Part shown: piece by piece, positions 1 through 64,000 of the stretch | Layout of the letters: each line of letters starts with the position of its first letter | Numbering within the stretch: the first letter of the stretch is position 1 | Assembly: GCF_000515115.1 (NCBI RefSeq) | Contig: NZ_AZXF01000005.1 | Coordinates: 62,001-126,000 of the forward strand | DNA length: 64,000 bases | Direction: 5' to 3' | Source of the DNA: Nocardiopsis sp. CNT312 | Lineage (GTDB): Bacteria; Actinomycetota; Actinomycetes; Streptosporangiales; Streptosporangiaceae | Translations under genes and position numbers: made by a program | Notes under the pieces: generated by a model | Databases searched by the model: none | What the model saw: the letters and a program-made list of their open reading frames with translations, nothing else | Told to the model about the DNA's origin: nothing

Positions 1-3000
1 GAGCAGGCCGAGCAGTCGGCCGTGCGTGGGCTCGTCGACCTTGGCGAAGGCGTCGTCCAGGAGGATGAGTCTGGGCGCCCAGGGCGCCTGGGCCGCGAGC
101 GCGTCGAACTGGGCCGCAGCCGCGGCGAACAGCACCAGGTAGGCCACGACTCTCTGCTCACCCTGGCTGAGCGCGGTGCGGTGGCCGAGCCTGCGCTCGT
201 CCCCGGAGCCGTCGGTGACGTAGACGGTGAAGGCGAACCAGGACCGGTAGTCGAGGGCCGCGCGCAACTGCGCTCCCCCGGTGGCGGTGGGGTCGAGTCG
301 GCGGATCGCCTCGATGCAGCGGCGCAGGGCATCGCGCAGCCGGGTGGTCTGGACCCGGGAGCGCTTCTCCGCGGGGGTGGCCAGCAACGGGACGACGGCC
401 TCGATGTCGGCCCCGGCATCGGGGGCCAGGTCCCAGTCCAGGCGGACGCCGAGCCCGGCTGAGGTGGTCACGTCCTTGAGCACGCCGTTCATGGTGGCGA
501 TGAGGGCGCGCGCCTCGTCGATCTGGCGGGAGAGGTGTCCGGCGAGCTCGCCGAGCAGGTGGCGTTCGAAGGCCTCCTCCTCGGCGACGGCGACGGTCTC
601 CTCCGCGCGTGCGACCGCGGCGGTGACGCGTTCGGCGTAGGCGGTGACGTCGTGCACACCGTCCTCGTCGTGGATGGTGAGGCGCTTGATCCCGCGCGGT
701 TCGCTGAGCTCGGCGCGCGTCTGCGACCAGCCGATCGAGGACAGCAGCCGCTGGAGGTCCTCCCGGCTGCTGAGGATGCCGCTGTCGTCGACCCCGATGA
801 CGTCGTCCTGGGCGGTGAGCCCCTCCTCGACCTGGCGGACGAAGTCCTCCAGGAGCGCGAGCCGGACGTCGGGGCCCGGCAGGGAGGCGGGTGCGGTCTG
901 CGCAGACTCCGCTCTGTCTGCCTCGGAGCGGGCCGCCAGGTACCGGGCGAGGGGCCCGTCGGATCCGGCGCATGCCTTGAGCCCGGCCGCGTCGAGCAGG
1001 ACCGTGTCAGGTGTGTCCCCTGAGGTGCCCGGGCCCGTGGTGACGGAGGAGACGAGGGCGTCCCCGGCGACGAGCGCGCGGCGGACCTGCTCGGCCCGCT
1101 CGCGAGTGGCGGCGTCGAGCCGGGCCTCGGCGCTGACGCGCCGGTCCCGGGCTTCCTGGGCCGCTCGTTCGAGTTCGGGCAGGCGGCGGGCGGCCTCCTG
1201 GGCCCGGGCCCTGACCTGCGCGCGGGCGGTGTCGAGCTGTTCCGTGGATGCGCCTCCGGCGCGTTCCCCAAGTTCGAACTGGCGACGGACTGTGATCATG
1301 TCGTCGATGGCGGCCGCGCGGGCGTCCTCGGCGAGGACGCGGTTGGCGCGGGCGCGTCGCCAGTCCGTGACGTGGCGTTCGTGGTCGGCGAGGTTCCAGG
1401 CGAGGACGTCGAGGTCCCTCAGCGCGGCGGCGACCAGGACGCGCAGGTGGTCGAGGGCGCGCAGGGTGCTGTCGAGGTCGGCGCGGCCGGTGGGCAGGGA
1501 GTGCGCGGCCGCGGCCTCGCGGAGCCCGGAGCGCAGGTCGAGGAGTTCGTCGCGCGTCCGCTCGGCCTCGCGCTGGGCGCTCTCCTGAGCGCGGCGTGCG
1601 GCGGCCACGTCGGTGCGGGCGGCGTCGAGGGCCGCCCAGGCGCGGGTGAGCGGGGCGGGGTCGGGCAGGTCCCGGGAGACCTCCAGGAGTTCGGCGTAGG
1701 CGTTCTCGACCGCCCAACGGCGTTCGCCCGCCTCCGAGAGCAGGGCTTCGGCGATGTCGATCCTGCGGGCGGTGTTGGCGGTCCGGCGGTCACGGGCCCG
1801 CTTGCGAGCGGCTCTGCCGATGAACTCGGGTTCGCTCTTGTGGTGGGCCCCGGAGGCCACCCCGAGGCTCCAGGAGCCGTTGAGGGACACGGAGCTGACG
1901 GTGGCGACAGTGGCGTCACGGCGGTGCTTGGCTGCGGTTCCGTCGATCGGTCCCGGCCGGGCCGAATGCAGGGTGATGGAGGACAGCAGTGTTCGCAGGG
2001 TCTCGTGCCCCACTCCGGTCTCGGGCTCGGCGACGGGGACGAGGACGTCGAGGAGGGTGCGCCCCTTGGCGGGGTGGGACGGGGTGAGGATCAGGTCGCG
2101 GGTCCCGGGGTCGTGGACGGCGCCGTCGGAGCCGATCCAGGCGGAGAGGAGTCCGCTGGCCTCCAGTGCCGCTTCCAGGCCGGCGCGTTCGCGCGGGGTG
2201 AGCTCCTCCGCGAAGTCGACGGCGAGGTGGAAGGGGACGCCGTTGCCGTCACCTCGCGGGCGTGTGGCCCAGGCCGGGCGCTCGGGTGCGGGGTCGTTGC
2301 CACGCGAGCGCCGTTCGGCGAGCTCGTGGAGTTCGTCGGCGAGCCGCCCCTCCTCTCCGACGGCGACGTCGCGGCGGGCGCGCAGCTCCTCCAGGAGCGG
2401 GTCGACCGTGGCGTGGGCGAGCCGGGCGACGGTGCCCGGCACGTCCGGGTCCAGGACGCGCAGGGACTCGCTGATGGGCAGCTCCACGCTGCCCTCCAGC
2501 TCGTGGATGGCCTCTCCCAGGGCGTGGGCGTGGCCTGATGCGCGCAGGCGGGCGGTCCAGGCGCGGACCCCCTCGGCGTAGGAGGCGCTCTCCTCGCGCA
2601 GGCGGGCGATGGCCCCGCGCTCACGGGTGTGGGCGTGTTCCAGGACCGCCTCGGCGCTCTCGGCCTCGCTGGTGAGGGCGACGAGGCGGCGGTCGGCGGC
2701 GGCTTCGGCGGTGGTGAACTCGGTGAGGCGCGTGGCGGTGTCGGTGCGGTGCTCGGCGTGTTCGGCGGCGGTGGTGAGCCGGTCGTGGAGGAGGCCGAGG
2801 CGTTCGCGCAGGGTGTCCAGGTCCAGCCCGTCCACGGGCGGGCGCTCCACGGCCTGTTCGAGCCCTTGGAGGTCGACACGGGTGGTGCTCTCCCTGGGGG
2901 CGTGGACCCGGGACGCGGTGTCGGGGACGGCCCCGAGGGAGGCGGGGTCGATCCCGGCCGCGTGGGCGGCCCGGTCGGTCTCGGCGTGGGTGTGCCGCAG

Positions 3001-4365
3001 CACGTCGAGGGCGCGTTCGATGGTGCCGATGTCTTCGCTGAGGCGTTCGACCGTGTGGTTCTCCGTGCGCTCGGCGTGTTCAGCGGCGACCCAGGCGGCT
3101 TCGGCGGCGCGGATGTAGGCACCGACCGCGGCGTCGTAGGCGCGGCGCGCGCCCTTGGTGGCCGTCGCGGCGTCCGTGCCGGCGGCAGCGAGGGTGGCGT
3201 CGTCGGCGTTGGCGGTGTCGCGGGTGCGGCGGGCCTGGTCGCGTTCCTCGGCGATGCGGCCCTCGGCGGAGACCAGGCGGTCGAGTTCGGTGCGCAGGCG
3301 GTCGGCCTCGGCGGTACGGCGCTCGCAGGCGTCCAGTTGTGCGCGGACCTCGGCCGCACGAGTGCCCAGGGCGTAGAGCAGGTATCCGCGGTAGTCGGTG
3401 AGGAATCCGTCGACGCCGCTCCCCGCCCTGGTGAGGGCGGCCTTCTCGTCCCTGGCCTGTTCGAGGTCGGCGATGTTGCGCGCGACCTCGTCGAGGACGG
3501 TGTCGTCCATGGGGGGCAGGGCCTCGGACAGGACGCTGACGAGTTCGCCGGCCTCCAGACGGTCGCCGATGGTGGGGCGGCGCAGGCGGTACAGGAGGTG
3601 GACGAGGTTGCGGTACCGGACGGAGTCGTCGATGCCGAAGAGGCGGTGCATGACCCGGGCCCGGTAGGCGACGGCGCTCGTGAAGCAGTTGTCGGAACCG
3701 ATCTCGGAGCGCAGGCGGTCGACGGGTTTGGGGCGGCCGTCCGTGACCAGTTCGAGGTCGTGGCCCACACGGCGCTCGGTGACGAAGAACACGCACCGGG
3801 GGTCGGAGTCCCCCACGGCCAGGACGGCGGCACCGAGGGTGAGGTGGCGCGGTGCCGTGGCGGGGGGTTCGGGTTCGGAGCCCTTGCCGCTGCCGGTCCG
3901 GCGGGCGCCGTCCAGGCCGCGTTCCCCGCGGTCGGTGGTGAACTCGACCCACAGGTAGCCCAGACGTGTGGTGGGCCCGGCGTCCTCGTCCGCTTCGCGG
4001 GGCTCGGGGGGTTCGCTCTCCGTTTCGGCGCCGCCCAGCAGGTCGGGACCGGTGTGGTCGGAGCCGTCGGCCGACGCGGGGCGGCCCCCCTCAGCCATGA
4101 GCCACCGCAGGCTGGTGCGGTTGGTCCCCGTGGTGTCCAGACGGCGGACGTCCCCGTCCAGGAGGAAGGGCAGCAGCATCTCCAGGGCCTTGGACTTGCC
4201 TGCGCCGTTGCGTCCGCGCAGCAGGAGGCGGCCCTCGGCGAAGTCGAGGACCTGGTCGTCGTACTGCCAGACGTTGCGGATACCCGCGCGTTCGAGACGG
4301 TAGCGCGGGCTGTCGGCCGGGTCAGACGAAACCGTCTCCGGGGCTGTGCCGGTCTCCTGGGTCAC
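1..4365 (-). CDS. jetC: Wadjet type II SMC-like ATPase JetC (TIGR02680 family), C-terminus cut by window edge
   Basis: MukB/SMC-like motor of the Wadjet anti-plasmid complex, which extrudes loops of invading circular DNA and hands them to the JetD nuclease. Reading the minus strand gives one open frame of about 1,455 codons. Walker A (GRNGAGKS) is at residues 51-58, followed by long Glu/Arg/Ala-rich segments typical of coiled coil. Near the C-terminus come an ABC signature (LSQGEQRVV, about 150-175) and Walker B (LILLDDAFAKVD, about 30-70), so both half-ATPase motifs are intact and only the last residues lie outside. I chose GTG 4365 because AGGAG sits six bases upstream; in-frame GTG codons also lie at 4383 and 4386. 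It overlaps jetB by about 44 bases, indicating translational coupling. JetD should lie beyond base 1. The family call is confident; activity is uncertain because jetA is truncated. Confidence 0.88.
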   Translation of the reverse strand, partial: MTQETGTAPETVSSDPADSPRYRLERAGIRNVWQYDDQVLDFAEGRLLLRGRNGAGKSKALEMLLPFLLDGDVRRLDTTGTNRTSLRWLMAEGGRPASADGSDHTGPDLLGGAETESEPPEPREADEDAGPTTRLGYLWVEFTTDRGERGLDGARRTGSGKGSEPEPPATAPRHLTLGAAVLAVGDSDPRCVFFVTERRVGHDLELVTDGRPKPVDRLRSEIGSDNCFTSAVAYRARVMHRLFGIDDSVRYRNLVHLLYRLRRPTIGDRLEAGELVSVLSEALPPMDDTVLDEVARNIADLEQARDEKAALTRAGSGVDGFLTDYRGYLLYALGTRAAEVRAQLDACERRTAEADRLRTELDRLVSAEGRIAEERDQARRTRDTANADDATLAAAGTDAATATKGARRAYDAAVGAYIRAAEAAWVAAEHAERTENHTVERLSEDIGTIERALDVLRHTHAETDRAAHAAGIDPASLGAVPDTASRVHAPRESTTRVDLQGLEQAVERPPVDGLDLDTLRERLGLLHDRLTTAAEHAEHRTDTATRLTEFTTAEAAADRRLVALTSEAESAEAVLEHAHTRERGAIARLREESASYAEGVRAWTARLRASGHAHALGEAIHELEGSVELPISESLRVLDPDVPGTVARLAHATVDPLLEELRARRDVAVGEEGRLADELHELAERRSRGNDPAPERPAWATRPRGDGNGVPFHLAVDFAEELTPRERAGLEAALEASGLLSAWIGSDGAVHDPGTRDLILTPSHPAKGRTLLDVLVPVAEPETGVGHETLRTLLSSITLHSARPGPIDGTAAKHRRDATVATVSSVSLNGSWSLGVASGAHHKSEPEFIGRAARKRARDRRTANTARRIDIAEALLSEAGERRWAVENAYAELLEVSRDLPDPAPLTRAWAALDAARTDVAAARRAQESAQREAERTRDELLDLRSGLREAAAAHSLPTGRADLDSTLRALDHLRVLVAAALRDLDVLAWNLADHERHVTDWRRARANRVLAEDARAAAIDDMITVRRQFELGERAGGASTEQLDTARAQVRARAQEAARRLPELERAAQEARDRRVSAEARLDAATRERAEQVRRALVAGDALVSSVTTGPGTSGDTPDTVLLDAAGLKACAGSDGPLARYLAARSEADRAESAQTAPASLPGPDVRLALLEDFVRQVEEGLTAQDDVIGVDDSGILSSREDLQRLLSSIGWSQTRAELSEPRGIKRLTIHDEDGVHDVTAYAERVTAAVARAEETVAVAEEEAFERHLLGELAGHLSRQIDEARALIATMNGVLKDVTTSAGLGVRLDWDLAPDAGADIEAVVPLLATPAEKRSRVQTTRLRDALRRCIEAIRRLDPTATGGAQLRAALDYRSWFAFTVYVTDGSGDERRLGHRTALSQGEQRVVAYLVLFAAAAAQFDALAAQAPWAPRLILLDDAFAKVDEPTHGRLLGLL

Positions 4366-5719
4366 CGCTGTCTCCTGGGTCACCACTGGTCGCGCTCACC
4401 TTCTCGTTCGCCACCGTTTGCGGCACGGACGCCACTGGTTTCAGGTCGCCACGGGGGTCGGTGGTGACCCCCGGATCGTCGTGGTCGGCCCTGCCTGGTT
4501 CGACGGGGGACGTCCGGCCGTCCACGCCATTGTCCTGGATGCGGGGGACGCGCTCGTCCACGTCGGTTCCGTAGCGGGCGGCGGCAGCGGTGAGGTACCG
4601 CTCCCCCGGGGCCCCGCGCAGGAGGCCGAGGTCCGCCAGAAGGGCCAGCACCCGCACGGGGAGCCGTTCCGGGTCGGGGATCTCGGGGCCCGCCGTGCGG
4701 GCCCACTCGGCGCGCGCGGGCGCCCGTGCGCCGCAGAGCGCGTCCAGGGCGGCGTCCAGTTCCGCGTCCGGCACGGGGACGGAGGTGGTGGGACGGCCGG
4801 GGAGCAGGCGGCCTGAGAGGTGTCGGATCAGGGCCAGGGCGGTCTGTCCGACAGGGTCGTCGGTAGGGAAGCCGGCGTGTTCGCCGGTGTCGTCCGGTGC
4901 CACCAGTGCCACCCCCTCGGCTCGGACCTCGGTGTCGTGGCCGAGGAGGCTGCCGAGTGCGGAGGCGGCCCGCCACTGGTGCGCGGCCAGCCGGTCGCGC
5001 TGGCGGTCGGGGAGTTCCTCGCGGTAGACGACGGCGGTCTCGGCGAGGAGTCTGCGCAGCGCGACCTCACCCGCCTGATCGCCGCCGGGGTCGGGGTCGG
5101 CGGCCTCGGCCAGGAAGGAGTCGGGGGTGTCTCCGGCCTTGGGCGGGTGGGCCGCGACGGAGCGGACGATTCCGGGTTCGGGGCTCAGCAGGGGGTCTGC
5201 TGTGGCGTCGGCCCGGTGGTCGGCGAGCCGCCCCGCGGCCTCGGTGAGGGCACCGAGGCCGATGAGGTACTCCAGCGCGGCGCAGAACGCGCGGCGCTCG
5301 CCGAGTCCGCGCTGCGGATCGGCGTCGATGTCGGCCTCGGCCGCGACCGAGCGGACGCGCCCGGCGAGTGCACGGACCGGGACGGGTTCGGGGTGCTCCA
5401 GGAGAACGGCCAGGGTCAGCGCGAGGTAGGTGTGCACGCGCGGGGTGAACCGTGTGCCCGTCGCACGGGTGAAGGGCCGGGTGACCTCCTCGACGAGTCC
5501 GCGTTTGACGAGCCTCGCGTGGTCCTCGGCGATGACCAGTCGGTAGCCGAGAACCCGTTGGAAGCGCTGGACCAGCCATTCGGCGTGCGAGCACACGAGG
5601 GCGTACTCGGCCGGGCGGGTGCGTGCGGTGATGAGCGGCCGTGCCATCAGGGCGCGGGCCGCGGCCTGGCGCTCCCCGATGAGGGCGGCGTCCTCGCCGT
5701 GGGCGTCCGTCTCCCTCAC
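4322..5719 (-). CDS. jetB: Wadjet type II JetB (DUF2398/TIGR02678)
   Basis: MukE-like accessory subunit that binds the kleisin and the SMC motor. The 465-residue product has the DUF2398 N-terminal pattern: LMARPLITA, then the histidine/tryptophan segment SHAEWLVQRFQRVLGYRL and DHARLVKRGL. This is followed by helical winged-helix-like regions. Length agrees with the family. The GTG start lies three bases after the jetA stop, and AGGGGG spans the junction, so jetA and jetB are co-translated. The C-terminal 50 residues are Asp/Gly/Pro-rich and overlap the jetC start. Confidence 0.85.
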   Translation of the reverse strand: MRETDAHGEDAALIGERQAAARALMARPLITARTRPAEYALVCSHAEWLVQRFQRVLGYRLVIAEDHARLVKRGLVEEVTRPFTRATGTRFTPRVHTYLALTLAVLLEHPEPVPVRALAGRVRSVAAEADIDADPQRGLGERRAFCAALEYLIGLGALTEAAGRLADHRADATADPLLSPEPGIVRSVAAHPPKAGDTPDSFLAEAADPDPGGDQAGEVALRRLLAETAVVYREELPDRQRDRLAAHQWRAASALGSLLGHDTEVRAEGVALVAPDDTGEHAGFPTDDPVGQTALALIRHLSGRLLPGRPTTSVPVPDAELDAALDALCGARAPARAEWARTAGPEIPDPERLPVRVLALLADLGLLRGAPGERYLTAAAARYGTDVDERVPRIQDNGVDGRTSPVEPGRADHDDPGVTTDPRGDLKPVASVPQTVANEKVSATSGDPGDSGDPGDRHSPGDGFV

Positions 5720-5722
5720 CCC

Positions 5723-6490
5723 CTACAGGCTCCGGCGCGTGTGCGCCGAGAGGTCGATCGGGCCGGTGGTCTCGTGGTCGGGATCGGGGACCGCCTCTGG
5801 GGCGGCGGTCGGCTCGCGGAGGGCGGAGGGAGGCTCCTCTGCGGGGTCGAGGACGTGCTGTCCGTAGGGGGTGACGCGCAGGCGCAGCCCCTCCAGGGTC
5901 AGTTCGCCGCCTTCACCGAGCACGGTGACCTCGGCGCCGGGGGCGGGGATCACGTGAAGGCGGAGGCCGAATTCGAGGTCTCCAGCGGAGGTGGGCCGAC
6001 CGCTGGCGTCACCGGAGCCGAGGGCGGCGGTGAGCAGCTCCATGAGGACCTCCATGCCCGCACCGGACAGGTTCAGGCTGGCCCGGTCCCCGGTGGGCTC
6101 GGCGAGCAGGGAGCCGATCTGCTCGGCTCCGGCCCGGCGCCAGTGGGCGGAGGACTCGGCGGCGTCGCGCAGGCGGGCGCGCTGGGCGCGGTGGTCGCGA
6201 ACGGGTTCGGGAGGGCGTGTGCCCGGCCGCTCGGTGACCGTGCTGCGGTCGGGGTCGGCCTGCCACCAACTGGTGGTGGCGGCGATCCGGTCGTCGACCC
6301 TGCCCGCCAGGTGGAGTGCGGAGTGGAGCCCGTACGCGGCGGTGGCCAGTGCGTCGGCCCGGTCGGGGCCGGCCTCTTCGAACCAGGAGGCCAGGCGCAG
6401 GAGCGCGGCACGGCCGTGCCGCGGCGCCGACTGCTCGCCGGTCCCCTGTCCTTCATCCGCGCGGTCGTCCGCGAGCTGCTTGAATCCCAC
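5723..6490 (-). CDS. jetA: JetA-like (DUF2397/TIGR02677) protein lacking its N-terminal half
   Basis: Wadjet kleisin-like subunit. Only 255 residues are encoded, against roughly 500 usual for the family. What remains matches the C-terminal half: the LASWFEEAGPD...AYGLHSALHL segment, the SWWQADPD motif, a long charged helix, and the closing beta-rich part (GLRLHVIPAPGAEVTVLGEGG...). An in-frame TGA lies two codons upstream of the GTG start, and the 160 bases to the next gene contain no N-terminal winged-helix sequence in any frame, so the missing part is deleted rather than frameshifted. The ORF is otherwise open and abuts jetB. It may be a relic or a functional short variant; without the N-terminal domain it should not bridge both SMC heads. 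The family assignment rests on pattern recall. Confidence 0.68.
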   Translation of the reverse strand: MGFKQLADDRADEGQGTGEQSAPRHGRAALLRLASWFEEAGPDRADALATAAYGLHSALHLAGRVDDRIAATTSWWQADPDRSTVTERPGTRPPEPVRDHRAQRARLRDAAESSAHWRRAGAEQIGSLLAEPTGDRASLNLSGAGMEVLMELLTAALGSGDASGRPTSAGDLEFGLRLHVIPAPGAEVTVLGEGGELTLEGLRLRVTPYGQHVLDPAEEPPSALREPTAAPEAVPDPDHETTGPIDLSAHTRRSL

Positions 6491-6650
6491 ACTTCAGCAG
6501 ACTAGAGACCTCCCGGACACACCACACCCGGTTCGGCCCCTGTTGGCCCGGCCGAACCAGCCCTCTCACCCGCGCTGAACAGGGATTATGTACTTTTTCT
6601 GAAGTTTGGATCGATTCTCGGGAACATGTTCCACCAGCGGCCTCGGGGCG
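6491..6650. other. AT-richer spacer upstream of the truncated jetA
   Basis: This 160-base gap separates jetA from the upstream lipoprotein gene. Bases 6580-6615 are clearly AT-richer than the surroundings and contain CATAAT on the minus strand (6585-6590), a plausible -10 hexamer for jetA. No convincing -35 accompanies it. No coding remnant of the missing JetA N-terminus is visible. Confidence 0.3.
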
Positions 6651-7136
6651 TCACCCGGGAGGCAGGGCCAGTCGTCCCCCGTCGGCCTCCGCCATGGCGC
6701 GGCGCATGTCCTCGGGCATGCCCCCGCCGCTCACGGTGTAGGTGGAGAAGTAGGCGGTGCCCTCGACCTCCACAGGGTCGGCGAGGACGACGTCCACCTC
6801 GTAGGGGTCATCCGTGCAGCCCTCGTGGAGGCACCACGTCCCCGAGGCCCCTCCCTGGCCACGCGCGGTGTCCACCGACCACTGCTCCCACTCCATAGCG
6901 GAGAACGTGGTGAACTCCGTGGCGACGTAGGAGTCGGGGCGCTGGTCGGCCCGGCCTCGCTCGTCGCCGTGGGTGTTGAACACGTAGGTCTCGCCGTCCC
7001 CGGCGGTGACGGGCGCCGCCCCCTCGGACGCGGGCCGGGGCTCCTTGCCGACGGACCCCCCCGGCACGGCCGCCTGCCCGCCACAGGACGCCACCATCAG
7101 CGCGACCGCGCCACTCAGCAGAACACCACGTTTCAT
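6651..7136 (-). CDS. Small secreted lipoprotein of unknown function
   Basis: The 161-residue product starts MKRGVLLSGAVALMVASC: a basic n-region, a short hydrophobic core and a lipobox (VASC), so it should be lipid-anchored on the outer face of the membrane. After a Gly/Pro/Ala linker the mature part has aromatic and acidic residues and one cysteine pair (WCLHEGC) that may form a disulfide. No known domain is recognised. The ATG is preceded by GGAGGAGG at good spacing. It stands alone between the Wadjet operon and the small secreted protein array. Confidence 0.75.
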   Translation of the reverse strand: MKRGVLLSGAVALMVASCGGQAAVPGGSVGKEPRPASEGAAPVTAGDGETYVFNTHGDERGRADQRPDSYVATEFTTFSAMEWEQWSVDTARGQGGASGTWCLHEGCTDDPYEVDVVLADPVEVEGTAYFSTYTVSGGGMPEDMRRAMAEADGGRLALPPG

Positions 7137-7170
7137 TCCGGCCTCCTCCGTATGCCTGACCGTGCGTCGG

Positions 7171-7208
7171 AAAAACGGAGAGGCCCTCCGGCCGAGCCGG
7201 AGGGCCTC
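7171..7208 (-). terminator. Intrinsic terminator after the small secreted protein array
   Basis: A perfect 13-bp inverted repeat (7180-7192 pairing with 7196-7208, three-base loop) is followed on the minus strand by TTTTT (complement of 7171-7175). It lies about 130 bases downstream of the last array gene and upstream of the lipoprotein gene, so it would end the array transcript. Confidence 0.8.
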
Positions 7209-7340
7209 CCACTTCTGTTCTCGGTCGCCGACCGCCGCGACGGGTTCGGTGGAGCCCGCCGGGACCGCACTCGCCGCACCGGGCGCGGGCCCGTGGACGC
7301 CGTCGGCCGCTGCGGGGCCGGGCGAGACGCCGAACGGTTC

Positions 7341-7592
7341 CTAGTCGATGTTGGTGCCGACCGGGCCGTTGGTGCAGTCACCGGCGGTGTCCGGCGACAG
7401 GACCGGGACGTTCACACCGAGCGCGCCGAGGGCGAGGTCGGTGTTGCAGAGCTGGATGGGAACGAGCTGCAGGTTCTGGTTGAACTGCTGGTCACCACCG
7501 TGCGACCCCCCCGCAGAGGCGGGAGCGGCGGCCAGCATGGCCCCCAGGGCGATTCCGGCAATGGCACTGGCAGCGGTGAACTTGCGCAACAT
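7341..7592 (-). CDS. Small secreted two-cysteine protein (chaplin/rodlin-like), copy 1
   Basis: The 83-residue product has an N-terminal signal peptide (MLRKFTAASAIAGIALGAML, cleavage probably after APASA). The mature part of about 55 residues is rich in Gln, Asn, Val and Leu, starting SHGGDQQFNQNLQLVP and carrying two cysteines about 24 residues apart (QLCNTD...GDCTNG). This design recalls the chaplins and rodlins that coat actinomycete aerial hyphae, but it does not match the chaplin consensus, so the role is inference. Its RBS (GGAG) overlaps the stop codon of the preceding copy; the 12-base spacing implies coupled translation. Its last 30 residues differ from copies 2 and 3. Confidence 0.72.
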   Translation of the reverse strand: MLRKFTAASAIAGIALGAMLAAAPASAGGSHGGDQQFNQNLQLVPIQLCNTDLALGALGVNVPVLSPDTAGDCTNGPVGTNID

Positions 7593-7990
7593 GGTCGGAA
7601 TCTCCTAGTCGACGTTCGTGGCAACGGGGCCGTTGGTGCAGTCACCGGCGGTGTCCGGCGACAGGATCGGGACGTTCACACCCGCGACCAGGCCAAGGGC
7701 CAGGTCCGTGTTGCAGAGCTGGATGGGAACGAGCTGCAGGTTCTGGTTGAACTGCTGGTCACCACCGTGCGACCCCCCCGCAGAGGCGGGAGCGGCGGCC
7801 AGCATGGCCCCCAGGGCGATTCCGGCAATGGCACTGGCAGCGGTGAACTTGCGCAACATGGTCGGAATCTCCTAGTCGACGTTCGTGGCAACGGGGCCGT
7901 TGGTGCAGTCACCGGCGGTGTCCGGCGACAGGATCGGGACGTTCACACCCGCGACCAGGCCAAGGGCCAGGTCCGTGTTGCAGAGCTGGA
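7441..7990. repeat. Perfect 267-bp tandem duplication inside the secreted-protein array
   Basis: Bases 7441-7723 reappear at 7708-7990 with an offset of exactly 267 and, as I read it, no mismatch. The shared boundary is the 16-base GTGTTGCAGAGCTGGA, present at 7441, 7708 and 7975. Each unit holds the 5' part of one gene, the 12-base spacer and the 3' part of the next, which is the signature of unequal crossing-over between neighbouring paralogues. Confidence 0.85.
7605..7859 (-). CDS. Small secreted two-cysteine protein (chaplin/rodlin-like), copy 2, hybrid
   Basis: The 84-residue product has the same layout as copy 1: signal peptide to APASA, GSHGGDQQFNQNL, cysteines in QLCNTD and GDCTNG. 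Residues 1-56 are identical to copy 1, while the last 30 are identical to copy 3 (LVAGVNVPILSPDTAG, then ATNVD). It is thus a junction product of copies 1 and 3. The DNA shows the same as a perfect 267-base tandem duplication. It presumably produces a functional secreted protein. GGAG follows directly after the upstream stop. Confidence 0.72.
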   Translation of the reverse strand: MLRKFTAASAIAGIALGAMLAAAPASAGGSHGGDQQFNQNLQLVPIQLCNTDLALGLVAGVNVPILSPDTAGDCTNGPVATNVD

Positions 7991-8135
7991 CCGGAATGGC
8001 CTGGAGGTTCTGGTTGTACTGCTGGTCGCCACCGTGCGAACCGCCGTGGCCGTGGGCCATGGCCGGGGAGCCGGAAAGGACGAAGCCGAAAGCGGCACCA
8101 GCCACAAGGCCGGCAACACCGAGCTTACGCAGCAT
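7872..8135 (-). CDS. Small secreted two-cysteine protein (chaplin/rodlin-like), copy 3
   Basis: The 87-residue product has a different signal peptide (MLRKLGVAGLVAGAAFGFVL, cleavage after SPAMA) and a His/Gly-rich start to the mature protein (HGHGGSHGGDQQYNQNL). The same two-cysteine segment ends it, identical in its C-terminal third to copy 2. It is first of the three tightly spaced copies on the minus strand and probably the ancestral 3' donor of the hybrid. Upstream GAAGGGAAAT provides the RBS. Confidence 0.72.
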   Translation of the reverse strand: MLRKLGVAGLVAGAAFGFVLSGSPAMAHGHGGSHGGDQQYNQNLQAIPVQLCNTDLALGLVAGVNVPILSPDTAGDCTNGPVATNVD

Positions 8136-8190
8136 GTGTATTTCCCTTCTGAAAACGTGAATAAATGTCTCGGTCGGACTGTTGCCGGAA

Positions 8191-8436
8191 CTAGCTGATG
8201 TTGGTGCCGACAGGCCCGTTCACGCAGTCGCCCGTGGTCTGCGGCGACAGGATCGGAATGGTGATGGCAACCAGGCCGACGCTGCCGGTCAGGTTGCAGG
8301 ACTGGATCGGGACCACCTGCAGGTTCTGGTTGAACTGCTGGTCACCACCGTGCGAGGCGTAAACGGGGGCTCCGGTGAGGAGCGCACCCATAGCGGCACC
8401 GGCGACCAGGCCAGCAGCGGCCATCTTCTTGATCAT
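8191..8436 (-). CDS. Small secreted two-cysteine protein (chaplin/rodlin-like), copy 4, diverged
   Basis: The 81-residue product is counted from the ATG at 8436, which has GGGGGAATC just upstream; a longer reading from 8493 would spoil the signal peptide. MIKKMAAAGLVAGAAMGALL is a standard signal peptide with cleavage near VYA. The mature part shares SHGGDQQFNQNLQVVPIQ and two cysteines (QSCNLTG...GDCVNG) with copies 1-3 but is clearly older in divergence. It is the promoter-proximal gene of the array and lies behind a long AT-rich leader. Confidence 0.72.
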   Translation of the reverse strand: MIKKMAAAGLVAGAAMGALLTGAPVYASHGGDQQFNQNLQVVPIQSCNLTGSVGLVAITIPILSPQTTGDCVNGPVGTNIS

Positions 8437-8952
8437 GATTCCCCCGAGACGAAATACGAGGTTCAACAGAAAAAGACGCAGGCGTTGTTGCACCTGTGTC
8501 GCGGTGGACTAAGGCAATCATCATCCGCCCCCCGGTTTTTGTCAACGCCGAAACCCCGAGGTCGTTTTGTCCAAATTGCCGGAGATGCTCTTTTTATAGA
8601 GAGTTCAATTGTCGTTTTCCCGACTATATTCATGATCTCCACCCATGTGGATTTTCCACCCCCAGAGGTGCCACCGACCCCACCCACCGCAAGGCGAGAA
8701 CCGAGCGAACCCACCAAAAAGCCGCCACTCACGGTGATCATCACGCGACTTCACCGTGACACCTTCGCGATCGTCCGAATCCCACAAGGCACCCGCGACC
8801 CCGTCACGCCGCACAAGAACATGTGATGCACATCACCCGGAGGGGAGTGGGCGGACGCCCGGAGGACGGACAGCCAGGAGGAGTGCCGGGAGGCGTTCCA
8901 CGGCTGTTCCACAGGTGTCCCGTGGGGAGCCGGGAGCGGCCGGGAACGCGAA
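8437..8952. other. Long AT-richer non-coding leader of the secreted-protein array
   Basis: No gene is supported here. Bases 8500-8660 are strikingly AT-rich for this genome (runs such as GGTTTTTGTC and CTCTTTTTATAGAGAG), as expected of a strongly regulated promoter region for the minus-strand array. I could not fix a convincing -35/-10 pair. The remaining bases to 8952 are ordinary high-GC spacer. Confidence 0.45.
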
Positions 8953-8953
8953 G

Positions 8954-8995
8954 GGCCCCGGTGTCCAGCGCTGATGCTGGTCACCGGGGCCTTTC
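8954..8995. terminator. Hairpin terminator downstream of tRNA-Tyr
   Basis: GGCCCCGGTG (8954-8963) pairs with CACCGGGGCC (8982-8991), and an inner CCAGC/GCTGG extends the stem across one mismatch. TTT follows on the plus strand and a weaker CCCTTC on the minus side. Position suggests it ends the minus-strand tRNA transcript. Confidence 0.6.
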
Positions 8996-9002
8996 CCCAG
9001 GG

Positions 9003-9084
9003 TGGCAGGTCAAGGATTCGAACCTTGGAAGGCAAAGCCGACGGATTTACAGTCCGCTCCCATTGGCCGCTCGGGCAACCTGCC
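9003..9084 (-). tRNA. tRNA-Tyr: tRNA-Tyr (anticodon GTA)
   Basis: On the minus strand the sequence begins GGCAGGTTGCCCGAGCGGCC and ends in a T-arm (GGTTCGAATCC) and the complementary acceptor strand ACCTGCC. The anticodon stem-loop reads GGACTGTAAATCC, giving anticodon GTA. A long variable arm (about GTCGGCTTTGCCTTCC) makes it a class II tRNA, as bacterial tRNA-Tyr is. The 3' CCA is not fully encoded, as usual in actinomycetes. Confidence 0.95.
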
Positions 9085-9320
9085 TGGGCTGCGGCGACGT
9101 GTTCGTCGCGACGCATGAACGAGACTAGCGGATGATCGCCCCAAACCTGAAATCGATTAAGCCGCGCGCCGTCGCCGCGGTACTTCCCGGCACCTCCGAG
9201 CGGCACCCGGCTAAGCTCGGGAACCCCGCCCGGCCGGACCTTCCGGCTCGGGCCGGACGAGACCGCGCGGACGCCCGCCGGGCGTCCGCTCCCATGACAG
9301 ACAGCGGGGTGTGAGCGTAC

Positions 9321-9815
9321 GTGGCCGCCGAATCCAGTTTCGACGTCGTGTCCAAACTCGACCGTCAGGAGATCGACAACGCTCTGAGGCAGGCGGACAA
9401 GGAACTGTCCCAGCGGTTCGACTTCAAGGGCACCGGAACCGGCATCGCCTGGAAGGGGGAGGAGGTCGAGATCACCAGCAGTACCGAGGAACGCGCCACC
9501 GCGGCCCTGGAGGTCTTCAAGGACAAGCTCGTCAAGCGCAAGGTCTCCCTGAAGACCATCGAGCCCGCCGACGAGCCCAAGCCCTCGGGCAAGGAGTACC
9601 GCCTGCCGATCGGGCTCAAGGAGGGCATCACCCAGGAGTATGCCAAGAAGATCTCCAAGCTCATCCGCGACGAGGCCCCCAAGGGTGTCAAGTCGCAGAT
9701 CCAGGGTGACGAGTTGCGAGTGAGCTCCAAGAAGAAGGACGACCTCCAGAGCACCAAGAGGCTCATCGAGGAGCAGGACTACGACGTGGCCCTGCAGTTC
9801 GTCAACTACCGCTAG
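9321..9815 (+). CDS. yajQ: YajQ-family nucleotide (c-di-GMP)-binding protein
   Basis: The 164-residue cytosolic protein matches the YajQ/UPF0234 family over its whole length. It has the N-terminal [18 protein letters not shown], the [13 protein letters not shown] strand, the central [21 protein letters not shown] helix, and the C-terminal [28 protein letters not shown]. Family members bind cyclic di-GMP in Xanthomonas and act as transcription cofactors; the role in actinomycetes is not established. The GTG start is the first in-frame codon giving the conserved N-terminus; the RBS is weak. It is a single gene convergent with htpX. Confidence 0.93.
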
Positions 9816-9848
9816 CCGCCCCGGCCGGGCCGCTCCGGCCGGGGCGGC
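9815..9848. terminator. Convergent hairpin between yajQ and htpX
   Basis: A perfect 14-bp GC stem (9815-9828 with 9835-9848, six-base loop) begins in the yajQ stop codon. It lacks a T-run on either side and could serve both converging genes. Confidence 0.55.
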
Positions 9849-9857
9849 CCGGCTCCG

Positions 9858-10718
9858 TCAGCCCGGGCCCCACTCGCCGTGCAGTCGGCGCAGCCGCCGG
9901 ACCCGCTCGTCCACGGGCGGGTGGGCGGAGAACAAGCGCCCCGCGCCGACGGGGAACGGGTTGGTGGTCATCAGGTGCGCCGCGGGCAGCAGGAGGCGCT
10001 GCTGCGGCAGCGGGTGGGTGCGCGTCCCCGTCTCCAGCTTGCGCAGGGCACGTGCCAGGGCCATCGGGTCGCCCGTCAGCCGTGCCGCCTCCTCGTCGGC
10101 CCTGAACTCGCGGCGACGCCCGACCCCGCAGTAGACGACCGCCCCGGCCACCGGGGCCAGTAGCGCCAGCATCAGCCCCCCCAGCAGGTTGGGCATGTCG
10201 GTCTCCTCCGACTCCCCCAGCGGCAGCAGGAGCGTGACCGCGGTGAGCGCGGCGATCAGCGCGGTCAGGATCGAGGCGACCGAGCTGATCAGGGTGTCGT
10301 GCGCGCGGATGTGTGCCAGCTCGTGCGCCAGCACGGCCCGCAGCTCCCGTTCGTTCAGAGTGCGCAGCAGTCCCGTGGTGCAGCACAGCGCCGCCCGACG
10401 CGGGCTGCCGCCGGTGGCGAAGGCGTTGGGCGAGGGGATGGGGGACAGGTAGAGCCGGGGCATCGGCTGCCGAGCAGCCGTGGCCAGCTCGCGGACGATC
10501 CGGTACAGGTCGGGGCGCTCGATCTCGCCCACCGGCCGGGCCCGCATCACGCGCAGGGCCAGCGACTCGCCGAAGAGGTAGACCAGCACCCCCGCGCACA
10601 CGACCAGCACCAGACAGAACTGGGCCCCAGCCGACGCGGCGACCAGCCAGCCGCCGCCCACGAGCAGGACACCGGTACCGGCGAACAGGCCCGCCGCACG
10701 AAGCACGTTCACGTGCAT
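9858..10718 (-). CDS. htpX: HtpX-like M48 membrane metalloprotease
   Basis: Zinc protease of the cytoplasmic membrane that degrades damaged membrane proteins. The 286-residue product has two N-terminal membrane segments (residues about 5-55), then the HELAHIRAHD zinc site (HExxH) and, after a further hydrophobic pair, FRADEEAARLTGDP, where the third zinc ligand sits in the family. NAFATGGSP and the C-terminal SAHPPVDERVRRLRRL are also typical. I chose ATG 10718, preceded by GAAGGTGG, over the upstream GTG/ATG codons that give a non-hydrophobic Arg-rich leader. A CC pair in RRAALCCTTGLL is unusual but not catalytic. Confidence 0.88.
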   Translation of the reverse strand: MHVNVLRAAGLFAGTGVLLVGGGWLVAASAGAQFCLVLVVCAGVLVYLFGESLALRVMRARPVGEIERPDLYRIVRELATAARQPMPRLYLSPIPSPNAFATGGSPRRAALCCTTGLLRTLNERELRAVLAHELAHIRAHDTLISSVASILTALIAALTAVTLLLPLGESEETDMPNLLGGLMLALLAPVAGAVVYCGVGRRREFRADEEAARLTGDPMALARALRKLETGTRTHPLPQQRLLLPAAHLMTTNPFPVGAGRLFSAHPPVDERVRRLRRLHGEWGPG

Positions 10719-11170
10719 GCCGCCACCTTCCCACCGGTTTGTCGTCTTCGATGTCGTCCATGGTGACAAACGCGCGGCCCGCCGCCTCGCGTTCCCCACC
10801 TGACCAGCCGTTCACCACATTTCCCGGAGCACACTTCCTCTGATGTGACAATCGCCACCCGAACGCGGGCGGGCCGCGCGCGAGCGCCTATAGTGCGAGC
10901 GTGGTCCTTGTCACTCCATCCACCGGCCCCGGAGATCCGGACCCGTGGACGAGCGGCGGTGTCGTCGGCGGCCGGCCCCTGCACTCCCCGGCCGTCGCGA
11001 CGGCACCGCACACCGCGGCACCGGGTTGGCGCACCCGGCCGCCGCGGGGACCACGACCGCTGTCCTCACGCTGGCGGACCGGATGCCGTCACCGGCACTC
11101 CCCCAAAGGCTGACAACCGAGCGCCGCCGCCCCTACGACCGGCGGCTCACCGAGGAGGTCGTCGATCTCA
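10719..11170. other. Non-coding divergent region between htpX and korA
   Basis: About 450 bases without a supported gene; open frames here have shadow-type composition (His/Arg/Pro-rich). It must contain the promoters of htpX and korA. CCTATAGTG around 10887-10895 is a possible -10 element for korA. No riboswitch or repeat was recognised. GAGGAGG at about 11153-11159 is the likely korA RBS. Confidence 0.35.
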
Positions 11171-13024
11171 GTGGCCAAACAGATCGAACAACTCGACCGG
11201 GTCATCATCCGCTTCGCGGGTGACTCCGGCGACGGTATGCAGTTGACCGGTGACCGCTTCACCCAGGACACAGCGTCGTTCGGCAACGACCTGTCGACCC
11301 TGCCCAACTTCCCCGCGGAGATCCGGGCCCCCGCCGGCACCCTTCCGGGCGTCTCCAGCTTCCAACTGCACTTCGCCGACCACGACATCGTGACCCCGGG
11401 CGACGCCCCGGACGTCCTGGTGGCGATGAACCCCGCGGCGCTGAAGGCCAACATCGGGGACCTGCCCAAGGGGGCCACGGTGATCGTCAACACCGACGAG
11501 TTCACCAAACGCAGCCTGGCCAAGGTGGGCTACGGCACCGACCCGCTCGGCGACGGCAGCCTCGACGGGTTCAAGGTCAGCGCGGCACCGCTGACCTCGA
11601 TGACCGTGGAGGCGCTCACCGGCATCGACATCTCGAAGAAGGACGCACAGCGGGCGAAGAACATGTTCGCGCTCGGCCTGCTCTCGTGGATGTACAACCG
11701 ACCGACGGAGGGGACGACGGAGTTCCTGAAATCCAAGTTCGCCGCGAAGCCGAGCATCCTGGCGGCCAACCTGGCCGCCTTCCGGGCCGGGTGGAACTTC
11801 GGGGAGACCACCGAGGACTTCGCGGTCTCCTACGAGATCAAACCCGCGCGGCTGCCCGCGGGCACCTACCGCAACATCACGGGGAACCTGGCCACGGCCT
11901 ACGGCCTGATCGCCGGGTCCGAGAGGTCGGGGCTGCCGCTCTTCCTGGGCTCCTACCCCATCACCCCGGCGTCGGACATCCTCCACGAGCTGTCACGGCA
12001 CAAGCGGTTCGGCGTGCGCACGTTCCAGGCCGAGGACGAGATCGCGGGCGTGGGCGCCGCCCTGGGCGCGGCGTTCGGCGGCGCGCTCGGCGTGACGACC
12101 ACGTCGGGCCCCGGCATGGTGCTCAAGCAGGAGACCATCGGCCTGGCGGTCATGACCGAGCTCCCGCTGGTGGTGGTCGACGTCCAGCGCGCCGGCCCCA
12201 GCACGGGCATGCCGACCAAGACCGAGCAGACCGATCTGCTGCTGGCCCTGCACGGCCGCAACGGAGAGTCGCCCCTGCCGGTCGTGGCGTCGGCCTCACC
12301 CGCCGACTGCTTCGACACCGCCTTGGAGGCGGTGCGGCTGGCGGTGACCTACCGCACCCCCGTGGTGATGCTCTCGGACGGCTACCTGGCCAACGGGTCG
12401 GAGCCGTGGCGGCTCCCGTCGGTGGACGCGCTGCCCGTGATCGAACCCGGCTTCGCCGCTGTCCCGAACGGCTCCGACGGCTCCTTCCTTCCCTACGAGC
12501 GCGACGCGCGGACACTGGCCCGGCCCTGGGCGGTCCCGGGGACTGCGGGGCTGGAACACCGGATCGGCGGGATCGAGAAGCACGCCCGGACCGGCGACAT
12601 CTCCTACACCCCCGCCAACCACGACCTCATGGTGCGCACCAGGCAGGCGAAGATCGACGCCATCGCCCGCGACATCGCCCCGCTGGAGGTGTCCGACCCC
12701 ACCGGTGACGCCGACGTCCTGGTTCTGGGGTGGGGCGGCACCTACGGTTCGATCACCGCAGCGGTGCGCCGGGTCCGGCGGGCGGGCGGGCGGGTGGCCC
12801 AGGCCCATCTGCGCCACCTCAACCCCTTCCCACCTGACCTCGGCGAAACGCTGAGCCGCTACGACCGTGTGGTGGTTCCGGAGATCAACCTCGGCCAGCT
12901 CGCCCTGCTGCTGCGGGGCCGTTTCCTGGTCGACGTCATCGGCTACAACAAGGTGCGCGGCCTGCCTTTCAAGGCCGAGGAACTGGCGGACGTGCTTCAG
13001 GAGGTCATCGACGGTGGCGAGTGA
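11171..13024 (+). CDS. korA: 2-oxoacid:ferredoxin oxidoreductase alpha subunit (KorA)
   Basis: Oxidises a 2-oxoacid, most likely 2-oxoglutarate, to the acyl-CoA, reducing ferredoxin, with KorB. The 617-residue protein is a gamma-alpha fusion. Residues 1-190 form the gamma domain (RFAGDSGDGMQLTGDRF at the start). The pyrimidine-binding domain follows (GSYPITPASDILHELS, FQAEDEIAGVGAALGAAFGGALGVTTTSGPG), then the transketolase C-terminal-like domain (LVLGWGGTYGSI...HLRHLNPFPPDL). This KorA/KorB type gives actinomycetes an alternative to oxoglutarate dehydrogenase. It overlaps korB by 11 bases. Confidence 0.94.
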   Translation: MAKQIEQLDRVIIRFAGDSGDGMQLTGDRFTQDTASFGNDLSTLPNFPAEIRAPAGTLPGVSSFQLHFADHDIVTPGDAPDVLVAMNPAALKANIGDLPKGATVIVNTDEFTKRSLAKVGYGTDPLGDGSLDGFKVSAAPLTSMTVEALTGIDISKKDAQRAKNMFALGLLSWMYNRPTEGTTEFLKSKFAAKPSILAANLAAFRAGWNFGETTEDFAVSYEIKPARLPAGTYRNITGNLATAYGLIAGSERSGLPLFLGSYPITPASDILHELSRHKRFGVRTFQAEDEIAGVGAALGAAFGGALGVTTTSGPGMVLKQETIGLAVMTELPLVVVDVQRAGPSTGMPTKTEQTDLLLALHGRNGESPLPVVASASPADCFDTALEAVRLAVTYRTPVVMLSDGYLANGSEPWRLPSVDALPVIEPGFAAVPNGSDGSFLPYERDARTLARPWAVPGTAGLEHRIGGIEKHARTGDISYTPANHDLMVRTRQAKIDAIARDIAPLEVSDPTGDADVLVLGWGGTYGSITAAVRRVRRAGGRVAQAHLRHLNPFPPDLGETLSRYDRVVVPEINLGQLALLLRGRFLVDVIGYNKVRGLPFKAEELADVLQEVIDGGE

Positions 13025-14093
13025 GAACGGCGGACCCGCGGCCCACGGTTCCGGGAGCGGCCTCGCCGGCCTGCGCCTGGTGCCCAGGACCGACACGGCC
13101 TACGCGATGAAGGACTTCAAGTCCGACCAGGAGGTGCGCTGGTGCCCCGGCTGCGGTGACTACGCGATCCTGGCGGCCTTCCAGTCGTTCCTGCCCCAGT
13201 TGGGAGTGCCGCGCGAGAACATCGTGATCGTGTCCGGGATCGGCTGCTCCTCCCGCTTCCCCTACTACCTGAGCACCTACGGCATGCACTCGATCCACGG
13301 GCGTGCCCCGGCGATCGCGACGGGTCTGGCGAGCAGCCGCCCAGACCTGTCGGTGTGGGTGGTCACCGGTGACGGGGACGGGCTGTCGATCGGCGGCAAC
13401 CACCTGATCCACGCACTGCGGCGCAACGTCAACATCAATGTCCTGCTGTTCAACAACCGGATCTACGGGCTGACCAAGGGGCAGTACTCCCCCACCTCAG
13501 AGGCGGGCAAGGTCACCAAGTCCTCGCCGGCGGGCTCCCTGGACCACCCGTTCAACCCGGTGTCGCTCGCGCTGGGCGCCGAGGCCGGGTTCGTGGCGCG
13601 CACGATCGACTCCGACCGCAAGCACGTCACGTCGGTGCTGCGGGCGGCCGCCGACTACCCGGGCGCCTCGTTCGTGGAGATCTACCAGAATTGCCCGATC
13701 TTCAATGACGACGCCTTCGCGCCGCTGAAGTCCCCCGCCGACCGGGACATGCGTCTGCTACGCATGGAGCACGGCGAGCCGCTGCGGCTGGGCGCGGACC
13801 GAGGCGTGGTCGCCGGTGAGTTCGGCGGTCTGGAGGTCGCGGACGTGAGCACCGTCGGCGAGGACCGGGTCATCCGGCACGACACGCACAGGGAGGACCC
13901 CGGCTACGCCTTCGCACTCTCCCGGCTGGACCGGCCCGCGTTCGAGCACGTGCCGATCGGCGTGTTCCGCGACGTGCGGCGCCCCAGCTACGACGAGCTG
14001 CTCAACCGGCAGATCACCGAGGAGCGGGCGGAGCGGGGCCCAGGCGACCTGGCCGACCTGCTGTCGGGCGGGGACACCTGGACGGTTTCCTGA
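13014..14093 (+). CDS. korB: 2-oxoacid:ferredoxin oxidoreductase beta subunit (KorB)
   Basis: TPP- and iron-sulfur-binding partner of KorA. The 359-residue product contains WCPGCGDYAIL and GIGCSSRFPYY (cluster cysteines), the TPP/Mg motif VVTGDGDGLSIGGNHLIHALRRN with NNRIYGLTKGQ, and a late cysteine in YQNCPIFND. I chose GTG 13014 because AGGAGG stands eight bases upstream inside korA; an alternative ATG at 13107 would lose about 30 residues of variable leader. Co-translation with korA is expected. Confidence 0.93.
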   Translation: MASENGGPAAHGSGSGLAGLRLVPRTDTAYAMKDFKSDQEVRWCPGCGDYAILAAFQSFLPQLGVPRENIVIVSGIGCSSRFPYYLSTYGMHSIHGRAPAIATGLASSRPDLSVWVVTGDGDGLSIGGNHLIHALRRNVNINVLLFNNRIYGLTKGQYSPTSEAGKVTKSSPAGSLDHPFNPVSLALGAEAGFVARTIDSDRKHVTSVLRAAADYPGASFVEIYQNCPIFNDDAFAPLKSPADRDMRLLRMEHGEPLRLGADRGVVAGEFGGLEVADVSTVGEDRVIRHDTHREDPGYAFALSRLDRPAFEHVPIGVFRDVRRPSYDELLNRQITEERAERGPGDLADLLSGGDTWTVS

Positions 14094-14105
14094 ACCGCTG
14101 CCGAC

Positions 14106-14147
14106 GCCCCGCCGCCGGGAAAGTGCTCCCTTTCCTGGCGGCGGGGC
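14106..14147 (+). terminator. Strong hairpin after korB
   Basis: An 18-bp stem (14106-14123 with 14130-14147, one G-T pair, six-base loop) immediately follows the korAB operon. There is no clear T-run, common for actinomycete terminators. Confidence 0.65.
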
Positions 14148-14160
14148 CTACGCTGCTGGC

Positions 14161-14823
14161 ATGCGTATCGTCATCGCCGGGGGACACGGGAAGATCGCAC
14201 TGCGCCTGGCCGGGCTGCTGGCCGGCCGCGGAGACGAACCCGTCGCCCTCATCCGCAACCCCGACCATGCCCAGGACGTCCGCGACGCCGGGGCCGAGCC
14301 CGTGGTGGTCGACCTGGAGAAGGCCACCGTCACGGAATTGGCCGAGAAGCTCATGAACGCGGACGCCGCGGTGTTCGCCGCGGGCGCGGGGCCGGGCAGC
14401 GGCGCGGCCCGCAAGGAGACCGTCGACCGCGCGGCCGCCGTCCTGACCGCGGACGCGGCCTCGCTGTCGGGGGTGCGCCGCCTGGTGCAGGTCTCGGCCA
14501 TCAACGTGGACGAACCCGTCCCGGAGGGCACCGACGAGGGCTGGGCCGCCTATGTGGAGGCCAAGCGCGCCGCCGACGCCGACCTGCGGGAGCGCCACCT
14601 GGAGCTGGACTGGACGATCCTGCGTCCAGGACGGCTCACCGACGGTCCCGGGACCGGGAAGGTGGCGCTCGGGGAGGACGTCGAGCGCGCCGCGGTGACC
14701 AGGGACGACGTCGCCGCGGTGATCGTCGCCCTCCTGGACGAACCGGGGACGGCCGGGAGGACTCTCAACCTGGTGAACGGTGAGACGCCGGTCGCGGAGG
14801 CCGTTCGGGCCGTGGCGCCGTAG
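14161..14823 (+). CDS. Atypical SDR, NAD(P)H-binding protein
   Basis: The 220-residue cytosolic protein starts with a Rossmann dinucleotide fold: MRIVIAGGHGKIALRLAGLL (GGxGxIA variant), LIRNPDHAQDV as second strand and helix, then AVFAAGAGPGSGAARKETVD. Further hallmarks of the atypical short-chain (NmrA-like/SDR_a5) group are LVQVSAINVD, YVEAKRAADADLR and LDWTILRPGRLTDGPGTG. The substrate is unknown. It is a single gene after the korB terminator. Confidence 0.85.
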   Translation: MRIVIAGGHGKIALRLAGLLAGRGDEPVALIRNPDHAQDVRDAGAEPVVVDLEKATVTELAEKLMNADAAVFAAGAGPGSGAARKETVDRAAAVLTADAASLSGVRRLVQVSAINVDEPVPEGTDEGWAAYVEAKRAADADLRERHLELDWTILRPGRLTDGPGTGKVALGEDVERAAVTRDDVAAVIVALLDEPGTAGRTLNLVNGETPVAEAVRAVAP

Positions 14824-14975
14824 GTACCGCTGTTTCGCACTTTCTGTGGCCAGATGTGTGTATTGAAGGCATGATGGTTGCGGAGCCCGGCGGGATCCCG
14901 CCTCGGTGGACGCGGATGACCGGGTAGTGCCAGACGGGTGAAGCAGCTCCGATTCAGAGATGGGTACGGTTTCTC

Positions 14976-15494
14976 ATGAGCGTCACGCAGGTCGTCAGGG
15001 ACAGCACCGTTGTCGAGCACGCGAAGGTCGCCGCGCAGCAGGGGCGTCGCATGTTCGTGGTCCAGCTCGACGTCAACTCCTACGACGACAGGGACAGCAA
15101 GCTGCGCCCTGGCCTGACCCGCATCCTGGAGGGGATCGAGGAGGTGGGGTGGCGCCTGGAGATGACCACACCCGGCGAGGCCGACGACGACAAGGCCTCC
15201 TGCCGCCTGTTCATCTTCCGTCCGGACCCGCAGGCCCACCAGCCGGAGCAGCCCGTCCCACAGGACCAGTCCGGTCAGCAGCAGGTCCAGCAGAACCCGG
15301 CGACCGGTGCCCAGCAGCAGTACCCGGGCTACGCCCCGCAGCCGGGTTACGGGCAGCAGTACCCGGGCTACGACCCCCAGCAGTACCCCGGCTACGGCCA
15401 ACCGCAGTACGACCCGCAGCAGTACCCGGGCTACGGGCAGCAGCCGGGGTACGGCCAGCAGTACCCGGGATACGGCCAGCAGCCCGGCTGGTAG
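14976..15494 (+). CDS. Small folded domain with QQYPGY-repeat tail
   Basis: The 172-residue product has two parts. Residues 1-85 look folded, with alternating beta/alpha composition (GRRMFVVQLDVNSYDDRD, PGLTRILEGIEEVGWRLEMTT, ASCRLFIFRP) and no signal peptide or membrane segment. Residues 90-172 are a Gln/Pro/Gly/Tyr tail with about nine repeats related to QQYPGYG. Such tails are disordered and, in known proteins, can drive condensation or surface binding. No function is known to me. It is a single gene with its own terminator; the codon use of the tail is not exceptional. Confidence 0.82.
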   Translation: MSVTQVVRDSTVVEHAKVAAQQGRRMFVVQLDVNSYDDRDSKLRPGLTRILEGIEEVGWRLEMTTPGEADDDKASCRLFIFRPDPQAHQPEQPVPQDQSGQQQVQQNPATGAQQQYPGYAPQPGYGQQYPGYDPQQYPGYGQPQYDPQQYPGYGQQPGYGQQYPGYGQQPGW

Positions 15495-15507
15495 GTCTTC
15501 CGGCTTC

Positions 15508-15537
15508 GGGGCCCGCGCGGTGCGCGGGCCCCTTTTT
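15508..15537 (+). terminator. Intrinsic terminator
   Basis: GGGGCCCGCGC (15508-15518) pairs with GCGCGGGCCCC (15522-15532) around a three-base loop, followed directly by TTTTT. It ends the QQYPGY-repeat gene. Confidence 0.92.
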
Positions 15538-15787
15538 GTGGCCTTTCGCCCTAGGAAGTCAGATTCCGATGCATTCGTCGTCGAGCCGGTCGGGCGACCC
15601 TTTCGCCACGGCGTATCGGGGGTTACGACACAAGAGGGCATGTCGTTTATGTCGCCCTCCATAGCAAGGAAAAACTGAGGAAAACCCGGATTCCCCCGAG
15701 GAAGCACACCAAGCAACCGTCGCACTACGCTAAGTTATTTCCGGCGGCTCCAGCCGCCCTATTGTGTACTTCCGAAAGGTGACCATC
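15538..15787. other. AT-richer leader upstream of the second small secreted protein pair
   Basis: Roughly 250 bases without a gene. GGCGGCT-CC-AGCCGCC (about 15744-15759) forms a small hairpin just before the RBS of the following gene and may act as a 5'-UTR element. No known riboswitch consensus was recognised. The promoter should lie here; a hexamer pair could not be settled. Confidence 0.35.
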
Positions 15788-15997
15788 ATGCGACGTATCG
15801 CCAAGATCTCCGGAATCGCTCTCGCCACCGGCCTGGCGCTGGGCGCCCTGTCCGCCCCCGCCTCCGCGGACAACAACTCCGACGTCCAGAACATCACCAT
15901 CCCGATCTGCGCCGACGTGCTCCAGTTCGCCGGCATCAGCGCCGACGGCTGCAACGTCGTCGACTGGAACGAGTCCACCGGCATCCACGTCGACTAG
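15788..15997 (+). CDS. Small secreted two-cysteine protein, second family, copy A
   Basis: The 69-residue product has the signal peptide MRRIAKISGIALATGLALGA with cleavage after APASA. The mature domain of about 40 residues runs DNNSDVQNITIPICADVLQF, then AGISADGCNVVD, with two cysteines 15 apart. It differs in sequence from the 7341-8436 family but shares its plan: Sec export, about 40-55 mature residues, Asn/Gln near the start, a hydrophobic stretch before Cys1 and one Cys pair. GAAAGGTG precedes ATG 15788, ruling out the longer reading from 15764. A surface or aerial-hypha role is inference. Confidence 0.75.
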   Translation: MRRIAKISGIALATGLALGALSAPASADNNSDVQNITIPICADVLQFAGISADGCNVVDWNESTGIHVD

Positions 15998-16075
15998 GGA
16001 CTCCCTCGGCCCGCCGGTGCGACCGGGCTCCGGCAGCACCGGCGGTCGCACCGCCAACCGATAAGGACCAGCAAC

Positions 16076-16285
16076 ATGAAGCGCTTCTCCACCGTCTCCG
16101 GGCTCGTGCTCGCCACCGGCCTGGCGCTGGGCGCCCTGTCCGCCCCCGCCTCCGCGGACAACAACTCCGACGTCCAGAACATCACGGTGCCGATCTGCGC
16201 CGACGTGCTCCAGTTCGCCGGCATCAGCGCCGACGGCTGCAACGTCGTCGACAAGAAGAGCGACGTCACCGCCTTCGTGGACTAA
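16076..16285 (+). CDS. Small secreted two-cysteine protein, second family, copy B
   Basis: The 69-residue paralogue of the preceding gene has signal peptide MKRFSTVSGLVLATGLALGA and the same mature start DNNSDVQNITVPICADVLQF. Only the last 10 residues differ (DKKSDVTAFVD against DWNESTGIHVD). The DNA of the central block is nearly identical to copy A, so this is a recent tandem duplication. AAGGACC provides the RBS. Confidence 0.75.
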   Translation: MKRFSTVSGLVLATGLALGALSAPASADNNSDVQNITVPICADVLQFAGISADGCNVVDKKSDVTAFVD

Positions 16286-16309
16286 GACGCCGCGAGCAGG
16301 ACCCCAGAG

Positions 16310-16339
16310 ACGGGGCACGGTCCGCACACCGTGCCCCGT
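16310..16339 (+). terminator. Hairpin after the small secreted protein pair
   Basis: ACGGGGCACGGT (16310-16321) and ACCGTGCCCCGT (16328-16339) form a perfect 12-bp stem with a six-base loop, closing the two-gene unit. Confidence 0.75.
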
Positions 16340-16443
16340 TCGCGTGTCCAGCTCGGGAACCACTGTTGTTCTCCCTCTGGGAAACCGACCGGTAACCGAA
16401 GGTGTGCCCGCCGTCGCGGTCAACATGCAGACAGGGAGGCACG

Positions 16444-17130
16444 ATGGCAGTCATGGCCACCAGGCACACGGAAGCACCCGAACGGCGTCTGACCGTGGAC
16501 GATCTGGAACACACCCCGGACGACGGACGGCGGTACGCACTGGTCGACGGGTGCTGTGACGTGTCGCCCGCACCCGTACCCCGGCACCGTTCCGTGGACA
16601 GCCCGCTGACGTTCCGCCTCGCGGACAAGGCGCCGGACGAGTTCACCGTGCTGACCGGTCCGGGGGTGAACCTCAACGCCGACCGGACCCACGACCGGAT
16701 CCCCGAGCCCGCGGCCTTCGGCTGCGTCCCCCCTGACCGGGGCCACCGCCAGGTTCCTCCGGTGCCGGCGGTGGAGATCGTCTCCCCCGAGAGCGTGCTC
16801 CGTGACAACCACACCACACGCGCGGAGTACGCCGCGTTCGGCATCGCCTCGTACTGGATCATCAGCCCGCTCCCCGACAAGGTCGGCATCGTCGAGTTCC
16901 GCCTGGAGGACGGGCCGTACCAGGAGGTCGCCCAGGCCTGCGGTGAAGAGGTCCTCGAGACCGAACTCCCCTTCCCCGTCCGGTTCGTACCGCACCGGCC
17001 CACCACAAGGGGACCGTGGCGCGAACACATCGGCGGCCGGTCCGAAGAAGGCACCACGGGCACCGGGTGCCCCCCGTCACCGTCCCGGGATGTCACGCCT
17101 GGGGCGCCGTGGTACGTCTTCTCGACATGA
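16444..17130 (+). CDS. Uma2-family (DUF820) nuclease-like protein
   Basis: The 229-residue product has the Uma2/DUF820 plan, a PD-(D/E)XK-like fold: LTVDDLEHTPDDGRRYALVDG near the N-terminus, ADRTHDRIPEPAAF where the family has a catalytic Asp before a Pro, and VPAVEIVSPESVLRDNHTTRAEYAAFGIASYWII. EIVSP and the following residues include the usual acidic and Lys/Arg positions, although the normal lysine after SP is replaced here (ESVLRDNHTTR), so activity is doubtful. A C-terminal extension of about 35 residues overlaps the sigma-factor start (ATGA). ATG 16444 has GGGAGG upstream. Physiological role is unknown. Confidence 0.75.
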   Translation: MAVMATRHTEAPERRLTVDDLEHTPDDGRRYALVDGCCDVSPAPVPRHRSVDSPLTFRLADKAPDEFTVLTGPGVNLNADRTHDRIPEPAAFGCVPPDRGHRQVPPVPAVEIVSPESVLRDNHTTRAEYAAFGIASYWIISPLPDKVGIVEFRLEDGPYQEVAQACGEEVLETELPFPVRFVPHRPTTRGPWREHIGGRSEEGTTGTGCPPSPSRDVTPGAPWYVFST

Positions 17131-18032
17131 CCACCGATGACTTCGAAGAGCACCGCTCCCTGCTCACCGGTGCGGCCTACCGGATCCTCGGCACCGCGGC
17201 CGACGCGGAGGACGTCGTCCAGGAGGCCTGGCTGCGCTGGAACGCGGTCGACCGGACAGCCGTCGACGACCCGCGTGCCTACCTGGTCACCATCGCTTCC
17301 CGCCTGGCCATCGACCGCCTCCGGTCGGCGCGTTCGCGGCGCGAGTCCTACGTGGGCGAGTGGCTCCCCGAACCGGTCAGCGATCTGCCCGACGGTGCCG
17401 ACCACGCCGAACTCGCCGACACCGTGGAGTACGCGCTCCTCGTCGTCCTGGAGAGCCTGAGCCCCCTGGAGCGCGCCGTCTTCGTCCTCCGTGAAGCCTT
17501 CCAGTTCCCCTACTCCCGCATCGCAGAGATCATCGGCCGCGAGGAGGCCGCCACCCGGCAACTGGCCAGACGCGCCCGAGACCACGTCCGCGAGCGGCGC
17601 CACCGTTTCGACACCGACAAGAAGAGCCGCCGCCGTATCACCGAGCGGTTCCTGCGGGCCGCTCTGGAGGGCGACCTGGAGGGCCTCACCGCCCTGCTCG
17701 CCGACGACGCGGTCCTCGTCGCGGACGGCGGAGGCAAGGCCCGCTCCCCACTGCGAATCCTGCACGGCGTGCGCCGGGTCGCGGGGTTCTTCCACGGCGT
17801 CGCGCGGGGGCGCAACACCCGGCGTTTCCTCGCCTCGGCGGGACTCCCCGGAACCGAGGAGGCCGACAGCGGGATCACCGAGGTCAACGGGGCTCCAGCG
17901 GGCTATGTCGCCGTACACGGCAGGATCGTGACGCTCGGGATCCTGGACGTGGCCGACGGCCGGATCCACAGCGTGTACCTTGTGTCCAACCCGGACAAAC
18001 TGTCCCGTCTGCGGACGCCCGGCGCCCCCTGA
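17127..18032 (+). CDS. ECF41-type (SigJ-like) sigma factor with C-terminal SnoaL-like domain
   Basis: The 301-residue factor contains sigma region 2 (GAAYRILGTAADAEDVVQEA, residues about 13-75), a linker with WLPEPVSD, region 4 (LSPLERAVFVLREAFQFPYS...LARRARDHVRE), and about 100 extra residues forming the NTF2/SnoaL-like domain. ECF41 hallmarks are WLPEP in the linker, DGGGK in the extension and a C-terminal NPDKL. The extension regulates activity in place of a separate anti-sigma factor. ATG 17127 overlaps the Uma2 stop. Usual ECF41 partners (CMD, DoxX or oxidoreductase genes) are absent; a thioredoxin/CcdA pair follows instead. Confidence 0.9.
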   Translation: MTTDDFEEHRSLLTGAAYRILGTAADAEDVVQEAWLRWNAVDRTAVDDPRAYLVTIASRLAIDRLRSARSRRESYVGEWLPEPVSDLPDGADHAELADTVEYALLVVLESLSPLERAVFVLREAFQFPYSRIAEIIGREEAATRQLARRARDHVRERRHRFDTDKKSRRRITERFLRAALEGDLEGLTALLADDAVLVADGGGKARSPLRILHGVRRVAGFFHGVARGRNTRRFLASAGLPGTEEADSGITEVNGAPAGYVAVHGRIVTLGILDVADGRIHSVYLVSNPDKLSRLRTPGAP

Positions 18033-18066
18033 CGACAAGCGTGTCCCACCGACCCCCGAGGTGACC

Positions 18067-18639
18067 ATGACGACGACCTCCGGCCGCCCCGCACTGGCCC
18101 TGGCAGCGGCGGCAACCGCACTCGCCCTGGGGTTGACCGCCTGCGGCTCCACCACCGAACCGGAAGCGGCCCCCGCCCAGTCACCGGCCGAGGACACGGC
18201 GGCTCCGGAATCGGGGGACACCTCCTCCGGTGTCCCCGCGGCGCTGGCGTTCGACACCACCACCGTGGACGGCGCGGACTTCTCCGGCGCCTCGCTCGCG
18301 GGTGAGCCCGCCGTACTGTGGTTCTGGGCACCGTGGTGCACCGTCTGCCGGGCGGAGGCGGCGAGCGTGGTCGACGCCTCCGAGCGCCACGACGTCGAAT
18401 TCATCGGTGTCGCTGGGCTGGGCGAGGTCGACGCGATGAGCGGCTTCGTGTCGGACACCGGCACCGGCGGCCTGACACACCTGGTGGACGGGGACGGCTC
18501 GCTCTGGTCGGGCTTTGGCGTGGCTAGCCAGCCCGCCTTCGCCTTCCTGTCCGCTGACGGGACCTTCGAGACGGTCCAGGGCACCCTGACCGACGAGGAG
18601 CTCGACTCCCGCGTCACAGCGGTCACCGACGGCGCATGA
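18067..18639 (+). CDS. TlpA/thioredoxin-fold lipoprotein
   Basis: The 190-residue extracytoplasmic protein has a signal peptide with lipobox LTAC, an Ala/Glu/Pro linker, then a thioredoxin-like domain with active site FWAPWCTVCRAEA (WCxxC), FIGVAGLGEVDAM and a cis-Pro-like VASQPAFAFLSADG. It should reduce or oxidise disulfides outside the membrane, receiving electrons from the adjacent CcdA homologue whose start overlaps its stop by four bases. ATG 18067, with GAGGTG upstream, gives a clean signal peptide. Comparable to the M. tuberculosis DsbE/DsbF group. Confidence 0.88.
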   Translation: MTTTSGRPALALAAAATALALGLTACGSTTEPEAAPAQSPAEDTAAPESGDTSSGVPAALAFDTTTVDGADFSGASLAGEPAVLWFWAPWCTVCRAEAASVVDASERHDVEFIGVAGLGEVDAMSGFVSDTGTGGLTHLVDGDGSLWSGFGVASQPAFAFLSADGTFETVQGTLTDEELDSRVTAVTDGA

Positions 18640-19487
18640 GCCAGCTCCCATTCGCGATCGCTCTGGTGGCGGGCATGCTCGCGGTGCTCAATCCGTGCGG
18701 TTTCGCGCTGCTGCCCGGCTATCTGGCGCTGCTGGTCTCCGAGGGCCAAGGCTCCCACGGCCGCTGGCGGCCACTGGTCCGAGCCCTGGCCACGACGGCG
18801 GCGATGACGGGCGGCTTCATGCTCGTCTTCGCCGGATTCGGTCTGCTCATCACCCCACTCGCCCTGTCGGTGGAACAACACCTGCCCTGGGTGACGGTGG
18901 TGATCGGTGCGACGTTGGTCGCTCTGGGCGCCTGGCTGGCGGCGGGGCGGGAGATCACCCTGCTCCTGCCCAGGCCCTCCCCCGGCCGTCCGGTGCGGTC
19001 CCTACGCTGGGCCCTGGTCTACGGGATCACGTACGCGATCGCCTCGCTGTCGTGCACGGTGGGTCCGTTCCTCGCCCTGACCACGGCCGCGCTGCGCTCG
19101 ACCAGCCCTCTGGGTGCGGTGGCGGTGTTCCTGGCCTACGCGGCGGGGATGGGTTTGGTCGTCGGCGTCCTCACCGTGGCCGTGGCACTGGCCCGGGACT
19201 CGGTGGCCGCGCGCCTGCGCCAGGCCATGCCGTACGTGACGCGCGCCGGGGGTGTGCTGCTCGTGCTGGCGGGGCTGTACGTGGCCTACTACGGGTGGTT
19301 CGAGCTGCGGGTGCTCTCCGGTGGGGCGGCCGACGACCCCGTGGTGGGTGCTGCGACCCGAGTGCAGGGGGAGCTGGTGCGCCTGGTGGAGGCGGTCGGT
19401 CCGGGGTGGGCCGCGCTCGCCCTCGGCGCGCTCGTCGCGGTCGTGGGCGGCGCGGCGTGGTGGCGGTCCCGCCGCGCGGCGCGGTAG
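18636..19487 (+). CDS. CcdA/DsbD-type thiol-disulfide transmembrane protein
   Basis: The 283-residue membrane protein has six to seven hydrophobic segments. Two conserved cysteines sit in LNPCGFALLPGYLALL (segment 1) and ASLSCTVGPFLALT (segment 4), the pair that relays electrons from cytosolic thioredoxin outward. The C-terminal 70 residues add a loop and one extra membrane helix ending in an Arg cluster. ATGA overlap with the thioredoxin lipoprotein makes the two a functional pair. Confidence 0.9.
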   Translation: MSQLPFAIALVAGMLAVLNPCGFALLPGYLALLVSEGQGSHGRWRPLVRALATTAAMTGGFMLVFAGFGLLITPLALSVEQHLPWVTVVIGATLVALGAWLAAGREITLLLPRPSPGRPVRSLRWALVYGITYAIASLSCTVGPFLALTTAALRSTSPLGAVAVFLAYAAGMGLVVGVLTVAVALARDSVAARLRQAMPYVTRAGGVLLVLAGLYVAYYGWFELRVLSGGAADDPVVGAATRVQGELVRLVEAVGPGWAALALGALVAVVGGAAWWRSRRAAR

Positions 19488-19508
19488 GCGCGGCGGGACC
19501 GGCGGCGC

Positions 19509-20264
19509 TCAGTCCCCTGCCGGGGAGCGGCCCGAGGCCCACGCGACGGCACCGGTGAGGTCGTCGTGGTCGAAGTGCCGCAGTTCGGCCTCGACGAAGT
19601 GGTCCGCCAGTCGCGGCATGAGGTCAGCGAGTCTGCTGTCGGCGGCCAGCGCCACCCGACGGATCCGCTTGTGGTGGTCGCGGACGAAACGCGCGTGGTG
19701 CAGTAGGCCGCTGACGTTCTCCCATCCGGGGAAGTCCCGGCTGTGCACCACCAGCCCGGCGAGTTCGCCGTGCGAGGCGATCCAGGAGTCCGCCGTCTGT
19801 GCCAGGGCGTCGAAGTCCTGGGCCCGCAGCGGGCCCTCCAGTTCGACCACGAGGACCCGGGACTCGGTGTCCATGCGGTGGGACACCCCCGGCCCCTCGG
19901 GCAGCGACGCGAGCCAGCGCAGGGCCTCGTCGCGGTCACCGACGTCGAAGAGGCGGACCGGGCACGGCACGAGGAAGGCGCCGAGGCGGGTCGACTCGCG
20001 GATCCAGCCGGTGTCGGTCACGACCGCGCACCCCTCGAAGAGCCGCATCGCCCCCATCCCGACCTTGAAGTCCTCCCAGGCGGCCCCGGGTGTGAAGGAG
20101 CGGAACTCCGGTCCGAACTCGCAGAGCATACGGATGCGGTGGCCCTCGCGCCGCGCTTCGTCGACGATCGGTTCGATCACCGTCTCGTAGTCGGTCCTGG
20201 TGACCTCACCGTGGGCCTTCAGGGCGTCGATCCCCTTGGGGACGTCGATGATCCTCTCCAGCAC
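19509..20264 (-). CDS. Protein with two tandem SpoIIAA-like domains
   Basis: The 251-residue cytosolic protein is built of two SpoIIAA-like (STAS/CRAL-TRIO-like) repeats. The first, residues 1-120, runs LERIIDVPKGIDALKAHGEV, then YETVIEPIVDEARREGHRIR, FEDFKVG-like and VVTDTGWIREST. The second, 130-245, runs LVVELEGPLRAQDFDALAQT, then LAGLVVHSRDFPGWENVSGL and VALAADSRLADLMPRL. Such domains are usually single, about 120 residues, with unknown ligands. GTG 20264 has GGAGG upstream; the longer open frame upstream lacks domain sequence. A stress role is plausible but unproven. Confidence 0.78.
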   Translation of the reverse strand: MLERIIDVPKGIDALKAHGEVTRTDYETVIEPIVDEARREGHRIRMLCEFGPEFRSFTPGAAWEDFKVGMGAMRLFEGCAVVTDTGWIRESTRLGAFLVPCPVRLFDVGDRDEALRWLASLPEGPGVSHRMDTESRVLVVELEGPLRAQDFDALAQTADSWIASHGELAGLVVHSRDFPGWENVSGLLHHARFVRDHHKRIRRVALAADSRLADLMPRLADHFVEAELRHFDHDDLTGAVAWASGRSPAGD

Positions 20265-20375
20265 GGTCTTCTCCCTCCATCGCGGTGTACGCCGTGAGGG
20301 GAACGGCGTGTGAGGTCCTACCCGAGCCGGAGCCGGACCACACGAGGCGGTCGCGCCGAGTCCCGCCGACACGAC

Positions 20376-20409
20376 GGGGCGGAGCCGTTTTCCTGTCCGG
20401 CTCCGCCCC
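20376..20409. terminator. Hairpin downstream of the 145-residue membrane protein gene
   Basis: GGGGCGGAGCCG (20376-20387) pairs with CGGCTCCGCCCC (20398-20409) around a ten-base loop containing TTTT. It would end the minus-strand transcript from 20878. Confidence 0.6.
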
Positions 20410-20440
20410 CGCGCCGCACCGTACGGTGTCGGTTTGGGTG

Positions 20441-20878
20441 TCAGACGTTGCGCATGCTCAGGCCGTAGAGGGCCGCTGCGGTGACCAGACCGTAGAGGAC
20501 GTGTCCCATGAGGCTCATCATGGACATCTGCCCCATGGGGAACATGGCCATGCCCAGCAGCGCGGGCATGGCCATGAGGCCTCCGAGGACCCACAGAACG
20601 AGACCGAAGGCCAGGCCGGCGCCGAGGACGGGCCACACACGGTCGGCGAAGGCCCCGGCGAGGAGCCCGAACACCGCTCCGAAGACCGCCGAGATCGCCA
20701 GGTGCACGATAGCGCCCGCGACGGCGCTCTCGCTTCCGACGAGCATGGCGACCATCGGAAGCATGCCCGTCATGGCCATGAGGACCCCGAAGACCACACC
20801 GCCGACGAGACCGGCGACCGCCCCCCTCCAGGCGTGCGTGAGCGCGTGCGAGCGCGCGTGGGTGATGGTGGTGGACAT
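20441..20878 (-). CDS. Four-helix Met-rich membrane protein
   Basis: The 145-residue product is almost entirely hydrophobic: about four membrane segments rich in Ala, Gly and especially Met (GVLMAMTGMLPMVAMLVG, LMAMPALLGMAMFPMGQMSM). A short basic N-terminus (HARSHALTHAW) precedes them. ATG 20878 with GGAGGTGAGG upstream is clear. Function is unknown; the Met clusters could bind soft metal ions, which would fit the CDF transporter next door, but this is weak. Confidence 0.75.
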   Translation of the reverse strand: MSTTITHARSHALTHAWRGAVAGLVGGVVFGVLMAMTGMLPMVAMLVGSESAVAGAIVHLAISAVFGAVFGLLAGAFADRVWPVLGAGLAFGLVLWVLGGLMAMPALLGMAMFPMGQMSMMSLMGHVLYGLVTAAALYGLSMRNV

Positions 20879-21011
20879 GACCCTCACCTCCAGCGGGGCT
20901 CGTGTGCGGAAACCCCGCACACGGTGTTCCTCACTGGGAGACCTACCCCCGTGGGCACCGGCGGTCACGCGGTGGAGACCGGCCGCTGCCCACGGGCGGT
21001 GGAACGTGTCC

Positions 21012-21974
21012 TCAGAGGTCCGAAGGCGACTCGGAGGTTGCGCTGGGGTCGGCGGCCCGGGCCGAGCGCATGAGGTCGGGCTCCAGGTAGATCATCGTGG
21101 CGATCGGGACCTCCTGCCGGACGCGCGCCTCGGCGGCGTCGATCGCGCGGGCCACGCGCTGGGCGTCGTCCTGGCCGTCGACGGCGATCTTGGCGGCCAC
21201 CAGCAGCTCCTCGGGGCCGATGTGCATGGTGCGCATGTGGATCACCGTGTCGATGTCCTCGGTGGCGGAGATGGCCCGCTCGATCTTGGTGACGTGCTCC
21301 TCAGTGGCGGACTCACCGACCAGGAGGCTCTTCATCTCCACGGCCAGGACGACGGCGATCGCGACGAGCAGGAGGCCGATGGCCCCGGTGCCCAGGCCGT
21401 CCCAGACTCCGTTGCCGGTGATGAGGGTCAGGCTGACACCGATGAGGGCGAAGACCAGGCCGAGGAGGGCACCGGCGTCCTCCAGCAGGATGACCGGGAG
21501 CTCGGGTGACTTGGAGCGGCGGACGAAGTCGACCCAGCTCGCCTTGCCGCGAATGGCGTTGGACTCCTTGACGGCGGTGCGCATGGCGATCGACTCAAGG
21601 ACGATGGCCACGCCCAGCACCACGATCGGGACCCACTGCCAGGAGTCGATCGGGTGGGGGTGGGAGATCTTGTGCCAGGCCTCGTAGAGCGCGAACAGGC
21701 CGCCGACGCTGAAGAGCACGATGGCGACGAGGAAGGCGTAGATGTAGCGCTCGCGGCCGTAGCCGAAGGGGTGGGCGGCGGTGGCGTCCCGTTTGGCGCG
21801 CTTGCCGCCAAGCAGGAGCAGGCCCTGGTTCCCGGAGTCGGCGACGGAGTGGATGGCCTCCGCCAGCATGGACGAGGAACCGGTGAGCACGAACGCGACG
21901 AACTTCGTCACGGCGATTCCGAGGTTGGCCCCCAGCGCCACGACGACGGCTTTGGTACTTCCATCAGCAGCCAC
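21012..21974 (-). CDS. Cation diffusion facilitator (CDF) family metal transporter
   Basis: The 320-residue membrane protein exports divalent metal from the cytosol. It shows the CDF pattern: VVALGANLGIAVTKF, then SSSMLAEAIHSVADSGNQ and HPFGYGRERYIYAFLVA, with metal ligands expected in the AEAIHSVAD helix and a His/Glu set later (LLEDAGALLG). A cytosolic ferredoxin-like C-terminal domain follows (IERAISATEDIDTVIHMRTM). Six membrane segments. It belongs to the SLC30A9/ZitB-like branch. Substrate is probably zinc or manganese. It sits 360 bases from the metal-uptake locus, divergently. Confidence 0.88.
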   Translation of the reverse strand: MAADGSTKAVVVALGANLGIAVTKFVAFVLTGSSSMLAEAIHSVADSGNQGLLLLGGKRAKRDATAAHPFGYGRERYIYAFLVAIVLFSVGGLFALYEAWHKISHPHPIDSWQWVPIVVLGVAIVLESIAMRTAVKESNAIRGKASWVDFVRRSKSPELPVILLEDAGALLGLVFALIGVSLTLITGNGVWDGLGTGAIGLLLVAIAVVLAVEMKSLLVGESATEEHVTKIERAISATEDIDTVIHMRTMHIGPEELLVAAKIAVDGQDDAQRVARAIDAAEARVRQEVPIATMIYLEPDLMRSARAADPSATSESPSDL

Positions 21975-22338
21975 TGTGCTCTTCTCTCTGCGTCTTCTGG
22001 CTCGGTCAGGTCCGCATCCTAGCGAGGCCCGGTGTCGCCGGTCATACCGGAGTCGGGGTCGCCGACCCGCCCTGTGGCGCGCCGTTCCGGATCCGCGCGG
22101 GCCCCGAGCGTGGCGACCCCTGCGCCGGAGTCACTCTCACCGCCGAAACCTGCGCCAGCGCAGGGGGCGGCTCCGCTGCCACCGGTCAACGGACGGACCG
22201 GTCGGCCGGACGCCGTCCCCGACGATCTCGTGGATCGTGAGGACCTGCCCTGGAAAGCGGCCGAGCCCGCGGCGGCCACGCGCGACGACATGTCCGCGCA
22301 CGGCCGCCGCCGTTTCCGTACCCCCGGCTGCTAGGAGA
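21975..22338. other. Divergent intergenic region upstream of the metallophore importer
   Basis: About 360 bases with no supported gene on either strand; frames present are shadow-like (Pro/Arg/Thr-rich). GC content stays high until about 22330, where it drops sharply into the operator/promoter described next. The CDF promoter is presumably near 21985-22020. Confidence 0.35.
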
Positions 22339-22367
22339 TTGACAGAATGATTATCATTTTCATCATT
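22339..22367 (+). promoter_or_regulatory. Promoter with embedded Fur/Zur-like operator for the importer operon
   Basis: TTGACA (22339-22344) is a perfect -35 hexamer. A spacer of 16-17 bases leads to CATCAT/ATCATT as the -10. Inside the spacer lies the perfect palindrome AATGATTATCATT (22346-22358), whose core matches Fur-superfamily (Fur/Zur) operators. Zur is the favoured actinomycete candidate. A repressor here would block polymerase when metal is sufficient. The extreme local AT content in a GC-rich genome supports a real site. The identity of the repressor is inference. Confidence 0.7.
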
Positions 22368-22478
22368 ACTTCGCTTCCCCACGGGGCACCCCGTGCCCCC
22401 TCATCCCCGGCCGCTACGGATCCTCCGCGAAGCCGTGCTCCGGCCGCTCCCCCTCCCCTGACCGCAGAAAGGCGCACC

Positions 22479-23585
22479 GTGGCGCGGACCACCGCCCGAC
22501 CCCACCCTCCCCCGGCCACCGCCGAACCCCCTCCCCCGCGACCGGCACGGCGCCGCGTCGGCGGCCCCTGGACGGTCGCCGCCCTGTGCGCGGTGCTGGC
22601 CGTCTCCGCCGTGCTCGCGATCGGTCTGGGCTCGGCGGTCATCGCCCCCCTCGACACCCTGCGTTACTTGTGGGCCGGCACCAGCGGCGGCGTGATCGGC
22701 GCCGAGGAGGTGACGCGGTACCAGATCACCTGGCAACTGCGCACGCCCCGCGTCCTGCTGGCCGCGGTCGTCGGCGCGGGACTGGGCGCGGTCGGTGCGA
22801 CCGTGCAGGCGCTGGTGCGCAACCCGCTGGCGGACCCGTTCATCCTGGGCGTCTCCTCGGCCGCGTCGGTCGGCGCGGTCTCGGTGGGCGTGTGGGGCGT
22901 GCTGGGCTCGCTGGGGGTCTACGCGGTCTCGGCCGGCGCCTTCCTGGGTGCGCTGGGCGGGACGGTGCTCGTCTACCTCGCGTCGCTGTCAGCGGGCGGG
23001 GTGACCCCGCTGCGCCTGGTCCTCACGGGTGTGGCGCTGTCCTTCGGTTTCCAGGCGGTCATGGGGGTGATCGTCTACTTCGTGCCGGGCAACGAGGCCA
23101 CGAGCACCGTTTTGTTCTGGACCATGGGCGGCTTCGGCGCGGCCACGTGGGGCTCCCTGCCGCTGGTCGCGGCGGTCGTGGTCGGCGGGATCGCGGCGCT
23201 GACCTCGGTGAGCCGCCGCCTGGACGTGATAACCCTGGGCGACGAGACCGCCGCCAGTCTGGGTGTGGACACCGACCGCCTGCGGCGGGGCCTGTTCCTG
23301 CTCACCGCTCTGATGACCGGCGCGATGGTCGCGGTGAGCGGCGCGATCGGGTTCGTCGGGCTGATCGTGCCGCACCTCGTACGCATCGTCGCCGGGGCGG
23401 GGCACCGCCGTGTCCTGGTGGTCGCGCCGCTGGTCGGCGCGGTGTTCATGGTCTGGGTGGACCTGCTCGCCCGGGTGGTCGCCGCGCCCCGGGAGATACC
23501 GCTGGGCTTCATCACCGCGCTGGTCGGTGTACCCGTGTTCGTCCTCCTGCTGCGCCGCAGGGGCTACCTGTTCGGAGGCCGCTGA
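22479..23585 (+). CDS. FecCD-family ABC transporter permease
   Basis: The 368-residue permease of a siderophore/cobalamin/metal-chelate importer has about nine to ten membrane segments with family motifs: WQLRTPRVLLAAVVGAGLGA, QALVRNPLADPFILGVSSAA, LRLVLTGVALSFGF, LGDETAASLGVD, AVSGAIGFVGLIVPHLVR and REIPLGFITALVGVPVFVLL. The coupling region before IVPHLVR is intact. GTG 22479 has AGAAAGG upstream; a frame from 22347 would run through the operator/UTR. The stop overlaps the next start by one base. One permease gene implies a homodimer. Confidence 0.9.
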   Translation: MARTTARPHPPPATAEPPPPRPARRRVGGPWTVAALCAVLAVSAVLAIGLGSAVIAPLDTLRYLWAGTSGGVIGAEEVTRYQITWQLRTPRVLLAAVVGAGLGAVGATVQALVRNPLADPFILGVSSAASVGAVSVGVWGVLGSLGVYAVSAGAFLGALGGTVLVYLASLSAGGVTPLRLVLTGVALSFGFQAVMGVIVYFVPGNEATSTVLFWTMGGFGAATWGSLPLVAAVVVGGIAALTSVSRRLDVITLGDETAASLGVDTDRLRRGLFLLTALMTGAMVAVSGAIGFVGLIVPHLVRIVAGAGHRRVLVVAPLVGAVFMVWVDLLARVVAAPREIPLGFITALVGVPVFVLLLRRRGYLFGGR

Positions 23586-24370
23586 TGGATCTGCGCATGG
23601 ACGGTGTGTCGGTCACCGTCGACGGAACGGAGCTGGTGCGCGAACTGTCGCTAGAGGTGCCCGGGGGCCGCCTGGTGGGTCTGGTGGGCCCCAACGGCTC
23701 CGGCAAGTCGACGGCTCTGCGCTGCGTCTACCGGGCGCTGCGCCCCTCGCGGGGAACGGTGTGGCTGGACGGGCGGGACCTGAGCGCCCTGAGCCTGCGC
23801 GAGAGCGCCCGGTCGGTGGCCGCGCTCACCCAGGAGGGCGGCAGCGACCTGGACTTCACCGCGGCGGAGATCGTCGCGCTGGGCCGCACGCCCCACCAGA
23901 GGGGCAACCGGCCCCTGGACGCGCGGGAGCGGGAGCTGTGCCGGTCGGCGATGGAGCGCATGGACGTGGCCCACCTCGCCGACCGGGGCGTGCTCTCACT
24001 GTCGGGCGGTGAGCGCCAGCGGGTCCTGCTCGCGCGCTGCCTGGCCCAGGAGCCGCGAGTCCTCGTTCTGGACGAGCCGACCAACCACCTGGACGTGCGG
24101 CACCAGGTCGGGCTGCTGTCCCTGGTCCGCAGAGCCGGGATCACCGTCCTGGTCGTCCTGCACGACCTCAACCTGGCCGCCGCGGCCTGCGACCGCGTCG
24201 GCGTGCTGTCGGGAGGCCGTCTGGTCGCCTCCGGCACGCCCCGGGACGTCCTCGTCCCCGAACTGATCGAGCGGGTCTTCGGTGTGGCGGCCACGGTCGT
24301 GGCCCACCCCCGGACCGGAACACCCCAGCTCCTCTACTCCCTCACCGATGACACGGAGAAAGAAGGTTAG
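23585..24370 (+). CDS. ABC transporter ATPase for metal-chelate import
   Basis: The 261-residue FecE/BtuD-type ATPase has Walker A GPNGSGKST, a Q-loop near AALTQEGG, signature LSGGERQRV, Walker B VLVLDEPTNHLD and switch His in VVLHDLN. It pairs with the preceding permease (TGATG overlap). All catalytic motifs are intact. Confidence 0.93.
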   Translation: MDLRMDGVSVTVDGTELVRELSLEVPGGRLVGLVGPNGSGKSTALRCVYRALRPSRGTVWLDGRDLSALSLRESARSVAALTQEGGSDLDFTAAEIVALGRTPHQRGNRPLDARERELCRSAMERMDVAHLADRGVLSLSGGERQRVLLARCLAQEPRVLVLDEPTNHLDVRHQVGLLSLVRRAGITVLVVLHDLNLAAAACDRVGVLSGGRLVASGTPRDVLVPELIERVFGVAATVVAHPRTGTPQLLYSLTDDTEKEG

Positions 24371-24376
24371 GACCCT

Positions 24377-25375
24377 ATGAGCAACCGACGAGCCCGGCTG
24401 GGCGCCCCCGCCGCGCTGAGCGCCCTCGCACTCCTCACCTCGGGCTGCGGAGCCCAGGTCGAGGGCGGCACCGAGGCCGCGGCCGAAACGGTCACGGTCC
24501 AGCGGTGCGGCGAGAAGGTCGAGTACACCGTCCCGCAGCGCGCGGTGGTCTACGAGGGCGGCAGCGCCGACAAGATGTTCGCGCTCGGTCTGACCGACCA
24601 CGTGCACGGCTACGTGCTGCCGCCCGCCAACCCGCCGGTGTCGGAGTCGCCCTGGGCGTCGGAGTACGAGCAGGTGGAGTTCCTCAGCGACGACCTGCTC
24701 AACCGCGAACTCGTGGTGGACGCCGAGGCCGACTTCGTCGTCGCCGGGTGGCAGTCCGGGTTCAGCGACGAGCGCGGGATCACCCCCGAGATCCTCGACG
24801 GACTGGGCATCCAGAGCTTCATGCACGCCGAGTCCTGCTACAACTACCCCGGATTCCCCGAGCGGCACACACCGTTCGAGGGTCTGTACACCGACCTGGA
24901 GCGGCTCGGGCAGATCTTCGGGGTGGAGGAGCGGGCCGAAGAGCTCGTGGCGGAGTACCGGGCACGGGTGGCGGCCGTCCAGGAGCAGGCCCCCGAGGGC
25001 GACCCCGTTCCGGTCTTCCTCTACGACTCGGGCACCGACCAGCCGTTCACCGCGGCGAGCCAGGTGCCCGCCAACGAGATCATCGAGTTCGCGGGCGGTG
25101 AGAACGTCTTCGGCGACCTGGACGAGCGCTGGACCCAGGTGGGCTGGGAGGCCGTCGTGGAGGCGCAGCCGGAGGTGATCGTCATCTTCGACTACGGTGA
25201 CCAGCCCGCCGAGGACAAGATCGCCTTCCTGGAGGAGTACGAGGCCACCGCCGACCTGCCCGCCGTTCGCGACGACAACTTCTACATCCTCGACTACAAC
25301 GAGGGCATCTCCAGTCCGCGCAACATCGACGGCCTGGAGGGCTTCGCCGAGTACCTGCGCACACTGGACGCGTAG
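24377..25375 (+). CDS. Metal-chelate-binding lipoprotein of the ABC importer
   Basis: The 332-residue FecB/BtuF-type (TroA-fold) protein has signal peptide and lipobox LLTSGCG, anchoring it outside the membrane. The first lobe begins VTVQRCGEKVEYTVPQRAVV, then ADKMFALGLTDHVHGYV. A long linking helix (LERLGQIFGVEERAEELVAEY) joins the second lobe (VPVFLYDSGTDQPFTAASQV, WTQVGWEAVVEAQPEVIVIF). Family members capture Fe(III)-siderophores, cobalamin or metallophore complexes. The ligand is unknown; the neighbouring biosynthetic genes suggest a self-made chelate. Confidence 0.9.
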   Translation: MSNRRARLGAPAALSALALLTSGCGAQVEGGTEAAAETVTVQRCGEKVEYTVPQRAVVYEGGSADKMFALGLTDHVHGYVLPPANPPVSESPWASEYEQVEFLSDDLLNRELVVDAEADFVVAGWQSGFSDERGITPEILDGLGIQSFMHAESCYNYPGFPERHTPFEGLYTDLERLGQIFGVEERAEELVAEYRARVAAVQEQAPEGDPVPVFLYDSGTDQPFTAASQVPANEIIEFAGGENVFGDLDERWTQVGWEAVVEAQPEVIVIFDYGDQPAEDKIAFLEEYEATADLPAVRDDNFYILDYNEGISSPRNIDGLEGFAEYLRTLDA

Positions 25376-25383
25376 CGGAAGCA

Positions 25384-25427
25384 CCACGGGCCCCGCGCGG
25401 ACGCGATCCGCGCGAGGCCCGTTCGTG
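25384..25427. terminator. Bidirectional hairpin between converging importer and biosynthetic operons
   Basis: CACGGGCC..GCGCGGA pairs with TCCGCGC..GGCCCGTTCGTG across a short loop (25384-25427, with small internal mismatches). It separates the two convergent transcripts; no clear T-run. Confidence 0.6.
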
Positions 25428-25436
25428 GCGCGGCGC

Positions 25437-26456
25437 TCAGCCGGCCCGGTCGAACCTGGCCTGACGGGGCGCCCCGGCCCGCCGCCACTCCATGCGCGCC
25501 CAGGGCAGGCGGAGTTCGGCGGTGTCGGTGATGTGCAGCGGCTTGAGGTCCTCCACCGCCACTGCCTCCTTGTGCCGGGCGAAGACCGAGTCGGTGTAGC
25601 GGTGGCCGGTGTCGGCGGCGACGAACACCACCGTCCGCGCGGGGTCGTGTTCGCGTTCCCACCGGGCGGCCAGGTAGGCGGCGCCGCTGGAGAGGCCCGC
25701 GAACACGGCGTGCCGCCGGAGCAGGTCCACGGTCCCGGACAAGGCGGCCTCGAACCCGGTCCAGTGCACGGTGTCGTAGAGGGCGTGGTCGACGTTGCCG
25801 AAGGGGATGGCGCTGCCGATGCCCGCGATGATGATGTCCCGGTCGGGGACGCCGTCGCTGGCGAAGGTGACGCTGCCGAACGGCTGGACGCCCACCATCC
25901 GGGTGTCCGGGTCCTCCTCCCGCAGGTAGGTGCCCAGTGCTCCGCTGGACACGCCGGTGCCGACGCCGCACACGAGGGTGAGGGCACCGCCGACCTCGCG
26001 GCGGATCGTCTCGGCGACCTCGCGGTAGCCTAAGTAGTGGACGGGGTCGTGGTACTGGCGCATCCAGTGGTAGTCGGGGTGGGCTGCGATGATCTCCCTG
26101 ACCCGGCGGACGCGGCGGTTCTGGTCGAGCCTGAGGTCGTCGGTGGAGGCCATCTGCTCCAGACGGACCCCGAGGACGTCGAGCTGGGCGCGCAGGGTGG
26201 GGTCGACCGTGGTGGAGCCGACGATGTGGCAGCGCAGGCCGTAGCGATGGCAGGCCAGTGCGAGTGCATGGGCGTAGACACCGCTGGAGCTGTCGATCAC
26301 GGTGTCACCGGGGCGGACGGTCCCGGCCTCGATGAGCTGGCGGACGGCGGCCACGGCGGAGACCACTTTGAGGGTCTCGAACCGCAGGCAGACGAGGCCG
26401 CCGCCGAGGTCGATGAGGTCAGGGCGGCCGATGGCGTCGGACGCGTGCTGGTCCAC
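25437..26456 (-). CDS. Cysteine-synthase-like PLP enzyme (SbnA-type candidate)
   Basis: The 339-residue fold-type II PLP enzyme resembles cysteine synthase/SbnA in its LVCGVGTGVSSGALGTYLRE (phosphate-binding Gly loop), GIGSAIPFGNVDH and VFAGLSSGAAYLAA. The lysine region is divergent: FETLKVVSAVAAV replaces the usual NPxGSxKDR, with Lys retained, and SSSGVYAHALALAC replaces TSGNTG. The substrate pocket therefore differs from housekeeping cysteine synthase. SbnA makes a diaminopropionate precursor for staphyloferrin B, and a comparable beta-replacement could build a chelator here. GTG 26456 has AAGGAG upstream. Last gene of the three-gene operon. Confidence 0.82.
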   Translation of the reverse strand: MDQHASDAIGRPDLIDLGGGLVCLRFETLKVVSAVAAVRQLIEAGTVRPGDTVIDSSSGVYAHALALACHRYGLRCHIVGSTTVDPTLRAQLDVLGVRLEQMASTDDLRLDQNRRVRRVREIIAAHPDYHWMRQYHDPVHYLGYREVAETIRREVGGALTLVCGVGTGVSSGALGTYLREEDPDTRMVGVQPFGSVTFASDGVPDRDIIIAGIGSAIPFGNVDHALYDTVHWTGFEAALSGTVDLLRRHAVFAGLSSGAAYLAARWEREHDPARTVVFVAADTGHRYTDSVFARHKEAVAVEDLKPLHITDTAELRLPWARMEWRRAGAPRQARFDRAG

Positions 26457-26537
26457 GGGCTTTACTCCTTGGCAGGGGGCGGGCGGGCACGCGGGAGGGA
26501 TGGACGGCGCGCCCGCCCTGCTGGTGGGGGCGGCCGG

Positions 26538-27323
26538 TCAGGCGGCGGCCCGGTAGCGGTAGAGCACGGTGGGATCGGCGCTGAACTGGGAGAAGGGGAA
26601 GGGTTCGGCGCACACCCCGGCGACCCCGTGGCCGAGCAGGGCGCGGGCGACGGCGCTCGCGCTCTGGGCGTAGACGTACAGCGGGATCCCTCGCCCCTGG
26701 CACCGGTCGAGGAGCGGGCCGAAGGTGCCGTTGCCGAGGGTCATGCCGGTGGCCACGACGGCGTCGGCGGTGTCGACCACCTCCTCCATCGAGTCCGTGA
26801 CCGGGTCGCCCCAGCGGGTGGTGCGCAGGTTCAGGTCGCAGGGCAGGCACACGCCGCCGCGTGCGCGGATGGCGGCGACGAGGGGGTTGACGACCCCGAT
26901 GAGCGCGATCCTGGCGCCCTCGGTGACGGGGGCCAGTTCGGCGATGGCGGCGTCGCGTGCGGCGGCGCGCCGTTCGGGGGTCCCGGCGGGCAGGGTGACC
27001 GGTTCGGCCCGGGGGTCGTCGCGGTGCGGCTCGGTGTGGGCGAGGTAGGCGTCCAGCGCGGCGATGCGCAGGGGCAGCGGTCCGTCTGCCAGCAGGTCGG
27101 CCAGGGGCGCACCGGAGGCCTGTGCGCACAGCTCCGGGGTGATCCGTCCGGCCTCGAAGGAGCAGGCGCCGAAGGCCGCCCCGACCCGGACGGCGACGTA
27201 GTGGTTGAGGTAGGTGGTGTCCCCTCCGGCCAGCCGGGTGCCGTGGTGGAGCCAGAAGACACTGGTGGCCACGGTGTCCCCGACCCTGTCGAGGGTCTCG
27301 CGGAAGAGTTCGTCGACGGTCAT
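26538..27323 (-). CDS. DUF4213/DUF364 putative heavy-metal-chelation protein
   Basis: The 261-residue protein has the DUF4213 N-terminal domain (SVFWLHHGTRLAGGDTTYLN...FGACSFEAG) and a C-terminal DUF364 Rossmann-like domain (GARIALIGVVNPLVAAIRAR, VVATGMTLGNGTFGPLLDRC, LYVYAQSASAVARALLGHGV). Pfam describes these as putative heavy-metal chelation domains; the biochemical reaction is not established. It overlaps the methyltransferase stop by four bases (ATGA), so the two are co-translated. Cysteines occur at GVCLPCDLN and DRCQG. Confidence 0.8.
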   Translation of the reverse strand: MTVDELFRETLDRVGDTVATSVFWLHHGTRLAGGDTTYLNHYVAVRVGAAFGACSFEAGRITPELCAQASGAPLADLLADGPLPLRIAALDAYLAHTEPHRDDPRAEPVTLPAGTPERRAAARDAAIAELAPVTEGARIALIGVVNPLVAAIRARGGVCLPCDLNLRTTRWGDPVTDSMEEVVDTADAVVATGMTLGNGTFGPLLDRCQGRGIPLYVYAQSASAVARALLGHGVAGVCAEPFPFSQFSADPTVLYRYRAAA

Positions 27324-28042
27324 CGGCGGGTGTCCTCCCGGAAACGGAAGAGGTAGGTGAGGACCCCGTCGCCCCAGTCGTGCCGGTAGTGGACCTCGCC
27401 GAGGAAACCGGATTTCTCGGCGTGGGTGACGATGGCGCGCAGATCGGCGGTGTTGGAGGCGATGAGGTAGACGTCGGCGCCGGGCGCCAGGAGGGCGCGG
27501 TCACGCAGTTGGGCGAAGAAGACGGCGGCGATGGGGGCACCGACGCAGACGTTGCGCACCACGTCGGGGTCGGTGCTGGTGGGGTGGCTGACGGCAGGAG
27601 GGTTGAAGGTGACGGTGTCGAAGCGGGTGCCGTCGGGCAGGTCGGTGAACATGTCGCTGACCACGGGCACGATCCTGGTCGGGGTGCGGCCTTCCAGGAG
27701 CAGGGCGAAGTTGCGGGCGGTCGCCTCGACGCTGGGCGCGTGCACGTCGATCGCGTAGACCTCGGCCGCACCGCGCGCACCTGCGGCGACGGCCTCCACG
27801 CCCAGGCCGACGCCCATGGCGGCGTAGCGCTTGCCGCGCACGTCGATGTCGTCGTCCATGAGACGCTGGTGGATCATGCGACTGGTGCCGCCGGGCATGA
27901 AGACGCCGGGAGGAACGTGGAAGTCCCAGCCGTTCCAGGTGTAGGAACGGCTGGTGTGCAGGTCGTTCCTGGGCGGGTTGACGGCGAGGATCTGTTCTTC
28001 GGGCAGCGGAGGGGGCAACTGGTCTGCGAGGGAGCGCTCCAC
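27320..28042 (-). CDS. Class I SAM-dependent methyltransferase-fold protein
   Basis: The 240-residue cytosolic protein has a Rossmann SAM site (GKRYAAMGVGLGVEAVAAGA), an acidic second-strand end (VYAIDVHAPSVEATARNF), SDMFTDLPDGTRFDTVTFNPP (an NPP motif seen in amine- or base-modifying methyltransferases) and a late ALLAPGADVYLIA strand. It could methylate an amine or carboxylate of the metallophore; some relatives of this fold use the SAM aminobutyrate group instead, as nicotianamine synthase does, which cannot be excluded. GTG 28042, GGAAGGA upstream. First gene of the operon read from the 28121-28147 operator. Confidence 0.8.
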   Translation of the reverse strand: MERSLADQLPPPLPEEQILAVNPPRNDLHTSRSYTWNGWDFHVPPGVFMPGGTSRMIHQRLMDDDIDVRGKRYAAMGVGLGVEAVAAGARGAAEVYAIDVHAPSVEATARNFALLLEGRTPTRIVPVVSDMFTDLPDGTRFDTVTFNPPAVSHPTSTDPDVVRNVCVGAPIAAVFFAQLRDRALLAPGADVYLIASNTADLRAIVTHAEKSGFLGEVHYRHDWGDGVLTYLFRFREDTRR

Positions 28043-28120
28043 AGGAGTCCTTCCATGACGTGGAAGACACGGGAACGCCTGCGGGGTCGGCGCTCCCGCA
28101 TCAGGGGGCGTGCGCTATCG

Positions 28121-28147
28121 TAGTGAAAACGATAACCGTTGTCACTA
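28121..28147. promoter_or_regulatory. 27-bp palindromic operator between the metallophore operon and MFS exporter
   Basis: TAGTGA (28121-28126) and TCACTA (28142-28147) frame inner repeats AACG/CGTT; about 20 of 27 positions are symmetric. The element lies midway between divergent starts at 28042 and 28193, in a local AT-rich patch, so one repressor could control both. It resembles actinomycete Zur boxes (TGAAAACGA-like half) more than DtxR/IdeR boxes. Repressor identity is inference. Confidence 0.65.
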
Positions 28148-28192
28148 GTTGGTGTTACGTACCACACACCCGATTCCCGGAAAGGACGTCGG

Positions 28193-29446
28193 ATGACCGT
28201 GTCCCATCCCCAGAAGACCGACGCCGGCCGCGACGCCCCACCGCGCACGCACGTACTGACGGACCCGGCCTTCCTCCGGCTGTGGATCGGGAGCACCGCC
28301 TCCGGCCTGGCCACGTGGGCGATGCCGTTCATCCTCGGCCTGGCCGTCCTCGACGGCTCGCTCACCGCCGTCGGACTCGGCGTGCTGCTGGCCACCCGCA
28401 CCACCGGGTTCCTCGTCTCCCTCCCCCTGGGCGGCCTGCTCGCCGACCGCTTCTCCCGCCGATCGGTGGTGCTGTGGGCCGGGCTCACCGCCGCCCTGGC
28501 CACCCCGGTGATGGCTGCGGGTGTGGAGGCGTCGGCCCTTGTGCTCGCGGCGGTCGCCGCGACGGCCGTCGGCGCGGGGCAGGGCGCGTGCCGACCCGCG
28601 TTCCAGGCGCTCACCGCCGAGGTGGTCGACGAACCGAGGCGCCAGCGGGCGAACGCGGCACTGACCGTTTCCGTACGGGTGACCACCCTGGTCGCCCCCG
28701 CGGTGACGGCCCTGCTGTCCACCACCCTGGATACGAGCGCCCTGCTGCTGGTCACAGCCGCGCTGTGGGCGGTCGCCGCCCTGGCGCCGCCAGGGGAGGC
28801 ACGGACCCGCCCCGGCTCCGCGGCCCCCGAGCCGTGGTCACCGGTCGCCGACTTCGCCGACGGACTGCGCGAGGCGCGGCGGCACCCCTGGTTCCTGGCG
28901 GGACTGGGGGCGCTGACCGCGGTGATCGCCACCGGGTACTCCGCGACGGGTGTCCTGCTGCCCGTGGTCAGCCGCGACACGTTCGGCACCGAGACGGTGC
29001 TGGCGGGCGCGATGACCGCCTACACCGCCGGTGCCCTGGCCGGGGCACTGGTCATCGGCCGGTGGCGTCCGTCGGCCCAGGGGTGGACGTCCCTGTGCGG
29101 ACTGGCGCTGTACGGGTTCGCCCCCCTGAGCCTGCTGGTGCCGGTGAGTCCGTGGACGGTGGTCGCGGCCTACGTCCTGGCGGGGATCGGCATCGAACTG
29201 TTCAACGTGCCGTGGTTCACCGCCGCGCAGCGCGAGGTGGCACCGGACAAGCTCGCCCGGGTCTCCTCGCTCGACTTCCTGTTCTCCTACGGGCTGGCCC
29301 CGGTCGGCCTGGCCCTGATCGCCCCGGCCGCCCAGGCGGTGGGCACCGACACGGTGCTCGCCGTGTGCGCGGCCCTGTGCTTCCTCGCCCCGGCCGCCGC
29401 CGCCCTGGCACCCGGGGCGAAGCGCTTCAGCGCCCGCACCGCCTGA
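28193..29446 (+). CDS. MFS transporter, candidate metallophore exporter
   Basis: The 417-residue protein has 12 predicted membrane segments, with the MFS loop motif GGLLADRFSRRSVVLWAGL between segments 2 and 3. It resembles the drug/siderophore-efflux (EntS-like) branch (DPAFLRLWIGSTASGLATWA at the start). ATG 28193 follows GGAAAGGA; a frame from 28139 runs through the operator region. Shared control with the biosynthetic operon suggests export of its product. Confidence 0.85.
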   Translation: MTVSHPQKTDAGRDAPPRTHVLTDPAFLRLWIGSTASGLATWAMPFILGLAVLDGSLTAVGLGVLLATRTTGFLVSLPLGGLLADRFSRRSVVLWAGLTAALATPVMAAGVEASALVLAAVAATAVGAGQGACRPAFQALTAEVVDEPRRQRANAALTVSVRVTTLVAPAVTALLSTTLDTSALLLVTAALWAVAALAPPGEARTRPGSAAPEPWSPVADFADGLREARRHPWFLAGLGALTAVIATGYSATGVLLPVVSRDTFGTETVLAGAMTAYTAGALAGALVIGRWRPSAQGWTSLCGLALYGFAPLSLLVPVSPWTVVAAYVLAGIGIELFNVPWFTAAQREVAPDKLARVSSLDFLFSYGLAPVGLALIAPAAQAVGTDTVLAVCAALCFLAPAAAALAPGAKRFSARTA

Positions 29447-29468
29447 CCGTGACCGCTCCGGTGCTGGG

Positions 29469-30068
29469 TCAGGAGTCGTTGAGCATGCCCAGCAGGTCGC
29501 GGCGTCCACGCGCCACCCGGGAGCGGACCGTGCCCACCGGGACGCCGAGGGTCCGGGCTGCCTCGGCGTAGGGCACGCCCTCGATCTGTGTGAGGACGAA
29601 CGCCCTGCGGCGGCTCTCGGGCAGCGCCTTCAGCAGGTCGAGCAGGGCCAGGTACTCGTCGAAGCGTCCGGTCACCGTGCCGGAGCCGATCCGCGACCAG
29701 TCGTCCACCGGTTCGTGGCGCGGGGCGCGGGCGTGGGAGCGGTAGCGGTCGGCGACGGTGTGCCGTGCCACGGACAGCAGCCAGGAGCGGACCGGGGCCC
29801 GGCCCTCGTAGCGCGCCAGACCGCGCATGGCCCGGGAGAAGGTCTCCTGGGTCAGGTCGTCGACCCAAGAGGGGTCCACACGGCGGGCGATGAACCGGGC
29901 GACGTGGTCGCGGGTCCTGGTGAAGAGGGCGTTCATCTCCTCCTCGCCACCCTCCTTGGCGCGCAGCGCCAGGCGGAGGTCCTCGTGGTCGCGGTGCGCC
30001 TCGGCGGAGGGGGACACTGCCGCAGGGGTGGGCGGCGGGGAGGGACACGTCTCGATGAGCGCGGTCAC
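29469..30068 (-). CDS. ECF RNA polymerase sigma factor
   Basis: The 199-residue protein has sigma region 2 (NALFTRTRDHVARFIARRVD, WVDDLTQETFSRAMRGLARYEGRAPVRSWLLSVARHTVADRYRSH) and region 4 (LLKALPESRRRAFVLTQIEGVPYAEAARTLGVPVGTVRSRVARGRRDL). GTG 30068 has GAAGGAG upstream; the longer frame above it is out of context. No anti-sigma gene follows; the upstream neighbour is a membrane protein on the same strand, which could serve that role, without sequence support. Confidence 0.9.
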   Translation of the reverse strand: MTALIETCPSPPPTPAAVSPSAEAHRDHEDLRLALRAKEGGEEEMNALFTRTRDHVARFIARRVDPSWVDDLTQETFSRAMRGLARYEGRAPVRSWLLSVARHTVADRYRSHARAPRHEPVDDWSRIGSGTVTGRFDEYLALLDLLKALPESRRRAFVLTQIEGVPYAEAARTLGVPVGTVRSRVARGRRDLLGMLNDS

Positions 30069-30324
30069 AGGTGCTCCTTCGGTCACCGCGCGGACCCGCC
30101 GGGCGGCGCGAGGGCCAACCGGGGGACACTTGTGCGCGGGCGATGACAGGGTCCGTGTACGCGCCGACGGGAAACCGTCGGCGGTAGCCGCGTACGGCCT
30201 GGGCACCGGGAGTGCCCCGCGTCGGGGACACGGGATCACGGCACGGCGGACCCCGGGGAGGGCACGGGTGGAGAACCCGTGCTGCGGATCACGCGGGGCG
30301 TCCGTCGAGGACGGTGGCGGGTAC
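30069..30324. other. Spacer between the ECF sigma gene and the upstream membrane protein gene
   Basis: About 255 bases of high-GC DNA with no gene supported. It should hold the promoter of the ECF gene. No palindrome or terminator stood out. Confidence 0.3.
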
Positions 30325-30945
30325 TCAGGCGGTACACGGCACCGGAGGCGGGCCGCGCAGGATCCTGGTGTGCCGGAGGTAGGGCAGGAGGGGGCGGACA
30401 CGCCCCTCGTCGAACCAGGATCCCCGGCATAGGGCGGGCTCGGGGAGGATCCGCACCGGCCCGAGGACGAGCAGGAGCGGGAGGACGGTGAGCGCCATGA
30501 AGCGCAGGAAGGCGAAGAGGGCGTTCTCGCCGCGGTGCAGCCACCATGCGCTCAGCAGCGCGGACACCACGTGCATGGTGATCATCTGCCAGCCGGACAG
30601 GTCCGCGCTGGAGGAGGCCGTGAGGACGGCCGAGTAGGCGTCCGCGCCCCCGTGTCCGGCGTGTCCGCCCGCAAGCTGGGTGTAGCTGAAGGACAGGTGC
30701 AGGGCGAACTGGCCCCAGAGCATCCACCCGGCCAGGGCCAGCGGGCCGTGGCGGCGCCCGGCCGCGGCCCACGCCACGGCCGCGACCACGGCCAGTCCGA
30801 GCAGGAGGCCGCTGAGGGGGACGTCGTGTCCGGAGCTCAGGGCGTGCCCGTGCGCGGACAGGCTGGCGCACACCAGGGCGAACACCCCGGCGCGCAGCGG
30901 ACGGCACGTCTGTTTCCCGGACATCTCCCCTATGGTCTCACCCAC
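30325..30945 (-). CDS. His-containing five-helix membrane protein of unknown function
   Basis: The 206-residue product has about five membrane segments. Histidines cluster outside or between them (SAHGHALSSGHDVP, YTQLAGGHAGHGGADAY, ITMHVVSALLSAWWLHRGEN), a pattern seen in metal-related membrane proteins of actinomycetes. The C-terminal 50 residues are basic and soluble. Start uncertain: GTG 30945 or ATG 30924. Function unknown; metal handling is only suggested by composition. Confidence 0.72.
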   Translation of the reverse strand: MGETIGEMSGKQTCRPLRAGVFALVCASLSAHGHALSSGHDVPLSGLLLGLAVVAAVAWAAAGRRHGPLALAGWMLWGQFALHLSFSYTQLAGGHAGHGGADAYSAVLTASSSADLSGWQMITMHVVSALLSAWWLHRGENALFAFLRFMALTVLPLLLVLGPVRILPEPALCRGSWFDEGRVRPLLPYLRHTRILRGPPPVPCTA

Positions 30946-31140
30946 TCAAGGGTCGGCTTCTCCAGGGCTGCCCCGAGGCGAGGCACCCCCGACGGCGCCG
31001 CACACCGGGACGCTCTGGCCTGAATCTTGCACACGTTGTCCTTCAAGCCGCTGGCCAGGCCGGGGGCCGCACCCGAGCCTGGAGGACGGGGGCCCTCACC
31101 TCGACGCGCCAACCCGAGGCATCGATAAAAGAGTTCACAC
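30946..31140. other. Divergent spacer ahead of the carrier-protein/ectoine-like region
   Basis: About 195 bases with no gene supported. GATAAAAGAG just before 31141 is AT-rich and may be the -10 or a weak RBS region of the following small gene. Confidence 0.3.
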
Positions 31141-31434
31141 ATGTACCTGGTTCACCTGACCTTCCTCTCCCCTCAACGCAAACACTTCCCCTGCAACATC
31201 AGGGAAATGATCAAATCCGCGTCCGAACCCGGGGACGGACTGGAACACATCAGCGTGCACCAAAGGACGGGCGCGGACCCCGTCATCGGACTCTTCCTGC
31301 GCTCCCACAGCCTCGACGACACCGAGCGCACCGCCTCCCGCCTCTGGCACAGGACCGTCAAAAACCACTCTGAGCTGGGAGAATATCAGCTTTTCAGGTG
31401 CGAGGTACCCCTCATCGACGACCCCTTTCCCTAA
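31141..31434 (+). CDS. Conserved-type small hypothetical protein
   Basis: The 97-residue protein, without signal or membrane segments, has a compact alpha/beta pattern: MYLVHLTFLSPQRKHFPCNI, then DGLEHISVHQRTGADPVIGLF, and TASRLWHRTVKNHSELGEYQ. It resembles small proteins scattered through actinomycete genomes whose function is unknown to me. Its relation to the downstream operon is unclear; 147 bases separate it from the next ORF. Confidence 0.6.
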   Translation: MYLVHLTFLSPQRKHFPCNIREMIKSASEPGDGLEHISVHQRTGADPVIGLFLRSHSLDDTERTASRLWHRTVKNHSELGEYQLFRCEVPLIDDPFP

Positions 31435-31581
31435 CGGTCGACGCCGCACCCCAGACGCCGCAGGCGTGGACGAAAGGGGACATGGACCGTTTAGGACATC
31501 ATCGAATCCTTCACTTCGACCAGAACTCGTGCTCATAATGAACACGTCGCAAAGGACACCGAAGAAACGAAGGACAGCACG

Positions 31582-31701
31582 ATGCCCCCGAGAAAAACGA
31601 ATTTCTCCGAAACGGTCACAGCCATTCCCTCTCCGGCCTTCGTTTCCCTTTTCGGGGGCCTGTGGAGAGACGACTCGGCCGGCGACTCCGGCTGGCAGTG
31701 A
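31582..31701 (+). CDS. 39-residue peptide ORF leading the carrier-protein/ectoine-like operon
   Basis: A short ORF begins ATG at 31582 with GAAGGAC ten bases upstream, the same RBS style as the next gene (GAAGGAAGGAC before 31738). The peptide starts MPPRKTNFSETVTAIPSPAF and ends GDSGWQ, with a central hydrophobic VSLFGGLW. It has no signal peptide. Codons in the first half are AT-richer than the neighbourhood. It could be a precursor peptide, a small operon-associated protein or a translated leader. It is too short for statistical support, so confidence is moderate. Confidence 0.42.
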   Translation: MPPRKTNFSETVTAIPSPAFVSLFGGLWRDDSAGDSGWQ

Positions 31702-31737
31702 ACACGCCGCCCCGCACGAACCGAAGGAAGGACAGCG

Positions 31738-33003
31738 GTGCACACCACGGAGCCCGGACCCGACTACGCCGGACTGGCTGAGCGGTTCACCACCCCGCTC
31801 TTCGTCTACGAAGCCGACGCGTTCGAACGGTCCTACACCCAGCTCAGACAGGCGCTCCCCCACGGCGTCGACATCATGTACTCGCTCAAGGCCAACCCGA
31901 ACATCAGTGTCTGCGCGCTGCTCGGCTCCCTCGGGGCAGGCGCCGAGGTCAGCTCACACGCCGAACTCGTCACCGCCCTGCGCGCCGGGGTCGCACCCCA
32001 GGACATCATCTTCCTCGGCCCCGGCAAGTCCGACGCGGAGCTGCGGGCGTGCGTCGAGGCCGGGATCGCGGCACTGGTCTGCGAATCGCTGGAGGAGGCC
32101 GAGCGGCTCGACGCGCTCGTGGCCCGGCGCGGCTCGGAGCCCTTCCCTGTGATGCTGCGGGTGAACCCGTCCTTCACCGCCAAGGGGCAGGGGCTGGCCA
32201 TGGGCGGCAAGCCCCGCCAGTTCGGCATCGACGAGCGTGCCGTCCGCGACGCCAAGCACCGCCTCGCCGACCTCACCGGTGTCCGTGTCACCGGGATCCA
32301 CGCCTACATGGGCACGCGCTTCCTGGACCACGCCAGTGTCGCGGCCAACACCGGGCGCATCCTCGCCCTGGCCGAGTCGCTCGCCGCCGACCTGGGCATC
32401 GGCCTGGAGACCGTCGACTTCGGGGGCGGCCTCGGGGTGGCCTACTTCGCGGGCGAGAGCGACCCGGACATGGACCTGCTGCGCCGGGACATGGACGAGG
32501 TCATCGCCGACTTCCGCCAGCGCAACCCCCGCTGTCGGCTGATGATGGAGTCCGGGCGCTTCCTGACCGCCCGGGCCGGCACCTACGTGGTGCGCGTCCG
32601 GGAGGTCAAGGAGTCGATGGGCGAACTCTTCGCCGTGGCCGACGGCGGCACCAACCACCACATGGCGGCCGTGGGCATCGGCAGCTTCGTCAAACGCGAC
32701 TTCCCGGTACGCCACCTCGGCGCGCCGGACGCGCCGCCCACCCACCGGTACTCCATCACCGGGCCGCTGTGCACACCCAACGACCTCATCGTGAAGAAGG
32801 CCCCACTGCCCGAGGTCCGCCCCGGGGACCTGATCGGCATCGACCGGTCGGGGGCCTACGGACCGACCGCCTCGCCCGGCCTGTTCCTCAGCCACGGTTA
32901 CCCGGCGGAGGTCCTCGTCCACCGCGGCGGCGCCGACCTGGTCAGGGTCCCGGACACGACCGAGGACCTGCTGGGCCGGCAGCGGCTGGTCCGGACCCGA
33001 TGA
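31738..33003 (+). CDS. LysA/BtrK-type PLP decarboxylase acting probably on an ACP-bound amino acid
   Basis: The 421-residue fold-type III (alanine racemase-like) decarboxylase has PLP lysine in MYSLKANPNISV, His/Gly motifs IHAYMGTRFLD and ETVDFGGGLGV, a phosphate site near LMMESGRFLTARAG, and the substrate/dimer-interface residues in TGPLCTPNDLIVKK and IDRSGAYGPTAS. It is closer in style to decarboxylases next to ACP/ligase pairs (BtrK of butirosin, exosortase-associated type) than to lysine-pathway LysA. BtrK decarboxylates glutamyl-S-ACP. GTG 31738 follows GAAGGAAGGAC. Its stop overlaps the next start (ATGA). Confidence 0.85.
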   Translation: MHTTEPGPDYAGLAERFTTPLFVYEADAFERSYTQLRQALPHGVDIMYSLKANPNISVCALLGSLGAGAEVSSHAELVTALRAGVAPQDIIFLGPGKSDAELRACVEAGIAALVCESLEEAERLDALVARRGSEPFPVMLRVNPSFTAKGQGLAMGGKPRQFGIDERAVRDAKHRLADLTGVRVTGIHAYMGTRFLDHASVAANTGRILALAESLAADLGIGLETVDFGGGLGVAYFAGESDPDMDLLRRDMDEVIADFRQRNPRCRLMMESGRFLTARAGTYVVRVREVKESMGELFAVADGGTNHHMAAVGIGSFVKRDFPVRHLGAPDAPPTHRYSITGPLCTPNDLIVKKAPLPEVRPGDLIGIDRSGAYGPTASPGLFLSHGYPAEVLVHRGGADLVRVPDTTEDLLGRQRLVRTR

Positions 33004-33419
33004 CACCCGCCGTCCGCGTGGGCGTGGACGTCCTCGACCGCCGCGAACTCGACCGCCTCCTGCTCCGCCCCTGGTTCCTGCGCTTCGGCTACGCACCGCA
33101 GGAGAGGGCGGAGGCCGAGGCACTGGGACCGCGGCGGCGGGCGGAGTTCCTCACCGGGCGCTTCGCCGCCAAGGAGGCCGTCCTCAAGGCGCTGGGCCGG
33201 GGGATGCTCCAGGGCATCGCCCTGAGCGACATCCGGGTGGCCCGGACCGGGAGGGGCGCTCCGCACGTGGTCTTCCTCGGTGCCGCCGCCCGGCTGGGGC
33301 TCCCCCCCGTGAGCCTGTCCATCTCGCACAAGAACGACGTCGTGGTCGCCGTGGCGCTGTGCACCGGCCACGCCGACACCGGAAGGGAAAGAGGAGCACA
33401 TGCCGACCGCAACCGTTGA
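33000..33419 (+). CDS. AcpS-type 4'-phosphopantetheinyl transferase
   Basis: The 139-residue protein converts apo-ACP to holo-ACP using CoA. It contains the three AcpS motifs: RVGVDVLDRRELDRLL (Mg-binding Asp), FLTGRFAAKEAVLKALG (catalytic Glu/Lys) and LSISHKNDVVVAVAL. ATG 33000 overlaps the decarboxylase stop by four bases, and its 3' end overlaps the hotdog gene by 20. A dedicated PPTase inside the operon indicates that the ACP encoded downstream is its client and is not shared with fatty-acid synthesis. Confidence 0.88.
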   Translation: MTPAVRVGVDVLDRRELDRLLLRPWFLRFGYAPQERAEAEALGPRRRAEFLTGRFAAKEAVLKALGRGMLQGIALSDIRVARTGRGAPHVVFLGAAARLGLPPVSLSISHKNDVVVAVALCTGHADTGRERGAHADRNR

Positions 33420-33858
33420 ACCGACCGCGTCCACCGCCGCACCGCCGGCGGAACCGGCCGGACCCGTGACCGCGTTCCTGCGGGTGCGCATCAGTGAGGC
33501 CGAGGCCTACTACGGAGGAGGCGTCGTGGAGGGCGCCCGAGTCCTGCGCCTGTTCGGCGACCTGGTCACCGAGATCACCGTGCGCGAGGACGGCGACGAG
33601 GGCCTGCTCTCGGGCTACACCGACGTGCGCTTCACCGCGCCCGTCGTCGCCGGCGACTACCTGGAGGTCCGCGGGAAGCTGGTGCGCCGAACCCGCCTGC
33701 GCAGGGTCGTGGAGCTGAGCGCCGTCAAGGTGATCAGCGCCGATCCCGAGGTGCGGCCCAGCGCGGCCCGGCTCCTGGACGAGCCGCAGCCGGTGTGCAC
33801 GGCCACGGCGACGACCGTGGTGCCCCGTTCGGCCCTGGACCGCGAGGAGACCCGATGA
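33400..33858 (+). CDS. Hotdog-fold protein of the 3-aminobutyryl-CoA ammonia-lyase (Kal) type
   Basis: The 152-residue product has a Pro/Ala N-terminal leader, then a single hotdog domain: AFLRVRISEAEAYYGGGVVE, GARVLRLFGDLVTEITVRED, GDEGLLSGYTDVRFTAPVVA, GDYLEVRGKLVRRTRLRRVV. This order closely recalls 3-aminobutyryl-CoA and beta-alanyl-CoA ammonia-lyases (AHYGG...LVDGA...LFGDVATEL...DGDEGL...FLAPVYAGDF). Those enzymes reversibly eliminate ammonia from beta-aminoacyl thioesters. Acting here on ACP thioesters would give an enoyl (for example acryloyl)-ACP or add an amine; that is inference. ATGA overlap with the ligase gene. Confidence 0.75.
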   Translation: MPTATVEPTASTAAPPAEPAGPVTAFLRVRISEAEAYYGGGVVEGARVLRLFGDLVTEITVREDGDEGLLSGYTDVRFTAPVVAGDYLEVRGKLVRRTRLRRVVELSAVKVISADPEVRPSAARLLDEPQPVCTATATTVVPRSALDREETR

Positions 33859-35360
33859 GCACCGACGCGAGACTCCTGCACGAGATGCTCGACGAGGCCG
33901 CCCGGCGGGACCCGGACACCCCGGCTCTGGGGTTCGGCGACCGGAGGACGAGCCTGGGGGCCCTGGCCACCGACAGCGCCCGGATCGCGCTCCACCTGCG
34001 GGCGCGGGGCCTGCGGCGCGGCGACCGCGTGGCCGTGCGCACGGACGACCCGCTGGCGGCGGTCACCGCGCTCTTCGCGGTCTCCCGGGCCGGTGCGGTG
34101 TTCAGCCTGCTGCACGAGAGCGTGCGGGAGGGGGCCTTCACCCACGTGCTCGGCGACGCCGAGCCCGCGGCCGTGGTCTGCGACACCGACGGGGCCAGAG
34201 CGGAGGCCACCGCCACCGGCGCCGACTTCCTCACCACCGGCGAGCTGCTCGCCCTGGCCGAGGCACCGGCCCCAGCAGACGCGGACGGCCCTCCCCCAGT
34301 CCTGGAGGTCGACCCGGTCTGCATGATCTACACCTCGGGTACCACGTCGCGGCCCAAGGCCGTGGTGAGCACCCATCAGCAGGTGCTGTTCGCGGCCCGG
34401 GCGATCCAGCGGCGCCTGGCCTACCGGCCCGACGACACCGTCTACTGTCCCCTGCCGGTCTCCTTCGACTACGGCCTCTACCAGGTGTACCTGTCGCTGC
34501 TCTCCGGGGCCCGGCTGCGCTTCGGCACCGCCGCCGAGTCCGGTCCCCCCCTGCTGCGCACCCTCGTCGAGAGCGGGGCGACCGTCCTGGCGGGCGTTCC
34601 GGCCGTCTCGGACCGCCTGGCCTGGCTGGCGTCCCGCGGCAAGCGGCTCCCCACCGGGCTGCGCCTGCTCACCAACACCGGCGCGGCGCTGTCGGAGAAG
34701 ACCGTCTCCTCGCTGCGCGCGTCCCTGCCCGGGCTGCGAGTGCAGGTGATGTACGGCCTGACCGAGTGCAAGCGTGCGGCCATCATGCCGCCCGACGGGG
34801 ACCTGGAGCGCCCCGGATCGTGCGGACTGCCGCTGGAGGGGACCGAGATCTTCGTGATCGGCCCCGACGGCGCGCGCCTGCCCGCCGGGGAGACCGGCCA
34901 GATCGTGGTCCGGGGCCCCAACGTCATGGCGGGGTACTGGCGGCGCGAGGAACTGACCGCCGAGCGCTTCCACCGCCGCGACGGGCTCTTCCCCGAGCTG
35001 CGCACCGGCGACTACGGGTGGGTGGACGAGGACGGCTACCTGTACTTCGACGGCCGCAGGGACGACATCTACAAGGAGCGCGGCTTCCGGGTCAGCGCCA
35101 CCGAGGTGGAGGCCGCGGCGCACCGGGTCGCAGGGGTGGCCTCCGCGATCGTCCTGCCCCCCGCCGAGGGGCGGCCCGCCCAACTGGCCGTCATCTCCAG
35201 CATCTCCAAGGAGGAGGTCCTGGAGGGGATGCGCCACGAGATCGAGGAGTTCAAGGTTCCCCGGGTCTGCGTCCGCTTCGACGACCTGCCCACCAACAGC
35301 AACGGCAAGGTCGACCGGGCCCGGCTCGCCGACCTGATCTCGGCTTCGGGGCGCACCTGA
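33855..35360 (+). CDS. AMP-forming acyl/aminoacyl-ACP ligase
   Basis: The 501-residue ANL-superfamily enzyme has P-loop MIYTSGTTSRPKAVVSTHQ, A5-like VMYGLTECKR, LRTGDYGWVDEDGYLYFDGRRDD and catalytic Lys in LPTNSNGKVDRARL. SFDYGLYQVYLSLLSGA is shared with ligases that pair with LysA-like decarboxylases and ACPs. It should adenylate a carboxylic or amino acid and transfer it to the phosphopantetheine arm of the ACP. Substrate unknown; aspartate, glutamate or a diamino acid would fit the decarboxylase. ATG 33855 overlaps the preceding stop. Confidence 0.88.
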   Translation: MSTDARLLHEMLDEAARRDPDTPALGFGDRRTSLGALATDSARIALHLRARGLRRGDRVAVRTDDPLAAVTALFAVSRAGAVFSLLHESVREGAFTHVLGDAEPAAVVCDTDGARAEATATGADFLTTGELLALAEAPAPADADGPPPVLEVDPVCMIYTSGTTSRPKAVVSTHQQVLFAARAIQRRLAYRPDDTVYCPLPVSFDYGLYQVYLSLLSGARLRFGTAAESGPPLLRTLVESGATVLAGVPAVSDRLAWLASRGKRLPTGLRLLTNTGAALSEKTVSSLRASLPGLRVQVMYGLTECKRAAIMPPDGDLERPGSCGLPLEGTEIFVIGPDGARLPAGETGQIVVRGPNVMAGYWRREELTAERFHRRDGLFPELRTGDYGWVDEDGYLYFDGRRDDIYKERGFRVSATEVEAAAHRVAGVASAIVLPPAEGRPAQLAVISSISKEEVLEGMRHEIEEFKVPRVCVRFDDLPTNSNGKVDRARLADLISASGRT

Positions 35361-35371
35361 GCGCTCCGGCA

Positions 35372-35392
35372 CACACCGCACACCGCACACCG
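35372..35392 (+). repeat. Three tandem CACACCG heptamers
   Basis: CACACCG is repeated three times without change in the 61-base gap between ligase and ACP genes, followed by CACCG. It may be simple slippage or a spacer that lowers coupling and lets the ACP be translated independently from its own strong RBS (AGGAGAAGCCC). Confidence 0.6.
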
Positions 35393-35421
35393 CACCGATC
35401 CGACAACGCTAGGAGAAGCCC

Positions 35422-35679
35422 ATGCAGCGCAACGACGTCGTCACCGCCCTCGAAGCCGCCCTGTCCGAGGCACTGGAGCGCGAGGTGACCGGACTGGAGG
35501 GCCGTGTCCGCCTCTTCGAGGACCTGCACCTGGACTCCACCTCGATGCTGGAGGTCCTCATGGCCCTGGAGGAGTCCATCGGCCTGGAGGTCGAGCCCGA
35601 GGACCTGGAGATCGAGGCGTTCGAGTCCGTCGACACCCTCACCGACTTCGTCCTGTCCGCGCAGCCGACCGCGGTCTGA
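35422..35679 (+). CDS. Acyl carrier protein
   Basis: The 85-residue acidic protein is a stand-alone four-helix carrier. The phosphopantetheine serine is in FEDLHLDSTSMLEVLMALEE (LDS motif, residue about 39), and helix 3 EIEAFESVDTLTDFV is typical. AGGAGAAGCCC provides a strong RBS. It would carry the amino-acyl intermediate through ligase, decarboxylase and hotdog enzyme. Confidence 0.92.
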   Translation: MQRNDVVTALEAALSEALEREVTGLEGRVRLFEDLHLDSTSMLEVLMALEESIGLEVEPEDLEIEAFESVDTLTDFVLSAQPTAV

Positions 35680-35706
35680 ACCCCCTTCCCCGCTTGAGAG
35701 GCCACC

Positions 35707-36111
35707 ATGCTCATCCGTTCCTTCGCCGAGATCGAGGACACCGAACGCCACGTCAAGGGCGCCAAGGGCACCTGGGAGAGCAAGCGAATCGTGCTCGCCC
35801 GCGAGGGCGTCGGGTTCTCCCTGCACGAGACCACCGTCTACGCGGGCACGGAGACGTCCCTGTGGTACGCGAACCACTACGAGGCCGTGCTGTGCGTGGA
35901 GGGGGAGATGGAGCTCACCGACGACGAGACCGGTGAGAAGCACTGGATCACCCCCGGCGTCATGTACCTGCTCGACGGACACGAGCACCACACGCTGCGC
36001 CCCACCAAGGACTCCCGGTTCATCTGCGTGTTCAACCCGCCGGTCACCGGCCGGGAGGACCACGACGAGAACGGGGCCTACCCCCTGCTGACCGAGCCCG
36101 TCGGCTCCTGA
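35707..36111 (+). CDS. ectC: EctC-type cupin cyclase (ectoine synthase homologue)
   Basis: The 134-residue cupin resembles L-ectoine synthase over its full length: [80 protein letters not shown]. The metal ligands Tyr, Glu and His of EctC fall in WYANHYEA and DGHEHH and are present. EctC cyclises N-gamma-acetyl-diaminobutyrate to ectoine. Genuine ectoine operons run ectA-ectB-ectC; here there is no EctB and the gene follows an ACP, so the substrate may be a different N-acyl diamine. GAGAGG precedes the ATG. Confidence 0.88.
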
Positions 36112-36161
36112 CCCCGCCGACGCCCCCCACAGCCCGCCCGAACAGAACCTGGGAGCTTGTC

Positions 36162-36683
36162 ATGACCGTCACGTTGGACGCACCCGAATCCGCCGCGCGC
36201 GCCAGGGTCGTCTTCCGCCGTCCCGTCCCGGCCGACGCCCGCGCCGTCCGGAACCTGGTCCGGGAGTCCGACCAGCTCGACGACAACAGCGAGTACTACT
36301 ACATGATCTGGTTCCGCGACTTCGCGGCGACCTCCGTGGTGGCCGAGCTCGACGGCGAGGTCATCGGTTTCCTCACCGGCTACCGCCGACCGGACGCACC
36401 GGAGACCTACTTCGTCTGGCAGGAGGCGGTCCGTCCCCGGCACGGCATCCCCTTCCTGGGGGTGAAGCTCTTCGACCACGCCGTGGGCGAGCAGCTCCTC
36501 AACGGCGCCCGGTACGTGGAGGCCACCGTGTCGGAGGAGAACACGCCGATCGTGATGGTGCTCAAGCGCTTCGCCAAGCGCTGGAGCGCGCCGGTGCACA
36601 AGAGCGTGCTCTTCTCCAGCGCGGACTTCGGCGGGGGCCACCACGAGGAGACCCTCTACCGGATCGGTCCGGTCCTTCCCTGA
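36162..36683 (+). CDS. ectA: EctA-type GNAT acyltransferase (diaminobutyrate acetyltransferase homologue)
   Basis: The 173-residue GNAT protein follows the EctA plan: VFRRPVPADARAVRNLVRES, DQLDDNSEYYYMIWFRDFAA, SVVAELDGEVIGFLTGYRRP, ETYFVWQEAVRP. In EctA the next segment is the acetyl-CoA pyrophosphate loop (RGxGxA/G); here it reads RHGIPFLGVKLFDHAVGE, without the canonical Arg/Gly pattern, so the acyl donor may not be acetyl-CoA. An acyl-ACP donor from the same operon is attractive but inferred. GGGAGC RBS; last gene before a strong terminator. Confidence 0.8.
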   Translation: MTVTLDAPESAARARVVFRRPVPADARAVRNLVRESDQLDDNSEYYYMIWFRDFAATSVVAELDGEVIGFLTGYRRPDAPETYFVWQEAVRPRHGIPFLGVKLFDHAVGEQLLNGARYVEATVSEENTPIVMVLKRFAKRWSAPVHKSVLFSSADFGGGHHEETLYRIGPVLP

Positions 36684-36702
36684 GCGGAGACCGGGTGAAC
36701 AC

Positions 36703-36738
36703 GGCGCCGGGGCGGTGGCGGACCACCGTCCCGGCGCC
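36703..36738 (+). terminator. Strong hairpin ending the ectoine-like operon
   Basis: A 16-bp stem (36703-36718 with 36723-36738, one G-T pair, four-base loop) lies 20 bases after the EctA-like stop and 19 before the convergent regulator stop. Confidence 0.75.
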
Positions 36739-36756
36739 GGCGTGCGCAAAGCCGTG

Positions 36757-37755
36757 TCAGGCGGCGGGCGCCGTCCCGCGGAATGTGCGGCGGTAGGCGC
36801 TGGGGGACACCCCGAGTTCGACGTGCATGTGCTGGCGCAGGGACGCGGACGTACCGAACCCGGCCTGGGCCGCGATCCGGTCTACGGGCAGGTCGGACTC
36901 CTCCAGGAGCTGGCGGGCCCGGTCCAGGCGCTGCTGGGTGATCCACTTGCCCGGCGACTGCCCCACCTCCTCTCGGAAGCGGCGTGTGAAGGTGCGCACG
37001 CTCATCGACTCCCGCTCGGCCATCTCCTTCAGGCCTGGCTGAAGGTGGAGGTGGTCCAGGGCCCAGGCGCGGGCGCGGGCGGTCGCCGAGCGTTCCGGTT
37101 CCGGTACGGGATGCCGGATGTACTGGGCCTGACCGCCGTCCCGGTGGGGCGGAACGACCGTGTTGCGCGCCACCTCGTTGGCGACGGCCGCGCCGTGGTC
37201 GGTGCGGATCATGTGCAGGCTCAGGTCGATCCCGGAGGCGACCCCCGCGGCGGTGAGCACCCGACCGTTGTCGGTGTAGAGCACGTCGGGGTCCAGGTGG
37301 ATGCGCGGGTACATGGCGCGGAAGAACCCGGCGGACATCCAGTGGGTGGTCACCCGGCAGCCGTCGAGCACCCCGGCGGCGGCGAGCACGAACGCCCCGG
37401 TGCAGATGGAGGCCAGTCGAGCAGTGGGCCGCACGCGGGCGAGGGCCGCGGCGAGTTCCGGGGCGAGGGGGTCGTGGGGGCGCTGCCCGTAGTCCTCGTC
37501 GGCGGCGGGGACGATCACCGTGTCGGCCCCGTCGATCGCCTCGGGGCCGTGGGCGACGTTCATGGTGAAGTCGGTGTCGGTCCTGACCTCACCGGGTTCC
37601 AGGCCGCAGGTGAGGACCTCGTAGAGGGGCCGGTCGGCGACGTCGCGTGCCCGCCCGAACAGCCGGTGGACGATGCCGACCTCGATGGGCAGCAGGCCGT
37701 GGCGGGCGAGGACGACCACGCGGTGGAGCCGGTCGGGGGCACAGGAAGGGAACAT
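36757..37755 (-). CDS. GlxA-type (DJ-1/PfpI plus AraC HTH) transcriptional regulator
   Basis: The 332-residue regulator has an N-terminal DJ-1/PfpI-like domain (VVVLARHGLLPIEVGIVHRL, ADTVIVPAADEDYGQRP, ASICTGAFVLAAAGVLDGCR with the nucleophile-elbow Cys in CTGAF) and a C-terminal AraC HTH pair (SVRTFTRRFREEVGQSPGKW, IAAQAGFGTSASLRQHMHVE). GlxA-type regulators respond to small metabolites. It is divergent from the MFS gene at 37827 with a 71-base gap, so probably controls it. Confidence 0.9.
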   Translation of the reverse strand: MFPSCAPDRLHRVVVLARHGLLPIEVGIVHRLFGRARDVADRPLYEVLTCGLEPGEVRTDTDFTMNVAHGPEAIDGADTVIVPAADEDYGQRPHDPLAPELAAALARVRPTARLASICTGAFVLAAAGVLDGCRVTTHWMSAGFFRAMYPRIHLDPDVLYTDNGRVLTAAGVASGIDLSLHMIRTDHGAAVANEVARNTVVPPHRDGGQAQYIRHPVPEPERSATARARAWALDHLHLQPGLKEMAERESMSVRTFTRRFREEVGQSPGKWITQQRLDRARQLLEESDLPVDRIAAQAGFGTSASLRQHMHVELGVSPSAYRRTFRGTAPAA

Positions 37756-37826
37756 GGCCCGATTCTTTCACATCCTGTCCTTCCGGACACTGTCAGTGGT
37801 GCGGGCTCCCCGAGGATTCTGGTCCC

Positions 37827-39152
37827 ATGACACGCGAGACCGCCTCACAGCACAGGCCGACACCCGTACTGTTCCACCGGGCGTGGGCGATCGCCCTGAT
37901 CGCCTGCCTGACCATCGTGGCCGCGGCGGCCTTCGCCGCGATGCCCGGGATCCTGATCGACCCCCTGCACACCGAGTACCAGTGGTCGCGCGGCTCCATC
38001 AGCGTCGCCGCGTCGGTCAACATGATCCTCTACGGCGTCATCGCCCCGTTCGCCGCCGCCCTGATGGACCGGTTCGGCATCCGCCGGATCGCCCTGGTGG
38101 CCCTGTCCACCATCGTGGCCGGCGCCCTGCTGACCACGGTGATGACCGAGGTGTGGCAACTGACCCTGTACTGGGGCGTGCTCATCGGCGCGGGCACCGG
38201 GTCGCTGTCCATGACCTTCGCCGCGACCATCGCCGGCCACTGGTTCGTGAAGCGCCGGGGGCTGGTGATCGGGGCCCTGACCGGGTCCAGTGCCTTCGGC
38301 CAACTGGTCTTCCTGCCCGCCCTGGCCTGGATCGTCGACCACCAGGGGTGGCGTCCGGCCCTGGTCACCCTGTCCCTGACCGCGGGCACGATGATCGTCC
38401 TCATCGCCCTGGTCCTGCGCGACCACCCCGCCGACGTGGGACAGCGCCCCTACGGTGCGACGTCCTTCGTGGCCAAGCCGAGGACGGACGAGGGCGCGGC
38501 CCGGCGGACGGTCGGGGTGCTGTACCGCTCCGTGCGCAGCCGCGGGTTCTGGCTGCTGGCGGGGGCGTTCGCCGTGTGCGGCGCGACCACCAACGGGATC
38601 ATGTGGACCCACTTCGTTCCCGCCGCCCAGGACGAGGGGATGGCCGTCACCGCGGCCGCCTCCCTGGTGTCGATGATCGGCGTGTTCGCCCTGGTGGGGA
38701 CGGTGCTGTCGGGGTGGCTCACCGACAGGTTCGATCCGCGCCTGCTGCTGGTGGGCTACTACGCGGGCCGGGGCCTGCTGCTGGCCGGCCTGCCCGCGCT
38801 GCTGGGCCCGGACGCCGGGGCGGCCATCGTCTCCTGGGTCGTGGTGTTCGGCCTGCTCGACGTCGCGACGGTGCCCCCGACCATCCTGCTGTGCCGCCGG
38901 GTCTTCGGCGCGGACGGCGCGATCGTGTTCGGCTGGGTCAACGCGGTCCACCAGGTGGGAGCGGGGGCCATGGCGGCCTTCGGCGGCTTCACCCGCGACG
39001 CGACCGGCGACTACGGGCCGGTGTGGCTGCTGGCCGCCGCGCTGTGCGGGGTCGCCGCGGTGGCCGCGTTCCGGGTCGGCCGCACGGAGGAGGAGTCCGG
39101 CGACGGTCCCGAGTCGCGGACCGACGCCCCCTCCGAGTCGGCGGGGGCGTGA
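37827..39152 (+). CDS. MFS transporter (OFA/monocarboxylate type)
   Basis: The 441-residue protein has 12 membrane segments and MFS motifs (APFAAALMDRFGIRRIALVA, then VFALVGTVLSGWLTDRFDPR). HWFVKRRGLVIGALTGSSAFGQ resembles oxalate/formate and monocarboxylate transporters. ATG 37827 follows GAGGAT; longer frames run into the regulator. The divergent GlxA-type gene suggests inducible uptake of an organic acid. Confidence 0.85.
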   Translation: MTRETASQHRPTPVLFHRAWAIALIACLTIVAAAAFAAMPGILIDPLHTEYQWSRGSISVAASVNMILYGVIAPFAAALMDRFGIRRIALVALSTIVAGALLTTVMTEVWQLTLYWGVLIGAGTGSLSMTFAATIAGHWFVKRRGLVIGALTGSSAFGQLVFLPALAWIVDHQGWRPALVTLSLTAGTMIVLIALVLRDHPADVGQRPYGATSFVAKPRTDEGAARRTVGVLYRSVRSRGFWLLAGAFAVCGATTNGIMWTHFVPAAQDEGMAVTAAASLVSMIGVFALVGTVLSGWLTDRFDPRLLLVGYYAGRGLLLAGLPALLGPDAGAAIVSWVVVFGLLDVATVPPTILLCRRVFGADGAIVFGWVNAVHQVGAGAMAAFGGFTRDATGDYGPVWLLAAALCGVAAVAAFRVGRTEEESGDGPESRTDAPSESAGA

Positions 39153-39637
39153 GCACCATGGCCGAGAGCACCATCGCGAGCACCACCAGACGCGGCCCGC
39201 GCAGGGCGCCCTCCCTGTCGTTCGCCCTCGTGCTGCTGTTCATGGCGACGGCCGTGGCCTACGTCGGCTTCTCCGGACTCGACCAGAACCTGAGGGCGGC
39301 GCGCGGCGAGGGCGCCCCCGGGACGTTCACCGCGGTGAGCCTGTCCTGTGTCCAGCACCCGGGGCACGAGTCATGTACCTGCAACGGCCGTTTCGCCCCC
39401 GGCGACGGCGGGGAGACGCGCGGGGTGTACCTGCACGCCGCCGGACGGGACACCTGTGTGGAGGGGGAGTCGATCGCGGCCGTGGACGTGGGCGCGGACA
39501 ACCGCGTCTACGGCCCGGACGGGTCCCGGGAATGGATTCTGTCCCTGCTCCTCCTCGCGGCCCCGCTGGCCGTCGCCGGTGTCCACGGGCTGTTGTGGGC
39601 GCGCCACCTGCGCCACCGTGCGACGCGTTTGGAGTAA
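39149..39637 (+). CDS. Two-helix membrane protein with cysteine-containing outer loop
   Basis: The 162-residue product starts at GTG 39149, overlapping the MFS stop (GTGA); ATG 39158 is the alternative. One membrane segment lies near residues 22-42 (FALVLLFMATAVAYVGF) and another near 130-150. The loop between carries four cysteines (SLSCVQHPGHESCTCNGRFA, RDTCVEGES) that may form two disulfides. Function unknown; co-translated with the transporter. Confidence 0.7.
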   Translation: MSTMAESTIASTTRRGPRRAPSLSFALVLLFMATAVAYVGFSGLDQNLRAARGEGAPGTFTAVSLSCVQHPGHESCTCNGRFAPGDGGETRGVYLHAAGRDTCVEGESIAAVDVGADNRVYGPDGSREWILSLLLLAAPLAVAGVHGLLWARHLRHRATRLE

Positions 39638-39863
39638 GGGCCGCGGATTCATCGTCCATCCATTCTCCCGAAATGCGGACCATGACCTCCAATGGAGCGG
39701 AAAACCGCAGGTGAAGAGCCCCGACTCCACCCAGAAACACCGTTGAACAGGGATTTCACCGATCAGAACTCCGGGGCCTCGGCAGATTGGCATCCACGTG
39801 ATATAAATATATGGCCCCAAAAAGAAGAAAGAGAACCTTATCCCACCCTGGGGGGAGAGGGGC
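39638..39863. other. AT-richer regulatory spacer before the TrmB/LuxR regulator
   Basis: About 225 bases with no gene. Bases 39790-39845 are AT-rich (GATATAAATATATGGCC), giving a likely promoter for the regulator at 39864; TATAAA or TATATG could be the -10. GGGGGGAGAGGGG is its RBS. Confidence 0.5.
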
Positions 39864-40859
39864 ATGGATGACCTGGGCATCGATCCTGTCGCCGCATCCG
39901 TCTACCGGCGCATGCTGTTCCACCCGGAGGAGGGTGTTCCCGAACTGGCCGCCGCCCTGAACCTTTCCGAGAGAAAGGTCAGAGAGGGCCTGGACGTTCT
40001 CAGTGAACTGGCGATGGTGCGCTCCTCCACCAGTTCCGGCGGACTTCTGCACGCGATCGACCCCCATTTGGGCACACAGATCCTCCTCGCCCACCAGCAG
40101 GCGGACCTGGCCCGGCAACAGCAGAGGCTGGAGGAGAGCCGGGCCGCGGCGGCACAGTTGATCGGTGACTTCAGCGAGAACTTCGGCGCCGCCCCCGAGA
40201 GCGAGGAACTGTCCGTGATCCGGGGGCTGGACCGGATCCGGGACACCCTCCACCTGCTCAACGAACAGGTGCGGGAGGAGTTCTGGGCCTTCGCCCCCGG
40301 CGGTTCCCAGACACCGGAGAACATGAGGTCCTCACAGCCGCTCAACCACAGGCTCCTGGACCGGGGCGTGCGGATGCGGACCGTGTACCTGGACAGCCTC
40401 ACCAACGACCCGGACAGCGTCACACACGCCAGGAACCTGGTGGACCTGGGCGCCCGGGTCCGCACGGTGCCGTCACTGCCGACCCGCATGGTCATCTGCG
40501 ACCGGGCGGTCGCGATGGTCGCGATCGACGACGAGGACACGGCCAAGGGCGCGGCGGTGATCAGGGCACCCGGCGTGGTGGCCGCGCTGTGCACCCTGTT
40601 CGAGGAGGTGTGGCGCGGCGCCCGGGAGCTGGCCGCCACACCGAGCAAGGACCCCGGTGAGGAGATGACCCCGCAGCAGGGCGAGGCCCTCAGACTGCTC
40701 GCCCAGGGCCACACCGACGAGGTGATCGCCCGGCGGCTGGGCGTCTCCCAGCGCACGGCCCGGCGCTTCGCGTCGGAGATCATGGTACGCCTGTCCGCGA
40801 GGAGCCGGTTCCAGGCGGGCGTCAACGCCGTACGCCGGGACTACCTGCCCGCCGAGTAG
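39864..40859 (+). CDS. TrmB-like/LuxR-type transcriptional regulator
   Basis: The 331-residue protein starts with a TrmB-like winged helix (IDPVAASVYRRMLFHPEEGV, AALNLSERKVREGLDVLSEL), passes through a coiled segment (LARQQQRLEESRAAAAQ) into a sugar-phosphate/PLD-like central domain (IRGLDRIRDTLHLLNEQVRE...VRMRTVYLDSLTND) and ends in a LuxR HTH (MTPQQGEALRLLAQGHTDEV, GVSQRTARRFASEIMVRLSA). This fusion is common in actinomycetes, often for secondary metabolism. It stands alone on its strand. Target unknown. Confidence 0.88.
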   Translation: MDDLGIDPVAASVYRRMLFHPEEGVPELAAALNLSERKVREGLDVLSELAMVRSSTSSGGLLHAIDPHLGTQILLAHQQADLARQQQRLEESRAAAAQLIGDFSENFGAAPESEELSVIRGLDRIRDTLHLLNEQVREEFWAFAPGGSQTPENMRSSQPLNHRLLDRGVRMRTVYLDSLTNDPDSVTHARNLVDLGARVRTVPSLPTRMVICDRAVAMVAIDDEDTAKGAAVIRAPGVVAALCTLFEEVWRGARELAATPSKDPGEEMTPQQGEALRLLAQGHTDEVIARRLGVSQRTARRFASEIMVRLSARSRFQAGVNAVRRDYLPAE

Positions 40860-40966
40860 CGCGGCGGCAGCGGACAGAACCCGCCACCGCCAGCCTCCCG
40901 GAACGTCAGCCGCCGGCCCCCGCGACACCGATCAGCCACCGGAAACCGACACCCCCTGAACAAACC

Positions 40967-41227
40967 TCAGCGTTCGCACACTTCACGACGATGCCCGACG
41001 GAGACGACCTCGACCCTGATCCGGGTGTCGTCCACGTCGTAGGGCACACGGTGGCCACCGACACGGATGCGGTACTCCGAACGGCCCTGAAGCTTTCTGC
41101 AGCCACCCGGGCGGGGATCGTCGGCAAGACCGGCGATCGCTGTAACGACACGCTTGCGTACCGGACCGTCGAGTTTGCGCAGCACTTTTCGAGCCGATAC
41201 CGAGATCTCGACCGTGTACCGGGTCAC
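40967..41227 (-). CDS. RelE/ParE-family toxin
   Basis: The 86-residue protein has the RelE fold pattern: YTVEISVSARKVLRKLDGPV, VVTAIAGLADDPRPGGCRKLQG, EYRIRVGGHRVPYDVDDTRIR, VEVVSVGHRREVCER. GTG 41227 overlaps the antitoxin stop by four bases (GTGA), the standard antitoxin-first arrangement. RelE toxins cleave ribosome-bound mRNA; a basic C-terminus with Arg and His (GHRREV) fits. Confidence 0.88.
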   Translation of the reverse strand: MTRYTVEISVSARKVLRKLDGPVRKRVVTAIAGLADDPRPGGCRKLQGRSEYRIRVGGHRVPYDVDDTRIRVEVVSVGHRREVCER

Positions 41228-41421
41228 TCGTAGTCCTCGGCCCGGAAAGGGACCATCTCGTCGCGCCCTGCCCGGATATCGTCTTTCACACGGTCGATCT
41301 CGGCGGCATCGACCAGGTCCTCGTAGTGCTCCACCCATGCCGCGGGCACCAACACGTACCCGGAGAGATCGCGACCCACGAACGGGTCCGGTTCCCCGGG
41401 GTCCACGGGTTCAGCGGTCAT
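41224..41421 (-). CDS. Antitoxin of the RelE-type pair
   Basis: The 65-residue acidic protein (VGRDLSGYVLVPAAWVEHYE, DLVDAAEIDRVKDDIRAGRD, ending FRAEDYE) is small, charged and directly upstream of the toxin with overlapping stop/start. It has Phd/RelB-like helices; the DNA-binding part is short. Assignment rests mainly on position. Confidence 0.78.
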   Translation of the reverse strand: MTAEPVDPGEPDPFVGRDLSGYVLVPAAWVEHYEDLVDAAEIDRVKDDIRAGRDEMVPFRAEDYE

Positions 41422-41605
41422 TGTTCATCCTCACCCTCGGACTTCGGCCGGACCTGCGAGCCGACCACATCGACAGAGTTCCGCGGCTGCAGCCGCATCC
41501 GGATCCTCCGCATCCAGGTTATGCGTACACGCGAGCTGAGCAGGCTAGCCCGGACGAACACCGGGGGCGGCAGCGGACGGGACCCGCCGCCGACCTCTCG
41601 GAGCG

Positions 41606-42271
41606 TCAGCCGCCGGTGCCCGCGACACCGATCGGGCAGCTGGCGCCGGTCCCGCCGATGCCGCAGTAGCCGCCCGGGTTCTTGGCGTCGGACAGGTACT
41701 GCTGGTGGTAGCCCTCGGCGAAGTAGAACTCCCGCAGCGGGGCGATCTCGGTGGTGACCGGCCCGTACCCGGCCCGGGTGAGCACCGGTTGGAAGGCGTC
41801 CCGGGTGGCCTCTGCGGCGGCCCGCTGGGCGTCGTCGTGGTGGTAGACGGCGGAGCGGTACTGCGTGCCCACGTCGTTGCCCTGACGCATCCCCTGGGTG
41901 GGGTCGTGCCCCTCCCAGAAGACCTTGAGCAGTTCGGTGTAGCTGATCCGCTCCGGGTCGAAGACCACGCGCACCGCCTCGGTGTGGCCGGTCAGCCCCG
42001 AGCAGACCTCCTCGTAGGTGGGGTTGGGCGTGTGGCCGCCGGCATAGCCCACGGCGGTGGTGACGATGCCGCGGTCGGCGCCCAACCGCCAGAACGTGCG
42101 CTCGGCGCCCCAGAAGCAGCCCATGCCCACGTCGAGGATCTGTGTGCCCTCGGGGTAGGGCGGGGTGAGCGGTGTTCCGAGGACGGTGTGCGCCGAGGGT
42201 ACGGGCATCGGGGTGTCCCGGCCGGGCAGGGCGCGTGCTGGATCGACCATGGTGGTCCTGGTACCGAACAT
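41606..42271 (-). CDS. msrA: Peptide methionine sulfoxide reductase A
   Basis: The 221-residue MsrA reduces methionine-S-sulfoxide. Active site [11 protein letters not shown] is present, with [37 protein letters not shown], and the C-terminal resolving cysteine region [19 protein letters not shown] 42271 gives a Pro-rich leader normal for actinomycete MsrA. It is divergent from rarD. Confidence 0.95.
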
Positions 42272-42385
42272 GTGTCCAGCGTAATCGGAAAGCCGACACC
42301 GCACACGGGCTCTTCCGGGCCTGTGGCCGGCGGTCCGCCTCAAAACGGGCAGACACCCCGGAGGATTCATCCTACGATCGAAGCC

Positions 42386-43300
42386 GTGCGCGAATCCAAC
42401 CACGGCGTCCTCCTCGGGGCAAGCGCCTTCCTCCTCTGGGGCTTCGCCGCCCTGTACTGGCCCTTCCTGTCCGCCTCCGAACCCAGCGAGGTGCTCGCCC
42501 ACCGCATGGTGTGGTCCCTCCTCGCGATGTCCCTCTTCCTCTTCGCCTCCCGCCGGGGCTGGTCCTGGCTCCCCGGCGTCCTGCGCAGCCCGCGGCGCTT
42601 CCTGCCGGTCGCGGCGGCCGCGGTCGTCATCTCCGTCAACTGGTGGGGCTTCATCTACTCGGTCTCCATCACGGAGACACTCCAGGCCTCGCTCGCCTAC
42701 TTCATCAACCCGCTGATGTCGGTGTGCCTGGGCGTGGTGTTCTTCTCCGAGCGGCTGCGCCGCCTGCAGTGGACGGCGGTCGGCCTGGGGACCCTGGCCA
42801 TCGTGGTCATGACCCTCGCCTACGGCTCCGCGCCGTGGCTGTCCCTGCTGATGGCCTCATCGTTCGCGGCCTACGGGGCGATCAAGAAGTACGTCGACCT
42901 CGACGGCGCTCAGAGCCTCACCGTCGAGACCATGGTCATGTTCCTGCCCGCACTGGGCTTCGTCGTCTACCTGGAGGCGACCGGCTCGGGCACCGCCCTC
43001 TCCGTCTCCCCCGCACACACGGCGCTGCTCGTCGGCGGCGGCTTCGTGACCGCGCTGCCACTGCTGCTGTTCGGCATGGCCACCCAGCGGGTGCCGCTGA
43101 ACGTCATCGGCATGCTCCAGTACATCGTCCCCACGATGATGTTCTTCATCGGCTGGCTGCTCCAGGACGAGGAGATGCCGCCGAGCCGGTGGCTCGGGTT
43201 CGCGATCGTGTGGCTGGCGGTCGCCGTGTTCGCCTACGACCAACTGCGCGCCTCCCGGCACCGGTCGGCCGCACGAAGGCGGGAGACATCGGCCGCCTGA
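42386..43300 (+). CDS. rarD: RarD/EamA-family transporter
   Basis: The 304-residue protein has ten membrane segments with RarD features: [93 protein letters not shown]. The family is linked to chloramphenicol-resistance-type export of small molecules. GTG 42386 gives the conserved N-terminus; RBS weak. Confidence 0.9.
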
Positions 43301-43418
43301 GATCCGATCCCCCGATCCGCGAGAACAAAACCACGTTCAGTAGTGTTGTGCTAACTTTACGTTCGAGGCGGGGGTTCCCCGCCCGGAACACACACCACAC
43401 GTCGCGGAGGATTGGACC

Positions 43419-44201
43419 ATGCCTGGCACCGGCCGAGCGGCACGCGCCGCCTCGACCGCGCCCGGCACCGCCCCGGAACTCCTCGGCGTGTGGCTGCTGT
43501 CCGGAGCGCTCCTGGTGCTCTTCTGGATTCTGGCAGCGGCCCCGGCACACGCCGACGGCACCGACGGTGCCACGCCTCTGACGGCGGCCGTCCCCACCGG
43601 GGTGGCCTCCCCGGTCACCGCCGTCCTGGGCACCGTCCACGCGGGCCTGGAAGGCCCGACGGCACGGACCGCCACCGTCCTCCCCTCGACGGCGGAGGCA
43701 CTCGGCACGGTCGGCGACGGAGCGCGGCACGTCGTCCAGGAGATCGGCCACGTCCCCCCGACCGGCTCCGTGGCCGTCCTCACCACCGCCCCGTCCCCCG
43801 GCCCCGATCCGGCGAACATCCACGCACCGCACCCGGGCGCTGGGGCCCGCACCGTCCCGGACACCGGCCACGCGTCGCCGCCCGAGCCCCCCGCCGCGGC
43901 ACGCACCGCACCGCCGCCGGACGCACCCGCCGCCGCGCTGATCCCGGCACACCCTCCCGCGCCGGACACCGGCCGGGCCGCCGCGACCAGTGCCGACACC
44001 GAACCGGTGCCCGCACCCGAGACCGAGAGCGGCCCCGCCGCCACCGGCGCACCGGGGTCGGTGTCCGCACCGGGCATCGCCGGATACCTCACCTCCACGT
44101 ACCTGGCCGCCCCCGCCGCAGCGCTCGTCCGCGCCCCCGGGAGCCTTCCGCGCACCGTGCCCGGCGGCCCCACCGACGACCCCACCGTCTCCCCCGACTA
44201 G
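43419..44201 (+). CDS. Secreted/anchored Pro-Ala-rich protein
   Basis: The 260-residue product has a signal peptide or anchor (ELLGVWLLSGALLVLFWILA, then APAHA) followed by about 210 residues of Ala/Pro/Thr-rich low-complexity sequence without recognised domains. Only short hydrophobic stretches recur (TGVASPVTAVLGTV, GIAGYLTSTYLAAPAAALVR). Likely cell-wall-associated and disordered. No cysteines in the mature part. GGAGGATTGGACC precedes the ATG. Confidence 0.68.
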   Translation: MPGTGRAARAASTAPGTAPELLGVWLLSGALLVLFWILAAAPAHADGTDGATPLTAAVPTGVASPVTAVLGTVHAGLEGPTARTATVLPSTAEALGTVGDGARHVVQEIGHVPPTGSVAVLTTAPSPGPDPANIHAPHPGAGARTVPDTGHASPPEPPAAARTAPPPDAPAAALIPAHPPAPDTGRAAATSADTEPVPAPETESGPAATGAPGSVSAPGIAGYLTSTYLAAPAAALVRAPGSLPRTVPGGPTDDPTVSPD

Positions 44202-44401
44202 GACCGGCCCCCTTTCGGACCGTTCCCAGTCCCAGCGCGGTACCCGGCACCGCCGTCCCTGGGAGCTGACCTGAGTTCCGTGCGCTCGCTCACGTGACTC
44301 ATGTCAGCCGGTGGTCCACCACTCCTCCGGCCCGGCCCGCACGCGCCCGCACACGCACGCGGCCACCCGTGTTCCACGAACCGACCCTGAAAGGCACGAC
44401 C

Positions 44402-45286
44402 ATGGCCCAGACCACGCGGACCTGCGCCCGCACCCTCGTCCTCGCCGCCGCCACCGCCGGGTTCATCTCCCTGGGGGCCGGCGTCTCCCTCGCCGAACCC
44501 GGCACCAGCGGCCTCGGCCCGGCCGCGGGCCGGGTCCTGTCCGAGACCGTCGCCCCGGCGATGGGAACCGTGGCCCCGGGCGGGTTCGTCCCCGCGGCCG
44601 ACAGCGCCCTCCAGGAACTCCAGAGGACCGCCAGGGAGCAGGACAAGCCCGCCCCGGACCTGTCCGCTCCCCTGCGTGCCGGTGAGGGCGTGGGCTCACC
44701 CGCCCTCGCCGACACCGTCGCCGCGGTCCAGGACGGCACCGGACTGGACGGCGACCCCTCCGACACGGTCGGCCACGCGGCGGGCGACGCCCTGACGGGG
44801 GCCACCACGGACACCGGGACCGTCGTCGAGGGCACGCTCCGGGGCGCCGGCTCTGGCCTGGAGGACTCCGCGTCCCAGGCCCTGCCGAGCACCGTGGGCG
44901 AGGTCGACGGCCTGAAGAGGGACGTCCTGCCCTCACCCCTGCTCCCCGGGCCCGGCACCGTCCGCCAGAGCGCCCCCGCCCCCGCGCTTGCCGACCTCAC
45001 CAGCGGCACCGGGATCGGCGACCTGACCTCGCAGGTGTCCGACGCGACGGGGCTGGGCCTGCCCCGGGTGGCCGAGGGCCTGGACACCGGCACGGTCGAG
45101 GCCCTGGGCGCGCGCGTGGCCGAGGGCGACCTGCTGAGCGAACTCGACCTCAGCGACCCGGTCTCCATCGAGGGCGGCACCCCGCAGGGCACCGCGGGGC
45201 CCGCGTCCGGGGCCGAGGGGCTCACGAGCCACCCGACCTTCCTCAACCCGCTGCCCGGCTCCACGGCCCTGCCCGCCGTGAGCTGA
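44402..45286 (+). CDS. Secreted protein of low complexity
   Basis: The 294-residue product has a signal peptide (TLVLAAATAGFISLGAGVSL, cleavage after LAEP or ASLA-like site) and a mature region of Gly/Ala/Asp/Thr/Leu repeats with segments such as LSETVAPAMGTVAPGG and DALTGATTDTGTVVEGTLRG. It resembles the preceding secreted protein in style, suggesting a related surface role. ATG 44402 follows GAAAGG. No known domain. Confidence 0.7.
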   Translation: MAQTTRTCARTLVLAAATAGFISLGAGVSLAEPGTSGLGPAAGRVLSETVAPAMGTVAPGGFVPAADSALQELQRTAREQDKPAPDLSAPLRAGEGVGSPALADTVAAVQDGTGLDGDPSDTVGHAAGDALTGATTDTGTVVEGTLRGAGSGLEDSASQALPSTVGEVDGLKRDVLPSPLLPGPGTVRQSAPAPALADLTSGTGIGDLTSQVSDATGLGLPRVAEGLDTGTVEALGARVAEGDLLSELDLSDPVSIEGGTPQGTAGPASGAEGLTSHPTFLNPLPGSTALPAVS

Positions 45287-45306
45287 CCGGCTTCCGGAGA
45301 CACGGC

Positions 45307-45337
45307 GTCCCCGCCGCCCTGCCCGGGCGCCGGGGAC
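45307..45337. terminator. Weak convergent hairpin
   Basis: GTCCCCG (45307-45313) pairs with CGGGGAC (45331-45337), with GC-rich inner partial pairing. It lies between the converging secreted-protein and polyprenyl synthase genes; no T-run. Confidence 0.45.
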
Positions 45338-45357
45338 GTCATCCGTGTGAGCGCCGG

Positions 45358-46362
45358 TCAGCCGCTGCGGCGCACCACGTAGTCGCACAGGGTCTCGAAG
45401 GCGCCGCGCGCCGCCCCGTGGGGCAGCGTGGCCAGTTCGGCGCGGGCCCGGTCGGCCCAGCCGTCCAGCGTCGCCTCCGCCTCGGCCATCGCGGAGTGCT
45501 TGCGCAGGAGTACCAGTGCCTCCTCGGCCTCCTCCTCATCCAGGGGGCGGCCCAGGAGCGAGCGGAGCCGCTCGTCCTCGGGCTCGGTGGAGCGCAGTGC
45601 GTGGAACATCGGCAGGGTGAGCACACCCTCGCGCAGGTCGGTACCGGGGGTCTTTCCGGAGTCGGAGGTCTCGCTGGCCACGTCCAGCAGGTCGTCGGAG
45701 ATCTGGAAGGCCATTCCCAGAGCGTCGCAGGCCCGGGTGAGCGTGGCCACGGTCTGGGGGTCCACCTTGCCGAACATGCCGCCGAACTGGGCCGAGGACG
45801 CGATGAGCGAGGCGGTCTTGTCACTGATGACCTGGAGGTAGTGCTCCAGCGGGTCGACGCCCCGCGCCGGGCCGGAGGTCTCCAGGATCTGCCCCTGGAC
45901 CAGCCGGGCGAACGTGGCCGCCTGCAACCGGACCGCGTCGGGCCCCAGGTCGGCGAGCAGTTCGGAGGCCTTCGCGAACACGTAGTCCCCGGTGAGGATG
46001 GCGACGCTGTTGCCCCACCGCTGGTTGGCGCTGGGACTGCCCCGCCGCAGTTCCGCCTCATCCATGACGTCGTCGTGGTAGAGCGTCGCCATGTGGGTGA
46101 GTTCGACCACGGACGCGGCGGGGATGAGGTCGGGCGCTCCGGTATCGCCGAACTGGGCGGCGAGCAGCACCAGCATGGCGCGGAACCGCTTGCCGCCCGC
46201 CGTGATCAGGTGGGACGCCGCCTCCGTCAGCATGGGGTTGCTGGACTCCACGGTCGACCGCAGGAGCGCCTCGACCCTGTCGAGGTTCTCCTGGACCTCC
46301 CGGGCGAGTGTCGGGTCGACTCTCGGCAGAGCGAGAAAACCGCTCGGGACAGCACCGCTCAC
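45358..46362 (-). CDS. Polyprenyl diphosphate synthase for menaquinone side chain
   Basis: The 334-residue trans-prenyltransferase has the first Asp-rich motif in THMATLYHDDVMDEAELRRG, the second in AFQISDDLLDVASETSDSGK, and GGKRFRAMLVLLAA for diphosphate binding. It should make the octa- or nona-prenyl chain of menaquinone (HepT/IspB group). GTG 46362 has GGAG upstream. Its position directly after nuoN and near the reductase at 62467 joins quinone supply to complex I. Confidence 0.92.
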   Translation of the reverse strand: MSGAVPSGFLALPRVDPTLAREVQENLDRVEALLRSTVESSNPMLTEAASHLITAGGKRFRAMLVLLAAQFGDTGAPDLIPAASVVELTHMATLYHDDVMDEAELRRGSPSANQRWGNSVAILTGDYVFAKASELLADLGPDAVRLQAATFARLVQGQILETSGPARGVDPLEHYLQVISDKTASLIASSAQFGGMFGKVDPQTVATLTRACDALGMAFQISDDLLDVASETSDSGKTPGTDLREGVLTLPMFHALRSTEPEDERLRSLLGRPLDEEEAEEALVLLRKHSAMAEAEATLDGWADRARAELATLPHGAARGAFETLCDYVVRRSG

Positions 46363-46501
46363 CGTAAGGCTCCACCTGTTGAACGGGCGCGGGTGGGCGC
46401 CCCTGGGAGGGGCCCACCTCGCGCTCAGCACATGAACATGATTCGACTTGCCACGGTATCCGACCCGGATTGCTCATCCAAAGCCATCCCCCGTTCGGAG
46501 G

Positions 46502-48163
46502 TCATCCTTCCCCCGAAGCCGCTGTGACCTGGTGCACCGTGACCGAGACGGGTTCGGCCCCGGGTTCGGCCCCGGGCAGCAGGCGGTCCAGGAAGGCTTG
46601 CGGGAACACGCCCAGCACCAGGGTGGCGGCCACACCGAGGGCGATCACCCCGCCGGTGAGGACGCCCGCCGGCGCCACCGTCGGCCCCTCGCCCTCCGGG
46701 TCCCGGAAGAACATCACGACGATGATCCGGACGTAGAAGAAGGCGGTGACCGCACTGCTGAGCACGCCCACGACCACGAGCGGTGTGGCGCCTCCGGCGA
46801 CGGCCGCCTCGAACACGGCGAACTTGCCGATGAAGCCGCTGGTGAGCGGGATCCCGGCGAAGGCGAGCAGGAACAGGCCCAGGGATCCCGCCAGGAGCGG
46901 GGAGCGCCGTCCCAGTCCGGCCCACTGGTCGAGGTCGCCGACCTCCTGCCCGCCGTCCTTGGTGCGCACCAGGGTGACCACGGCGAACGCTCCCAGGGTC
47001 GTGAACCCGTAGGCCGCCAGGTAGAACATGGCGCCCGCGAGTCCCTCGACGCTGTTGGCGACCACGGCCGTGAGGATGAACCCGGCGTGCACCACCGACG
47101 AGTAGGCCAGCAGCCGCTTGACGTCGCGCTGGGTGACGGCGATGATCGCGGCGGCCACCATCGTGAGGATCGCCACGGTCCACAGCATCGGCTCCCACAC
47201 CTGCACGGACCCCCCGAAAGGGACGAAGAACACGCGCAGCAGCGCACCGAAGGCGGCGACCAGGGTGCAGGAGGCCATGAGCGCGGTGATGGGCGTGGGC
47301 GCGCCCTGGTACACGTCGGGCTTCCAGTTGTGGAACGGCACCGCGCCGACCTTGAACAGCAGGCCGACACCGACCAGCCCGATCCCCATGACCAGCAGCG
47401 GTTCCCCCTCCCCTCCGGCGAAGACGGCGGCACCGCCGCTCTCCACGGCCGCGCGGATGTCGGCGAAGTCCACCGATCCCGCGTAGCCGTAGACCATGGC
47501 GATGCCGAACAGGAAGAACGCCGAGGCGAACGCGCCCAGCAGGAAGTACTTGACCGCGGCCTCCTGTGAGAAGAGGCGGCGGCGACGGGCCAGACCGCAC
47601 ATCAGGTACAGCGGCAGGCTCATCACCTCCAGGGCGATGAACATGGTGAGGAAGTCGTTCGAGGCGGGGAACATGAGCATGCCCAGGACCGCGAACAGCA
47701 CCAGCGGGTACACCTCGGTGTGCTGGGAGCCCGCCATGATGTGCGCGCGCTCCTCCTCACTGCCGGGCACCGTGGCCGCCTGCGCGGCGAAGGCGTCGCG
47801 GCCGTCGCGGCGCTCGGCGATCAACATGAGGCTGACCAGGGCCAGGACCGCCACGGTTCCCTGGAAGAAGAGCACCGTGCGGTCCACGGCCAGCACGCCG
47901 GCGGCGAGCAGCGCCCCCTCCTCGGGGAGGGTGGCCATCTGGGCCAGGACCAGTCCGAACACGGTGAGCAGGGCGAGCGCGGCCAGGGCGATCTGGAGTC
48001 CGCGCCGCCCGGCGGGCACGAACGCCTCGAACAGCACGGCGAGCACGCCGGCCGCGAACACCGTCAGCAGTGGCGCGAGCAGCCACCAGTCCAGTGCCGG
48101 TGCCGCCTCGGTGAGTCCGGGAAGCTCCGGCTCCACGGCCTCGGCGGGGATGAGGGGGATCAC
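46502..48163 (-). CDS. nuoN: NADH-quinone oxidoreductase subunit N
   Basis: The 553-residue antiporter-like membrane subunit of complex I has about 14 membrane helices, including LTMFIALEVMSLPLYLMCGL, EAAVKYFLLGAFASAFFLFG (Lys of the proton path) and LLAYSSVVHAGFIL. GTG 48163 overlaps the nuoM stop and has GAGGAG upstream. Last nuo gene. Confidence 0.94.
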   Translation of the reverse strand: MIPLIPAEAVEPELPGLTEAAPALDWWLLAPLLTVFAAGVLAVLFEAFVPAGRRGLQIALAALALLTVFGLVLAQMATLPEEGALLAAGVLAVDRTVLFFQGTVAVLALVSLMLIAERRDGRDAFAAQAATVPGSEEERAHIMAGSQHTEVYPLVLFAVLGMLMFPASNDFLTMFIALEVMSLPLYLMCGLARRRRLFSQEAAVKYFLLGAFASAFFLFGIAMVYGYAGSVDFADIRAAVESGGAAVFAGGEGEPLLVMGIGLVGVGLLFKVGAVPFHNWKPDVYQGAPTPITALMASCTLVAAFGALLRVFFVPFGGSVQVWEPMLWTVAILTMVAAAIIAVTQRDVKRLLAYSSVVHAGFILTAVVANSVEGLAGAMFYLAAYGFTTLGAFAVVTLVRTKDGGQEVGDLDQWAGLGRRSPLLAGSLGLFLLAFAGIPLTSGFIGKFAVFEAAVAGGATPLVVVGVLSSAVTAFFYVRIIVVMFFRDPEGEGPTVAPAGVLTGGVIALGVAATLVLGVFPQAFLDRLLPGAEPGAEPVSVTVHQVTAASGEG

Positions 48164-49695
48164 TCCTCGTCTCCTTCCTCTGCACCGCCGTCGGCGACGG
48201 CGGCGGCCTCGGAGGCGTTCTCTTCGGCCGTGCGTTCCACTGCGGGGTTGATCACGTCCAGGACCGGCTGCGGGTAGAGGCCGAACGCGATGATCAGGGC
48301 GACCAGCGGGCCGACCGCCCAGGCCTCGCGCCCGGACAGGTCGCGCAGCCCGGACAGCGTGTCGGGCAGCGGGCCGGTCATGGTGCGCTGGTACATCCAC
48401 AGGATGTAGAGGGCGGCCAGGACGACGCCGGCCGTGGCCAGGACCGCCGGGACCGCGTTGAACTCGTACACGCCGACGAACACCAGGAACTCGCTGACGA
48501 ACGGTGCCAGTCCGGGCAGCGCGAGCCCGGCCAGGCCGACGACCAGGAAGGTCCCGGCGAGCTTCGGGGCGATCTTCTGGACGCCGCCGTAGTCGGCGAT
48601 GAGCGCCGTGCCCCGTCGGGCGATGAGGAAGCCCACGATGAGGAACAGCGCCCCGGTAGCCAGCCCGTGGTTGACCATGTACAGGGCGGCCCCGGCCTGG
48701 CCCGACGGGGTCAGGGCGAAGATGCCCAGGGTGATGAACCCGAAGTGCGACACCGAGGTGTAGGCGACCAGCCGCATCATGTCGGTCTGGCCGATGGCCA
48801 GGACGGCACCGTAGACGATGCTCACCAGGCTGAGCCCCACCACGGGCCACACGAACCAGGAGACGGCGCCCGGGAACAGCTCCATGCAGTAACGGAGCAT
48901 CCCGTAGGTGCCGACCTTGTCCAGCACGCCCACGAGAAGGACGGCGGTTCCGGGCCGGGAGGCCCCGGCCGCCGACGGCAGCCAGGTGTGCACGGGCCAC
49001 ATCGGCGCCTTGATCGCGAAGGCGACGAAGAAGCCGAGGAACAGCCACCGCGCGGTCTCCGGCGACAACGCGCTCAGCGCGCCGCCCTCCCCGACCAGGT
49101 CGGACCAGAGGAACGTGCCGCCGTAGACGTACACCCCGATCACGGCGACCAGCATGACCAGGCCGCCCGCGAGGCTGTACAGCAGGAACTTCACGGCCGC
49201 GCGGGCGCGGTCGTCCCCGCGCCCGTACCGCCCGATCATGAAGTAGACCGGGATCAGCATGGCCTCGAAGAACACGTAGAACAGGAAGACGTCAGTGGCG
49301 GCGAAGACGCCGACCATCATCGCCTCCAGAAGGAGGACGAGCGCCAGGTAGCCGCGCCCTCCGTCGGGACGGTCGTCGTGCTCGTTCCAGCCGGCCAGGA
49401 CGACCAGCGGGACCAGGACGACCGACATCAGGATCAGCGCCAGCGCGATCCCGTCGACGCCCACCGCGTAGTTGACCCCGAAGTAGGGGATCCAGGGGTG
49501 GACCTCCTCGAACTGGAGCCGTCCCGCAGCCGAGACGTCGAACGACAGCGCCATGCCCGCGGCCACGAGCAGCGTGGCCAGGGAGAAGCCCAGCGCGGTG
49601 CGCTTGGCGGTTTCGGCCGAGGCGCGCGGGAGCGCCCACAGGACGAGTGCGCCGACCGCGGGCAGGGCGATGGCGAGTGTGAGCCAGGGGATCAT
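48160..49695 (-). CDS. nuoM: NADH-quinone oxidoreductase subunit M
   Basis: The 511-residue proton-pumping subunit has VFLFYVFFEAMLIPVYFMIG (conserved Glu in a pumping helix), AVKFLLYSLAGGLVML, FAIKAPMWPVHTWLPSA and LVAYTSVSHFGFITLGI. The C-terminal 30 residues are acidic and overlap nuoN. ATG 49695 is three bases after nuoL. Confidence 0.95.
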   Translation of the reverse strand: MIPWLTLAIALPAVGALVLWALPRASAETAKRTALGFSLATLLVAAGMALSFDVSAAGRLQFEEVHPWIPYFGVNYAVGVDGIALALILMSVVLVPLVVLAGWNEHDDRPDGGRGYLALVLLLEAMMVGVFAATDVFLFYVFFEAMLIPVYFMIGRYGRGDDRARAAVKFLLYSLAGGLVMLVAVIGVYVYGGTFLWSDLVGEGGALSALSPETARWLFLGFFVAFAIKAPMWPVHTWLPSAAGASRPGTAVLLVGVLDKVGTYGMLRYCMELFPGAVSWFVWPVVGLSLVSIVYGAVLAIGQTDMMRLVAYTSVSHFGFITLGIFALTPSGQAGAALYMVNHGLATGALFLIVGFLIARRGTALIADYGGVQKIAPKLAGTFLVVGLAGLALPGLAPFVSEFLVFVGVYEFNAVPAVLATAGVVLAALYILWMYQRTMTGPLPDTLSGLRDLSGREAWAVGPLVALIIAFGLYPQPVLDVINPAVERTAEENASEAAAVADGGAEEGDEE

Positions 49696-49698
49696 GGT

Positions 49699-51648
49699 CT
49701 AGAACCTCACAACCAGCGTCGCGGCGACGATCACGGCGCCGAAGAGCATCGTGAGCGCGTAGGTGCGGGCGAACCCGGTCTGGGACCGGCCGAGCCCCCG
49801 TGAGGAGTCGCGCACACCCATGCCGAGCCCCTCGACCACGCCGTCGATGACCTTGTCCTCCACCTTGACCAGGACCTTGGTGAGGACCTGTCCGGGCTTC
49901 ATGAGCAGTTCCTCGTTGATCTCGTTGCCGTAGAGCTCCCTCGCGGCCGCGACCGTGACGAGGTTGCCCGCCGGGGCCACGCGGGCGACCGGCCTGCGCA
50001 GGTACACCAGCCAGGCCGCGGCCACGCCGAGGACCAGCACGGCCAGCGCCGCGATCCCGTAGGGGCTGGTGAAGGCGTGCGCCACGTCGAAGTGGTGCGG
50101 CTGGGCGGCCACGGCCGGGGCGAGGAAGCCCGCGAACCGGTCACCGAACATGAGGAAGCCGCCCAGGGCGACCGAGCCGAGCGCCAGCACGACCATCGGC
50201 GCGGTCATGACCGCCGGGGACTCGTGCGGGTGCACGCCCTCGTCCCAGCGCTTCTCGCCGAAGAAGGTCATGAAGACCATCCGCGACATGTAGAACGCGG
50301 TCAGTGCGGCGCCGACGATGACCGAGACGCCGAGCACGGTGCCCGTGGTGCCGCCGAGGTCGAAGGCGGCGGAGATGATGCTCTCCTTGGTCCACCAGCC
50401 CGACAGGAACGGGAAGCCGATGATGGCGAGGTAGCCGAGGCCGAACGTGGCGAACGTGATCGGCATGGCCTTGCGCAGTCCGCCGTAGCGGCGCATGTCC
50501 ACACCGTCGTTCATGGCGTGCATGACCGAGCCGGCGCCCAGGAACAGTCCGGCCTTGAAGAAGCCGTGGGTGACCAGGTGGGCGATGGCGGCCACGTAGC
50601 CGATCGGGCCGAGCCCGGCGGCCAGGACCATCATGCCGATCTGGCTCATCGTCGACCCGGCGAGGGACTTCTTGATGTCGTCCTTGGCCGAGGCGATGAC
50701 GCCGCCCGCCAGCATCGTGGCGGCTCCGACCACCGTGACGGCGGTCTGTGCGGCGGGGGCGCCCTCGAAGATCGGGCCGGCGCGCACCACCAGGTACACG
50801 CCCGCGGTGACCATGGTCGCCGCGTGGATGAGGGCCGACACCGGGGTGGGGCCCTCCATCGCGTCGAGGAGCCACGCCTGGAGCGGGAGCTGCGCGGACT
50901 TTCCGCACGCCCCCAGGAGCAGGAGGAGGCCGATGGCGAGGAGGACGCCGTCGCCCATGGCGGGGACCTCGGCGAACACGTCGCTGAAGCCGACCGCGCC
51001 GACGGTGGTGAACATGATCATGATCGCCACGAGCAGGCCGATGTCGCCCACCCTGTTGATCAGGAACGCCTTCTTCGCCGCGACGGCCGCGGAGGTCTTG
51101 TCCTGCCAGAACCCGATGAGCAGGTAGGACGCCAGGCCGACGCCCTCCCAGCCGAGGAAGAGCAGGACGAAGTTGTCGGCCAGCACCAGCGTGAGCATGG
51201 CGGCGACGAACAGGTTGAGGTAGGCGAAGAACCGCCGCCGCCTCGGGTCCTCGGCCATGTAGCCGACGGAGTAGATGTGGATCAGCGATCCGACGAAGGT
51301 GATGAGCAGGGCGAAGGTGATCGACAGGGGGTCGATCAGCAGGTCGGCCCCGGCGGCGACGCCGCCCGAGGAGAACCACTCGTAGACGGGGACCGCGACG
51401 GCGCGGTCCGCGGCGCCCCTGCCCAGGAGTTCGAACAGGATCAGCAGGGCCCAGGCGAAGGAGGCCACCGGCAGGGCCGTGGCGAGCCAGGGGCCCCAGG
51501 AGTCGGTGCGCCGTCCGCCCAGCAGCAGGAGCGCCGCCCCGGCCAGCGGGAGGGCGATCAGCAGCCAGGCGTTCGACAGCACCGCTCCGTCGGCCGCGAC
51601 CGCCACCGCGGGTTCGGCGGCGAGGTTGGTGTGAGGTGTCACTTCCAC
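49699..51648 (-). CDS. nuoL: NADH-quinone oxidoreductase subunit L
   Basis: The 649-residue largest antiporter-like subunit carries [40 protein letters not shown] (pumping Glu), [21 protein letters not shown] and [16 protein letters not shown]. The long lateral helix region is represented near the C-terminus ([20 protein letters not shown]). GTG 51648, eight bases after the nuoK stop. Confidence 0.95.
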
Positions 51649-51656
51649 GTCGCCTT

Positions 51657-51947
51657 CTAGTGCTTGAGCAGGTTCGCGTCATCGAGCGACGCGGACCTGC
51701 GGGTTCGGAAGATCTGCATGATGATCGCCAGCCCGACGACCACCTCGGCGGCGGCGACCACCATGACGAAGAAGGCGATCACCTGGCCCTCGATGTCCCC
51801 GTGCAGCCGGGCGAACGAGACGAACGCCAGGTTGCAGGCGTTGAGCATGAGCTCCACGCACATGAAGACGATGATCGCGTTGCGCCGGATGAGCACGCCG
51901 ACCGCGCCGATGGTGAAGATCAGCGCCGCCAGGACGATGTAGTTCAT
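51657..51947 (-). CDS. nuoK: NADH-quinone oxidoreductase subunit K
   Basis: The 96-residue three-helix membrane subunit has [20 protein letters not shown] (conserved Glu) and [20 protein letters not shown] (second conserved Glu). I chose ATG 51947, which overlaps the nuoJ stop by four bases; GTG 51956 three codons earlier is also possible. Confidence 0.94.
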
Positions 51948-52873
51948 CGGGTCCACGTGGACTCGACCTCCTGACCGTTGCCGTCGCGGTCTCCGTCGGT
52001 CTCCCCGTCCGGTTCGGCTCCGTCACCGTCGGCCCGGGGCAGCACGCCCTCCTTGGACAGGGCCGAGTCCGACGCCCCGCCCGGGAGCGGCGGACGGCCG
52101 GCCCGGACCTCGCCGGGCACGCCCGACTGGAACTCGGGGTCGCGCGCGGTGAGCACGGGGTTGAGGGAGAGGGTGGCGACCGTGCCGTCCGGCAGCAGCG
52201 CGGGCATGTCGATCGCGTTGTGCCGGGCGTAGGTGCCGGGGCCGGGCAGCGGTGTCGGGTGGTCGCCGCGGATGCGGTCCTCGGAGATCTCCCGCTGGGT
52301 GCGGCGCTTCTTCGTCCGCGCGGTGTGCGCCAGGACCAGTGCTCCCAGGACCGCCGTGATGAGCAGTGCGCCGGTGGCCTCGAAGGCCACGACGTAGCGC
52401 AGCAGCAGTTCGTTGGCGATCCACGGGATGCTGCCCCCCGCGGCGGCCGCGCCCGCGGCGATGCCCACGGGTTCGTCCACGACGATGCGGCCGATGCCGG
52501 TGGCCAGGGCCCCGACGAAGCACAGGGCGACCACGGCGGTGAGGAGGCGCTGCCCGCTGAGCGTCTCCACGAGGGAGTCGGCCGCGCTGACGCCGACGAG
52601 CATCAGCACGAACAGGAACAGCATCAGGACGGCGCCGGTGTAGACGACGATCTGGACGACCATGAGGAACGGCGCCTCGTTGATGCCGTAGAAGACGGCG
52701 AGGCCGACCATGGCCAGGGCCATCGACAGCGCCGAGTGCACGGCCTTGCGGGAGAAGACCACGCCCAGGGCGCCGAGGACGACCAGGGTGCCCAGGATCC
52801 AGAAGGCGACGGCCTCACCCGAGCCGCCGGTACCCGACAGTGCGGGTGCGCTGGTGACGAGGTGGGAGGTCAA
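51944..52873 (-). CDS. nuoJ: NADH-quinone oxidoreductase subunit J
   Basis: The 309-residue membrane subunit has five helices in the first 170 residues ([40 protein letters not shown]) and, as in other actinomycetes, a long soluble C-terminal extension of about 120 residues rich in Asp, Gly and Pro. The start is a rare TTG at 52873 overlapping the nuoI stop (TTGA) with GGAGG eight bases upstream. Confidence 0.92.
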
Positions 52874-53409
52874 CGTGTGGCCTCCGTCGTCTCCTGCGAA
52901 CCGTGCTGGCCGCGGCCGGTGGCGTAGTAGTCCTCCTCGGTCTCACCGAGGCGCATCGGGTGCGGCGGCGCCTCCATCTCCTCCTTGAGCGGGGCGAGCA
53001 GCTGCTCCTTGGTCCAGATCAGGCTCTGCCTGCTGTCGTCGGCCAGCTCGTACTCGTTGGTCATGGTCAGGGCGCGGGTGGGGCAGGCCTCCACGCACAG
53101 CCCGCACAGGATGCACCTCAGGTAGTTGATCTGGTAGACGCGCCCGTAGCGTTCGCCGGGCGAGTACCTCTCGTCCTCGCTGTTGTCACCGGCCTCGACG
53201 TAGATGGCGTCGGCCGGGCAGGCCCAGGCGCACAGTTCGCACCCGATGCACTTCTCCAGACCGTCGGCCCACCTGTTCAACTGGTGTCGGCCGTGGAAGC
53301 GCGGCGCCGTGGGGCGCTTGACCTCCGGATACTCGACGGTGGGCACCTTCGTGAACATGGTGTGGAAGGTGACACCGAACCCCTTGACCGGGTTGAGCCA
53401 TTCAAGCAC
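52870..53409 (-). CDS. nuoI: NADH-quinone oxidoreductase subunit I
   Basis: The 179-residue ferredoxin-like subunit carries two [4Fe-4S] clusters: [17 protein letters not shown] and [17 protein letters not shown]. These pass electrons toward the quinone site. I chose GTG 53409 (GAGGAGG six bases upstream) over GTG 53424. It overlaps the nuoH stop by eight bases. Confidence 0.95.
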
Positions 53410-54772
53410 CGTTGACCTCCTCACCCTTCTTGTTGCTTCCGGCCGCGGCCGTGGCCGTCCGCGGCGGTTCGGCGAGCACGCTGCTTCCGTAGTGCGCGGC
53501 CGTACTCGGGGGCACCGGGAAGCCGCCGAAGGCGGCGTCCTCGTGGGCGCGGCGCGCGTTGTGCGCGCGTTCGGCCGCCGCCTCGGCCCGTTCCCTGCGG
53601 GCGTGGCGCAGCCAGGCCCAGAACGCCGCGACGGTGGCCGCGGTGAAGGCCGCGACGACCGCGGTGACGACCACCGGGGAGGCGTCCTCCAGGACGAGCA
53701 TCCGCACGACGGCGACGGCGGTGATCCAGACGAGCTGGACGGGGATGAGCACCTTCCAGCCGAGCTTCATCAACTGGTCGTAGCGGACACGGGGCAGGCT
53801 GCCGCGCGCCCAGATGAACAGGAACATGACGCAGACGAACTTGAGCAGCCACCACAGGGCGGGCCACCAGCCCTCGTTGGCCCCCGGCAGGAGCAGGGCG
53901 ACTCCGGGCGGCGCGAGCCAGCCGCCGAGGAAGAGGGTGACGGACACCGCCGCGACGGTGCACATGTTCACGTACTCGGCGAGGAAGAACATCGTGAACT
54001 TCATGGATCCGTACTCGGTCATGAAGCCGCCGACGATCTCGCCCTCGCCCTCTGCCAGGTCGAAGGGGAGCCGGTTGGTCTCCCCGACCATCGTCACGAG
54101 GTAGATGAGGAACGACGGCGCGAGCAGCACCGCGAACCACAGTCCGCGCTGGGCGTCGACGATCCCGGAGGTGGTGAGCGTGCCGGACATGATGAAGACC
54201 GCCACGAACGACAGCCCCATGGCGATCTCGTAGCTGATCACCTGCGCGGAGGCGCGCAGGCCGCCCAGCAGGGCGTAGGGCGACTGCGAGGCCCATCCGC
54301 CGAGCACGAACCCGTAGACGCCCAGCGCCGCGGTGGCCAGGACCACGAGGGCGGCGATGGGAAGGTCGGTGAGCTGGAGCGGAGTGACGACGCCGAAGAG
54401 GTTCACCTCGGGACCGATCGGGATGACCGAGAACGCGATGAAGGCGGGCACGGCCGCGATCATCGGTGCGGCGATGTAGACGAACCGGTCCACCCCGCGC
54501 GGGATCAGGTCCTCCTTGAGGGAGAGCTTGATCCCGTCGAAGAGCGACTGGAGGAGACCGAAGGGGCCCATGCGGTTGGGCCCGTGCCGCTGCTGCATCC
54601 GGCCCATGACCTTGCGGTCGGCCATGATCATCATCAGCACGCACACCATCAGGAAGACGAAGATCGCCAGCGCCTTGATGGTCGTGATCCACCAGGGGTC
54701 CTGCCCGAAGGCCTCCAGGTGGGCCTCCGAGGCCAGGAGTGCCGCGGGCGGTTCGAGGACGGCGGGGGTCAC
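53402..54772 (-). CDS. nuoH: NADH-quinone oxidoreductase subunit H
   Basis: The 456-residue membrane subunit linking the quinone chamber to the pump arm has [61 protein letters not shown] and [21 protein letters not shown] basic C-terminal extension of about 60 residues ([20 protein letters not shown]) is longer than in proteobacteria. GTG 54772 overlaps nuoG. Confidence 0.95.
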
Positions 54773-57231
54773 GACTGCCTCCCGGTGTCGGTGGTGTTCG
54801 GGGACACGACGACCGTCTCCCCCGCGCGCCCGCCGAGGTCGCGCGGCACGTCGCAGCCGTCGGCGTTGGCGGGCAGCCACACGGTCCGGTCGGCGATGTC
54901 GGTGACGATGACGGGCACGGTCACGGAGCCGCGGGTGCCGGTGACGCGGAGCTCTCCGCCGTCGGGGACCCCGATCTCGGCGGCCGTGGCGCGGGAGAGG
55001 TGGGCGCGGGCCCGGCGGGCCGTGCCGGCCAGGAACGGCTCGCCGTCCTCCATCCGGCCGGTGCCCAGCAGTTGGCGCCAGGTCGACAGAAGCGCCTGGC
55101 CCGGTCCGGGTTCGAGGACCGGCGCGGGGCGGACCGCGGGCTCCCTGTGCCGCCGACCGGTCCACGCGCCCAGTTCGAGCAGTTCCCGGTAGGCGCTGGC
55201 GGCGTCGGGCAGGCCCAGGTGGACGTCCATCGCGTCGGCGACCGCCGCGAGCACCCGCAGGTCGGACAGGGCACCGGGCACCTTGAGCGCGTCGCCGAAG
55301 GGCCGGTGGCGGCCCTCCCAGTTGACGAAGGTGCCGGACTTCTCGGCGACCGCGGCGACCGGCAGCACCACGTCGGCGCGGTCGGTGACCTCGCTGGCCC
55401 GCAGTTCGAGGCTGACGATGAACGGGACCCTGGCCAGCGCGGCGCGCGCGGCCTCGGGGTCGGGCAGGTCGTCGAGCTCCACCCCGGCGATGACCAGGGC
55501 GTCGAGCTCTCCCGCCGCGGCGGCCTCGATGATCGCGGAGGTGTCGCGGCCCGGCCGTTCCGGCAGCGCGGACGTGTTCCACGCGCGCGCCACCTCGGCG
55601 CGTGCCTCGGGGTCGGCCACGGGGCGTCCGCCCGGCAGCAGTCCGGGCAGCGCCCCGGCGTCGACCGCCCCGCGCTCGCCGGCGCGGCGCGGCACCCACA
55701 CCAGGCGCGCCCCGGTCCGGTGGGCCAGGGCCAGGGCGGCGGTCAGGGCACCGGGGACGGCGGCGAGCCGTTCGCCGACGACGAGGACCGCCCCGTCGCG
55801 GTTCATCTGCTCGGCCGTCTCGGGGCTCTCGGTCTCCAGGGCGTTGAGGACGCGCGCCTCGTCGCCGGGCAGCGAGCGGACGAGCGTGCCGTGGGTCTTG
55901 GCCAGCCCCAGGGTGCTGTGCGAGGCGAGGGCGAAGACGCGGGTGCCGTTCCTGCGGTAGCCCTTGCGCAGCCGCAGGAACATGCTCGGGGACTCGTCCT
56001 CGGGCTCGATCCCGGCCAGGAGCACGGCGGGCGCCTGCTCCAGCGCGGTGAAGTCCACCCCGACGGGGGTCCCCGCCACGCGCGCGGCCAGGAAGTCGGC
56101 CTCCTCCTCGGAGTGGGCGCGGGCGCGGGCGTCCACGTCGTTGGTGCCCAGGGCTAGGCGGGCGAACTTGGCGTAGGCGTAGGCGTCCTCGTAGGTGAGG
56201 CGGCCGCCTACCAGAACGCCGACCCTGCCGCGCGCCGCGGCCAGGCCGCGCGCTGCCAGGCCCACGGCCTCGGGCCAGGAGGCCGTCTCCAGGGCCCGGG
56301 AGTCCTCGTCACGGACCAGCGGCCGGGTGAGCCGGTCGGCCTGGGTGGCGTAGGTGAACGCCCACCGGCCCTTGTCGCAGTTCCACTCCTCGTTGACCTG
56401 CGGGTCGTCCCCGGCGAGGCGTCGGGTGACCTTGCCGCGCCGGTGGTCGGTGCGCTGGGCGCAGCCGCCCGCGCAGTGCTCGCACACGCTGGGTGTGGAG
56501 ACCAGGTCGAAGGGGCGTGAGCGGAAGCGGTAGGCGGCACCGGTGAGCGCGCCGACCGGGCAGATCTGCACGGTGTTGCCGGAGAAGTAGGAGTCGAAGG
56601 CCTCCCCCTCGGCGATGCCGACCTGCTCCTGCGCGCCGCGCTCCATGAGCTCGATGAGCGGGTCCCCGGCGATCTGCGCGGCGAAGCGGGTGCAGCGGGC
56701 GCACTGAATGCAGCGCTCGCGGTCGAGCAGCACCTCGCTGGAGAGCGCGATCGGCTTGGGGAAGGTGCGTTTGACGTCGACGAAGCGGGTCTCGCCCTGC
56801 CCGTTGGACATCGCCTGGTTCTGGAGGGGGCACTCGCCGCCCTTGTCGCAGACCGGGCAGTCCAGCGGGTGGTTGATCAGGAGGAACTCCATGATGCCGC
56901 GCTGGGCCTTCTCCGCCACCTCGGAGGTGAGGTGGGTCCTGACCACCATGCCCTCCATGACGGTGATGGTGCAGGAGGCCTGCGGTTTGGGCATCCCCCG
57001 GCCGTTGCCCATGTCGGGGATCTCCACCAGGCACTGGCGGCAGGCCCCGACGGGGTCGAGCAGCGGGTGGTCGCAGAACCGCGGGATCTGGATGCCCAGC
57101 AGTTCGGCGGCCCGGATCAGCAGCGTGCCCTTGGGCACCCGGATCTCGAATCCGTCGATAGTGACGGTGACCAGGTCCTCCGGTGGCGGGGCCGGGGCCG
57201 CCCCACCGGAGGAGTTGGACGTGACGGTCAC
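54769..57231 (-). CDS. nuoG: NADH-quinone oxidoreductase subunit G
   Basis: The 820-residue peripheral-arm subunit has an N-terminal [2Fe-2S] domain ([20 protein letters not shown]), the His/Cys cluster site ([20 protein letters not shown]), a [4Fe-4S] pair region ([10 protein letters not shown]) and an extra cluster site [10 protein letters not shown] with a distant Cys (N7-type), followed by a molybdopterin-oxidoreductase-like domain. GTG 57231 overlaps nuoF by four bases. Confidence 0.95.
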
Positions 57232-58553
57232 TGGTTCCCTCCCCTTTCCTTCTGGGTCGGCCGGTCCCCCCAGAGGGTGGCCTTGGAGTGGTCGAAGGGG
57301 CAGCCGCCCTTCTCCACGTGGTCGATGTACTCCTGTCGGAAGTACTTGATGGAGGACATGACCGGGCTGGTCGCGCCGTCGCCGAGGGCGCAGAAGGACC
57401 GGCCGAGCAGGTTGTCGCAGATGTCCAGGAGCTTGTCGAGGTCGGCCTCGGTGCCCTCGCCGCGCTCCAGGCGGTCCAGGACCTGGACCATCCAGAAGTT
57501 GCCCTCGCGGCAGGGTGTGCACTTGCCGCAGGACTCGTGGGCGTAGAAGGCGATCCAGCGGCCGACGGCCCGGACCACGCAGGTGGTCTCGTCGAAGATC
57601 TGGAGGGCGCGGGTGCCGAGCATGGACCCGGCTGCGCCCACCGACTCGAAGTCGAGCGGGGTGTCGAGGTGCTCCTCGGTGAAGATCGGCGTGGAGGAGC
57701 CGCCCGGGGTCCAGAACTTGAGCCGGTGCCCGGCGCGAATCCCGCCCGCCATGTCGAGGAGTTCGCGCAGGGTGATGCCGAGCGGCGCCTCGTACTGGCC
57801 CGGGTTCGTGACGTGCCCGGACAGGGAGAAGAAGCCGAACCCGGCGGACTTCTCGGTGCCCATGGACGTGAACCACTCGGCGCCGTTGGCGACGATGCCC
57901 GGGACGCTGGCGATGGACTCGACGTTGTTGACCACGGTCGGTGAGGCGTAGAGCCCGGCGACCGCGGGGAAGGGCGGTTTGAGGCGGGGCTGGCCCCGGT
58001 AGCCCTCCAGGGAGTCCAGCAGGGCCGTCTCCTCGCCGCAGATGTAGGCGCCCGCTCCGGCGTGCACGACGACGTCGAGGTCGAAGCCGGTGCCCAGGAT
58101 GTTCCTGCCGAGCAGTCCGGCCTCGTAGGCCTCGGCGACGGCCCGGCGCAGGCGACGGATGACGTGGACGACCTCACCGCGCACGTAGATGAACGCCTGG
58201 CTGGACCTGATCGCGTAGGAGGCGATCGCCACCCCCTCCACCAGCAAGTGCGGGTTGGCGAGCATGAGCGGGATGTCCTTGCAGGTCCCCGGCTCGGACT
58301 CGTCGGCGTTGACGACGAGATAGCGGGGATTGGGGTTGTCGGCCGGGAGGAAGCCCCACTTCATCCCGGTGGGGAACCCGGCGCCGCCGCGGCCGCGCAG
58401 TCCGGACTGCTTCACCGCGTCGACGATGGCGTCGGGCTCCATGGCCAGCGCCTTGCGCAGGGCGTCGTACCCGCCGGTGGCCCGGTAGCCCTCGTAGGTG
58501 TAGGAGTCGGGCCGGTCCCAGTGCTCGGACAGGATCGGGGTCAGGGTGGTCAC
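57228..58553 (-). CDS. nuoF: NADH-quinone oxidoreductase subunit F
   Basis: The 441-residue NADH-oxidising flavoprotein has the NADH site [20 protein letters not shown], the FMN site [20 protein letters not shown] and the [4Fe-4S] site [12 protein letters not shown] with a later Cys in [15 protein letters not shown] 58553 overlaps the nuoE stop. Confidence 0.96.
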
Positions 58554-59296
58554 TGGTTCCCCTCCTCGCTCTGTGCGGTGTCGGGAGTGGGAAGGTGCGC
58601 CGGATCGGGCGCGGTCCAGCCGCGTTCACGGGCGAGCTTCAACCCGGCCAGGGACGGCTCGGCCGCCTGGACGCCCTCGCCGGCGCGGCCGTCCTCGAAC
58701 CCGGCCAGCACCCGCGAGGCCTGCTTCCAGGTGCACAGGCTGTCGGGGCCGCGTGTGGGGGCGACGTCCCTGCCCAGCCGCAGGTCGTCGACCAGCCGTT
58801 TGGCGCTCTCGGGCGTCTGGTTGTCGAAGAACTCCCAGTTGACCATCACGACGGGCGCGAAGTCACAGGCCGCGTTGCACTCGACGTGCTCCAGCGTGAC
58901 CTTGCCGTCCTCGGTCGTCTCGTTGTTGCCCACGTCCAGGTGCTCCTTGAGGGCGGAGAAGATCTCGTCGCCGCCCATCACCGCACACAGGGTGTTGGTG
59001 CACACGCCCACCTGGTAGTCGCCGCCGGGGCGGCGCCGGTACATGGTGTAGAAGGTGGCCACCGCGTTCACCTCGGCGAGGGTGATGCCGAGCTGGTCCG
59101 CGCAGAAGCGCATCCCGGCCCGGCTGACGTGCCCCTCCTCGGCCTGGACCAGGTGCAGCAGCGGCAGCAGGGCCGAGCGCTCCTTGGGGTAGCGGCTGAT
59201 CAGCTCCTTGGCGTCCTGTTCCAGACGCGCGGCCACCTCGTCGGGGAACCGGTCGGGTCCGCTCTCCCCGCTGCCGGGTGTGTTGTGCTCGGTCAC
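58550..59296 (-). CDS. nuoE: NADH-quinone oxidoreductase subunit E
   Basis: The 248-residue thioredoxin-like [2Fe-2S] subunit has cluster ligands in [14 protein letters not shown] and [15 protein letters not shown]. The C-terminal 70 residues form an actinomycete-style extension without known function. GTG 59296 overlaps nuoD by four bases. Confidence 0.95.
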
Positions 59297-60588
59297 CGGT
59301 CCACGCCTCCCATCACCGGGTCGATACTGGCCACGGCCGCGACGACGTCCGCCACGGTTCCGCCCTCGCACATGGCGGCGACGGCCTGCAGGTGCGTGAA
59401 CGAGGGGTCGCGGAAGTGCACGCGGTAGGGGCGGGTGCCCCCGTCGCTGACCGCGTAGCACCCGAGTTCGCCCTTGGCGCTCTCGACGGCCGCGTACGCC
59501 TGGCCCGCGGGCACCCGGAAGCCCTCGGTGACCAGCTTGAAGTGGTGGATGAGCGCCTCCATGGAGCCGCTCATGATGTGTGCGATGTGGTCCGGGGAGT
59601 TGCCCATCCCGTCGGGGCCCAGCGCCAGCTTGGCGGGCCACCCGATCTTGGCGTCCTCGATCATCACCGGGCCGGGGGCGAGCTTGTCCAGGCACTGCTC
59701 GACGATCTTCAGGCTCTCCTCCATCTCGGCGATGCGCACGCGGTAGCGCGCGTACACGTCGCCGCCGTCGGAGACCGGCACGTCGAACTCGTAGCCCTCG
59801 TACCCGCAGTAGGGCTTGGCCTTGCGCAGGTCCCAGGCCAGGCCGGAGGCGCGCAGCAGCGGCCCGGTCACGCCCAGGGCCATGCAGCCGGGCAGGTTGA
59901 GATAGGCCACGTCCTTGGTGCGCGCCAGGTAGACGGGGTTCTCGTCCAGAAGCTTGCGCATGGTGGTGATGCGTTTGGGCATCTCCTTGAGCAGCTCCCG
60001 GACCTTGCCGACGGTGCCGGGCGGCAGGTCCTGGGCCACGCCGCCGGGGCGGACGTAGGCGTGGTTCATCCGCAGGCCGGTGACGAGCTCGAAGATGTCG
60101 AGGATCATCTCGCGCTCGCGGAAGCCGTTGGTCATGACCGTGGTCGCGCCGAGCTCCATACCGAAGGTGGCCATCGCGACGAAGTGCGAGGCCATGCGGT
60201 TGAGCTCCATCAGCATCACGCGGATGACGCTGGCCCGTTCGGGGATGCGGTCGTCGATGCCGAGCAGCTTCTCCACGGACAGGCAGTACGCCGCCTCGTT
60301 GAACAGCGGCGTCAGGTAGTCCATCCGGGTGACGAACGTGGTGCCCTGCGTCCACGTCCGGTACTCCAGGTTCTTCTCGATCCCGGTGTGCAGGTAGCCG
60401 ATGCCGACCCGGGCCTCGGTGACGGTCTCGCCGTCCAGGGTCAGGATCAGCCGCAGGACGCCGTGTGTGGACGGGTGCTGGGGCCCCATGTTGACGACGA
60501 GGCGTTCGGCGCTCGTGGCCTGCGCCTTCTCGATAACCTCGTCCCAGTCCCCGCCGGAGGCGTCGATGTAGTCCTCGGTGACGGTCAT
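59293..60588 (-). CDS. nuoD: NADH-quinone oxidoreductase subunit D
   Basis: The 431-residue 49-kDa-type subunit lining the quinone cavity has [20 protein letters not shown] (quinone-site His), [30 protein letters not shown] and the C-terminal [20 protein letters not shown] 60588 has GGGAGG upstream. Seen intact. Confidence 0.96.
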
Positions 60589-60631
60589 GCCGTCCCTCCC
60601 TCTTGCGCGCGGCGCGTCACGGTCCGGTGGC

Positions 60632-61375
60632 TCACTGGTAGGACCTCCGCTCGTCCGGCGGGGGCACGGTCGCCCCCCGGTACTCGACCGGGACACCACC
60701 CAGCGGGTAGTCCTTGCGCTGGGGGTGGCCGTGCCAGTCGTCGGGCATCTGGATCCGGGTCAGGGCCGGGTGCCCATCGAAGACGATCCCGAAGAAGTCC
60801 CAGGCCTCGCGTTCGTGCCAGTCGTTGGTCGGGTAGACGGAGACGATCGAGGGCACGTGCGGGTCGGCGTCGGGGCAGGCGGTCTCGACGCGGATCTCGC
60901 TGTTGTGCGTGATGGAGCGGAAGTGGTAGACGGCGTGCAGCTCCCGGCCGGTGTCGTCGGGGAAGTGGACGCCGGCCACTCCGGTGCACAGCTCGTAGCG
61001 CAGTGCGGGGTCGTCGCGCAGGACCCGGGCGACGGCGGTGAGCGCCTCGCGTCGCACGTGGAAGGTGATCTCCCCCCGGTCGACGGCGACCCGCTCCACC
61101 GAGGACTCATCGCCGGTCGCACCGAGGGCGGCCTCCAGTGCGTCGGCGACCCGGTCGAAGTCGGCGGTGCGCGGGTCGTCGGGATCGGTGAAGGGCCGCG
61201 TGCTCGCCAGCGGCGCGCGTTCGCGGACCCGGAGCCCGCCGTAGCCGGAGGTGTCGCCGGTCGTCGCGGTGCCGAACATGCCGGTCCGTTTGACGGGGGC
61301 GGCCAGGCGCTCGCGGCCCCGCAGTTCCGGGAGGTGCTCCGTGTCCGGGCGGTCGGCCTCGTTGTCGGTGCTCAT
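60632..61375 (-). CDS. nuoC: NADH-quinone oxidoreductase subunit C
   Basis: The 247-residue 30-kDa-type subunit has [40 protein letters not shown] and the closing [20 protein letters not shown]. An N-terminal extension of about 85 residues is usual for actinomycetes. ATG 61375 has AAGGAC inside the nuoB end. Confidence 0.95.
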
Positions 61376-61380
61376 ATTCG

Positions 61381-61926
61381 TCAGTCCTTGGTCACCAGCG
61401 GCAGCGAACTGCGGAGCATGCGCTCCTCGGTCTCCTCGATCTCCCGCTCCCGGTGCACGCCGAGCTTGGTGTTCTGCACCTTGTCGTGCAGCTTGAGCAC
61501 GGCGTCCAGGAACATCTCCGGCCGGGGCGGGCAGCCGGGCAGGTACATGTCGACGGGGACGATGTGGTCCACGCCCTGGACGATCGCGTAGTTGTTGAAC
61601 ATGCCGCCGCTGGAGGCGCACACGCCCATGGCGATGACCCACTTGGGTTCGGGCATCTGGTCGTAGATCTGGCGCAGGACGGGTGCCATCTTCTGGCTGA
61701 CCCGGCCGGCGACGACCATGAGGTCGGCCTGTCGGGGGGTGGCACCGAACTTCTCCATGCCGAAACGGGCCAGGTCGTAGTGGGGGCCGCCCACGGACAT
61801 CATCTCGATGGCACAGCAGGCCAGGCCGAACGTGGCGGGCCACATCGAACTCTTGCGGGCGAGCCCGACGACCTGTTCCACGGTGGTCAGGATGACGCCG
61901 CTCGGCAGTTTCTCTTCGAGTCCCAT
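61381..61926 (-). CDS. nuoB: NADH-quinone oxidoreductase subunit B
   Basis: The 181-residue subunit holding cluster N2 has the tandem cysteine [30 protein letters not shown] and [14 protein letters not shown]. These four cysteines are complete. It is five bases from nuoC. Confidence 0.96.
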
Positions 61927-61978
61927 CAGCGACGGACCTCCTCGGTGCGCGGGGTTGTGGTGCGGGGCGGCTGCGGGG

Positions 61979-62338
61979 TCAGTCCCATTCGAGCCCCCCG
62001 CGGCGCCACTCGTAGGCGTAGGCGATGGAGACGTTCACCAGGAAGAGGACGATCGCGACCAGTCCGAACCAGCCCAGGGCGTCGAAGTGCACGGCCCAGG
62101 GGATGAGGAAGATGATCTCGATGTCGAAGACGATGAACATCATGGCCGTCATGTAGTACTTGACCGTGAACCGGCCGCCGCCCGCCGGTTGCGGGGTGGG
62201 TTCGATGCCGCACTCGTAGGCCTGCATCTTGGCCCGGTTGTAGCGCTTGGGGCCGATGACCGCCCCAACCACCATCGACACCACGACGAACGCGGCGCCG
62301 ATCCCGCCAAGCACGAAGAGCGGTGTGTAGAGCTCCAT
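61979..62338 (-). CDS. nuoA: NADH-quinone oxidoreductase subunit A
   Basis: The 119-residue three-helix membrane subunit has the conserved loop [20 protein letters not shown] (Cys/Glu) and [16 protein letters not shown]. First gene of the 14-gene operon. A Rex-like operator lies about 40 bases upstream. Confidence 0.95.
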
Positions 62339-62376
62339 CCGTCACTTTCCTTCTGGCTGGTCGGGAAGTCCGTGGC

Positions 62377-62394
62377 TTGTGATTGCTTTCACTA
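62377..62394. promoter_or_regulatory. Rex operator-like site upstream of nuoA
   Basis: TTGTGATTGCTTTCACTA matches the actinomycete Rex consensus TTGTGAA-N4-TTCACAA at 12 of 14 fixed positions. Rex represses respiratory genes when NADH is low relative to NAD+ and releases DNA as NADH rises; the Streptomyces nuo operon is a known target. Position just upstream of nuoA suits repression. Confidence 0.78.
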
Positions 62395-62466
62395 GCGAGG
62401 GCCCATCTCGTGTCCCGGCCGTCGAGACGGCCGACTCGTGTCCTTCCAGTGCCGTCCGGCCCCGCT

Positions 62467-63771
62467 CTAGGCGGCGGGGGCGATGCGCGACAGGCCGTTG
62501 ATGACCCGGTCCATGGCGTCGCCCTGGGTCGGTTCGGTGAGGTTGGCGAGCATCTTCAGCGCGAACTTCATGAGCGTGCGCTGGCGCAGGCCGTAACGGG
62601 TCGCGTACTTCATGAACTCGGGCTGTCCGAGGAGCTTCACGAAGTAGCGCCCGAGCGTGTAGTAGCCGCCGTAGGCGTCGGCGAGCACGTCGGGGTAGCG
62701 CAGCAGGGCGCGTTCACGGGTCTGCTGGGTGGTGCGGCCGTGCGCCTGGACGATCACGTCGGCGGCGATGTGGCCGGCCTCCATGGCGTAGGCGATGCCC
62801 TCGCCGTTGAAGGGGTTGACCATGCCTCCGGCGTCGCCCACGAGCATGAGCCCGCGCGAGTAGTGGGGGACCCGGTTGAACCCCATGGGCAGGGCGGCAC
62901 CGCGGATGGCGCCCCGCTGGTTGCCCTCGGTGAAGCCCCACTCCTCGGGCATGCTCTCGGTCCACCGGCGCAGGAGCTTGCGGTAGTCGACGTCCTGGAA
63001 GGAGGCTGTGGAGTTGAGGATGCCCAGGCCGATGTTGCAGGTGCCGTCGCCAACGCCGAAGACCCAGCCGTACCCGGGGAGGAGGACGTCCTTATCCCCG
63101 CTGCGGTCCCACAACTCCAGCCAGGACTCCAGGTAGTCGTCGTCGTGGCGGGGGCTCTCGAAGTAGGTGCGCACGGCCACGCCCATCGGGCGGTCGTCGC
63201 GCTTGCGGATGCCCATGGCCACGGACAGCCGGGAGGAGTTGCCGTCGGCGGCGACCACGAGCGGCGCACGGAAGAGCAGGGGTTCGCGGTCGGCGTCCTT
63301 GGCGTGCACGCCGACGATGCGGTTGCTGCGCTCGTCCATGAGGGGGCCGGTGACGGTGGTGCGCTCCAGCAGCTTGGCCCCGGCGGAGACCGCGCGGTCG
63401 ACCAGGATCTGGTCGAAGTCGTAGCGGGTGCGGACCAGGCCGAACCCGGGGTAGGCCGCGAGGTCGGGCCACGGCAGGTCCATGCGGACCCCTGCCCCGA
63501 TGATGCGCAGTCCGTGGTTCTTGACCCACCCCTCGTCCTCGAAGCCGATGCCCATGGCCGTGAGCTGCTTCACGGCGCGGGGGGTCAGTCCGTCTCCGCA
63601 GACCTTCTCGCGGGGGAAGGAGGTCTTCTCCAGGAGGAGGACGTCCAGTCCGGACTGGGCAAGGTAGTAGGCGGTCGTGGAGCCCGAGGGGCCGGCGCCG
63701 ACGACGATGACGTCGGCGTCGTACTCGGTCCGCTCCCGGCCTCTAGGGGAGGAGGTGGCTGTCTCGCTCAC
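62467..63771 (-). CDS. Geranylgeranyl-reductase-family FAD protein (menaquinone reductase type)
   Basis: The 434-residue flavoprotein has the N-terminal FAD site DVIVVGAGPSGSTTAYYLAQ, CGDGLTPRAVKQLTAMGI and the second FAD motif GLMLVGDAGGMVNPFNGEGI. YAMEAGHIAADVIVQ follows. Relatives in actinomycetes (MenJ type) saturate one double bond of the menaquinone side chain, consistent with position directly upstream of nuoA and in the same direction. GTG 63771. The specific substrate is inferred from context. Confidence 0.88.
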   Translation of the reverse strand: MSETATSSPRGRERTEYDADVIVVGAGPSGSTTAYYLAQSGLDVLLLEKTSFPREKVCGDGLTPRAVKQLTAMGIGFEDEGWVKNHGLRIIGAGVRMDLPWPDLAAYPGFGLVRTRYDFDQILVDRAVSAGAKLLERTTVTGPLMDERSNRIVGVHAKDADREPLLFRAPLVVAADGNSSRLSVAMGIRKRDDRPMGVAVRTYFESPRHDDDYLESWLELWDRSGDKDVLLPGYGWVFGVGDGTCNIGLGILNSTASFQDVDYRKLLRRWTESMPEEWGFTEGNQRGAIRGAALPMGFNRVPHYSRGLMLVGDAGGMVNPFNGEGIAYAMEAGHIAADVIVQAHGRTTQQTRERALLRYPDVLADAYGGYYTLGRYFVKLLGQPEFMKYATRYGLRQRTLMKFALKMLANLTEPTQGDAMDRVINGLSRIAPAA

Positions 63772-63866
63772 GGGTGGGGTCCTCGACTACTCGCGCGGTG
63801 CGCCGCGGCGGGCCCGGTGCGGGTTCGGCCTGCTCACGGCGTGGATCGTACGAAGCCCACCCCGTC

Positions 63867-63882
63867 CAAAATGTCCATTTTG
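63867..63882. promoter_or_regulatory. Palindrome CAAAATG-TC-CATTTTG upstream of the reductase
   Basis: A perfect 7-bp inverted repeat with two-base spacer lies about 95 bases upstream of the reductase start, in a local AT-rich patch, 26 bases from the Rex site. It is operator-like and possibly near the promoter; no known regulator is assigned. Confidence 0.5.
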
Positions 63883-63908
63883 TGGACTGTGGGATGAACC
63901 TCGCACCC

Positions 63909-63926
63909 TTGTGAAGCACTTCACAA
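63909..63926. promoter_or_regulatory. Perfect Rex operator upstream of the reductase-nuo region
   Basis: TTGTGAAGCACTTCACAA matches the Rex consensus TTGTGAA-N4-TTCACAA at all 14 fixed positions. It lies 138 bases upstream of the FAD reductase start (minus strand), the first gene of the reductase-nuo-polyprenyl region. Redox control by Rex, encoded elsewhere, is expected. Confidence 0.88.
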
Positions 63927-64000
63927 AGCTCTTTTCCGCAGTCTAGACCCTCCGAGGGCCGGGAGGCGACCCCCGAGGGGGTATTCGAGACCGCTTGTCA

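Follow-up and report, generated by a model that had tools for sequence, protein, structure and literature searches.

Gene content of the locus

We analysed a window of 64,000 nucleotides, the whole stretch of DNA under study and the frame for all positions given here, and found seven genes on the same (+) strand forming an operon at positions 31738-36683. The first-pass annotation had described homologues of EctC and EctA in one operon with an acyl carrier protein (ACP), its phosphopantetheinyl transferase (PPTase), an AMP ligase, a BtrK-like decarboxylase and a hotdog protein of the ammonia-lyase type, and all seven were confirmed there. The operon and its neighbours comprise the following features:

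31141..31434, + strand: small open reading frame of 97 amino acids
31738..33003, + strand: DC, predicted BtrK/VinO-type PLP decarboxylase of amino-acyl-ACP (PF02784/PF00278)
33000..33419, + strand: PPT, AcpS-type phosphopantetheinyl transferase (PF01648, 54.3 bits)
33400..33858, + strand: KAL, predicted hotdog-type beta-aminoacyl thioester ammonia lyase (NF052388, 139.6 bits; 4mtu)
33855..35360, + strand: LIG, VinN-type adenylating ligase with L-aspartate as its predicted substrate, attached via the beta-carboxylate (AMP-binding; VinN 3wvn)
35422..35679, + strand: ACP, free-standing carrier protein (PF00550, PP-binding; DLHLDS)
35707..36111, + strand: EctC, ectoine synthase (PF06339, 171 bits; NF009806, 182 bits, cut-off 128)
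36162..36683, + strand: EctA*, EctA-fold GNAT that has lost the CoA pyrophosphate loop and is predicted to N-acylate diaminobutyrate from an acyl-ACP (TIGR02406)
36757..37755, - strand: AraC-type regulator with a DJ-1/PfpI domain, probable cluster regulator
37809..39152, + strand: MFS transporter, predicted as the probable product exporter (PF07690)
39864..40859, + strand: LuxR/GerE-type regulator, possible cluster member (PF00196)

Both DC/PPT and KAL/LIG overlap by ATGA. With a KAL start at 33400, PPT and KAL share 20 bases; KAL may also begin further downstream. Downstream, gaps of 61, 27 and 50 bases separate LIG from ACP, ACP from EctC and EctC from EctA*, respectively.

Conservation of the gene set

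The neighbourhood search for this gene set, which had been proposed with the first annotation, returned an EctA*-type gene in 17 distinct genomes, the window's included, from Nocardiopsis, Streptomyces and kin, Lentzea and Halosaccharopolyspora. Contigs L222 and L081 were taken as one species and counted once, since G1141 and G1166 give identical places, and G1041 (L226), with a DC at 68% but no EctA*, was left out of the count. The whole module accompanies EctA* in 16 of the 17 genomes, and a chance grouping of the genes was rejected on this basis. In the remaining cluster, L039, the DC, PPT and KAL genes are missing from its 20 kb and LIG is truncated. We found P450 genes in four clusters, two of which are without EctC (it was not found within 19.5 kb in L221 and L223), and this variation suggests a family of pathways.

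The cluster probably reaches past 31738-36683, as the AraC/DJ-1 and MFS genes recur beside its relatives, each in 11 of 17 clusters counting the window. The AraC/DJ-1 homologue adjoins clusters L034-L037, L039, L051, L081, L113, L185 and L227, and was not seen beside L061, L073, L221 and L223-L225. The MFS homologue adjoins L035-L037, L039, L051, L061, L081, L113, L185 and L227; it was not seen beside L073, L221 and L223-L225, and the L034 sequence stops before that place. Homologues of the LuxR-type regulator occur in L035, L036, L185, L073 and L221-L225. The small open reading frame, which matched no Pfam or NCBIfam profile, has homologues upstream of DC in L034-L036, L185, L073 and L221-L225.

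It was noted that KAL homologues occur in 79 of 394 actinobacterial genomes. Among the 30 KAL loci listed, partners accompany only those of the window's genome and a close relative; the other 28 have no DC, PPT, ACP or Ect partner within about 1.5 kb on each side, and six wider stretches (L177-L182) showed no partners either. Ligase matches of 27% were recorded at L182 and at L138, the latter among those 28 loci.

The window contains no ectB, and the canonical arrangement of ectB beside ectA and ectC is not present there. The first-pass annotation had reported the absence of EctB, which holds for the window and fails as a trait of the system: ectB lies inside eight of the 17 related clusters, one copy being cut by a contig end, and the remaining nine genomes encode EctB above the family cut-off elsewhere, the window's own at G000:C18. 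The genome of L222/L081 has no complete EctB above the cut-off, its cluster copy being the one cut. The missing EctB is a lineage-specific, local trait and not a property of the whole system. Ordinary-type EctA is encoded alongside EctA* in 16 of the 17 genomes, including all nine that lack a cluster ectB.

An altered acyltransferase beside a conserved cyclase

EctA* scored 131.9 bits against TIGR02406, above the cut-off of 120.6, and has the EctA fold. The P-loop of GNATs has a role in CoA binding. We found that the CoA pyrophosphate loop ([RQ]-G-x-[GR]-[LIV]-A) is lost in 18 of 18 unique EctA* sequences and intact in 101 of 101 ordinary EctA sequences, four gapped ordinary rows having been dropped from the loop count. 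The groups were set first by the loop and then by identity outside it (at least 53.6% versus at most 46.6%), and both groupings gave identical sets of 18 EctA* and 105 ordinary sequences. EctA* keeps the conserved acceptor-side residues; the diaminobutyrate contacts of PlEctA, which we take to be Asp33, Tyr38, Trp79 and Glu158, were placed on EctA* by alignment. The loop loss argues against CoA as the donor, and an ACP-bound donor is predicted in its place.

The window EctC scores above its family cut-off and carries the iron ligands Glu57, Tyr84 and His92. Its iron and substrate residues are kept except for Asn38, which is His; of 13 ordinary EctC rows compared, 12 also have His at this place, and the change was dropped as a clue to the substrate. 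The EctC proteins of L224 and L225 are divergent (56%), fall outside the clade, and have His in place of the iron ligand Tyr84. The window EctC is predicted to close an acyl-diaminobutyrate ring.

These observations also bear on whether EctA* still depends on acetyl-CoA, with the operon making plain ectoine and the ACP module a separate product. The score of EctA* above the EctA equivalog cut-off and the ordinary ectoine synthase residues of EctC are consistent with this reading. We nevertheless regard it as highly improbable, given the universal loss of the CoA loop, the presence of both EctB and ordinary-type EctA elsewhere in all nine genomes without a cluster ectB, and a conserved cluster core in which we saw no further enzyme that could accept from the ACP. 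An ordinary ectoine operon was rejected on the loop loss together with the five extra genes.

The carrier-protein module

DC is an Orn/DAP-type PLP decarboxylase adjoining a ligase and an ACP, and its tied best solved relatives are the BtrK-type 7ru7 (E 5.7e-78) and BtrK itself, 2j66 (E 5.8e-78), which places it in the BtrK/VinO type. All 16 cluster copies keep GPLCTPND of DC and GRFAAKEA of PPT, and 15 of them keep YSLKAN of DC. The DLHLDS motif of ACP is present in 17 of 17. The best solved relative of LIG is VinN (3wvn, E 5.3e-104); VinN Asp230 is kept in 16 of 17 LIG rows (the truncated L039 being the exception) and Arg331 in all 17, and Ser299 is Thr in all 17. We propose that PPT would convert ACP to its holo form, LIG would adenylate the beta-carboxylate of L-aspartate and load aspartate on the ACP, and DC would strip the alpha-carboxylate from aspartyl-ACP, giving beta-alanyl-ACP.

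Another acid could be loaded instead: glutamate, with GABA-ACP as the result (the butirosin case), or 3-methylaspartate, which would lead to a methacryloyl group and a 2-isopropenyl analogue. In favour of these acids, the nearest relative of DC, BtrK, decarboxylates glutamyl-ACP, that of LIG, VinN, is a ligase for 3-methylaspartate, and a glutamate mutase (E subunit) is encoded in the window's genome and in four of the other 16. However, the mutase was not found in 12 of the 17 genomes searched, the five copies found lie on other contigs or far from the cluster, and a beta-elimination lyase cannot remove a gamma-amino group, which disfavours the glutamate/GABA route in particular. We consider these substrates quite unlikely. 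The first annotation had allowed a beta- or gamma-aminoacyl-ACP from an acidic amino acid; the ligase and the lyase point to the beta form from aspartate and away from the gamma form.

KAL matched no Pfam profile. Its best solved relative is the beta-alanyl-CoA:ammonia lyase 4mtu (E 3.5e-15), and its NF052388 score lies under the equivalog cut-off of 160, so it was filed as a relative and not as Kal itself, the homology being clear. An AlphaFold model (pLDDT 53) was too poor for use. The FGD..TE motif is intact in 16 of 16 cluster copies, and PPT and KAL share one reading frame in eight of 16 clusters, the window not among them; an internal start may lie within this shared frame. By homology, KAL is predicted to be a beta-elimination ammonia lyase acting on a thioester, and would convert beta-alanyl-ACP to acryloyl-ACP. 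Deamination had been put forward as optional; the lyase step is retained, and it looks obligatory because KAL is present in 16 of 17 clusters.

This conservation, with the motifs and the shared frame, also weighs against a reading in which beta-alanyl rather than acryloyl is transferred. KAL would then have an editing or buffering role on the ACP, and the pathway would end in a 2-(2-aminoethyl) ectoine analogue (C7H13N3O2, expected [M+H]+ 172.11). In favour of this reading, modules of the VinN/VinO type are established to end at a beta-aminoacyl-ACP, and the Glu or Thr at EctA* position 88, which is Val or Ile in ordinary EctA, could face an amine. Yet KAL would be left without a constructive role, and we judge beta-alanyl transfer to be unlikely.

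A proposed route to a vinyl analogue of ectoine

The idea that a carrier-protein pathway is wired to EctA and EctC is supported by the conserved gene set, the ectB genes within clusters, the loss of the CoA loop, the conserved catalytic residues of the window EctC, and the shared PPT-KAL frame. All substrates, chemical steps and the final product are predicted from sequence. We favour, with somewhat better than even confidence, a pathway in which the module replaces acetyl-CoA and yields an exported 2-vinyl ectoine analogue. EctA* would transfer the acyl group from acryloyl-ACP to the gamma-amino group of L-2,4-diaminobutyrate, which is the most likely identity of the acceptor, previously given only as a diamine. 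Its source would be EctB, encoded in the ordinary ectABC operon in this genome and within the cluster in others. EctC would then dehydrate N-gamma-acryloyl-diaminobutyrate to 2-vinyl-1,4,5,6-tetrahydropyrimidine-4-carboxylate (C7H10N2O2, expected [M+H]+ 155.08), and the MFS protein would export it. The clusters without EctC and those with P450 genes mean that the pathway cannot end in vinyl ectoine in every genome. Further points against the favoured route are the score of KAL under its cut-off, the Thr in place of VinN Ser299 in LIG, the divergent EctC of L224 and L225, the incomplete L039 cluster and the glutamate mutase of five genomes. A broader proposal, to which we give slightly less than an even chance, is a portable actinobacterial module in which decarboxylation and deamination of aspartate yield acryloyl-ACP, with three outlets: exported vinyl-amidine amino acids (CoA-independent EctA with EctC), oxidised acyl-diaminobutyrates (P450 with ferredoxin), and a type I PKS (L229).

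The predicted product, a small electrophilic cyclic amidine, would be a previously undescribed compound related to ectoine, a salt protectant. One report calls acrylyl-CoA highly toxic (PMC4029986), and a dedicated ACP with an acyltransferase that does not bind CoA would make sense in that light. If the proposal is true, a compatible-solute pathway became a specialised-metabolite pathway through a new acyl donor for one enzyme, and the cluster gives a route to acryloyl-ACP. In agreement with the first-pass annotation, we found no description of such a pathway, nor any paper on an acryloyl-ACP route, in the open-access literature, subscription papers being largely outside the scope of the search.

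Comparison with known systems

The cluster shares with the EctB-EctA-EctC ectoine pathway the EctA fold, an EctC-family protein with its iron and substrate residues, EctB-family genes in eight of 17 clusters, and diaminobutyrate as the likely acceptor. It differs in its acyl donor, apparently an acyl-ACP made by five further genes, in an EctA* without the CoA loop, and in added P450 or exporter genes. The macrolactam starter modules (VinN/VinO/VinL; FlvN) and bolagladin BolO/BolN/BolC likewise combine a ligase, a PLP decarboxylase and a free ACP, with loading before decarboxylation. The window operon showed neither the second ligase nor the trans-acyltransferase of the macrolactam set. In contrast to these modules it has an extra ammonia lyase and its own PPTase, and its predicted recipients are a GNAT and a cupin cyclase rather than a PKS or NRPS.

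KAL belongs to the family of the beta-alanyl-CoA and 3-aminobutyryl-CoA ammonia lyases (Acl, Kal), with which it shares the AHY-G, GD-TE and FTAPV-GD stretches; unlike them, it sits in an ACP operon, shares the PPTase frame in half of the 16 clusters, and scores below the Kal cut-off. Two papers describe orphan (solitary) EctC proteins as the products of stand-alone genes whose role is unclear (PMC5924519, PMC6344544). The cluster EctC resembles them in lying outside ectABC in a genome that also has ectABC, whereas it is part of a defined gene set, and its branch lies next to that of ordinary Streptomyces EctC. The cluster would offer one concrete candidate answer for the role of extra EctC proteins.

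Operon organization and family assignments

31738-36683, + strand: seven genes, in the order BtrK/VinO-type PLP decarboxylase (DC), AcpS-type PPTase (PPT), hotdog-type ammonia-lyase homologue (KAL), VinN-type adenylating ligase (LIG), free-standing carrier protein (ACP), ectoine synthase (EctC) and EctA-like GNAT

The identities that the first-pass annotation had given to all seven genes were borne out by family searches (Pfam, NCBIfam), with KAL falling below its NCBIfam cut-off and having no match in the Pfam search. Among solved structures, DC was closest to the BtrK-type decarboxylases 7ru7 and 2j66, LIG to VinN, KAL to beta-alanyl-CoA:ammonia lyase, and the last two proteins to Paenibacillus EctC and EctA. 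ATGA overlaps join DC to PPT and KAL to LIG, and PPT runs 20 bases into KAL, so that translation is probably coupled across these genes. The EctA-like protein lacks the CoA pyrophosphate loop of ordinary EctA. From sequence, we propose that an aspartate-derived acyl-ACP would be used by this cluster-type EctA to acylate diaminobutyrate, with EctC then yielding a 2-vinyl ectoine analogue; no published description of such a pathway was found in the open-access literature searched.

Other features of the window were also noted:

22593-29443: FecCD-type permease, ATPase-like ORF (assigned by Walker motif, without a profile scan) and binding protein next to a PALP enzyme, with a DUF364 (putative heavy-metal chelation) protein, small methyltransferase and MFS protein; possibly a small metallophore locus
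7344-8436, - strand: four short proteins (81-87 aa), related to one another, apparently secreted and encoded in tandem
15764-16282, + strand: a tandem pair of short proteins (69-77 aa), likewise related and apparently secreted

One scanned member of each short-protein run gave no Pfam match.

Distribution of the cluster

We scanned GTDB contigs with EctC and retained the best 80 of 559 relatives. Cluster-type EctA was found at 10 of these best 80 loci, with the module (DC, PPT, KAL, LIG and ACP) complete in eight, reduced to LIG and ACP at L039, and lying at a contig end at L081; the remaining loci all had ectB inside the locus (70/70). Among genomes of the same genus, 5/40 encoded cluster-type EctA (>300 bits) and 40/40 had an ordinary-type EctA match. 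In the family of genome G216, which appears to be Streptomyces-like, 56/345 genomes encoded a protein resembling DC with an E-value of 1e-105 or lower; seven of the 56 showed at least 66% identity to DC, and six of these seven carried cluster-type EctA. When a phylum sample of 296 genomes was searched with DC, a single match (41%) passed 1e-90 apart from the window's genome itself.

After duplicate removal, cluster-type EctA was carried by 17 distinct genomes. LIG and ACP were present in 17/17 (the LIG of L039 being truncated), DC, PPT and KAL in 16/17 (L222 taken with L081; the exception being L039), and EctC in 15/17. The gene set is conserved, and the recurrence of the module with cluster-type EctA in 16 genomes led us to reject a chance grouping of the operon genes.

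EctC residues and evolution

The iron, substrate and product residues of EctC assigned in PMC6344544 are retained in the window EctC except for Asn38, replaced by a His that also occupies this position in 12/13 ordinary rows of the alignment. Thirteen of the 15 cluster EctCs grouped in a single clade (support 0.947) that branches next to ordinary Streptomyces EctC and away from the EctC of the ectABC operon in the window's genome, a placement suggesting that the cluster probably moved between genera. The EctCs of L224 and L225 are divergent, fall outside this clade, and have His where the iron ligand Tyr84 stands. It was noted that the window's genome encodes a third, divergent EctC (L115 from about 7113, G000:C5:105094-105417; 39% to the cluster copy), on a different contig from its ectABC.

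Variant clusters and related modules

At L221, L223, L224 and L225, a P450 gene lies directly 3' of cluster-type EctA, and genes for ferredoxin reductase and ferredoxin-like proteins are close by. Pfam identified the L221 and L225 P450s and the L225 reductase; the others were called by similarity. L221 and L223 possess a LysE-type exporter, and EctC was not found there within 19.5 kb. One Streptomyces-like genome also has a second, partial match to cluster-type EctA with the loop likewise altered (L260, G1111:C76:17759-18043).

At L229 (G1136:C1:2203000-2222500), DC, ACP, PPT, KAL and LIG are neighboured by two genes resembling KASIII and by a type I PKS, and no match to the Ect proteins was obtained there; this module perhaps supplies an acryloyl or beta-alanyl starter unit. 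A second BtrK-like decarboxylase of the window's genome (57% to DC) lies in another cluster, L220 (G000:C6:112000-131000). Genes for ATP-grasp, ACP and condensation-domain proteins accompany it there, as do three acyl-CoA dehydrogenases, one KASIII-like gene and a ligase of the AMP-binding type; this may be a dehydro-beta-alanine lipopeptide-like cluster.

EctB and the acceptor

EctB had initially been described as missing, which holds for the window cluster but not for those of L037, L061, L073, L081, L221, L223, L224 and L225, where ectB lies in the cluster. The copy at L081 is interrupted by the contig end; those of L037, L061 and L073, as well as L221, L223, L224 and L225 (G1046, G1111, G858 and G1110), score above the TIGR02407 cut-off. 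Genomes without a cluster ectB encode an above-cut-off EctB elsewhere (9/9), which in the window's genome sits in the ordinary ectABC operon. In a Lentzea genome (L061, G1164), the sole EctA match is the cluster type and the sole above-cut-off EctB is the cluster copy. Taken together, these occurrences make diaminobutyrate very probably the acceptor.

Proposed loading of the carrier protein

PMC11284099 gives 3-methylaspartate as the substrate of VinN and aspartate as that recognised by FlvN, with VinO decarboxylating its substrate on the ACP; the same steps are proposed, with aspartate, for BolO/BolN/BolC in PMC7756342, which assigns binding of the amino and carboxyl groups to VinN Asp230 and Ser299/Arg331. 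In the aligned LIGs, Asp230 and Arg331 are retained, and Thr takes the place of Ser299 in 17/17 rows. A search for the glutamate mutase E subunit gave matches in 5/17 genomes with cluster-type EctA, including the window's, and in none of these five did it adjoin the cluster; 3-methylaspartate is therefore not generally available to these clusters.

By sequence membership, KAL belongs to a family removing ammonia from beta-aminoacyl thioesters. PPT and KAL share a single uninterrupted reading frame in 8/16 clusters, in the same eight genomes as those with a cluster ectB; a PPT-KAL fusion protein is likely in these, with an internal start within the common frame being possible. Together, the ligase and decarboxylase comparisons, the patchy occurrence of glutamate mutase, the KAL family and the PPT-KAL frame point to a carrier module that would make acryloyl-ACP.
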